Below, piece after piece: positions 1 through 34,410 of a DNA stretch of 34,410 bases. Made by a program: the position numbers and the translations under genes. Under the pieces are notes generated by a model. It was given only the letters and a program-made list of their open reading frames with translations, was not told where the DNA came from and did not search any database. Location: NCBI GenBank assembly GCA_024401365.1, contig JAKSLE010000026.1:1-34410 (forward strand), given 5' to 3'. The stretch's first letter is position 1, and each line of letters begins with the position of its first letter. This stretch comes from Bacteroidales bacterium (GTDB taxonomy: Bacteria; Bacteroidota; Bacteroidia; Bacteroidales; Marinilabiliaceae).

Positions 1-1938
1 ACCATGCTCGCAGTCGAGGTACTTCTTACAAGAGTCGATAGCCTTGTCGACCATGCCTTCCTCGAGACCGATACCAGCCATAGTACAGAAGCCCTGAGAC
101 TCGATGAATATCTTTCCTTCCTCGCACTCGTTAGAACCAATCTTGTTGCCATAGAAATCATAAGCACGGAGATACCACTCGCCATCCCAACCATGCTTCT
201 TGACAGCCTCAACCATAGAGTCGATGCACTTCTGAGCACGTGCAGACTCCTCGTCCTTGCCAATCTGCTTGCAAAGCTCAACGTAGTCCTTACCTGTGAC
301 AACGAAGAGACCTGCAATCATGAGAGACTCAGCCTTTGAGCCTTCAGAGTTGTTCTCTGTAGTCTGGAACGACTCGTTAGGATCCCATGAGAAGCAGTTG
401 AGGTTGAGACAGTCGTTCCAGTCGGCACGACCAATGAGAGGGAGCATGTGAGGACCGAGGTTCTCAACAACGTGGTTGAACGAAATGCGGAGGTGATCGA
501 AGAGAGAGACTTCGCTACCCGGTTTGTTGTCGAAAGGAACAGGTTCGTCGAGGATAGAGAAATCGCCAGTCTCCTTGATGTAAGCCACAGTACCGAAGAT
601 GAGCCAGCAAGGATCGTCGTTGAAGCCACCGCCGATATCATTGTTGCCATGCTTGGTGAGAGGCTGGTACTGGTGGTAGCATCCACCGTCAGGGAACTGT
701 GTAGATGCTATATCTATAATACGTTCGCGTGCGCGCGAAGGCACCTGGTGAACGAAGCCTACGAGATCCTGGTTAGAATCGCGGAAGCCCATGCCACGTC
801 CAACACCCGACTCGAAGAACGATGCAGAACGAGAGAAGTTGAAGGTAATCATGCACTGATACTGACTCCAGATGTTAACCATACGGTTAAGCTTCTCGTC
901 GTCAGACTTAACAACATACTTATCGAGAAGAGCATCCCACATCTGAGCGAGTTCTGCGAAAGCAGCATCAACAGCCTCAACAGTAGAGAACTTATCGATG
1001 CAGGTGCGAGCCTTTGTCTTATTGACGAAAGTAACGTCAGAAGCCTGAGATGTGATGAGTTCGCCACTCTGCTTGCGAGCAAGATCCTCATTGCAGAACT
1101 TCTCCTCCTGAGGATTCTCTACATAACCGAGAAGGAAGATATAATCCTTAGACTCGCCTGGTGCAAGCTCAACCTCTACATAGTGAGAAGCGATAGGGCT
1201 CCAGCCATGAGCGAGAGAGTTAGAAGGCTTGCCAGCCATGACACACTGAGGATCGGCAAACTCATTGTAGAGACCGATGAACGACTCACGGTCAGTGTCG
1301 TAGCCATCAGCCTTTGCGTTAGCGAGAGCATAGTAAGCATAGTGGTCGCGACGCTCCTTGTACTCTGTCTTGTGGTAGATAACAGTCTTGTTGTCAGCAG
1401 TATCAATCTCGACCTCGCCAGTAGACCAGTTACGCTGGAAGTTCTCCATATCGGTAGCAGCATTCCAGAGACACCACTCAGCAAAAGAGAAGAGTTTGAT
1501 GCTCTTTTTCTCATTGGTAGTATTTTTTAGAGTCACCTTCTGGATCTCGGCCCAAGTCTTAAGAGGGACGAAGAAGAGAACAGATGCCTCGATGCCATTC
1601 TTAGCACCTATGATGCGAGTATATGACATACCGTGGTGACACTCGTACTTGTCGAGAGCAGTTTTGCAAGGTTTCCAACCTGGATTCCATACTGTACCAT
1701 TATCGTTGATGTAGAAGTAACGGCCACCATTGTCCATAGGTACTCCGTTGTAACGATAACGAGTAATACGACGGAACTTAGCATCCTTATAGAAAGAGTA
1801 ACCGCCTGCGGTATTAGAAATCAAAGAGAAGAAATCTTCATTACCTAGGTAATTGATCCAAGGCCATGGGGTGGCTGGATTGGTAATTACATATTCACGA
1901 GCTGCGTCGTCGAAATGTCCGAAAGTCTGGTTTGCCAT
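1..1938 (-). CDS. GH94 cellobiose phosphorylase, 3' end outside window
   Basis: Inverting glycoside phosphorylase: cleaves cellobiose (or a related beta-glucoside) with phosphate to glucose 1-phosphate and glucose, in the cytoplasm. The start is [19 protein letters not shown], followed by [10 protein letters not shown], the typical N-terminus of GH94 enzymes. [12 protein letters not shown] near residues 500-510 carries the Asp expected to be the general acid, and the glycine-rich [14 protein letters not shown] stretch upstream is also family-typical. No signal peptide is visible. The 646 codons present have no stop; family members are about 800 residues, so some 150-170 C-terminal residues are missing because of the window edge, not because of truncation. 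A Bacteroidetes promoter lies about 45 bp upstream. Substrate choice within GH94 (cellobiose, cellodextrin, other) cannot be settled from the part seen. Confidence 0.93.
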
Positions 1939-1982
1939 ATTTCTTAATAAGAAATTACCTGTTATTTTTTAATTGTTGACTG

Positions 1983-2012
1983 CAAAAGTAGACATTACTT
2001 TTATATATCAAA
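1983..2012 (-). promoter_or_regulatory. Bacteroidetes promoter of the GH94 gene
   Basis: On the minus strand TTTG (2012-2009) is followed after 18 bases by TACTTTTG (1990-1983), an exact TAnnTTTG -7 element. Expected transcription start is near 1978, giving a leader of about 40 nt before the ATG at 1938. The spacing is one base short of the usual 19-20. Confidence 0.6.
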
Positions 2013-2051
2013 TATAATGTCATAAAAGAGCAACTAATTGTCGAATTAGTA

Positions 2052-3905
2052 TTAAAGCATGCGAATTACCATCTGGCAATTGGCGCAATCGCAGGTTATA
2101 GAGAACCTGTTTCCGGCATGCTCTTCGTCGATTATTGTCAGAGGAAGAAGGTTGCGCTGTTCGGGGTGCTGTTTCAGACATTTGCCCATTGCAAACATCA
2201 GGCAGTGCTTGGTGGTCATCACTATGCGTCCCTTGTAATCGGACTGACGTTCGTAACCCCACTCCGTCATAGTACATCCATGCTGAGCCAGGAAATCCTT
2301 GGCAATGTTGTTCAATACTCCTATCTCGGCATCAGCCTCCTGTTGGGGGTATTTGGCCGATGTGTCTACTTTCAGAGGGCAGTCGGTAGGGTAGTTGGCC
2401 TTTATTCGCTTCTCCTCCAGATCCTGAAGGGCATTACGTCGCAACTCATTCCATATAGAGGCATTTACGAAGAAGTCGCAAACAGCACTCTCTATGTAGA
2501 CATTATCTACCGTGAACGCAGTTCCGCCTGTTTTGGCCAACTGTTGCTGTGCTATACGCTCTGTAGCAGCTGGATCTTTTGCCTCCGACAAGTTGACCGA
2601 AGCAAAAGAAGCCATACCTATGTTGCCATTGAGGTCTATCGCCTGAACCTCCAAGTCGCCATTAGGAGCTAGCCCCGCACTTATGTTTATATGTATCTGG
2701 CGTGTCGTACGGGCACGTTTTATCAGGTTGTCGAACTCCGTATCCGAGTTGCGGTACAACATCAGTCCATTCTGCAGGTCGTTCATCTTGTCGGGATAGA
2801 TGACAGAACCGTCAACCTTATTGACCTTGATGCCCACCAGACGGTTGTCCTTTACAAAGCACAATCCGTCATTATTGTTTATGCGGATATCGCAATTCTC
2901 TATACTGAAACTGTTGCGTGTTACACGACAAGCCTTGCCGAGCGGTTGCCCCATCGATTTAGGCGAGATAGGGTTGTGTATATCTTTTTGTCGGCCATCC
3001 ATGAAAAACGACGTAAACCCTCTGTTGAAAGAGCGCTTAGGGTCGGGAATCAGTGTAGTTACTGTCTCTCCCTCGGAAGAGCGTGTGAACTCAGGATGGC
3101 GCGATAATATATCATCTATTATTCGACGATAGTGGAGTGTAATATTAGCTACGTATGCAGGGTCCTTGAGACGTCCCTCTATCTTAAAGGAGGAGATGCC
3201 CGCCAGCATCATACGCTCGATATTATCTGTCTGATTATTGTCTCGTAAGGAGAGTGCGTAGTTCTTGGTCGCAATTTTTTTGCCGTCCGAAGATAATATG
3301 GTGTATGGCAGACGGCAAGGTTGACTGCACTCACCTCTGTTGGCAGAACGTCCGCATACAGCCTGACTCATAAAGCAACGGCCGCTATATGATACGCAAA
3401 GTGCTCCATGGATGAATGCCTCAAGGCGTACATGTGTCTTATCGGCAATCGCTTTAATCTGAGACAATGACAATTCACGCGCCAAGACTATCTGCTTATA
3501 TCCCTGTGTCTCGTGGAATGATACTCTGTCGACATTGCGATTGTCCATCTGAGTAGATGAATGCAACTCGATAGGAGGCATATTCTTCAGATGTATGAGA
3601 GCGTAATCCTGAACTATAAGGGCATCAACGCCTATTCTATACATCTCCCAAGCCATGTTTCGCGCCTCCTCCAACTCCTTGTCGTATAGCAACGTGTTGA
3701 GGGCTACGAAAACGCGAGCCCCATATATGTGAGCGCACTTTACTATCTGTTCGATGTCGGAGGTCGATACACTTGCAGCCTTGCGGGCGCTGAATTTAGG
3801 CGCTCCTACATATATTGCATCGGCACCATGGAGAATTGCGGCTAATGCACACTCAAGGTCTCGAGCTGGAGCAAGCAACTCGATATGGTTTCGAGGAGAG
3901 AGCAT
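2052..3905 (-). CDS. U32 peptidase-family protein, long RlhA/YdcP-like form
   Basis: A 617-residue member of the U32 family, whose characterised relatives are Fe-S dependent RNA hydroxylation proteins (RlhA for 23S rRNA C2501, TrhP for tRNA U34) rather than proven proteases. Visible: the N-terminal ELLAPARDLECALAAILHGA segment, the U32 signature EAFIHGALCVSYSGRC at about residues 160-176, and the cysteine cluster CGRSANRGECSQPC just after it, which fits a [4Fe-4S] site. The length and a C-terminal extension ending in a CDCANC motif match the long RlhA/YdcP type better than the roughly 450-residue TrhP type. It starts 5 bp after the BY-kinase stop, so it is last in the dsbD-to-U32 unit. Family assignment is firm; the RNA target is inferred from length. 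Confidence 0.9.
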   Translation of the reverse strand: MLSPRNHIELLAPARDLECALAAILHGADAIYVGAPKFSARKAASVSTSDIEQIVKCAHIYGARVFVALNTLLYDKELEEARNMAWEMYRIGVDALIVQDYALIHLKNMPPIELHSSTQMDNRNVDRVSFHETQGYKQIVLARELSLSQIKAIADKTHVRLEAFIHGALCVSYSGRCFMSQAVCGRSANRGECSQPCRLPYTILSSDGKKIATKNYALSLRDNNQTDNIERMMLAGISSFKIEGRLKDPAYVANITLHYRRIIDDILSRHPEFTRSSEGETVTTLIPDPKRSFNRGFTSFFMDGRQKDIHNPISPKSMGQPLGKACRVTRNSFSIENCDIRINNNDGLCFVKDNRLVGIKVNKVDGSVIYPDKMNDLQNGLMLYRNSDTEFDNLIKRARTTRQIHINISAGLAPNGDLEVQAIDLNGNIGMASFASVNLSEAKDPAATERIAQQQLAKTGGTAFTVDNVYIESAVCDFFVNASIWNELRRNALQDLEEKRIKANYPTDCPLKVDTSAKYPQQEADAEIGVLNNIAKDFLAQHGCTMTEWGYERQSDYKGRIVMTTKHCLMFAMGKCLKQHPEQRNLLPLTIIDEEHAGNRFSITCDCANCQMVIRML

Positions 3906-3910
3906 CTGGG

Positions 3911-6301
3911 TTACTTCTTGTCTTGTTTAGAGTAATTGCGATAATACTGCTTATAGCCGAAGTCCTTCTTCTGGGCACCGTTGTAAACCAGGTAAGTCTT
4001 GTGGCTGTCAATGTCCTCGAGTGTCGATGTCAGATGACTGAACTCAGTAGAGTTGGCACGAACCACAAATACAATAGTTCCTACAATAGGCTCCAGAGCC
4101 TTACAGTCGCTCACACATCCTATAGGAGCTGTATCCATGATTATGACATCAAACTTATCCTTGAGGCTTTCCAGAAGCTCCTTATTGCGTATCGAAGCTA
4201 TCTGCTCGGCAGGATTAGGAGGTAGTTGTTCCGAGTCGCAAGAGATATAATAGAGATTCTCTACTTCCGACTTTTGTATTATCTCCTCCTCAGTTGCCAA
4301 TCCAAGAAGGTACTCTGTGATACTGCGATTGCCCTTCTGAGGGAGAATGTTCTCCATGCGAGGGCGACGTAGGTCGTAGTTTATCAACAATGTCTTCTTG
4401 TGATTCTGAGCAAGAGCTATAGCTGTATTTACTGCACAATATGTCTTACCCTCGCCTGGGTTGCATGATGTAAACATTATCATCTTATTGTTGTTGCTAA
4501 GCACCAACATGCCCAGTTTGAGACGCAGTTCACGGAACGACTCGCTCGTAGCGCAATTAGGGTAATCCAATAGGGGAGTCTCGGAATAGTTAAGCGTGTG
4601 GTCCAGTATAGGAACAGTAACCAAAGGCTTCTTGTCCTTGACGGTATCCTTCAACTCGCTTAGTGAACGTATCTTTTTGTTCATCAACTCCAGCAGGATA
4701 AACAATACCAGAGGTATAGCCAAGCCTATGCCTACGCCATACATCATGTTTTGTCGTGTCTGAGGCGCAACGGCTCCTATACATACAGGCTCCTGCAGAA
4801 CCTCGCTGTCGGCAACAGTCGATGCCTTGGCGATGAGTGTCTCTGATTCCTTCTGGAGCATAAAGGTGTATACGGCATCCTGTATCTTGTAGTCGCGCTC
4901 TAGGTCCACACGCTTGTTCTCCAGCTCAGGTAGTCTGTCGGCCTCTGCTACCAAACGGCGATTGCCCTTGTCCAACTCCTGTATACGTTTGTTGTTAAGG
5001 TCTATCGACTGATTGAGCAATGTCTTAATGTTGGCGCGGAGCAATCGCTCTTTGTCTTCGAGCTGTTTGCGGAATGGGTTCGACTCATTCTCGTTCGATG
5101 TGAAGTAAAGCTCCTGTTGGAGAGTTATCAACTCCTGAAGTTGCGATTGTATCAGTGCATTGTTCTTCGAAGCACTGGTAGTGAGGAAGTAATCCTCTAT
5201 TCTGTCGCCCGACTCAAGGTTGGTCACTATCAAGGCAAGGAGGTCGTTTTCGGCACGGATAGTCTGCATCTCTCTGTTCTGCTCATAATAGGTAGATTGG
5301 AGAGTGCTGCCGTACTCCGAATTGCCTGTAAAGCCATTCTTCTGCTTGAACTGACTCAGGCGAGCTGTTGCCTTGCGAAGCGAGTCGCTGGTCAGAGACA
5401 ACTGTCGTCCTATGAAGTTGAGGGTACGCTCAGCCGCTTCGTTTTTCTTGTTGAGGTTGTATTCGACAGCCGCCTTGTTGAGTGCACTCAGGAACTCCAT
5501 TGTTTTGCGACGATTGAATCCACGACAAGTGATATTGGTGATTGTACTCTCTTTGCTTTCTGGATAGATGCTGATGCTGCCAGCCCACTGAGCTACAAGT
5601 TCTTGAGGTGTGGTGAAAGAGAATGCCACCACGCCATACCAATCCTCGGGAAGGTTGACGCAAGTGTAAGGGACTATGCGAAATGAAAACATCTTGCATG
5701 TTGCCATTTCACCTATGCGAACCTGGAAGGTTGTGTCTACATCTGTGTATGTATGTCCGGTATAATCACGTTGCTGATAATTGTAGCATGCCACGTATGC
5801 ACCTTTAGCGTTGATTGAGTATGTGTCTCCCGAGAGGTGCTTGACCTCGAATGTTGCACCCATTGGCTGGATGTGTGACGAGTCTATCTCAACCCTTATA
5901 AGCTGGTCCATACCATAAGTCTCGGCATCGCGCAACTTACCTCTGCGATAGAATGTGACGCCAAAGTCCAAGTGCTTGAGGGCCAACTCCACCATTTTAG
6001 GCGACTTGTAGATGTATATCTGGTTTTCTATGCTGCTTAGACTGTTCGACAACTTGATGCCCTCTGTAAGGTCGATACCGCGATGGTCCGAATCGTCCTG
6101 CAGAAGAACAGTTGTTTTAGACATATATACAGGTTGTGAGTATTTATTGATAAACATAGCAACAATACCTCCTATGCAGCCGCATATTACTATTACCCAC
6201 CATTTAGACAGGATAGTACGCAAGAGGTGTTGCTGATTGATATGTATTAGACTATTTGTAGGCTGTTGACTTACGTTGAAGTCAGATTGCTCTTCCATCA
6301 T
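3911..6301 (-). CDS. Wzz/BY-kinase fusion, polysaccharide co-polymerase tyrosine autokinase
   Basis: Inner-membrane protein that controls chain length and export of capsular or exopolysaccharide through cyclic tyrosine autophosphorylation. An N-terminal Wzz domain has a first membrane segment at about residues 29-50, followed by a long periplasmic part with coiled-coil segments (about 280-490) and a GNVR-like end. A second membrane segment (MMYGVGIGLAIPLVLFILL) lies at about 518-540. The cytoplasmic kinase has Walker A SCNPGEGKT (K about 619), Walker A' TLLINYDLRRPRM (about 640-652) and Walker B VIIMDTAP (about 717-724). The C-terminus YKQYYRNYSKQDKK is the tyrosine cluster used for autophosphorylation. 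It begins 2 bp after the dihydroorotase-like gene. No Wza exporter, Wzx/Wzy or glycosyltransferase gene is nearby, so it is an orphan with respect to its polysaccharide locus. Confidence 0.93.
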   Translation of the reverse strand: MMEEQSDFNVSQQPTNSLIHINQQHLLRTILSKWWVIVICGCIGGIVAMFINKYSQPVYMSKTTVLLQDDSDHRGIDLTEGIKLSNSLSSIENQIYIYKSPKMVELALKHLDFGVTFYRRGKLRDAETYGMDQLIRVEIDSSHIQPMGATFEVKHLSGDTYSINAKGAYVACYNYQQRDYTGHTYTDVDTTFQVRIGEMATCKMFSFRIVPYTCVNLPEDWYGVVAFSFTTPQELVAQWAGSISIYPESKESTITNITCRGFNRRKTMEFLSALNKAAVEYNLNKKNEAAERTLNFIGRQLSLTSDSLRKATARLSQFKQKNGFTGNSEYGSTLQSTYYEQNREMQTIRAENDLLALIVTNLESGDRIEDYFLTTSASKNNALIQSQLQELITLQQELYFTSNENESNPFRKQLEDKERLLRANIKTLLNQSIDLNNKRIQELDKGNRRLVAEADRLPELENKRVDLERDYKIQDAVYTFMLQKESETLIAKASTVADSEVLQEPVCIGAVAPQTRQNMMYGVGIGLAIPLVLFILLELMNKKIRSLSELKDTVKDKKPLVTVPILDHTLNYSETPLLDYPNCATSESFRELRLKLGMLVLSNNNKMIMFTSCNPGEGKTYCAVNTAIALAQNHKKTLLINYDLRRPRMENILPQKGNRSITEYLLGLATEEEIIQKSEVENLYYISCDSEQLPPNPAEQIASIRNKELLESLKDKFDVIIMDTAPIGCVSDCKALEPIVGTIVFVVRANSTEFSHLTSTLEDIDSHKTYLVYNGAQKKDFGYKQYYRNYSKQDKK

Positions 6302-6303
6302 AT

Positions 6304-7536
6304 TTAGTTGATGCTTAATCTATTATTGTTTCTGATGATGCGACGATAGACGCTTGTTCCCGACAGGTTTGTTGTCAATATGTCAGGCTCGTTTATCGAG
6401 TATATCACCGATCCGTTGAGAATGACGTAGTCGATACATCCCTTGATATTCAACGTGTTCAGTGTGCTGTCGTCATCGCTTATGCTCATCGACGTACGCT
6501 TCATGTCGTTCCAAAGCAGTAAGTTGGCTGTGCTGCCCACGCGCAACTGAGCATATTTGTTGCCAAGTCCGCAGAAGTCGGCATTACGCTGTATAACGGC
6601 TACAACTGCCTCTTGGAGCGTTATGCTGTTCTCTGTACTCAAGCTTGTGAGCAGACTCAAGGTGTTGTACCAATGGTTGTCGTCCTGAACATTGTTGCTC
6701 AACAGAGTACGCATTCTCATGCCCAAGTCTATCACGCCTATCGAACACCAAGAGTAGTTGCGTACATACTGTATCATCGAATTGATGTCGATAGGGTGGA
6801 GCTGCTTGTTTTTCGGTGCAAGAGTAGAGAAATTAAGCTGCATACGAACATTGCATCGCTGCTTCAATTGCTCTATGAAATCGACCTCCTCACGATATTT
6901 TACACCCACAAAGAGGACATCATTATCAGAATTTGTACCAATGTAATTGCACAAGTCGCCTAGGATATGAAGGTGCTCTATTGTAGAACCATCCTTCTCA
7001 ATGTCAAGAATGACACGCAGACCAGCTTCGCGAGCCACGTCTATTGCATTGAACAACCTGTCGCGGTTACCCATACCATTGGTTACCAACTTGTGGTAAG
7101 CTGTAGGTATGCCATACTCCACCATATAGCGCTTTATGTCCTTCATATCTCCGTGCTGGAGAGAAGTCAGCGTGAAGTGACAACCATAGTTGACAGTTGG
7201 AACTTCCTGACGTGCCAGGCTGACGTACTCCATGGTAAGTTGCTGAAGCTTCACGCTAGTCAGCGTCACACCTATACCCATGGAGATGATAGATTGCAAT
7301 GTCTGATGAGTACCTGTATCCACAGCCGTAGGAACAGCCAGATTGGTTCGCAAGTCGATAAGCGAAGGTATCAACAATCTTCCCTCCGCTTCAATGCATG
7401 TTGTAGCTATCGACGGTTGTGTAATATTGTTGCCGATTTCAATGATTCGGTTTTCACAAATCAACACGTCTACTTGCTGGTCCTCATAATCGGGGGACAG
7501 CAGTCTGCAATTACGTATTAAAAGGTACTTTAGCAT
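6304..7536 (-). CDS. Dihydroorotase-like protein lacking metal ligands
   Basis: A 410-residue protein with the amidohydrolase layout of dihydroorotase/allantoinase: a small N-terminal beta part (LLIRNCRLLSPD), a barrel, and the C-terminal strand set (LRVGSTANLLLWN, then DYVILNGSVIY). The catalytic positions are lost. The HxH after the first strand, normally in PGxIDxHxHxR, is here SLIDLRTNLAVP (R63, N65). The later metal His before AED is D178, the His of the HLST motif is N235 (NFSTLAP), and the DHAPH loop is DLGMRMR, keeping only the Asp (D270). It is therefore probably not an active dihydroorotase. Non-catalytic DHOase-like (PyrC') proteins are known as structural partners of aspartate transcarbamoylase, but no pyrB is present here. 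It is 21 bp downstream of dsbD and 2 bp upstream of the BY-kinase. Confidence 0.82.
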   Translation of the reverse strand: MLKYLLIRNCRLLSPDYEDQQVDVLICENRIIEIGNNITQPSIATTCIEAEGRLLIPSLIDLRTNLAVPTAVDTGTHQTLQSIISMGIGVTLTSVKLQQLTMEYVSLARQEVPTVNYGCHFTLTSLQHGDMKDIKRYMVEYGIPTAYHKLVTNGMGNRDRLFNAIDVAREAGLRVILDIEKDGSTIEHLHILGDLCNYIGTNSDNDVLFVGVKYREEVDFIEQLKQRCNVRMQLNFSTLAPKNKQLHPIDINSMIQYVRNYSWCSIGVIDLGMRMRTLLSNNVQDDNHWYNTLSLLTSLSTENSITLQEAVVAVIQRNADFCGLGNKYAQLRVGSTANLLLWNDMKRTSMSISDDDSTLNTLNIKGCIDYVILNGSVIYSINEPDILTTNLSGTSVYRRIIRNNNRLSIN

Positions 7537-7557
7537 TGCGGAAGGTCATTTATTGTT

Positions 7558-9558
7558 TCACTCAAGCCACGACAGGAACTCATCAACACTGGTAGTGAAT
7601 TTCTGAGGCTTCCCGATCATCTGCTCGTTTGAAGGTGTCAGTTTAACATAAAAAGGTTGCGCGTTTACGCCGTAACGCGAACGCTGAAGGTAACTCCATT
7701 TATCGCCTATAGTGCGAAGGTATGATATTGATCCGTCTGTTTCGGTGACTTGCGTCTTGCCTTCGGGCAAGGAGCGTTTGTCATCTACGTATAGACTTAT
7801 CAGTACATAGTCATTGTTCAGTTTCTCTGCCACGCGAGGGTCGGTCCATACAGCCTGCTCCATCTGTCGGCAGTTGACGCACCCATGCCCCGTAAAGTCA
7901 ATGAGTATAGGCTTGCCCGTGCGCTTAGCCTCCTGCAAACCCTCTTCGTACGAAGTGTACTTCGCGTGAGGCATCTGTTTGCCAAGGACAAAGTCCTGCG
8001 TGTGCATTGGAGGAACGAATGCGCTCACAGCCTTGAGAGGTGCACCCCACAGACCAGGTATCATGTAGAAGCAGAAAGCTATGCTTGCCGAGCCCAGTAT
8101 GAGGCGTGTGGTACCTATGCCTTCTGATGGCCCATCGTGTGATAGCTTTATTATTCCCCACAAATAAAGACCAAGTGCCAGGGCAAGTGCAGCCCATATT
8201 ACAATGAATGTCTCACGAGGAAGTATGTTCCATCCATACGCCAAGTCGGCAACAGAGAGAAATTTAAGTGCAAAGGCCAACTCAATAAAGCCTAGGACTA
8301 CCTTTACAGTCATCATCCATGAACCTGAGCGTGGCAACTTCTTGAGCCATGCTGGGAAAAGGGCAAATAGTGTGAAAGGTAGTGCAAGGGCAAGTGCAAA
8401 ACCCAACATGCCAATGATTGGTCCGCTGATATTGCTGCCAGTGCCCAACTGTACAAGGAGGAACCCGATAATCGGACCTGTACATGAGAACGATACCAGT
8501 GAAAGGGTAAAGGCCATGAGGAAGATGCCTCCAAATCCGCCCGACTGCGATGCTTTGTTGTCTACAGCCGACGACCACGATGATGGCAACGCTATTTCAA
8601 ATGCCCCAAGGAAAGATATGCCGAATACTATCAGCATGAGAGCAAAGAAGATGTTGACTATCGCATTGGTCGATAGGTCGTTCAGTCCGCTTGCCCCTTT
8701 CCAGAGGGTAACTATCAGACCAAGGGCAACATAGATGATTATGATAGATAATCCGTATGTTGTAGCATCGGTAATTGCTTTAGCTCTGTTTTGTGATCGC
8801 TTGAGGAAGAAACTTACCGTCATAGGTATGATAGGCCATACGCAAGGGGTAAGAAGGGCAACGAATCCTGCCAAGAAACAACTCCAGAATATGAGCCATA
8901 GTGACGACTCTTCTGTTATATTCTCTATTGCAGTGGCAGGCGCTGCCGATAGTTGTGCAACCTGAGGCTCTGGGACTATGGTGTCTATTCCTGCTGTGGC
9001 AGGCTCCTCTGTTGCTGCAAGTGTTTCTTGTGACTTCTCTTCGACTTTGGGTTGCTGTGCATCTGTGGCTTGTGCTACGCTTTTGGCTGGTGTTGTGCCA
9101 TCGAAAGAGAATTCGACATTGGTAGGTGGTAGGCAACTCTCGTTGTTGCAAGCACCATATTGCAGATAACCGGCTATATGCCACGCTTTGCCAGCCTCTG
9201 TCTTGAATCGTTGGATGAATGTGACTTTCGATTCGAAGTAGCCGACGTTCATAGAGAACATCTCGTCGAATACTTTGTGCTCTTCGCCGTCGGACTTCAA
9301 CTTGCCGTCAGCCACGGCATTGGTTATCTCTTCAATGTTTATGGTTGTCCATGTAGGTCCCTCCTCACCTTCGGTAGAGTATACGTGCCACGATGGGGAT
9401 ATTGTCATTGAAACACAAACGTCAACGTATTCGCCTGCGGTCTTAGTGAAGCATTTAGCCTCCACTGGAGATACACCTCCCATGCCACCGAAGCGTTGTG
9501 CTGCGACGTTTATGATAGAAGATAGAATTACTATTACAATAATTGCTATGTGTTTCAT
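7558..9558 (-). CDS. dsbD: Thiol:disulfide interchange protein DsbD
   Basis: Moves reducing power from cytoplasmic thioredoxin across the inner membrane to periplasmic thiol proteins. Order: signal peptide (MKHIAIIVIVILSSIINVAA), DsbD-alpha-like N-terminal domain (to about residue 140), a Thr/Glu-rich linker, and a polytopic membrane domain with one redox Cys in LTPCVWPIIPM (about 238) and the second in VSFSCTGPIIG (about 357). A C-terminal thioredoxin-like domain has GHGCVNCRQME (CxxC about 559-562). I place the start at 9558 (666 residues). An upstream in-frame ATG at 9603 lies inside the TAnnTTTG promoter box and would put extra polar residues in front of the signal peptide. First gene of the unit continuing to 2052. 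Confidence 0.93.
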   Translation of the reverse strand: MKHIAIIVIVILSSIINVAAQRFGGMGGVSPVEAKCFTKTAGEYVDVCVSMTISPSWHVYSTEGEEGPTWTTINIEEITNAVADGKLKSDGEEHKVFDEMFSMNVGYFESKVTFIQRFKTEAGKAWHIAGYLQYGACNNESCLPPTNVEFSFDGTTPAKSVAQATDAQQPKVEEKSQETLAATEEPATAGIDTIVPEPQVAQLSAAPATAIENITEESSLWLIFWSCFLAGFVALLTPCVWPIIPMTVSFFLKRSQNRAKAITDATTYGLSIIIIYVALGLIVTLWKGASGLNDLSTNAIVNIFFALMLIVFGISFLGAFEIALPSSWSSAVDNKASQSGGFGGIFLMAFTLSLVSFSCTGPIIGFLLVQLGTGSNISGPIIGMLGFALALALPFTLFALFPAWLKKLPRSGSWMMTVKVVLGFIELAFALKFLSVADLAYGWNILPRETFIVIWAALALALGLYLWGIIKLSHDGPSEGIGTTRLILGSASIAFCFYMIPGLWGAPLKAVSAFVPPMHTQDFVLGKQMPHAKYTSYEEGLQEAKRTGKPILIDFTGHGCVNCRQMEQAVWTDPRVAEKLNNDYVLISLYVDDKRSLPEGKTQVTETDGSISYLRTIGDKWSYLQRSRYGVNAQPFYVKLTPSNEQMIGKPQKFTTSVDEFLSWLE

Positions 9559-9600
9559 TATTCCTATGGGTAATAAGTTGTTGATACGTGTATTGTCATA

Positions 9601-9608
9601 CAAAGTTA
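9601..9608 (-). promoter_or_regulatory. -7 element of the dsbD promoter
   Basis: Minus-strand TAACTTTG matches TAnnTTTG exactly. The -33 region is weak (TTTATA-like, no clean TTTG). The predicted start of transcription, near 9596, gives a leader of about 38 nt to the ATG at 9558 and rules out the upstream ATG at 9603. Confidence 0.55.
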
Positions 9609-9638
9609 GTCTTTTCGTGGAGATTTTCTATAAAATGA

Positions 9639-9687
9639 TTAGTCCCGAAACGGTGTTGCGAGAAAAGTAACACCATTTCAGGACTAA
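9639..9687 (-). terminator. 19-bp hairpin ending the lipoprotein operon
   Basis: Arms 9639-9657 and 9669-9687 with an 11-nt loop. Read as minus-strand RNA all 19 positions pair, two of them as G-U. Read as plus-strand RNA the same two positions become A-C mismatches. The hairpin therefore belongs to the transcript coming from the 87-residue lipoprotein gene, and sits just before the dsbD promoter. The following T tract (TCATTTTATAG) is modest, so it may act partly as an RNA 3'-end stabiliser. Confidence 0.65.
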
Positions 9688-9740
9688 ACCTATTTTGCTG
9701 TTCTGTTTGCTACCTGATAGAGTAGTAACAAATATTTCTA

Positions 9741-10004
9741 TTACTTGCCGGCAACCTTGCGTCCCTTGGAAGTCGATCCGTCGGCCTTGGCGTTGCCGTC
9801 GATTGTGGTAGCGGCAGGAGTTGCAGTAGCATTAGTCGATGACTGTGTAGAGGTCCTTGAAGTCGACGAATAAGTTGTTGTAGCCGCCTGTTTCTTGCTT
9901 GGTTGTGATGCTGTGGAAACAGAGATGCAACCCACTAGAGAGAAGGCAGAAGCGCACATTAGCGCCATTGCCATGTTCTTGAAAGATAACTTGATTCTAT
10001 TCAT
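9741..10004 (-). CDS. Small Ser/Thr-rich lipoprotein, function unknown
   Basis: 87 residues. A basic start and hydrophobic stretch (MAMALMCASAFSLVGC) end in a lipobox with the acylated Cys at about residue 26. The rest is low-complexity Ser/Thr/Ala (TTTYSSTSRTSTQSSTNA) with a basic tail GRKVAGK and no recognisable domain. It begins 26 bp after the stop of the C1 protease gene on the same strand and is followed by the hairpin at 9639-9687, so it is probably the last gene of the lipoprotein operon. The composition suggests an extended, disordered envelope protein. A function cannot be named. Confidence 0.75.
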   Translation of the reverse strand: MNRIKLSFKNMAMALMCASAFSLVGCISVSTASQPSKKQAATTTYSSTSRTSTQSSTNATATPAATTIDGNAKADGSTSKGRKVAGK

Positions 10005-10030
10005 GATGTTCTTGTTTTTTCGTTGTTGGA

Positions 10031-11788
10031 TTATTTGCGTACAACACGACGAGGTTTAACTATGTTCTCCTCTCGCCATTGCATAGCCTTTTTACTTAGC
10101 TCTCCCGAATTCAGATGGTTGTTTATCATTGCAATTACCTCCTTAGGAGAGTATGTGTTGACGGTCTGAGGACCTTGAGGCGTCTGGTATGGCATCTGCT
10201 CATTCATGCGAGGCTTCAATGGGATGCTCTTGTTGTTGCCTATCTGAGTCTTTATCACACCATTCTCAATGTAGAGAGGTGTTCTGTCAGCCGCCATCAG
10301 GTAGTGCTGATTGTTGTCGTCGTTTGTCTCGGTAATGTTGCCGAAGGCATCTGCCATAAGTACTAGGTAGTAGTAGCCTGTTACATTAGGCAGTTTGTAC
10401 GTCCACTCGAAGCATGATGAGCCCTTGCCGTATACAGCCTCACTTGCAGTCTTTTGTGGAGGTATGTCGACATTGGATATTGAGAAGCCTTGAGCATCGA
10501 ATCCGGTAAACTTCTTGGCTTCGGTTGGCGACCAGTTGTCGTTGCACTCGCCCTTAGCTACGCTACCTAGGTCGTCGGAGTAGATATCTGCAAGGACAAT
10601 CTTATAGTCGTTGGCATTGTAGGCGTTATATAGCAGATAGACTACAGCCCAATCGTTGGACGACTCCACGGTAGCAGTACCTGCGTTGGTCACATCGTAG
10701 AAAAGAGTACGCCATGTTGGGTCGTTGGAGTCGGCATCGTTAGGGTCGTCGAAATCTACGTCGGTACACTTGCTGGCTATAAGGTCGAGACCTGTATTAG
10801 GCGAAGGTGTAGGTTGTACATCGGCACTGCCCGAACCCTGAGTATTCATGATAAATGCGCAGTTGGCAAAGTCGCCGCCTAGGAAAAACTTATAGTCTAT
10901 CCACGCGAAACCATTGTCGCCCCAGTTGTTTCCCCATGAATTGACGATACGGAATGCACCATTAGGACCCTTGTCGTCATCGTAACCTACAATAGTCATG
11001 GCATGGTATGCATGTATACCGGTATAGTTGTACGTCGTATGATTTCGCAATACTGTAGCATCTTTCAGGAGCATGAAGCTGTCGCTCAACTTAGCACCGA
11101 ACATTACCACGTGGTTCTCTGTGAGGTATCGCTTTATCGACTTCAGATCGAGATTTACCTGGCGGTAGTTCTGTATCTTGTAGTTCGATGCATTGGTACT
11201 AGCGTTTGCTGATGGAGCACAGTCGCAATCTGCCTCATTCTTTACGTATGGAGCCACATCGAGTGTTGCTACTCCACGCGAGATGAAATTGTTGAGAATG
11301 AACTCAAAGTTGGCGCCTTGACATTTAGCTCCCTTTTGGTTGCTTTCAAGAGAGCGGAACACGTCGCCGGGACTGAATGTGTTTCTCTTAGTCAGGTCCT
11401 TTGTGCGCAGGTTGTTGTCCAACGCATAGTGCCATGTACGGGTGTAGTAGGCTGTCGACCACGCGCAGCATGTGCCATATTGACCCTGATCGCCAATTGG
11501 AGGCAGACAAGGAGTGAGGTCTACCATTGTAGGCAGTCCTGTCACATCGTCTATCTCGGTACCCACTACAGGGTTGAGGCGGATATCATTCTCTATGTGC
11601 TCAGTATCCTCGTTGTTGCTGAGCCATCCTAGACCTCTACCGTCTTCAGTAACAATTGTTGTATTGTCTGGCGATACTACCATGCCCACTATATTGAGTA
11701 TGGTACTTAGTGTCTCCTCGTCGCAGGATGTGAGGCTGCAAGAGAGAAGTGTTGCTGAGAGAGCCAGAGGGATGATTCTCTTTTTCAT
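10031..11788 (-). CDS. Papain-family (C1) cysteine protease lipoprotein with CARDB-like domain
   Basis: 585 residues. Lipobox LTSC is followed by DEE, an acidic stretch resembling the Bacteroidetes lipoprotein export signal, so surface exposure is likely. Protease domain: GDQGQYGTCCAWSTAY (about residues 100-115) aligns with papain QGSCGSCWAF, the first Cys of CC being the nucleophile. HAYHAMTIVGYDDD (about 260-272) holds the catalytic His, and NSWGNNWGDNG (about 281-291) the Asn. Residues about 335-505 form a beta-rich CARDB-like domain ending in ITETNDDNNQHY, typical of the CARDB acidic/Asn end motif. The C-terminus is basic (KPRRVVRK). There is no obvious propeptide beyond about 80 residues of linker. 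It lies 50 bp downstream of the pentapeptide-like gene and 26 bp upstream of the small lipoprotein gene. Confidence 0.88.
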   Translation of the reverse strand: MKKRIIPLALSATLLSCSLTSCDEETLSTILNIVGMVVSPDNTTIVTEDGRGLGWLSNNEDTEHIENDIRLNPVVGTEIDDVTGLPTMVDLTPCLPPIGDQGQYGTCCAWSTAYYTRTWHYALDNNLRTKDLTKRNTFSPGDVFRSLESNQKGAKCQGANFEFILNNFISRGVATLDVAPYVKNEADCDCAPSANASTNASNYKIQNYRQVNLDLKSIKRYLTENHVVMFGAKLSDSFMLLKDATVLRNHTTYNYTGIHAYHAMTIVGYDDDKGPNGAFRIVNSWGNNWGDNGFAWIDYKFFLGGDFANCAFIMNTQGSGSADVQPTPSPNTGLDLIASKCTDVDFDDPNDADSNDPTWRTLFYDVTNAGTATVESSNDWAVVYLLYNAYNANDYKIVLADIYSDDLGSVAKGECNDNWSPTEAKKFTGFDAQGFSISNVDIPPQKTASEAVYGKGSSCFEWTYKLPNVTGYYYLVLMADAFGNITETNDDNNQHYLMAADRTPLYIENGVIKTQIGNNKSIPLKPRMNEQMPYQTPQGPQTVNTYSPKEVIAMINNHLNSGELSKKAMQWREENIVKPRRVVRK

Positions 11789-11838
11789 GTTTTGTTATCT
11801 ATAGTTATTGTTGTTTGTTGTTGCTTGTCTTACTATGC

Positions 11839-12708
11839 TTACCTTACTATGGTGTTGTTGTCGCTCTTGACTCTTCCGTTGAATTGAGCTTCGTCTCTAT
11901 TGATGCTACCTATGACGCGACAACCGCTTAGGGTTACCAGGTCGACAAACTCGGTACTAGAGAAACGTACATTGCCGTTGAAGAAGCCGCTTATGCACTC
12001 AACACGACCTCCAAAACGGGCGTTTGAAAGGTTGAGCTCACCATATATATTTATGTTTGAAGCGTCGGTATATCCGTTGAACTGTGCATCAGTAAAGAAT
12101 GCCTGACCATTTATTCTCATATACTGCATGTCGGCTACATTGCCAAACTTAGTGCCGTGGAAACTGGCATGATGGGCTATCGTAGCATTAGCCAATACTG
12201 CATCAAGGTCAAAGATTGTCTTGTTCATATTCACACCGCCACGGAAGTCGACAGAGTTGAAAGATGTCTCTTCGTGAAAGACACTCTTGTCGAATACGGC
12301 ATTGCCCTCGAAAGTGGAGTAGTCGAATGTTGCCTTTTTCATGAATATACACTCCGAGAATGTCACATTGCGGCGGAATACGGAATATATTATCTGCTTG
12401 CCGTCGCTTATGGTGGCAGAGGCATTCACGGCATCCTCAAAGACACAGTTGGCAAACACTATCTCAGAGTCGATGTACGACGGTGTCATCTGTGTAGCCT
12501 TAGTCGATGAGCCTGCTTCGTAGAAAAGCAGATCGCCCTTTATATGTTTGCCCTCTATTACAACCGGCTTGTTCTTGCTTATCAGTTTGAGTATCTCGGA
12601 AGCGTTGATCTCAGAAGCGTTTGTATTCTCGCTGGCCGAGCATCCTATAGAAAAAACAGCACCCATAAAAAGAACGAATGCAGGTATTATCTGTTTGAAA
12701 AGTCTCAT
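11839..12708 (-). CDS. Pentapeptide-like repeat lipoprotein
   Basis: 289 residues. The signal peptide ends in a lipobox, FSIGC, at about residue 23. From about residue 80 on the protein repeats a five-residue pattern with Phe or hydrophobic residues at the core (for example FSECIFMKKATFDYSTFEG and FDKSVFHEETSFNSVDFRG), as in right-handed quadrilateral beta-helices of pentapeptide-repeat proteins, though the classic A(D/N)LxX spacing is loose. The segment before it (PVVIEGKHIKGDLLFYEA) is commonly found ahead of such repeats. It is the first gene of the three-lipoprotein group and is divergent from the AAA+ gene. Likely a structural or binding protein of the envelope; partner unknown. Confidence 0.8.
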   Translation of the reverse strand: MRLFKQIIPAFVLFMGAVFSIGCSASENTNASEINASEILKLISKNKPVVIEGKHIKGDLLFYEAGSSTKATQMTPSYIDSEIVFANCVFEDAVNASATISDGKQIIYSVFRRNVTFSECIFMKKATFDYSTFEGNAVFDKSVFHEETSFNSVDFRGGVNMNKTIFDLDAVLANATIAHHASFHGTKFGNVADMQYMRINGQAFFTDAQFNGYTDASNINIYGELNLSNARFGGRVECISGFFNGNVRFSSTEFVDLVTLSGCRVIGSINRDEAQFNGRVKSDNNTIVR

Positions 12709-12842
12709 CTATGAAATGAATTTAGTTTGTCATTTAGCGTATTGGGTCGTTATATGTAGAAATGGCTCAAAAGGTTAGTCCATATTCGCATCTCCCACAT
12801 CGTATTCACACCAAAAAGTATGCCGAAAATCAAGCATCTCTA

Positions 12843-12872
12843 TTGTCCTTTCTATACCTTTTATTACTTTTG
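12843..12872 (+). promoter_or_regulatory. Promoter of the AAA+ gene
   Basis: TTG at 12843-12845, 19 bases, then TACTTTTG at 12865-12872 (exact TAnnTTTG). Predicted transcription start near 12877, leader about 20 nt to the ATG at 12897. It lies in the 188-bp spacer shared with the divergent pentapeptide-like gene, for which I see no equally good promoter. Confidence 0.6.
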
Positions 12873-12896
12873 TTGCATTGAATTAAAAGACGTGGC

Positions 12897-14816
12897 ATGA
12901 AGTATATCGTACGAGTTTGTTTAAATCCCGATTTCGCGGCTAGAATGCATAGTGAGAATAAGACTATCCCAATGTTGATGCAAAAGTCGTTGGATAAGTA
13001 CATTCAGGAGTTGCTGTCGGGCAATGTTACCTACATGAATTTCAGAGCAGAGGATGTCAGTGGAGCAGAGTGTTACAAGAAAGTAATGAGCACATTCGAG
13101 TCATTGTACCCTGGGCATTCCAAGGCTATTGAAATATTGATAACAGAGGATGACGGATCGGAGAGAGCTGGTGCTATGGTAGATGTGTACAACCATTTTA
13201 TTGGCAATACAGAGTTGCTCAAGGTGTGCAATACCATCACAAGTGCCATGAAGTTTGCAAAAGACAAACCTTTTGCTGAGTCGTTGAAGTTGATGAACTA
13301 CCTTGTCTCTGTCGATAGCGGCTTTGGTTTTTCGTCAATTTTGCGTACCTGTTCCACCATGTTCTCCAAGATAGGCTTGTACGAAGACTGGAAAGATTCA
13401 CCGCTGGAGTATACTATCGGTAAGGAGAATACCAATGGCTGTACCACGGTCGACTCGTTTATAGATGCCATGTGGGAGGACGAGAACAACTCTCAGGTTG
13501 TCGGTATCGATATCAGTTATTTCCTCGATGAATTAATGCACGATGAACTGAGATTATTCCTCAAGCGCCTTAGCCGTGTACAGCAGTGCTTTATCTTCTT
13601 CTTCAGAGTGCCTTATCTCTCAGAGAAGGCGCTGAATGCGTTCAAGGATGTCTTGTCAGATATGGTAGAGCTTCGTCTTATCAGTCTGCCTCCTTTGAAT
13701 GAGATGCAACTTATAGAGTATGCCGATGTACGCTTGCGCGAGTTGGGCTTTGAAAAGATATCATATCGATTGTACGATACATATATCGACCGTATCCGCA
13801 GAGAAAAGATGGATGGTCGTTTCTATGGCTTGAATACAGCCGACAAGGTAATCAACGAGATGGTATGGGCTAAGATGTCACATGATATGGATGCCGACCT
13901 CTCGGGAGCAAATATAGTTACTGACAGAATAACAGAAATCGATGTCGTCTCTATACACGATGGTCCTGTTGATAAACTTACTGGTCTCGAGGAACTTGAG
14001 CAGTTGGTAGGCATGGGCGATATTAAGACCAAGATAGAGGAGATTGTAGCACAGGTATTGTTGTCGAAGCAGAATGACAAGCTCGACAACCCAAGTATCC
14101 ACATGCGATTTGTGGGCGCACCTGGTACTGGTAAGACTACAGTGGCACGTATCGTCGGCAAGATTTTCAAGGAGAAGGGTATCTTGTCCAAGGGCGGATT
14201 CTTCGAGTACGAAGCTAGCGCGCTTATAGGTGAGTATATCGGACAGACAGCACCAAAGGCACGAAATATCTGTCGTGATGCCTACGGTTCGGTATTGTTC
14301 CTCGATGAGGCTTATGCGCTCAACGATGGCGACAACCGCAATGGATACGGCAAGGAGGCTATTACTACGTTGATAGCCGAGATGGAGAACCACCGCGACG
14401 ATATGGTTATCATCATGGCAGGTTATCCCGACGAGATGAATAAACTTATGGACGTAAATCCAGGTCTCAGGAGCCGTATGCCTTTCGTGCTTGAATTCAA
14501 GAATTACGACCGAAAGCAGTTGGCCGAGCTCTTCATGAATATGGCTAAGGGGGCATTTGAGGTGGAGCCCGACCTGGAGCCTGCAGTTCGTGAGTATATG
14601 AATGGCTTGAGCGATGAGTTCCTCTCGTCAAAGGAGTTTGCCAATGCCCGTTTTGTGCGCAATCTCTACGAGCGTACATGGTCCAAGGCTGCCTATAGAG
14701 CCTCTGGTGAGGGATTGACAGATATTAAGTTGCGTAAGAGCGACTTCGAGAGTGCATCGCAAGAGAAGGAGTTTGGCGAGAGGATAGCTAAAAAGGTCAA
14801 TAGGGTAGGATTCTGA
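12897..14816 (+). CDS. AAA+ ATPase, CbxX/CfxQ-like, with degenerate N-terminal half
   Basis: 639 residues, cytoplasmic. The C-terminal half (about 365-639) is a CbxX/CfxQ (SpoVK/EccA-type) AAA+ domain: LEELVGMGDIK-like entry (here LEQLVGMGDIKTKIEEIV), Walker A GAPGTGKTT (407-415), pore-type GFFEYEASALIGEYIGQT, Walker B VLFLDEAYAL (466-475), sensor strand VIIMAGYPDEM and arginine finger NPGLRSRMP. The N-terminal half (about 150-340) looks like a second AAA-type fold without a P-loop: VVGIDISYFLDELMHDEL resembles a Walker B strand, and a lid-like helical part follows. Such ATPases remodel or activate other proteins (CbbX on Rubisco, EccA in type VII secretion). No matching client is encoded here, and the target is unknown. 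It stands alone on its strand, facing away from the lipoprotein group. Confidence 0.88.
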   Translation: MKYIVRVCLNPDFAARMHSENKTIPMLMQKSLDKYIQELLSGNVTYMNFRAEDVSGAECYKKVMSTFESLYPGHSKAIEILITEDDGSERAGAMVDVYNHFIGNTELLKVCNTITSAMKFAKDKPFAESLKLMNYLVSVDSGFGFSSILRTCSTMFSKIGLYEDWKDSPLEYTIGKENTNGCTTVDSFIDAMWEDENNSQVVGIDISYFLDELMHDELRLFLKRLSRVQQCFIFFFRVPYLSEKALNAFKDVLSDMVELRLISLPPLNEMQLIEYADVRLRELGFEKISYRLYDTYIDRIRREKMDGRFYGLNTADKVINEMVWAKMSHDMDADLSGANIVTDRITEIDVVSIHDGPVDKLTGLEELEQLVGMGDIKTKIEEIVAQVLLSKQNDKLDNPSIHMRFVGAPGTGKTTVARIVGKIFKEKGILSKGGFFEYEASALIGEYIGQTAPKARNICRDAYGSVLFLDEAYALNDGDNRNGYGKEAITTLIAEMENHRDDMVIIMAGYPDEMNKLMDVNPGLRSRMPFVLEFKNYDRKQLAELFMNMAKGAFEVEPDLEPAVREYMNGLSDEFLSSKEFANARFVRNLYERTWSKAAYRASGEGLTDIKLRKSDFESASQEKEFGERIAKKVNRVGF

Positions 14817-14893
14817 CGCGTATTATCTATCCAATCAATAACACATATTGCTTATTTTCATAACCAGCAATAAAGTAATGTATGAATGACTGG

Positions 14894-14901
14894 TAATTTT
14901 G
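14894..14901 (+). promoter_or_regulatory. -7 element ahead of the transporter gene
   Basis: TAATTTTG, exact TAnnTTTG, but without a clear TTTG at the -33 position. If used, transcription starts near 14906 and the ATG at 14925 is the first available start, leader about 19 nt. The ATG at 14886 would then lie upstream of the transcript. Confidence 0.45.
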
Positions 14902-14924
14902 CACCAGAATTCATATACATCTTT

Positions 14925-16598
14925 ATGTGGTTTAATGATTTGATCTTTGGGTCTAGTGTGGCCCACTCACTGTTGCTAGTGGCAGTGACTATCGCTATTG
15001 GTCTGTTTCTCGCCCGGTTCAAAATCGGAGGCATCTCTCTGGGTGTTACCTGGATTTTGTTTGTAGGTATTGTTGCCAGCCACTTCGGGTTGGTTCTCGA
15101 TCCTTCTACTTCACACTTCTTGAAGGAGTTCGGTCTTATCTTGTTCATCTATAGTATAGGTATGCAGGTAGGCCCTAGTTTCATCAGTTCTTTCCGCAAG
15201 GGAGGCGTCACGCTCAATGTGCTTGCCACTGGAATCGTCATTCTGGGTACATTGACGGCATACGTCATCCATATCGTTGCCGATGTCGACCTCAATGGAA
15301 TGATAGGCGTCTTGTATGGTGCTGTTACCAATACGCCAGGTCTAGGTGCTGCTCAGCAGACCTACAGCGATATGCACAGCGGAATGAGCAATAGCGTGTT
15401 CGCCCAGGGTTACGCTGTAGCCTATCCATTGGGTGTCGTGGGTATCATCCTAAGTATAGTGCTGATAAAGTATATCTTCAAGATCGACCTCAACAAGGAG
15501 CAGCAACTATATATATCGAACAATTCCAAGGAGGCAGAGCAACTCCAGGCTATAACTATAGAGGTAACAAACAAAGGGGTAGATGGAAAGACTATCCAGG
15601 ATATCCAGAGTATATCCGAGCGCAATGTCGTAGTTACCCGCATCAGACATCTCAATACCAACGATGTTGCGTTGGTCAATAACAACACTGTTATCCATAT
15701 AGGCGATAAGATACGTATCGTAGTTGCACCTGCAGATATAGAGGCTCTTACAGCTTTGCTGGGCCCTCAGTTGTCCAAGGACGCTCAGGAGTGGGAGTCG
15801 GGCAACTCAAATGTTCTCGTTACGGAGCGTCTTGTAGTCACAAACCCTAGGTTGAACGGTCGCCGTTTGGGTGATCTCGATTTCTGCCAGTCGTTCAATA
15901 TTACCATTTCCCGAATACGACGTGCCGGCATTGAACTTATCGCGCAGCCTTCTCTTATTCTTCAGATAGGCGACCGCGTGACGGTAGTGGGTAGTAAGGA
16001 CGATGTTACTAAACTTCATTCTGTCATAGGCGATTCCATTAAGTCGCTCGATGAGCCTCAGATGTTCTCTACCTTTATAGGTATTGCCTTAGGTGTGCTC
16101 CTTGGAAGTGTGCCATTCTTTATCCCTTCCATGCCGGTGCCGGTGAAACTTGGATTGGCTGGTGGACCTCTCATCGTATCCATCGTTCTCAGTATCATTG
16201 GTCCACGAATGCGAATTATTACCTATACCACCTCCTCGGCAAATCTTCTTATGCGCCACATAGGTATTTGTCTCTTCATGGCGGCTGTAGGCTTGGGCGC
16301 TGGTGTGGGATTTGTAGATACCGTTGTGAATGGTGGCTATATGTGGATCCTCTATGGTTGCATCATAACTATTCTTCCATGTTTACTTATAGGTATCATC
16401 GCCCGTACGGTATTTCACAAGAGTTACTTCACTATCGCGGGAATGATCAGTGGTTCTATGACCGATCCTCCAGCGTTGGCATATAGTAATAGTATCTGTG
16501 GGAATAATCAGGCTTCGATCGCGTACTCTACTGTCTACCCGTTGACAATGTTCCTGCGAGTTCTAATGGCCCAAATCCTAGTCCTTTGTAATATTTAA
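14925..16598 (+). CDS. AspT/YidE/YbjL-type transporter with two RCK_C domains
   Basis: Polytopic inner-membrane protein of the aspartate:alanine exchanger (AAEx) superfamily. Two membrane halves, each with about five segments and the duplicated AspT-type repeat, flank a cytoplasmic insert of two RCK_C (TrkA-C) domains at about residues 190-265 and 285-365 (ITIEVTNKGVDGKTIQDI and LVVTNPRLNGRRLGDLDF). Motifs: GLILFIYSIGMQVGPSF in the first half, with GAVTNTPGLGAAQ following, and LFMAAVGLGAGVGFVD with GSMTDPPALAY in the second, the expected inverted pair. I choose the ATG at 14925 (MWFNDLIF, 557 residues) because a promoter box overlaps the earlier in-frame ATG at 14886. The substrate is unknown; carboxylates or amino acids are the usual guess. 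A LysR gene follows by 23 bp. Confidence 0.9.
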   Translation: MWFNDLIFGSSVAHSLLLVAVTIAIGLFLARFKIGGISLGVTWILFVGIVASHFGLVLDPSTSHFLKEFGLILFIYSIGMQVGPSFISSFRKGGVTLNVLATGIVILGTLTAYVIHIVADVDLNGMIGVLYGAVTNTPGLGAAQQTYSDMHSGMSNSVFAQGYAVAYPLGVVGIILSIVLIKYIFKIDLNKEQQLYISNNSKEAEQLQAITIEVTNKGVDGKTIQDIQSISERNVVVTRIRHLNTNDVALVNNNTVIHIGDKIRIVVAPADIEALTALLGPQLSKDAQEWESGNSNVLVTERLVVTNPRLNGRRLGDLDFCQSFNITISRIRRAGIELIAQPSLILQIGDRVTVVGSKDDVTKLHSVIGDSIKSLDEPQMFSTFIGIALGVLLGSVPFFIPSMPVPVKLGLAGGPLIVSIVLSIIGPRMRIITYTTSSANLLMRHIGICLFMAAVGLGAGVGFVDTVVNGGYMWILYGCIITILPCLLIGIIARTVFHKSYFTIAGMISGSMTDPPALAYSNSICGNNQASIAYSTVYPLTMFLRVLMAQILVLCNI

Positions 16599-16616
16599 TT
16601 TTAATCACTATTTTTG
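16585..16616 (+). promoter_or_regulatory. Promoter abutting the LysR start codon
   Basis: TTTG at 16585-16588 (inside the end of the transporter gene), 20 bases, then TATTTTTG at 16609-16616: an excellent match to the Bacteroidetes consensus. Only five bases separate it from the ATG at 16622, so the predicted start of transcription falls on or next to the start codon, suggesting a leaderless mRNA. Confidence 0.65.
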
Positions 16617-16621
16617 CGTAC

Positions 16622-17524
16622 ATGGAATTACGTCATCTTAAATATTTCGTTAAAGTAGCTGAGATTCGCAATTTCTCCGAGGCTGCACGAGAATTGAATA
16701 TCACACAGAGTACACTGTCGCAACAGATACGCCAACTTGAGACGGAACTTGGAGTGGATCTGCTCTCTAGAAGTACTCACTCTGTGTCGCTTACCGATTA
16801 CGGTTCTACATTATTACCCTACGCTAAGAAGACAATCAACGATTCCGAATCGTGTATATCCCGTATCAAGGATGTACAGGGACTCAGTGTAGGCGAACTA
16901 CGTATAGGTACCACATATACTTTTGCACCTATCCTCAATGAGGCGCTGCTTGCTTTTATGAAGCAGTATCCTGGAGTGAAGGTCAATATCATATCCCGTT
17001 CGGTCAAGGAGCTCATGGAGTTATTGGACAAGCAGGAGATAGATATCGCTCTCAGCTATAGACCTAGTCGCTCGTACCCAAATATTGAATCGCACAATCT
17101 GTTCGAGAATCATTTGGCAGCTATAGTCTCAGACACACATCCACTGGCTAAACGTAGCAGTATCCGTTGGGCGGAGCTAGAGGATTATCCTATGGCTTTG
17201 CCATCAAAGGGACTTCAGGCACGCACTGCTTTCGATCGCATTATGGAGGGTTTGGACTATCAGTTCGACATCCGAATCGAGATAGATGATATCTTCGTTT
17301 TGCTCAACTTGGTACACAACAGTCAGTTCGTCACGCTACTCTCGCAGGCTACTGTCCATCGTCATCAGGGGCTTGTTGCCATTCCTATCAACCAGAAGGG
17401 ATGTGAGATGGAGGGCTCGTTCCATATCTCGCGCGATGCATACGTCAAGCGCACCACCAAGGAGTTCATGCGAATACTGTGTGAGAACAAGACCTTTGAA
17501 ATGTCCATAATGGATATCTTGTAG
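16622..17524 (+). CDS. LysR-family transcriptional regulator
   Basis: 300 residues. The N-terminal winged helix-turn-helix is MELRHLKYFVKVAE followed by NFSEAARELNITQSTLSQQ (residues 18-36), the standard LysR DNA-binding pattern. The LysR substrate-binding domain follows (GELRIGTTYTFAPILNEAL at about 91-109, then paired Rossmann-like lobes). It acts in the cytoplasm as a ligand-responsive regulator. The similarity is to the CynR/OxyR side of the family, but the effector is not identifiable. It is co-directional with the upstream transporter yet has its own promoter; LysR proteins often control an adjacent gene, so the transporter or the downstream porin are plausible targets (inference). A terminator-like hairpin follows at 17570-17604. 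Confidence 0.93.
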   Translation: MELRHLKYFVKVAEIRNFSEAARELNITQSTLSQQIRQLETELGVDLLSRSTHSVSLTDYGSTLLPYAKKTINDSESCISRIKDVQGLSVGELRIGTTYTFAPILNEALLAFMKQYPGVKVNIISRSVKELMELLDKQEIDIALSYRPSRSYPNIESHNLFENHLAAIVSDTHPLAKRSSIRWAELEDYPMALPSKGLQARTAFDRIMEGLDYQFDIRIEIDDIFVLLNLVHNSQFVTLLSQATVHRHQGLVAIPINQKGCEMEGSFHISRDAYVKRTTKEFMRILCENKTFEMSIMDIL

Positions 17525-17569
17525 TAGCATTATACACGAAACACAAAATAAATTAGTCCTCTCCCAAGA

Positions 17570-17604
17570 AAAGGAGGCTGTACTTTATGGGTGCAGCCTC
17601 CTTT
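17570..17604 (+). terminator. Terminator-like hairpin after LysR gene
   Basis: 11-bp perfect inverted repeat, AAAGGAGGCTG (17570-17580) and CAGCCTCCTTT (17594-17604), with a 13-nt loop. The right arm ends in TTT followed by GTGTTG, so the T tract is short. It separates the LysR gene from the porin gene. Confidence 0.6.
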
Positions 17605-17631
17605 GTGTTGACAAATACCCAATATTAAGTA

Positions 17632-17662
17632 TTGTGGCGATTATGTAATGGTTGCAATTTTG
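17632..17662 (+). promoter_or_regulatory. Probable porin-gene promoter
   Basis: TTG at 17632-17634, 20 bases, then CAATTTTG at 17655-17662, one base off TAnnTTTG. Predicted transcription start near 17667, only about 9 nt before the ATG at 17676. This argues against the in-frame TTG at 17652 as the start codon. Confidence 0.4.
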
Positions 17663-17675
17663 CATTCCGAAACAA

Positions 17676-18704
17676 ATGACTTATAATGTGTTTTGTACTT
17701 ATCGACTGATTTTTTCTATGGTCGGGGTATGCTTTGCTGTGTGTATTATGGCGCAGGAAGGTAATGTCTCATCGTATAGACTAGAATGGGGGTGTGAAGC
17801 TACATCGGAATTGCAGGTAACGCAGGATGGTGACTGGAACTTTGCCAATTTGCTCAGGCTCAATGCTTCTATGGGTGTGGGTAACAGCCTTTTGCTTGAG
17901 GTTGGCTCGTTAAGCACGTACATGACGGCTGAGGAGAGTATCGGTGGCGACTTGCAGACATTTTCCAATATGGATGCGGGCAATATACCCTTTGCCCTTA
18001 GTCTGCTCGACTTGGGGTGGCATATCAATGAACGTCAGACGCTGTTTTTTGGTGTTCGTAATATGAACGAGGACTACTTTGTGAGTGATGTCACGTCGTT
18101 TTTTACCAATAGTTCCTGCGGAATATACCCAACTTTGAGCGCCAATTACTCGATTGCCAACTATCCTATGGCTTCGGTGGGGGTGCATTATAGCTATACT
18201 GCTGAGCGTTGGGCTTTTCAGGCTTCGCTATATAACGGACAAGGCTACAACCATTTCACGGGTCGCGATAATGTGTTCAGGTTTTGCCCCAAGAGTGATG
18301 GCGTATTTGGCCTGGTGCAGGTGGGGCATACCAATAATGGAAGACGTTACTTCTTGGGCAATGCTATCCATGGTAGAGGCGGTGTAGCTCTTACGCCATG
18401 GTTTTACACAGAGCAAAGCATAAACGACAATATAGCTCTGATAGCTGGTTGCTCTCGAGCTTTTGGGAAAGACGTTGAATGTCGTGACTTCGTGGGGGTA
18501 GGCGCTCATTTTAAGTTGCGTCGCTCGGAATGGGGTGTTTTTTCTGACTATTCGCGCTTTGCAGAAGCGAAAGAATTTGCCACCGAGGTCACGTGTACAG
18601 TTCCTATCGGGGAGTATCTGTATCTGCAGCCCGTTGCTCACGTGATAAAGACAGGCGACCGGTGGGGCAGTGCATACTGTTTGAGGGTTGGAGTGCAGCT
18701 ATAA
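17676..18704 (+). CDS. Outer-membrane beta-barrel porin, OprB-like
   Basis: 342 residues from the ATG at 17676. A signal peptide (RLIFSMVGVCFAVCIMAQ) is followed by alternating amphipathic strands throughout (LLLEVGSLSTYM, TLFFGVRNMNEDYFV, ASVGVHYSYTAERWAFQAS, YLYLQPVAHVIK), ending in CLRVGVQL, a typical outer-membrane C-terminal strand. The FFTNSSCGIYPTLSANY...YPMASVGVHY stretch resembles carbohydrate-selective porins of the OprB type, but I cannot confirm this without a profile search. Probably lets small solutes through the outer membrane. A single gene between two regulatory signals; there is no partner of SusC/SusD type nearby. Several cysteines are present, which is unusual for a porin. 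Confidence 0.7.
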   Translation: MTYNVFCTYRLIFSMVGVCFAVCIMAQEGNVSSYRLEWGCEATSELQVTQDGDWNFANLLRLNASMGVGNSLLLEVGSLSTYMTAEESIGGDLQTFSNMDAGNIPFALSLLDLGWHINERQTLFFGVRNMNEDYFVSDVTSFFTNSSCGIYPTLSANYSIANYPMASVGVHYSYTAERWAFQASLYNGQGYNHFTGRDNVFRFCPKSDGVFGLVQVGHTNNGRRYFLGNAIHGRGGVALTPWFYTEQSINDNIALIAGCSRAFGKDVECRDFVGVGAHFKLRRSEWGVFSDYSRFAEAKEFATEVTCTVPIGEYLYLQPVAHVIKTGDRWGSAYCLRVGVQL

Positions 18705-18711
18705 TAGTGCA

Positions 18712-18738
18712 ATCCAAAGGATCTGAATTGTTTTTTTT
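18712..18738 (+). terminator. Weak terminator candidate after porin gene
   Basis: A short hairpin (ATCC, AAA loop, GGAT at 18712-18722) followed eight bases later by eight T residues (18731-18738). The stem is too short for confidence. The rest of the 125-bp spacer to the LRR gene has a TATTTTTA element (18772-18779), an imperfect -7 box, and a small CCGC/GCGG hairpin at 18790-18801. Confidence 0.3.
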
Positions 18739-18829
18739 CTTCAAGTAGAGATTATGTGATATATAAATTGCTATTTTTACGCCGAAAAACCGCGAGTGCG
18801 GTGCGTTATTAATATTCAATTCACGTATC

Positions 18830-20077
18830 ATGAAAATTTTATCTCTTTTTGCAGTATTTCTCCTTTGTGTAGCTGCTTGGGCCGAGGAACCAACCCCCGC
18901 GCCTGTTACGAGTGGAACATGTGGCGCTAACCTTAAATGGAACTACGACACGGGAACGAAGACACTTACCATTACTGGTACAGGTGCAATGGCTGACTAT
19001 AGCGAAAACCCTGCAGAATGGAGTTCGCTCAGCATTGATGCATTGGTTATTGGTGAGGGCGTGACTACTGTAGGAGATTTCGCTTTTGACATGATGTTTT
19101 GCATCAATAGTGTCAGTTTCCCTTCGACGCTCACCTATATTGGTGATGACGCTTTTAGGTATGCTAGAATGACTTCAGTGGTAATCCCTGAAGGAGTTAC
19201 GGCAATTGGTTCATACGCGTTCAGTACTTGCACTAAACTGGCATCCGTCTCATTGCCATCGACTCTTAGTGAGTGTGAACAGAATATTTTCAATAATTGT
19301 CAAGAGTTGACCCAAGTGACATTTGCATCTGGCATTAAAGCCATTGATTGTATGTATATGTTCAACGCATGCAATAATCTTGAGTCTGTGACAATACCTG
19401 CTGGAGTTACAAAATTGGGTTCGGGCTTATTTAGTAACTCTGGTGTCAAGAACATAGTTATCCCAGCTGGTGTTACTGCACTACCTGACTTTCTATTCTC
19501 TTCGTGTTCTTTATTGGAGTCTGTTTCATTGCCTTCTACTGTAGAATCAATAGGTGTAGCTGCTTTTTATGGATGTAAATCGCTTTCTTCGTTGACAATT
19601 CCTAATGGGGTTACGACTATTGGTGATCGCGCTTTTGCAGACTGTTCTAATTTGGCAAATATTGCAATTCCTTCATCGCTGACAACAATTAAAAGTGATG
19701 TTTTCTCCATGACTAAAGTTGAGGAGGTTACACTTCCCGCGTCGGTTACTACATTGGGTGATGTGTTTAAAATGTCGCGTGTTGAGACAGTTACAATCCT
19801 ATCTGAGGTGCCCCCAACATTTGAGGGAGATACCGATGATCCATTTTACTTCGGTGTAAGAGGTATGGTTGTGAGAGTACCATATGGTTCTGCTTCGGCG
19901 TATGTGGCTGATCCTGTCTTCAGTAAAGCGGAGTCGATAATTGAGTTTGGAGGAACAGCTATCAAGTCTACAATTGACCGCTCTGCAAACAAGGCTCTAA
20001 AGGTTGTAGAGAACGGTAAGGTAGTCATTATCCGTGACGGCGAGAAATACGACTTGGGCGGTGCTCGTTTGAAATAG
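18830..20077 (+). CDS. BspA-type leucine-rich-repeat surface protein
   Basis: 415 residues. The signal peptide MKILSLFAVFLLCVAAWA is followed by a short lead domain (GTCGANLKWNYDTGTKTLTI, a common opening in these proteins). About ten LRR_5 repeats follow, with the pattern LxxVxIPxGVTxIGxxAFxxCxxL between residues about 65 and 330 (for example SVVIPEGVTAIGSYAFSTC). The C-terminus (ALKVVENGKVVIIRDG, then EKYDLGGARLK) resembles the short tails found on many Prevotella secreted proteins, possibly a sorting or anchoring tail. BspA-type proteins are adhesins that bind host proteins or other bacteria. It is followed by a strong terminator, so it is monocistronic, directly upstream of another predicted surface protein. 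Confidence 0.9.
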   Translation: MKILSLFAVFLLCVAAWAEEPTPAPVTSGTCGANLKWNYDTGTKTLTITGTGAMADYSENPAEWSSLSIDALVIGEGVTTVGDFAFDMMFCINSVSFPSTLTYIGDDAFRYARMTSVVIPEGVTAIGSYAFSTCTKLASVSLPSTLSECEQNIFNNCQELTQVTFASGIKAIDCMYMFNACNNLESVTIPAGVTKLGSGLFSNSGVKNIVIPAGVTALPDFLFSSCSLLESVSLPSTVESIGVAAFYGCKSLSSLTIPNGVTTIGDRAFADCSNLANIAIPSSLTTIKSDVFSMTKVEEVTLPASVTTLGDVFKMSRVETVTILSEVPPTFEGDTDDPFYFGVRGMVVRVPYGSASAYVADPVFSKAESIIEFGGTAIKSTIDRSANKALKVVENGKVVIIRDGEKYDLGGARLK

Positions 20078-20103
20078 TACGGTATAAGTATATTTATACA
20101 TTG

Positions 20104-20136
20104 AAGAGACGCGATTTTTGTCGCGTCTCTTTTTTG
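20104..20136 (+). terminator. Rho-independent terminator after LRR gene
   Basis: 11-bp perfect stem AAGAGACGCGA (20104-20114) / TCGCGTCTCTT (20121-20131), 6-nt loop TTTTTG, followed by a run of T residues. Clear intrinsic terminator 27 bp after the stop codon. Confidence 0.9.
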
Positions 20137-20157
20137 CATATGGTTTTCAAATCCCTG

Positions 20158-20235
20158 GAATCTGCGAAATCTGCGTGCCACAAACAAATACCCATATAAG
20201 TATCCGTATCAATCCGTATGAGAAATAATCCCAGA
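20158..20235 (+). repeat. Solo copy of the 'AATCTGCG' dispersed repeat
   Basis: Contains GGAATCTGCGAAATCTGCGT and, further on, TATCAATCCGTATGAGAAA followed by TAATCCCAGAAT. These match the tandem units at 30602-31067 and 34041-34410, the second part closely resembling 34185-34205. It lies in the 330-bp spacer between the LRR gene and the giant T9SS gene, which otherwise holds only the terminator and the promoter at 20304-20335. Confidence 0.7.
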
Positions 20236-20303
20236 ATTTTTCCCCACACACAGTTAATAACCTCACCCACAGAGACAAAATTTCTTAAAAATTGATTCTT
20301 TTC

Positions 20304-20335
20304 CTTGTTGGGGATAACTTTTAGCTCTAATTTTG
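20304..20335 (+). promoter_or_regulatory. Promoter of the giant T9SS cargo gene
   Basis: CTTG at 20304-20307, 20 bases, then TAATTTTG at 20328-20335 (exact TAnnTTTG). Predicted start near 20340 and an untranslated leader of about 67 nt to the ATG at 20408, the longest leader among the plus-strand genes here. Confidence 0.6.
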
Positions 20336-20407
20336 CGTATTGAAACACAAATAGGGGGATACTATATCCAGCCTAGTAGTATTAACAGGAATAAATATAC
20401 CTAATAT

Positions 20408-23400
20408 ATGAAACGATACACTAAGTTTTTAACGATTGTATTAGTCACACTTATTGCAGTGGTGAACACTGTTGTAGCGCAGCAATCGTTCTACAGCTAT
20501 AAGCCGTATGGTACATGGGATAGTCCTTATTCTTGGACTACGGTTAGTGGTGGTCTTCAGTATCAGAATGAAGAGTTGCTTTATCCTACTATGAATGCAG
20601 CTACAGGTAACATTGTTACTATTTCTGAGAACAAGAGTATGACATTCAACGGTTCAGAAGATGTTTTTGTAAAATCTTTGGATGTCAAGGGTACACTCGT
20701 TCTTGAAGGCGAGAACTCAATTAATGTTGAGAGGCTTACTGGTAAGGGCGAGATTCAGTTGAAGTCGTTCAGCCAGTTGAAGGTTAAAGCAGCAGATGGA
20801 ACATATAAGCCAATTAATTCATTTGCGGGTACTATCACGCTTGTCGGTACTGTTAACTTGAATGCGACTGAAGCGAATAAGTACAATTTTGCAAATATCA
20901 TCGTAAAGTCGGGCGAGACGACTATTACGGGTTCATTGACTGTTGCAAACAATTTGACAATTAGAGGGTTAGGCTCATTGGTGTTTGCTAATGTCGCAAA
21001 CAATAAACTTGTAGTAGGTGGCGATCTCACTATCGCAACTGGTGGACAGTTGAGCGCATTGGGAACTCAAGACAATACTCTTGAGGTAAGAGGTAGCTTG
21101 TTGAATAATGGTACTATTGGTGGTGTTCATATTGATGAGTCAAGCATTGTTGTCAATATCACTGATGAGCAAATCAGAAGCAAATATAACCTGACTCAGC
21201 CTACAGCTCCAGGTACTAAAGGATTTTCTTTGAGGTCCAGTGGTACTAGTTATATTGACCCAAGAGGTCAAGCATATCTTGCCGATATCGATAAGGGAGC
21301 CGAAATAGAAGTTAATTGGCAATCAAGTTGGAGCACGCAGCCTAAGGGAACTTTGGTCTTGAAAATTGGTGATTATACATTGTTCTCAAAGGAAGTGTCA
21401 ACAAATACTTATAATTTGACTAATACTTTTACTGTGGATGATAGAGTTGCTGCATTATTGCGATCCAATAAAGCTATTGTAGCAACCACAACGAGAACAA
21501 GTATATCAAGTATTACAATTAAGAATTATATCTCAAAGAGCGCAAATGATGCTTACGAGGCAGCCTTGGCTCAGTATAATACAGAACTGGCGGCCAAACG
21601 TGAGATTATGGAAGGCGAAGAGCGTCAGCGTCTGTTGGAGCAGATGATTAGTGAGGCAGCTTCTTCTTCTAGCTACATTACGGTTGAATTTACAGGAAAC
21701 AAAGATGCTGTTTTCCGTAATGTCGGTTTTGCTAAGTTTTACCACGTAAGAGGTTTGAAGGATAAAGGAAGGAGAATCGAGATTACAAACACAAATGGCG
21801 AAGATGCACTTATGGCTGTAGCTCCAACATTTAATGTAAAGAACTACAAAAACCTTCCATGGTCTGTAACATCTGGTATTCTTTCGCTTGGTGACGGTGT
21901 ACAGATTGATGCTTGGGGTGTCCCTCAGCTTAATACATACTACGATCACAGCATCGCTAGTTATATAGCGAAGAATGGTGCTATGTATATACCTAGTGGA
22001 GCAGTGTTGGAAATTGCTGGCGCAAAAGTCAGCGTAGGCGAAGCAGGTACAGATAACAATAGTAGGTATCGTGGCGCTGTGCTCATTGCGGGTACATTAA
22101 GAATGAAGGCAGGTGAATTGAATTTGCCTGACTATTCACCTGGTATATTCTTTATTAATGCTTCTGAGTATGGTGAAGCAAAGTCGACAGTACAACCACA
22201 GTTGTCTGTTGATGGTGGTGTCATAAACACAACTCGTATTGGAGTTTATAAGTATCAGCCTGCTGCGTTTAGTATGTCTGATGGTGAAATAAACTTTAAT
22301 AAGGAACTTAAGAATCCTGGTGATCAATATAATAAGTCTTTGTACTTGTCTACGGGCTCTCAGTTCGCTATGACTGGTGGTGTCATGACAATTACAAAAA
22401 CTCATACAAATTGGTCAAAAAAGGACATCAGAGGTATTTGGTTGGCCGACGACGCTAATGCAGATACTGATTCATATGTTCCATTGACATTTAATGTTAG
22501 TGGAGGTGAAATCGTTATTGATGGTACAGGTATGGGTGGTAACGAATTCCAGATATTTGGTCCTGGAATGAGTTTCCCTAATCTTACAATTAAGAATAAT
22601 GCGAAAGTTGCAGTAAATAATTTAAATACGTGGCCAGGTTATTTGGATAATCGTGTCTCTATTATAGACATGAATATTGGAAACGGATGTACTTTGAAGG
22701 TTTCAAAGTGTCGACTGCTTGTGTCTGGTAACGTAACATTAGGCTCCAATATTACATTACAAACTCCTGATGGTTCTGATCATGAGACGCTTGGTGCTGC
22801 ATACAGAAGAGATTTAGTATTCTGTGGCAGTAAGAATGTTACCTATTCAGATGCAGCTGCTAATGGTACAAGGTGGAAAAATGTAGTTTTGCAGAAGCCT
22901 GCAGGGTCAAAGATTACCATGAATGGTAACGGTTTGTATATGACTGGCAACTTGACTGCTGAATATGGTAAGATTGTTGGAAAGGTTAATATGGTCGGTT
23001 CTACAACTGAGACTATTACAGATAATTCCGACAATGTATCGTTTGCTGAAACTGAGCTCCATATTACAAATAATGTTGAGTTGGCAACCGATACACACTT
23101 TAATAATGTTATTTTCGATGCCGATAATAAGAGATTTAGCTTGTTGTCGTACAACCTTAAGCTTGAAGCTTATCCGTCTAGAACACAAGGTGATTGGGAT
23201 GAGAATTCAATGTTCTATACCAATAATAACGAAGCAGCTGGTGGTATTACATTACCTGTCCCATCGTCGTTGTCAAGCAATGATGCTATAACTGTTCACA
23301 TTGGAACATATGATGCACCTCAAGTTAAGTGTAAAAACTACATCTATACTCAGGTAAGGGCAAGGTATACAGCTCCTGCTAATTCTGGAAAGTATTGGAC

Positions 23401-26400
23401 AGTTGTTCCAGTTAACAATCTTCATCCTGTAATCCAATCGAGTGGTTTCAATGGTACATCATTTGACTTCTATTATATTTTCAAGTCAGATGTAAGTGAT
23501 TCAGATGCTAGAGCCATATCTGGTGGAGCAACGTATTATTGTAGGATGAAGAATAGATATAGTGTAACAGATTATAGAATTAAAACGCTTGACGTTGGAG
23601 GAACTTCTGTTATTTCTATTATAGATGATAAAGTAACGCAAGGTTGTGGAACGCCGGGTACTGAGGATAAATATACTGGCTTCCCTGGTTGGTATATTAT
23701 GAATTGTTCCACTTATGCATCATCTGATTTTACCATTAGTGCAATGACCTCAGATCCCGGTTCATCATACGTTTCAGTTGCTAATGGTAATTGGTATGAG
23801 AATATATGGAAAAAGTCGGACGACAACAGTGCTAATCCTACTAAGTATTCAGGTACTGTATTTAAAGCAACTACAAATGTGACTGTAAAGCATAATGTTA
23901 AAGTATATGGAGATAATAATGGTGGTGGCACTCATTTCAAGGCTGGTAAATTAGTCATAGATGAAGGGGCTACTCTTGAATTTGATTGTAACGAGATAGG
24001 GAATGTGTCTGTAAAGACTCTCGATGGTGAAGGTGTTTTGCAGTATAATTATAATGGTGGCAGTAAGATGCTTAGTGCAAACGTTTCTCGTTTCTATAGC
24101 AACAAGAAAGCTACTGTTAGGTACGTTATATCGCAAGCGTTAGATCAGATGTCAGGGACAAATGTAATGCCTAACCTTGAAATTGTCTCTACTGCATCAG
24201 GGTCTACCAAGTTCAATTGGTTGCTAAATTCATCTTCTACATCTAAGATTCTTGGTAATTTAACCATTGGAGAGAACGTAGATGCTTATCTTCATTCATG
24301 GGATAACGCGACATTGTCGGTAGAGGGTGATGTAAATGTCGCTCAGAATGGTAGGTGGTCAATATATAGCTCAAGAACGAGTGACAAACCTAATGAAGGA
24401 CGACCTGAGACGCTTATTTTCCATGGTAAAATCACTAATAACGGTCTTATTACTAGACAGATAGTGAAGGATAACCAAAATAAGAATGCTATAGCAAATG
24501 TTTATTTCTACGCAAGTATTGTAAACAACGGTACCATAGATCTTGAAGGGTTTAGTGTCTCAGCAGAGGGTGAGTCTCACAGCACAATTTCAGGTACATC
24601 TACTACTAAGGGCAAGACAAATCTTGGTGACTTGCACTTGAATAAGACTATTGGAACTGTGGGTATCACAACACAGCTTCCACTTGGCGATGCTACAGGT
24701 CTCTGTCTCTTGAAGATCGACCGTGGTCTCTTCCGTCATGCGTATGCAGGTGATATGATTACATACAAGGGTGATGACTGCTTCTACATCCCTGGCGATA
24801 GCAAGTTCTCTGTAGATAATGGTACAGCTCGTTTGTATGTGGCAGAGCCAACATCTGATAAGTGCGACCGTGTTAAGCTATCTGGTACTATCGAGGTGGC
24901 TAAGGGTGCTACACTTGATAACTTGGGTGGTATTGGATATACAAGTGGATCGAAGTTGACCAATAGAGGTGTTATTAATGCAGCGTTCTTATCTCCATTT
25001 GGTGGTGATGCGGACATTAACTTCACTCAAGTAGGAGGAACAACTTTTAAATTAGGACAGTCTTCAAATTATACGACCTACGATGAATATGGTGTATTTG
25101 ATGTTAGAGAGGGTTCAACCATTTCTATTACTGGAGGTTCTTTCTATATTTATCGAACAGCTAAAGACGACACTAATCCTACAATATTCTGCCATCCTAA
25201 TGTAAGTAATTTTGCTGACGGCGTAAGAGTGAATATTAATACACCTACAGAAAAGATTTGTAGGATAGATGCGAATTCTTTGGGTTATTTGTATGTCGGT
25301 AGTGTGGGGGGTGTTTCCTCAAAGGCTATGATAGCTAATAATCCGCTGAGACTTAGTCGTCTATATATTGCAAATGGTGAATTCTATTGTTGCGGCTATG
25401 ATCTCACGATTAAACACGTATCTAATGCTGCGCTAACATTAGTTGATAGAAATTGTGTCTTTAGTGTTGGGAATATTGATGGAAGTAGAAATGATATTAA
25501 TACAGTGACTTTTGAATGCATTGATGCAGAGCAGAGGGTGTCATCTGCTGCTAGTGATCTTTCATTTAACAATTTGGTATTTAAAGGATTGAATTTGAAG
25601 TTAAGTTGTGATATCAATATTAACGGAGAATTACGTGTAGATAAGGGTATTGTTCAGTCGTCGAAAATAATCCATTCTCGTGGAGATGTTTATGTTAACC
25701 AAGGTGCATCTGTAAATGCTGCATTGGTTATGGAGGGTACTGCTAACGAGCAGGCATTGAAGAATGAAGGTGAGATATCTAACTTGGTGATTAATAATGC
25801 TTTGGGTATTAATGCAACTGTTCAGCAGAATTATCCAAATACTATTACATCTGAGTTGTTGTTCCGTAAGGGTAACCTCCGTATCGGTAATAACTACCTC
25901 GATATTAGGGAGTCTGCTACAATTACGGATTACACAGGTGCTGGTGATGAGGCATCCTTCGGTCCAAATATGATGATTGTTACCAATGCATCTTATACCG
26001 ACCGTGGTGTACGTCTCTACTTCAACGCTGGTCAGGAGCGTAATATGGTACTCCCATTGGGTGATGGCTTTAAGTATTCTCCATTCGAGTTGAACCATGT
26101 AGTTGCTGAGGCTCAGGGTAATATCACCATCCGTGCTAATAAGGGTGTTAACTCATCTATCAGCAATAGTGATCTCTCTAAGACCAACTTTCTCAAGTTC
26201 TTCTGGACAGTCAATGCTAGTACAGCCTTCAGAGTTGCATCTGGCAGCTTCGTTATGAAAGACGATATTGCTGATGCAATCGGCTTAGGTTCAACATGTT
26301 CATTGCAGTCAGACGACGAGCATAAGTATGTCACATGTGTATTGAACAATACAACTGGTGAGTATGATATCAATGGTGGTAAGCTTGGTTCCACACGACT

Positions 26401-29400
26401 TATGTACAGTGGTACACAGTATGCGTATCTTGTATTGACATTCGACAAACTCACTGCTAAGGATGTTTCAGGTATCTATACTGCAGGTTGTATACTCGAT
26501 TTGCCTACCGATGGTGTTGGTACTTATCGTTCGGTTGCTGATGGTAACTGGAGTGGACAGGCTATATGGCAGAAGTTCAATCGTGAGACAAATTCATTTG
26601 AGGGGCCAGCTATTGAGGTGCCAAACAAGAATGGTTGTAAGTTTATTGTCAACCACAATGTAGTCTTGCATCCAGGTACAGATCCTGCAACTGATCCAGG
26701 TGACTCATTCATGAATATCTTCATGCTCGAGATTCAAGAGAATGGTGTAGTCGACTTCAACGCTACAGAGAACAATAATATCGGTTCTATCACAGGTACA
26801 GGTAAGATGATTCTTCGCTCTGCCGATGTGCCAGGTGCCGATTGCAATGAGTTCTTTGCTGAGGGCGGTGGTACTATAGAGTATTCAAGCAAGGATGTTG
26901 CTGTCGATTACAACGTATTCCTCCTCTCGCCAGTTCACAACAAGGTGATATTCTCTGGTAAGGGTAAGCGTATCTTGCCAAGTACAAATGATGTCATTGC
27001 AAATGGTGAGGTTATTGCAAATGGTGAGGTAGAGTTGGTACTCAGCGGTCAGGACTTCTTCATGCAGAAGGACTTTACCGTAAACAACAATACAGTATCA
27101 TGTACAGGTGATGGTTGCTTTATCTTCAATGGCAACGTTCCACAGGTAATGACAATCCCAGCGCCAATGTCTATAGCAGGTATTGGTGTTGACAATGCAC
27201 GTGGTTTGACTATCAACAATGATCTTACTGTAGGTAGCCTTACATTGACATCTGGTTATATCAAGATGGCAACAGATAAGACTTTGGCTATGGAGAGCGT
27301 ACAGTCGACAGTGAAGGTCAACAATGCTTCAAGCTTTGTTGATGGTTGGTTCTCTCGTCCAGTCGATGCTGCTAAGTATGTCACATTCCCTGTAGGTAAT
27401 GCCAATCGTGCAGCTTCTACAGATATCTACGCAACTGCTGCTGGTGTTTGGAAGGTACGATACACCAATAGAAAGTATGCGGCAGATGGTTCTGATCTCT
27501 ACAATAAGATTATGTCCGACCTCAACAATTCTATCGAGGGTATCGACAACGAGTATTGGGAGATTGATGGTCCAGCTAATGCAAGAGTTAGACTCCGTTG
27601 GGATGAGGAGTCTAACGTAACTGATGTAAGCAACTTGAGAGTTATTACACAGAGGAATGCTTCAGATTGGAAGTCTCTTACATACAGCAAGGGTGCATAC
27701 AATGCTACATCAGGTGTTCTTGTAACATCATCGCAGAGTTCTCGCGTAGGCAGCACACCACGAGTGTTCTTCTTCTCTACAAGTGCTGAGTCGGCTAGCT
27801 ACGAGTGGTGGGGCGGTGTAAGCAGCAGATGGGATGAGCCAGGCAACTGGAGTAAGAATGCAGTTCCATCTTCTACATCAGATATTACCATTATTCCTCT
27901 CGGTGATGATGCAAATCTCTTGGTTATCGACGATGATATTGATAATGGCAGAGCTAATGCTAAGTCTATCGTTATCGAGAATGGTGCTAAGATGACATTG
28001 CAAGGTGCAGGAACAATACTCTACGTTGAAGGGGATGTGACAATCAACACAGGAGGTCAGTTGACACTCAAGTATGATGTTGATGCCAATCCAAACTTCT
28101 TCGTTAAGGGTATCGTTACAGGTAAGACTACTGTAGAGCGTTCTATTGAGGCTGGCAGAAAGTACTACCTCGGTTCTGCAGTCACGGAGAGAAATATTAC
28201 TACAGGTAGCGACTGGAATGAGTCATATCTCTACATCCGTAAGTACGATCATCCAAACTACAAGTTTACAAACCCAGGCATGGTTGCTGGCAAGTACAGC
28301 TTCGACCGCCATGCTACATACGAGGGTGAGCCTAACTCATTGGCTGAGTCGTTGTGTACATTCGGTATTTACAACCTCGTAGGCAGCAGCGGACACGGCG
28401 ATGTAGTTACAGGTCAGAAGTACTCTTTCTTCCAGACTGGTACAGTATCTAATGCTACTAAGAAGTATACTCTGAATGCTTATCAGGGCTCTAACTGGTA
28501 TAGTAACCCATATCCATTCTCTTTGAAGATGACAAGGGATGCTATCAAGGTAATACGTCCTACTACTGGCAGTCAGATCGAGGAGACAGTCTACTCATAC
28601 GTAGTTGTTGATGATCAAGGCACATTCGACTGGAAGACATTCAACTTCGGTATTGGCGTTGGTCAGAGCTCTCTTGATGCTTTGGCACCATTCCAGGGAT
28701 TCGAGATCCTTTGTCAGGATGGCAACAAGGTATTCAATAATAACAATGTCAAATCGCAGCTCCAGTTGTCTCCAGTACTCTATTCAGAGGCTCCAGTCAA
28801 CTTGAAGTCGGCAGTGCTCGATCCTACAGTAGGCAAGGTTCTCCGTATCTTTGCAGGTAACGACTTGAGTTCAGACGAGCTAGTACTTCTCCTCAACGAC
28901 GAGGGTAGCATGGATAGAGTAATCGGCGACTCAGAGAAGAAGCCAAATCCTGCTCCTGATCTACTTAATGGTATCAGTACAAATAAGGGCGATAATGCTC
29001 TTGTTATTACTCACATGCCATCTGTACAAGAGTTGATAGCTCGAGGTATCACACTCCCAATCAATCTCTCTAAGGCAACAAAGGCAGATGAGTTGGTACT
29101 CTGGATCAAGAATATTGAGGAGTTCGATTTCACAGGTGATATCTACTTGATAGATAACCTCACAAGTGAAAAGTTCAACTTTACACGCGATGGTGAGTAT
29201 ACCTGTACAAACTTGGATAACCTCTATCCTGGTCGTTTCGAATTGTCATTCGTTCCTTCTGAAGAGAACATTCATCTTGGTGCAACAGCAATTGAGGAAA
29301 CAAAATCAGATGCCGGTCGTATCAAGATATGGGCTGAGTCGGAAGAGACAGCTCGAGTAACGATATTTGGCGATGTTGATAGTAATGCACGTGCTATAGT

Positions 29401-29539
29401 ATATGATGTTATGGGTCGTGTAGTTGCTACTCAGACATTGACAAATAAAGTATCTCAGATTGCAATACCATCTAAGGGTATGTATGTTGTAAATGTTGTT
29501 AACGGCAATGCAACAAAGTCCGAGAAGTTGGTAATGTAG
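20408..29539 (+). CDS. Giant T9SS cargo protein with repeated beta modules
   Basis: 3043 residues. Signal peptide FLTIVLVTLIAVVNTVVAQ. The last about 75 residues (IKIWAESEETARVTIFGD... ending NVVNGNATKSEKLVM) form a type A T9SS sorting domain, with MGRVVATQTL and GMYVVNVVNG as the usual motifs, so export to the cell surface is expected. At least four similar modules begin with a G-x-W...W pattern followed by a run of short strands with 'v.i..ga.l.f' periodicity: about residues 25-120 (YGTWDSPYSWTTV), 1120-1215 (VANGNWYENIWKK), 2037-2140 (VADGNWSGQAIWQK) and 2464-2560 (WWGGVSSRWDEPGNW). They lie between long beta-helix-like stretches. A Glu/Ala-rich helical stretch at about 378-420 interrupts the beta pattern. 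No catalytic motif was recognised; adhesin or surface-layer role inferred. Base composition changes along the gene: AT-rich about 20900-24600 and 25020-25700, richer in C-ending codons elsewhere. Confidence 0.88.
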   Translation: MKRYTKFLTIVLVTLIAVVNTVVAQQSFYSYKPYGTWDSPYSWTTVSGGLQYQNEELLYPTMNAATGNIVTISENKSMTFNGSEDVFVKSLDVKGTLVLEGENSINVERLTGKGEIQLKSFSQLKVKAADGTYKPINSFAGTITLVGTVNLNATEANKYNFANIIVKSGETTITGSLTVANNLTIRGLGSLVFANVANNKLVVGGDLTIATGGQLSALGTQDNTLEVRGSLLNNGTIGGVHIDESSIVVNITDEQIRSKYNLTQPTAPGTKGFSLRSSGTSYIDPRGQAYLADIDKGAEIEVNWQSSWSTQPKGTLVLKIGDYTLFSKEVSTNTYNLTNTFTVDDRVAALLRSNKAIVATTTRTSISSITIKNYISKSANDAYEAALAQYNTELAAKREIMEGEERQRLLEQMISEAASSSSYITVEFTGNKDAVFRNVGFAKFYHVRGLKDKGRRIEITNTNGEDALMAVAPTFNVKNYKNLPWSVTSGILSLGDGVQIDAWGVPQLNTYYDHSIASYIAKNGAMYIPSGAVLEIAGAKVSVGEAGTDNNSRYRGAVLIAGTLRMKAGELNLPDYSPGIFFINASEYGEAKSTVQPQLSVDGGVINTTRIGVYKYQPAAFSMSDGEINFNKELKNPGDQYNKSLYLSTGSQFAMTGGVMTITKTHTNWSKKDIRGIWLADDANADTDSYVPLTFNVSGGEIVIDGTGMGGNEFQIFGPGMSFPNLTIKNNAKVAVNNLNTWPGYLDNRVSIIDMNIGNGCTLKVSKCRLLVSGNVTLGSNITLQTPDGSDHETLGAAYRRDLVFCGSKNVTYSDAAANGTRWKNVVLQKPAGSKITMNGNGLYMTGNLTAEYGKIVGKVNMVGSTTETITDNSDNVSFAETELHITNNVELATDTHFNNVIFDADNKRFSLLSYNLKLEAYPSRTQGDWDENSMFYTNNNEAAGGITLPVPSSLSSNDAITVHIGTYDAPQVKCKNYIYTQVRARYTAPANSGKYWTVVPVNNLHPVIQSSGFNGTSFDFYYIFKSDVSDSDARAISGGATYYCRMKNRYSVTDYRIKTLDVGGTSVISIIDDKVTQGCGTPGTEDKYTGFPGWYIMNCSTYASSDFTISAMTSDPGSSYVSVANGNWYENIWKKSDDNSANPTKYSGTVFKATTNVTVKHNVKVYGDNNGGGTHFKAGKLVIDEGATLEFDCNEIGNVSVKTLDGEGVLQYNYNGGSKMLSANVSRFYSNKKATVRYVISQALDQMSGTNVMPNLEIVSTASGSTKFNWLLNSSSTSKILGNLTIGENVDAYLHSWDNATLSVEGDVNVAQNGRWSIYSSRTSDKPNEGRPETLIFHGKITNNGLITRQIVKDNQNKNAIANVYFYASIVNNGTIDLEGFSVSAEGESHSTISGTSTTKGKTNLGDLHLNKTIGTVGITTQLPLGDATGLCLLKIDRGLFRHAYAGDMITYKGDDCFYIPGDSKFSVDNGTARLYVAEPTSDKCDRVKLSGTIEVAKGATLDNLGGIGYTSGSKLTNRGVINAAFLSPFGGDADINFTQVGGTTFKLGQSSNYTTYDEYGVFDVREGSTISITGGSFYIYRTAKDDTNPTIFCHPNVSNFADGVRVNINTPTEKICRIDANSLGYLYVGSVGGVSSKAMIANNPLRLSRLYIANGEFYCCGYDLTIKHVSNAALTLVDRNCVFSVGNIDGSRNDINTVTFECIDAEQRVSSAASDLSFNNLVFKGLNLKLSCDININGELRVDKGIVQSSKIIHSRGDVYVNQGASVNAALVMEGTANEQALKNEGEISNLVINNALGINATVQQNYPNTITSELLFRKGNLRIGNNYLDIRESATITDYTGAGDEASFGPNMMIVTNASYTDRGVRLYFNAGQERNMVLPLGDGFKYSPFELNHVVAEAQGNITIRANKGVNSSISNSDLSKTNFLKFFWTVNASTAFRVASGSFVMKDDIADAIGLGSTCSLQSDDEHKYVTCVLNNTTGEYDINGGKLGSTRLMYSGTQYAYLVLTFDKLTAKDVSGIYTAGCILDLPTDGVGTYRSVADGNWSGQAIWQKFNRETNSFEGPAIEVPNKNGCKFIVNHNVVLHPGTDPATDPGDSFMNIFMLEIQENGVVDFNATENNNIGSITGTGKMILRSADVPGADCNEFFAEGGGTIEYSSKDVAVDYNVFLLSPVHNKVIFSGKGKRILPSTNDVIANGEVIANGEVELVLSGQDFFMQKDFTVNNNTVSCTGDGCFIFNGNVPQVMTIPAPMSIAGIGVDNARGLTINNDLTVGSLTLTSGYIKMATDKTLAMESVQSTVKVNNASSFVDGWFSRPVDAAKYVTFPVGNANRAASTDIYATAAGVWKVRYTNRKYAADGSDLYNKIMSDLNNSIEGIDNEYWEIDGPANARVRLRWDEESNVTDVSNLRVITQRNASDWKSLTYSKGAYNATSGVLVTSSQSSRVGSTPRVFFFSTSAESASYEWWGGVSSRWDEPGNWSKNAVPSSTSDITIIPLGDDANLLVIDDDIDNGRANAKSIVIENGAKMTLQGAGTILYVEGDVTINTGGQLTLKYDVDANPNFFVKGIVTGKTTVERSIEAGRKYYLGSAVTERNITTGSDWNESYLYIRKYDHPNYKFTNPGMVAGKYSFDRHATYEGEPNSLAESLCTFGIYNLVGSSGHGDVVTGQKYSFFQTGTVSNATKKYTLNAYQGSNWYSNPYPFSLKMTRDAIKVIRPTTGSQIEETVYSYVVVDDQGTFDWKTFNFGIGVGQSSLDALAPFQGFEILCQDGNKVFNNNNVKSQLQLSPVLYSEAPVNLKSAVLDPTVGKVLRIFAGNDLSSDELVLLLNDEGSMDRVIGDSEKKPNPAPDLLNGISTNKGDNALVITHMPSVQELIARGITLPINLSKATKADELVLWIKNIEEFDFTGDIYLIDNLTSEKFNFTRDGEYTCTNLDNLYPGRFELSFVPSEENIHLGATAIEETKSDAGRIKIWAESEETARVTIFGDVDSNARAIVYDVMGRVVATQTLTNKVSQIAIPSKGMYVVNVVNGNATKSEKLVM
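26996..27031 (+). repeat. 18-bp tandem duplication inside the giant gene
   Basis: ATTGCAAATGGTGAGGTT is followed by the same 18 bases with only the last base changed, encoding IANGEV twice. In frame, so the protein gains six residues and stays open. It looks like a recent slippage event. Confidence 0.9.
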
Positions 29540-29558
29540 AATATTAATACTAATTTTG
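29527..29558 (+). promoter_or_regulatory. Promoter abutting the 66-residue protein's start
   Basis: GTTG at 29527-29530 (inside the end of the giant gene), 20 bases, then TAATTTTG at 29551-29558. Five bases separate the box from the ATG at 29564, the same geometry as at the LysR gene, so the transcript may start at the start codon. Confidence 0.55.
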
Positions 29559-29563
29559 TCGCC

Positions 29564-29764
29564 ATGAAAGCAAGGTATGTTCATCCTAAGTTTATCGTGA
29601 TAGATCTCGATGACACAAGTGTTACTTGTGTTACCACGAACGATCACGTCATAGACGACGAAGATGTCCAAATAAGAACAACTGCTTCGCCAAGTAGTAG
29701 AGATAGAATACGTATCAATACTACAAACGACATTGTTATTGGTGATGACAGAACGGTATTTTAA
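29564..29764 (+). CDS. 66-residue small protein, 'MK..Y..P' type
   Basis: Begins MKARYVHPKFIVIDLDDTSV, matching the recurrent opening MK..Y..P...V....... of many short Bacteroidetes proteins of unknown function. The remainder is polar and rich in Asp, Arg and Thr (SSRDRIRINTTNDIVIGDD); there is no signal peptide or membrane segment. It lies 24 bp after the giant T9SS gene, has its own promoter box directly before the start, and its stop codon overlaps the A tract of a strong terminator. That architecture supports it being a real gene. Function unknown; possibly linked to the surface protein before it (inference from position only). Confidence 0.65.
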   Translation: MKARYVHPKFIVIDLDDTSVTCVTTNDHVIDDEDVQIRTTASPSSRDRIRINTTNDIVIGDDRTVF

Positions 29765-29799
29765 AAAAAATCCCTCGCATTTGCGGGGGATTTTTTTTT
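29763..29799. terminator. Bidirectional intrinsic terminator
   Basis: Stem of up to 17 bp: A tract plus TCCCTCGCA (to 29779), loop TT, TGCGGGGGA plus T tract from 29782, with one G-T pair. A8 on one side and T9 on the other make it a terminator for both the plus-strand small protein gene and the converging minus-strand amidase gene. Confidence 0.88.
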
Positions 29800-29887
29800 G
29801 ACTCTGACACTGACTTTCCACTTCGCTGACTCAGACTCAGACTTAGTCGTAGTCGTAGTCAAAGTCGTAGTCGTAGTCAAAGTCAGC
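29800..29887. repeat. Hexamer tract, GACNNN switching to GTCNNN
   Basis: Units GACTCT, GACACT, GACTTT (29800-29817), a ten-base break, then GACTCA, GACTCA, GACTTA (29828-29845). Seven GTC units follow (GTCGTA twice, GTCAAA, GTCGTA twice, GTCAAA, GTCAGC) to 29887. The switch from GAC to GTC means the tract turns into its own reverse complement. It runs up to and over the stop codon of the amidase gene. Confidence 0.85.
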
Positions 29888-30290
29888 TCCCCCTATACTC
29901 CTCATAAGCGTCAAAGCAGGGCGAGTCCAGTTCTCTGTGGACGTCTTTCATGCCTATGGCTCTTATTCCTGGGAAGAGGTAGCCTAGGTTCTCTACCAGG
30001 TCGGCAAGGCGCTTTTTCTGCTTTTCTGTACGTGTGTCAGTAGGATAACCATGCTCATCCAGACCGCCTTCGTAGCAGATGCCGATACTATGATTATTGT
30101 GACCCTTGCAGTGGTGACCCGGTTGCGTGAGCAAGTGATGTTGCGTAAGTGTGCCATCTCGTCTGATATAAAAGTGATAAGGAATGTTTTTGTGCCCTTC
30201 TAGGACTGAGCGTACCCAGAGCTTGTTCTGATCAATCTCTTCGTATGGGTACGACATCGTTGCGTGTATTATGATAAGTCTTGGGTTCAT
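29883..30290 (-). CDS. N-acetylmuramoyl-L-alanine amidase-like protein (T7 lysozyme type)
   Basis: 135 residues with the Amidase_2/PGRP fold pattern. The first zinc His is in LIIIHATMS (H9), the catalytic-type Tyr in IPYHFYIRRDG (Y38), and HCKGHNNHSIGICYEGG (60-76) is the family core. Usual role: cleavage of the MurNAc-L-Ala bond of peptidoglycan. The C-terminal zinc site is odd. Bacteroidales relatives usually have GHRDL...ACPCFDA; here it reads GMKDVHRELDSPCFDA, so by simple alignment the His is Met114 and the ligand Cys is Ser123. H118 and C125 are nearby and might substitute. No signal peptide. In Bacteroidales such amidases typically follow a smalltalk gene, as here. Confidence 0.88.
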   Translation of the reverse strand: MNPRLIIIHATMSYPYEEIDQNKLWVRSVLEGHKNIPYHFYIRRDGTLTQHHLLTQPGHHCKGHNNHSIGICYEGGLDEHGYPTDTRTEKQKKRLADLVENLGYLFPGIRAIGMKDVHRELDSPCFDAYEEYRGS

Positions 30291-30309
30291 GTTTTTGGTT
30301 TTGTGTTTT

Positions 30310-30345
30310 GACGCTGACGTTGACTATGACTATGACTCTGACTGT
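30310..30345. repeat. Hexamer tract GACNNN, six units
   Basis: GACGCT, GACGTT, GACTAT, GACTAT, GACTCT, GACTGT, ending at the stop codon of the 38-residue smalltalk gene and filling most of the gap to the amidase start at 30290. Same hexamer family as at 29800-29887 and 31433-31474. Confidence 0.85.
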
Positions 30346-30461
30346 TAAAATGCGCTATTGTTGTTAAACGTGCAGCTGGCGGTTATTGCCCCAAGTAGGG
30401 CTGAGAGTATTGCTGTTATGATCTCTCGGAGGGTAGGTTTTGTTAGTTTTCGCTTTTTCAT
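30345..30461 (-). CDS. Smalltalk-type mini-protein (38 residues)
   Basis: A 39-codon reading frame on the minus strand, MKKRKLTKPTLREIITAILS and on to ALLGAITASCTFNNNSAF. It has a basic N-terminus, one hydrophobic segment (about residues 13-29) and a TASC motif with Cys30, all as in the Bacteroidales 'smalltalk' proteins of about 30-40 residues that sit next to an amidase gene. The motif could be a lipobox, which would leave a very short lipopeptide, or the segment may be a membrane anchor or holin-like element (inference). It lies 54 bp upstream of the amidase with a hexamer tract between. The function of the family is not known to me. Confidence 0.75.
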   Translation of the reverse strand: MKKRKLTKPTLREIITAILSALLGAITASCTFNNNSAF

Positions 30462-30487
30462 TTATTTGTGTTTGTGTGTTTTTTTTA

Positions 30488-30590
30488 TCACGCAGATTCC
30501 GCAGATTCCGCAGATTCAGGGGATTTTTGGGTTTTGTTGCCGTACTTATGTGGATAATTTTGTAGCACGCAGATTCCGCAGACTTAAGGG
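30488..30590 (-). repeat. Two inverted copies heading the 61-bp array
   Basis: TCACGCAGATTCCGCAGATT (30488-30507, continued by a third CCGCAGATTC) and CACGCAGATTCCGCAGAC (30566-30583) are reverse complements of the GAATCTGCGTG core of the array that follows. Head-to-head placement allows hairpins with the first array units. The first copy lies 27 bp upstream of the smalltalk start codon. Confidence 0.8.
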
Positions 30591-30601
30591 ATTAAATGTG
30601 T

Positions 30602-31067
30602 AATCCTTATGAGAAAAAAAACCAGAATCTGCGTGAGATAATCATCCATACAAATCCGTATGAGAAAAAATCCCCCGAATCCCCAGAATCTGCGTGAGAT
30701 AATCATCCATACAAATCCGTATGAGAAAAAATCCCCCGAATCCCCAGAATCTGCGTGAGATAATCATCCATACAAATCCGTATGAGAAAAATCCCCCGAA
30801 TCCCCAGAATCTGCGTGAGATATTTATCCATACAAATCCCTATGAGAAAAAATCCCCAGAATCCCCAGAATCTGCGTTAGAATAATCATCCATACAAATC
30901 CGTATGAAAAAAAATCCCCAGAATCCCCAGAATCTGCGTTAGAATAATCATCCATCAAATCCTTATGAGAAAAATCCCCAGAATCCCCAGAATCTGCGTG
31001 AGAATAATCATCCATCAAATCCTTATGAGAAAAAAATCCCCAGAATCTGCGAAATCTGCGTGCGATT
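30602..31067 (+). repeat. 61-bp tandem array, eight units
   Basis: Units start at about 30602, 30653, 30714, 30775, 30835, 30897, 30958 and 31018, so the spacing is 51 once and then 60-62. Consensus parts: AATCCGTATGAGAAAAAATC, then CCCCGAATCCCCAGAATC, then TGCGTGAGATAATCATCCAT and AC. Units differ by few bases; there are no unique spacers. The array fills the whole gap between the 105-residue gene (stop at 31068) and the smalltalk gene apart from the inverted copies. The last unit carries the GAATCTGCGAAATCTGCGTG doubled core seen in the solo copy at 20158. Confidence 0.92.
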
Positions 31068-31385
31068 TTATCCCAAGGACTTATACATCTTCGCCGTCAC
31101 ATACCCCAGCAACGTCGAGTACTTACTCTGAGCCTTATACTCAGCCTCAAGAGCAGGACGAGTAGTGGCACTCTTTATAGCTTCAATAGCCTTTTCATGT
31201 GCCTCCTTAAACTTAGCACGAGCTTCAAGCTCATTCGGTGTAGGGGTGCGGTTGATCGCCTTGTCACGATTGTACCTGGCAATTATAACCTTGCCAGATG
31301 GTGTCTCACGGAAGAATGCATCTTCATCCTTGCCGATCATACCATGATAATGCTTCATAAAAAATGGGAAACAGGCTCCTTTCAT
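31068..31385 (-). CDS. 105-residue protein of unknown function
   Basis: Reads FRETPSGKVIIARYNRDKAI in its first third, then a Lys/Glu/Ala-rich helical part (ELEARAKFKEAHEKAIEAIK) and a C-terminal GYVTAKMYKSLG. No signal peptide, no membrane segment. I do not recognise a named domain. The 'SGKV..AR....' start followed by charged helices recalls small Bacteroidales mobile-element proteins, but this is only an impression. Alternative starts are Met10 and Met16. In related modules an HU-type DNA-binding gene often occupies this place; this protein lacks HU motifs. A TAnnTTTG box at 31495-31502 and the repeat arrays upstream probably drive and regulate it. Its stop codon is contained in the edge of the 61-bp array. 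Confidence 0.7.
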   Translation of the reverse strand: MKGACFPFFMKHYHGMIGKDEDAFFRETPSGKVIIARYNRDKAINRTPTPNELEARAKFKEAHEKAIEAIKSATTRPALEAEYKAQSKYSTLLGYVTAKMYKSLG

Positions 31386-31432
31386 AGTTTCAAATAAATG
31401 TTTAAAGGTTAGTTAATGGTTAGTAAATAATC

Positions 31433-31474
31433 GTCAACGTCAAAGTCAACGTCAAAGTCAAAGTCTCCGTCAAC
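31433..31474. repeat. Hexamer tract GTCNNN, seven units
   Basis: GTCAAC, GTCAAA, GTCAAC, GTCAAA, GTCAAA, GTCTCC, GTCAAC in the predicted leader region of the 105-residue gene. Seen from the minus strand the units become the GACNNN-like class (GTTGAC, TTTGAC) of the other two tracts. Confidence 0.88.
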
Positions 31475-31494
31475 GCTTGTTGAATTCAACGATG

Positions 31495-31502
31495 CAAAGT
31501 TA
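31495..31502 (-). promoter_or_regulatory. -7 element ahead of the 105-residue gene
   Basis: Minus-strand TAACTTTG, an exact TAnnTTTG, with no good TTTG at -33. Predicted transcription start about 31490, leader about 105 nt containing the hexamer tract. The eight-unit 10-bp array begins about 20 bp upstream of the box, where activator sites would be expected. Confidence 0.5.
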
Positions 31503-31522
31503 CGATGCCCATTTTCCTCACT

Positions 31523-31602
31523 GTCCGCTTTCGTCCGCTTTCGTCCGCTTTTGTCCGCTTTCGTCCGCATTTGTCCGCATTTGTCCGCTTTTGTCCGTTT
31601 TG
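31523..31602. repeat. 10-bp tandem array, eight units
   Basis: Exact 10-base spacing of GTCCGCTTTC, GTCCGCTTTC, GTCCGCTTTT, GTCCGCTTTC, GTCCGCATTT, GTCCGCATTT, GTCCGCTTTT, GTCCGTTTTG. GTCCG is invariant; only the last five positions vary. One unit per helical turn puts all GTCCG cores on one DNA face, as in iterons or multi-site operators. Confidence 0.95.
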
Positions 31603-31641
31603 AGTCAACCTTTTTCAGAGAGTCACATCATTCTTCTAGCC

Positions 31642-31696
31642 TATATGTGCTCTATATGTCTAGTATATGGTTAGTATATGTCTAGCGTATAGCCTG
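31642..31696. repeat. 11-bp tandem array, four to five units
   Basis: TATATGTGCTC, TATATGTCTAG, TATATGGTTAG, TATATGTCTAG and a degenerate CGTATAGCCTG, at exact 11-base spacing. It starts 7 bp beyond the DUF4248 stop codon (31704) in the direction of transcription. With the 10-bp array it makes up most of the 318-bp spacer between DUF4248 and the 105-residue gene. Confidence 0.88.
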
Positions 31697-31703
31697 ACAA
31701 AAC

Positions 31704-31967
31704 TCATAGACAGAGTCTTTCTGCTAGTATCTTCAATATCCCAGGAGTTAGTATCTTGTCGCCTCTCCTGTACCCATATATCTCCTCTGCTCTAATCTTC
31801 TTCAACCACCGCCTAAGTGTACGTTCAGATATCCTCAGTTCGCCTGCAAGCTCACTTTTTGTCATCGGTTTGTCTGTCCTTAATCGCTGAAGTGGCTGAA
31901 ATGTTTCGTCGTTATTGTTGCGTCTAGAAATTTCGTCGAAATCTGGAGTTAAATCAATGTCGTACAT
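31704..31967 (-). CDS. DUF4248-type helix-turn-helix protein
   Basis: 87 residues. The second half holds a helix-turn-helix reading KSELAGELRISERTLRRWL (about residues 38-56), followed by KIRAEEIYGYRRGDKILTPG and a final helix ILKILAERLCL, as in the small DUF4248 proteins of Bacteroidales. Probably binds DNA; the tandem arrays right downstream are natural candidate targets (inference). It lies between the DUF3987 gene and the 105-residue gene on the same strand. The ATG at 31967 is followed directly by MYDIDLTPDFDEISRR, and no better start is seen. Confidence 0.82.
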   Translation of the reverse strand: MYDIDLTPDFDEISRRNNNDETFQPLQRLRTDKPMTKSELAGELRISERTLRRWLKKIRAEEIYGYRRGDKILTPGILKILAERLCL

Positions 31968-31993
31968 GGGGTTACGTGCTTTTGTTAGGTGTT

Positions 31994-32054
31994 GAACATT
32001 TCAAATATTTCAATATTTCAGTGGGGTGTAGTTCTCATACGCGTGCGCGAGAGG
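31994..32054 (+). repeat. Inverted-repeat copy A (61 bp)
   Basis: Reads GAACATTTCAAATATTTCAA, then TATTTCA, GTGGGGTG, TAGTTCTCATAC and GCGTGCGCGAGAGG. Three ATTTCA units at 8-9-bp spacing, a G-rich core, then an alternating CG-rich end. Copy B in the DUF3987 gene is its inverted partner. It fills most of the 126-bp gap between DUF4248 and the DUF3987 stop. Confidence 0.88.
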
Positions 32055-32093
32055 TACGCCAACGACTCGAACTACCCCCTCTGAAACCTATTG

Positions 32094-34007
32094 TTACTTT
32101 CTCTTTTTGTTGTTATTGTTGCCTTTCTTCTTTATGTAGACGCCGTGGCCTACAGAGATTATTATACCGGTGGCCTTAGCTCTATTGAGCCAGGTGCGCA
32201 GTGTGGCCTCAGTGAATCCCATACGAAGACCCTCTTCTATAAATTCCTTGGCTGTAAACTGATCGGGCATCGCACGGAGGATAAGAGAAGCTTCACGAAG
32301 CTTGTTCGACTTCACCACTCTTCGTTCGAGGTGCGAGTAGGCGTGTGCAGCATGCTCGTAAAGCGAGTCGGCCATGTTGAGCATCCAATGGTAATCGTCG
32401 TCCGATATCTCCAATGTCCAGTTCTGGCTTATAGGCGAATCGCCTTTCTCGGGAGTCTGCTTCAGGCAAGGTTTAAGAAGACAACGCTGGGTGCCCCAAT
32501 CTTCCATTGCGCGGATAAAGGCAAATCCGGTCATCAGGCGTATCAGATTGATGATAGCACGCTTGACGTATGGTGACATCTCCTGGCTCACATCCTTCGA
32601 GAGTTTGTGGATATGACTGAACGACCTTGTAAGTAGACGTTTCTGGGTAGTAGAGAAGCACATCTCCACCTCTGAGTCATCTCCAAGGCGACTCTTTATC
32701 TGAGCCTCCCACTCTTCGCCCAACGAGCGGAAAAATTTCTTGATGTCGTACTTCTTGCCCCATTGATCTACAAATTCATCCTGTGTAGGCATGAAGAGGT
32801 AGATTCCGCGCGAGAATTGGCCGTTTTCAGCCGATTTAGTATGATCCTTGAGCTGTTCCTTGGTTCCGGTAAGAATGACCGTTATAATCGGCTTTTTGAC
32901 GATGATATTCTCTTCGTTCTTACGACGACGCATTCTTATAGGGTCGTGGTCGAACGATATACGCAGTATGGCACTGTTCTGCGAGCCACCGAAGTCGGAG
33001 TTGTTGGCTGTAGTCATCTCGCTCATCTCGGTAGCCAAAAGCACTACGTGACCGTTGCACTCATCTATGCCCTGTATTGTAGATGGACCAGAACTGTTCA
33101 CTGCCAAACTTGGGCATCGGAGTACCGGCTTCTTGGGCATAGGTGTATTGCCACGCTCCTTACCCAAACTGTAGAAAGCACGCATCTCCTCCTCGTATTT
33201 TGCCATAGCCGCCTTGTACTCATCCATACAACGTTCGTTGATGCCATCCAGCAGCGAGAAGGTCTTACTCACGCTTCCCTTGCTACTAGCCGAGTCTCCC
33301 CATACAATCAGATATACAGCAGGGTAGTAGGTCGATCCTCCATAGATAAACGTAGTTCTGTCCGATATGAAGTACGAAAGCAAGGCGATAGACGACAGCA
33401 GTGTAGCATCCTTCTCGGCATCGGTATCGAATACCTCCACTATCTTGCGCAATATCTTAGGGATATGGTAGCTCCAGTCGGTTACAAGATGAGGCAGTGG
33501 GAATGGATCCTCGTCCACCTCTATTTCAGACGAATCAACATACTCATCTCTAATTTGTGCATTTTTCCCTTGGAAGTTTCGATTATTTTCATATTCGCGC
33601 ACGCCTGTACGAGAAAAACACTGGGGTGAAATATTGAAATGTTTGAAATATTGCGACTGCGCATTGGATATGATATTATCCTGTCGTTTGTACTCCTTTT
33701 CCCATCGTTTCCAGAGAGTTACGTCGAACATTTGCTTCATCTCTATACCTGCTTTTGCACCCATGTAATAGAGAGTTCCAATGTTGATTTTTCCCGAACC
33801 TCTTCGGAGGGCATAGGTGTAATGGTAGTCGAAATCTCTGTCATTGTAACCGTTAGATGCTGCGCATATAGCGCGAGCGTATTCACGACCTTCCTCGCCG
33901 TGAGTTGTTGCAATCGCGGCGCATACGCGAAAAAACGAAGCGTAGTCGTCGCACAGGTGAATGCCCTTGGCTATCACCTGTTCTGTGAACCAGGTAAGGG
34001 TTCTCAT
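32094..34007 (-). CDS. PriCT-2/DUF3987 primase-helicase-like protein
   Basis: 637 residues from the ATG at 34007; a longer frame would need a GTG at 34043 lying inside the dispersed repeat. N-terminal part (about 1-100) resembles a PriCT-2 primase C-terminal domain (FFRVCAAIATTHGEEGREYA, then INIGTLYYMGAKAGI). A polar linker (about 105-160) contains inverted-repeat copy B. The DUF3987 ATPase-like domain has WGDSASSKGSVSKTF (about 230-245) at the P-loop position, VVLLATEMSEM as the Walker B-like strand, and VILTGTKEQL as a sensor-like strand. The C-terminus (about 575-630) is a winged-helix-like segment, MPDQFTAKEFIEEGLRMGFT, with a Lys/Asn-rich tail. Probably acts on DNA (priming or unwinding). 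It is first in the five-gene minus-strand module. Confidence 0.87.
   Translation of the reverse strand: MRTLTWFTEQVIAKGIHLCDDYASFFRVCAAIATTHGEEGREYARAICAASNGYNDRDFDYHYTYALRRGSGKINIGTLYYMGAKAGIEMKQMFDVTLWKRWEKEYKRQDNIISNAQSQYFKHFNISPQCFSRTGVREYENNRNFQGKNAQIRDEYVDSSEIEVDEDPFPLPHLVTDWSYHIPKILRKIVEVFDTDAEKDATLLSSIALLSYFISDRTTFIYGGSTYYPAVYLIVWGDSASSKGSVSKTFSLLDGINERCMDEYKAAMAKYEEEMRAFYSLGKERGNTPMPKKPVLRCPSLAVNSSGPSTIQGIDECNGHVVLLATEMSEMTTANNSDFGGSQNSAILRISFDHDPIRMRRRKNEENIIVKKPIITVILTGTKEQLKDHTKSAENGQFSRGIYLFMPTQDEFVDQWGKKYDIKKFFRSLGEEWEAQIKSRLGDDSEVEMCFSTTQKRLLTRSFSHIHKLSKDVSQEMSPYVKRAIINLIRLMTGFAFIRAMEDWGTQRCLLKPCLKQTPEKGDSPISQNWTLEISDDDYHWMLNMADSLYEHAAHAYSHLERRVVKSNKLREASLILRAMPDQFTAKEFIEEGLRMGFTEATLRTWLNRAKATGIIISVGHGVYIKKKGNNNNKKRK
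33594..33653 (-). repeat. Inverted-repeat copy B, inside DUF3987 gene
   Basis: On the minus strand it reads CAATATTTCAAACATTTCAA, then TATTTCA, CCCCAGTG, TTTTTCTCGTAC, AGGCGTGCGCGAA. Against copy A the first 26 aligned bases differ at two positions, the G/C core is replaced, and CTC(A/G)TAC and CGTGCGCGA are kept. It encodes about residues 119-138 of the protein, a linker with YFKHFNISPQCFSRTGVRE. Confidence 0.88.
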
Positions 34008-34040
34008 TTTTCTTTTTGTAATAAAATTTTGTTGTATTAG

Positions 34041-34410
34041 CACGCAGATTCCGCAGATTCTCGCAAATCGAATCAGAGAGAGAAAAAATCCCCCGAATCC
34101 CCCAGAATCTGCGTGAGATAAATCAAATCCGTACGAGAAAAAATCCCCAGAATCTGCGGAATCTGCGTGAGATAAATATCAATACGTATGAGAAATAATC
34201 CCCCGAATCCCCCGAATCTGCGTGAGATAAATCAAATCCGTACGAGAAAAAATCCCCAGAATCTGCGGAATCTGCGTGAGATAAATATCAATCCGTATGA
34301 GAAAAAATCCCCCAAATCCCCCGAATCTGCGTGAGATAAATCAAATCCGTACGAGAAAAATCCCCAGAATCTGCGGAATCTGCGTGAGATAAATATCAAT
34401 CCGTATGAGA
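34041..34410 (+). repeat. 109-bp higher-order tandem array, runs off window
   Basis: Starts with an inverted copy (CACGCAGATTCCGCAGATTC, 34041-34060) 34 bp upstream of the DUF3987 start codon, then alternates two unit types. Type 1 carries CCCCCGAATC...TGCGTGAGATAAATC and ends CCGTACGAG. Type 2 carries CCCCAGAATCTGCGGAATCT and ends CAATCCGTATGAG. GTACGAG recurs at 34131, 34240 and 34349, an exact 109-bp spacing. It is related to the 61-bp array and the solo copy at 20158. No gene is seen in this stretch, and the array continues beyond the window. Confidence 0.92.

What the first reader, a model, noticed from the sequence alone, without database searches (positions are those of the whole stretch)
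31994..33653. A 60-bp inverted repeat brackets the DUF3987-coding segment, one copy inside the gene
Copy A (31994-32054) is intergenic, 40 bp past the stop. Copy B (33594-33653) is inverted and lies inside the same gene, in the linker between the PriCT-2-like and DUF3987 parts. The arms share an ATTTCA x3 block (24 of 26 bases) and a CGTGCGCGA block, while the G/C core between them is changed. A linker-coding stretch kept at the DNA level suggests a DNA function: a binding site for the encoded primase-like protein (iteron/origin logic), an invertible segment of about 1.55 kb that would flip the C-terminal domain, or ends of a mobilised segment.
Basis: partly seen in the sequence, partly recalled or inferred. 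Interest (0 to 1): 0.75.

Follow-up and report, generated by a model that had tools for sequence, protein, structure and literature searches.

The report
Paired inverted sites bracket helicase gene
Many gut Bacteroidales carry a replication-helicase-like gene bracketed by two inward-facing copies of a short repeat, one inside the gene and one at its end; the repeat differs from locus to locus but matches within a locus, as expected of paired docking sites for the encoded protein.

Summary
The inverted repeat is real (A 31995-32052, B 33595-33652; 0 of 2000 shuffles reach its score) and is one case of a conserved arrangement. In 38 of 82 DUF3987 loci, the linker between PriCT-2 and DUF3987 carries an element, mostly 45-65 nt, that recurs inverted at or beyond the gene's 3' end; 0 of 82 have it in direct orientation. 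Elements have 2-3 tandem 8-10-mers, a variable core and usually an alternating pyrimidine-purine tract. The tandem units differ between loci but match within one. The codon frame changes between loci, the protein linker is predicted disordered, and in one relative the element lies between two ORFs: conservation is at DNA level. The bracketed part folds like an MCM helicase with a C-terminal winged helix. Best reading: paired, inward-facing binding sites of a self-encoded replication initiator, a two-part origin inherited with its initiator (inferred, about 50%). An invertible switch is not supported at DUF3987 loci. Site pairs without the helicase exist (this genome's type I R-M operon; P. vulgatus, B. 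faecis), so a mobile-cassette reading survives as a rival. I found no description of the arrangement in the open-access library searched.

The parts
31995..32052 (+). Copy A (downstream-type site): iterons outer (31995-32020), core, GCGTGCGCGA inner (32041-32050); about 40 bp past the DUF3987 stop, 27 bp upstream of the HTH gene start
33595..33652 (-). Copy B (linker-type site), inverted, inside the coding linker: iterons outer (33627-33652), core, TCGCGCACGC inner (33595-33604)
32094..34043 (-). PriCT-2 - linker - DUF3987 - winged helix protein, 649 aa; MCM-like helicase fold at residues 191-570
33510..33683 (-). Codons of the predicted disordered linker (residues 121-178), which contains copy B
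32130..32300 (-). Codons of the predicted C-terminal winged helix (residues 582-638), candidate reader of the iterons
   Evidence: predicted helix-strand-helix-helix-strand-strand order; structure matches to winged-helix domains
31704..31967 (-). Small HTH protein (87 aa) whose start lies beside copy A; a degenerate copy lies beside A' in contig C16
31522..31602 (+). 10-bp tandem array TGTCCGCTTT, 8.2 copies; a different 10-bp array (CATTACGACG) lies near the 105-aa gene in L014
31642..31685 (+). 11-bp tandem array TATATGTCTAG; 11-bp arrays of other sequence next to the HTH gene in L088 and in the DUF3987 to 105-aa interval of L014
31068..31385 (-). 105-aa protein of the same gene set (no Pfam or NCBIfam match at E<=0.01); at E<=1e-20 found in this genome (two copies) and G013 among 71 family genomes, and only in this genome among 393 drawn from the order
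29883..30290 (-). N-acetylmuramoyl-L-alanine amidase (Amidase_2) of the same gene set

Best explanation
Copies A and B are two inward-facing binding sites for the protein encoded between and across them. That protein (PriCT-2, MCM-like AAA+ helicase, C-terminal winged helix; partner of a BT4734-family primase in relatives) is a replication-initiator helicase. Proposed steps: the winged helix reads the locus-specific 8-10-bp iterons at both sites (inferred); the alternating pyrimidine-purine tract on the inner side of each site helps local unwinding (inferred); the two inverted sites load helicase assemblies in opposite orientation, so that the pair acts as a two-part origin (inferred). Having one site in a disordered linker and the other at the 3' end keeps initiator and sites together as one roughly 1.6-kb co-inherited module. 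Shown here by computation: paired inverted sites, within-locus matching, DNA-level conservation, predicted helicase and winged-helix folds, and a mosaic pair of loci whose break lies at the linker. Not shown: binding, unwinding, replication.
Against: No binding or replication data. No bracketed locus was found on an extrachromosomal element: two single-protein scans of viral contigs found no relative; an alignment scan found two viral contigs with distant relatives, neither with an inverted pair (best scores 25 and 19); of the four near-full-length plasmid hits at least two carry housekeeping genes. The window contig ends before the primase gene. The two sites are about 1.5 kb apart (median 1501, range 1414-1918, 35 loci), far for one origin. 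Own downstream copy is the best or tied-best match for only 18 of 33 linker copies, because related loci share iteron families (whose blocks were chosen by own-pair score). Iteron similarity correlates with the DUF3987 core (0.56) as well as with the C-terminus (0.57), and partly with PriCT-2 (0.44), so the reader domain is not singled out. By sequence profile two unrelated PDB chains scored above the MCM C-terminal domain (E 0.05). The window's own Y-R runs are short (9 and 14). Paired sites persist where the gene is lost or replaced, which a plain origin does not predict.
Confidence: 0.5

Rival explanations
1. The two sites are ends of a mobile or exchangeable cassette: a recombination system acts on inward-facing sites and swaps what lies between them (DUF3987 part, R-M operon, short non-coding segments).
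For: In this genome a second A/B pair (C16 5262-5333 and about 13030-13105) brackets hsdM, hsdS, a RelBE-like pair (by eye) and hsdR; homology to the window stops at the inner edge of A. P. vulgatus and B. faecis carry inward-facing pairs with little between. On the linker side homology between gene copies and gene-less copies stops 17-18 nt outside the iterons in C16, L209 and L211, and 20-36 nt in L210.
Against: The P. vulgatus pair L211 is a collinear, multiply deleted remnant of a full locus held at the same place by relatives, with pieces of primase-side and helicase DNA left, also further out, so its edge is a deletion edge. No recombinase lies inside the window bracket; PriCT-2 and primase lie outside it; no target duplication seen by eye in L211.
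Confidence: 0.22
2. Autoregulatory operators: the initiator or the small HTH protein binds both sites and represses or loops the operon.
For: Copy A is 27 bp upstream of the HTH start in the window. Initiators often autoregulate through iterons (general knowledge).
Against: In three of four annotated loci the DUF4248 gene is on the opposite strand, so the 3' site sits between converging genes. The 3' site starts at or before the stop codon in 14 of 35 loci. A second operator in mid-gene is unusual.
Confidence: 0.13
3. Invertible DNA: recombination between the inverted copies flips the DUF3987 segment and switches the protein off.
For: Inverted orientation only. Between two P. vulgatus rRNA-linked pairs the interior is in opposite orientation (L195 4179-4772 against L196 3226-2675, 68.6%).
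Against: 77 of 80 named-genome loci have PriCT-2 and DUF3987 collinear, 3 undetermined, none seen inverted (the search ranks collinear loci first, a bias). Cores differ more between copies than iterons do. No invertase is annotated within the module in L198-L201 (an integrase gene lies just outside it in L199).
Confidence: 0.08
4. RNA-level function: linker and 3' region of the mRNA pair into a long stem around the helicase-coding part.
For: Inverted complementarity that covaries between loci.
Against: Differences do not favour G-U pairs: 48 wobble-compatible against 73 mirror transitions, and 132 transversions (38 loci). Tandem iterons are not needed for pairing.
Confidence: 0.03

Closest known systems
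Phage P4 alpha protein with repeats at its origin (its second site, crr, is recalled, not read)
   Same: One protein combines a helicase with a winged helix that binds short repeats at its own origin (PMC4234260 section 18 part 1)
   Different: P4 alpha has a Toprim-type primase; no inverted site inside the coding sequence and no locus-by-locus iteron families in what I read; the loci here are chromosomal as far as seen
pRN1 ORF904 and phage BIP-1 replication proteins (AEP primase, helical or PriCT-2 domain, SF3 helicase, winged helix)
   Same: Same domain logic; origin proposed just 3' of the initiator's own gene, where the 3' site lies here (PMC4234260)
   Different: Their proposed origin is a large stem-loop without iterons; here there are iterons and a second inverted copy 1.5 kb away inside the gene; the helicase here is MCM-like by fold
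RSF1010 origin (iterons plus ssiA and ssiB)
   Same: Iterons together with a pair of special sites used by a primase-helicase set (PMC4234260 section 18; the opposite orientation of ssiA and ssiB is recalled)
   Different: Three separate proteins; sites close together and outside genes (recalled)
Budding-yeast origins with two opposed ORC sites that load an MCM double hexamer
   Same: Two opposed sites and an MCM-type helicase (start of the abstract of PMC12440816 seen in the listing; fold)
   Different: There the sites bind ORC, not the helicase itself; no homology of sites; loading of two hexamers is only conjecture here
Invertons of Bacteroides
   Same: Inverted repeats, here one of them inside a gene
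   Different: No inversion seen at DUF3987 loci; iterons match better than cores

Membership tests
Iteron-type replication initiator with self-adjacent origin (P4 alpha / pRN1 kind) | Replicative helicase domain | tested here: met
Iteron-type replication initiator with self-adjacent origin (P4 alpha / pRN1 kind) | C-terminal winged-helix DNA-binding domain | tested here: met
Iteron-type replication initiator with self-adjacent origin (P4 alpha / pRN1 kind) | Primase domain or partner | tested here: inconclusive
   PriCT-2 in the protein; a BT4734-family gene lies just upstream in relatives; the window contig ends before it
Iteron-type replication initiator with self-adjacent origin (P4 alpha / pRN1 kind) | Tandem iterons next to or in the initiator gene, varying with the initiator | tested here: met
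Iteron-type replication initiator with self-adjacent origin (P4 alpha / pRN1 kind) | Initiator binds the iterons and drives replication | not testable with these tools
   needs bench work
Iteron-type replication initiator with self-adjacent origin (P4 alpha / pRN1 kind) | Carried by a plasmid, phage or satellite | tested here: inconclusive
   No relative in two viral-contig scans with bracketed loci as query; two distant relatives on viral contigs without a pair; unannotated virome scaffolds L085 and L086 carry the gene; at least two of four plasmid records look chromosomal
Invertible element (inverton) | Both orientations found | tested here: not met
   0 of 80 DUF3987 loci seen inverted, 77 collinear, 3 undetermined; assemblies only, and sampling favours collinear loci
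Invertible element (inverton) | Inverted repeats flank the segment | tested here: met
Transposon with terminal inverted repeats | Transposase or recombinase encoded inside, or supplied in trans | tested here: inconclusive
   Only DUF3987 lies inside the window bracket; a supplier in trans cannot be excluded
Transposon with terminal inverted repeats | Precise insertion with target duplication | tested here: inconclusive
   Only L211 was checked, by eye: no duplication seen; it is a collinear remnant of a full locus

The most novel reading that the evidence does not exclude
A bacterial self-licensing origin: an MCM-like initiator helicase, encoded around its own two opposed cognate sites, is loaded in both orientations from two inverted iteron sites 1.5 kb apart, the inner one hidden in a disordered linker of its own coding sequence. 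Site and initiator diversify locus by locus and move as one module, and gene-less site pairs (rRNA-linked, R-M-linked) can be served in trans.
Probability: 0.2. Interest if true: 0.9.

Novelty: new variant of a known kind. Interest (0 to 1): 0.7.

Why it matters
DUF3987 modules sit beside capsule or other surface-sugar genes in the four annotated Bacteroides and Parabacteroides loci seen, and I found no reported role for them. The arrangement gives a directly testable function (sequence-specific docking at two sites), supplies natural matched initiator-site pairs for specificity swaps, and shows a DNA element kept inside a coding linker through codon-frame changes. If the two-site loading idea is right, it is a bacterial parallel to opposed-site loading of MCM helicases.

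Tried and rejected
Exact repeat in relatives: 2 of 61 genomes at E<=0.01, this genome and one weak match, which first suggested a species-specific oddity; dropped once the syntenic G013 locus showed a different-sequence pair at the same two places.

Limits: the 80 named loci are the best of 124 confirmed. Of 85 loci assembled, L086, L103 and L108 were left out (L103 is cut off at a contig end, the others have too little downstream DNA). Loci L089, L090, L091, L101 and L102 were tested only later, with a wider window: scores 18, 18, 41, 25, 19; L091 is thus one more pair, not in the 38. At a looser score of 29 the counts are 34 of 39, 12 of 27 and 3 of 16. In some searches, 33 of 37 loci were used (L085, L120, L124, L132 dropped as near copies; selection required a CA-type anchor in both copies). 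One search used blocks chosen to favour the own pair, so one search is the fairer test. Gene-less sites L209-L211 were found through linker-type patterns, so retention of that site is by construction; the partner was found in L211 and L209 but not L210. C16 was found through copy A and also has its partner. Not in print: searches in an open-access library only; subscription journals are mostly not covered. PMC10434189 and PMC7145576 were seen in listings and passages only.

Full report
WHAT WAS CHECKED. Its local score of 55 is not reached in 2000 dinucleotide shuffles (maximum 32). Read from outside inwards, each copy has three ATTTCA-type units, a core that differs between the copies, and a GCGTGCGCGA block; the two copies face each other. 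The gene between and across them is PriCT-2 plus DUF3987.

SAME GENOME. The window is contig C19 of G000. A search with copy A gives eight matches at E<=10, of which the four best are A, B and one further pair in contig C16: A' at 5262-5333 and B' at about 13030-13105, again facing inwards, with hsdM, hsdS, hsdR, a RelBE-like pair (by eye) and a 104-aa ORF between. Left of A' the DNA matches window 31480-32051, with a degenerate HTH gene, and the match stops at the inner edge of A; B' matches 106 nt (window 33564-33669).

RELATIVES. The exact sequence is all but absent from 61 genomes of genus, family and order. The syntenic same-genus locus G013:C30 (L088) has the same gene order (PriCT-2, DUF3987, HTH, 105-aa protein, amidase) and, at the same two places, an inverted pair of different sequence built on TTCTGGCA units. 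There PriCT-2 and DUF3987 are separate ORFs and the site lies between them.

SURVEY. I collected 80 DUF3987 loci from named genomes (the best 80 of 124) and added five others. Of 82 usable loci, 38 have an inverted linker/3' pair with score 40 or more, none a direct pair; among 320 other gene segments two reach it, both with the score of L126's own pair, which its fused ORF places inside those windows; linker i against downstream j reaches it in 230 of 6642. The rate is 27 of 39 in Bacteroides, Phocaeicola, Parabacteroides and Caecibacteroides, 0 of 16 in Flavobacteriaceae, 11 of 27 in the rest. Ten loci below the threshold show matching units by eye, and L091, tested later with a wider window, has a pair scoring 41. 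The common plan in the first group is two or three tandem 8-9-mers (for example AACTTGCA, TTGGTACAC, GGGACAGTG), a core, and CTCACACACACGCGCG or similar. The best period is 8 or 9 in 58 of 66 blocks; the longest alternating pyrimidine-purine run has median 18 and 22 at the two sites against 6 elsewhere in the genes; sites are a median 1501 nt apart. The window's own runs are shorter (9 and 14).

LOCUS-SPECIFIC MATCHING. With fixed windows and 33 loci, own pairs score 56.9 on average; permuted pairs 29.6, or 37.7 when permuted only within iteron families; no permutation in 10000 reaches the observed value. In a test with blocks picked to favour the own pair, the own copy was best or tied for 18 of 33; most misses go to loci with the same iteron family.

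DNA LEVEL. The linker motif falls in all three codon frames (17/9/8 of 34). In L125 and L128 PriCT-2 and DUF3987 lie in different frames, the change falling close to the motif. The encoded linker, residues 121-178, is predicted disordered. The differences between copies give no sign of RNA pairing (48 wobble-compatible, 73 mirror, 132 transversions).

MODULARITY. Two loci of one Bacteroides MAG (L111, L127) share the BT4734 gene at 73% and PriCT-2 at 84% DNA identity up to 47 and 17 nt before the linker site; after it only a 329-nt helicase-core stretch (75%) aligns, the C-terminal parts hardly match, and the iterons differ. L127 in turn aligns with L159 and L134 through the DUF3987 part at 72-74%. 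Iteron similarity tracks the DUF3987 part (Spearman 0.56) and C-terminus (0.57) more than PriCT-2 (0.44; partial correlation given DUF3987, 0.17). These correlations carry shared ancestry and are descriptive.

SITES WITHOUT THE GENE. A pattern search for AACTTGCA units in five genomes found 12 sites in three of them: three DUF3987 pairs, two weak singles, and four sites upstream of three rRNA operons of P. vulgatus (16S confirmed by Rfam). Two of those operons have full pairs around about 0.7-0.8 kb, with interiors in opposite orientation. A stricter pattern for GGNACA units in seven genomes found seven sites, four in DUF3987 linkers and three elsewhere. Of these three, L211 and L209 have inward-facing partners with about 200 nt or less between; L210 has none found. 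L211 aligns collinearly with full loci at the same place in relatives, so it is a decayed locus in which both sites survive. In P. vulgatus, B. faecis and G000 a full locus with the same iteron family exists elsewhere in the genome.

INTERPRETATION. The simplest account of inverted-only, locus-matched, iteron-bearing sites around an MCM-like, winged-helix helicase is a pair of cognate initiator sites, i.e. a two-part origin that travels with its initiator. I give it 0.5, because no binding or replication was shown, no extrachromosomal carrier was found, and gene-less or re-filled pairs also fit a cassette model (0.22). Operator (0.13), inversion (0.08) and RNA (0.03) readings are weaker.

KNOWN OR NEW. 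Initiators with their own iterons are known. I know of none with a second, inverted copy kept inside the initiator's coding linker, and the library searches found no description. I file it as a new variant of a known kind.

Noticed in passing
window 30580-31066 and 34062-34410: 54-61-bp tandem arrays (TATGAGAAAAAATCCCC..GAATCTGCG units) on both sides of the module; the contig ends inside one. Related copies are dispersed in the genome. The unit shares TACGAGAAAAA with copy B.
   Followed up: partly
window 31522-31602 and 31642-31685; L088 2753-2819; L014 1203-1234 and 3246-3308: 10-bp and 11-bp tandem arrays near the HTH and 105-aa genes: 11-bp period in three loci, 10-bp in two, with different sequence in each: possibly further locus-specific binding arrays.
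   Followed up: partly
L009 (C16) about 5480-5690: Upstream of hsdM, a stretch whose ends are complementary (GAAGCGTAGGAAA .. TTTCCTACGCTTC); looks like a structured RNA; no Rfam match at gathering threshold.
   Followed up: partly
L195 3946-4778, L196 2675-3522, L197 3344 (P. vulgatus ATCC 8482): AACTTGCA site pairs upstream of rRNA operons (16S by Rfam), with the interior inverted between two operons and GTTAGTAAC palindromes inside; L197 is cut off within the motif.
   Followed up: partly
L198, L199: Records labelled plasmids of B. finegoldii and P. distasonis carry housekeeping-type genes (rsx; gap, miaA, kdsA); they look like mislabelled chromosome pieces.
   Followed up: no
L146, L148, L157, L158, L163, L167, L170 (rumen/gut Bacteroidia); L091 5049-5113 and 6586-6649: Variant sites with GAGGAA-type repeats plus an internal hairpin. 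In the seven Bacteroidia loci the 3' copy lies about 530-575 nt past the stop, beyond an opposite-strand ORF of 91-99 aa in the four of them examined; in L091 it is 173 nt past the stop.
   Followed up: partly
m8afb81f21954 (C-terminal domain model): Zalpha (Z-DNA-binding) winged helices are among the tied structure matches, next to sites rich in alternating Y-R tracts; may be chance.
   Followed up: no
window 20408-29539: 3043-aa ORF with an N-terminal signal-like stretch and a C-terminal region resembling a secretion-sorting domain (by eye).
   Followed up: no
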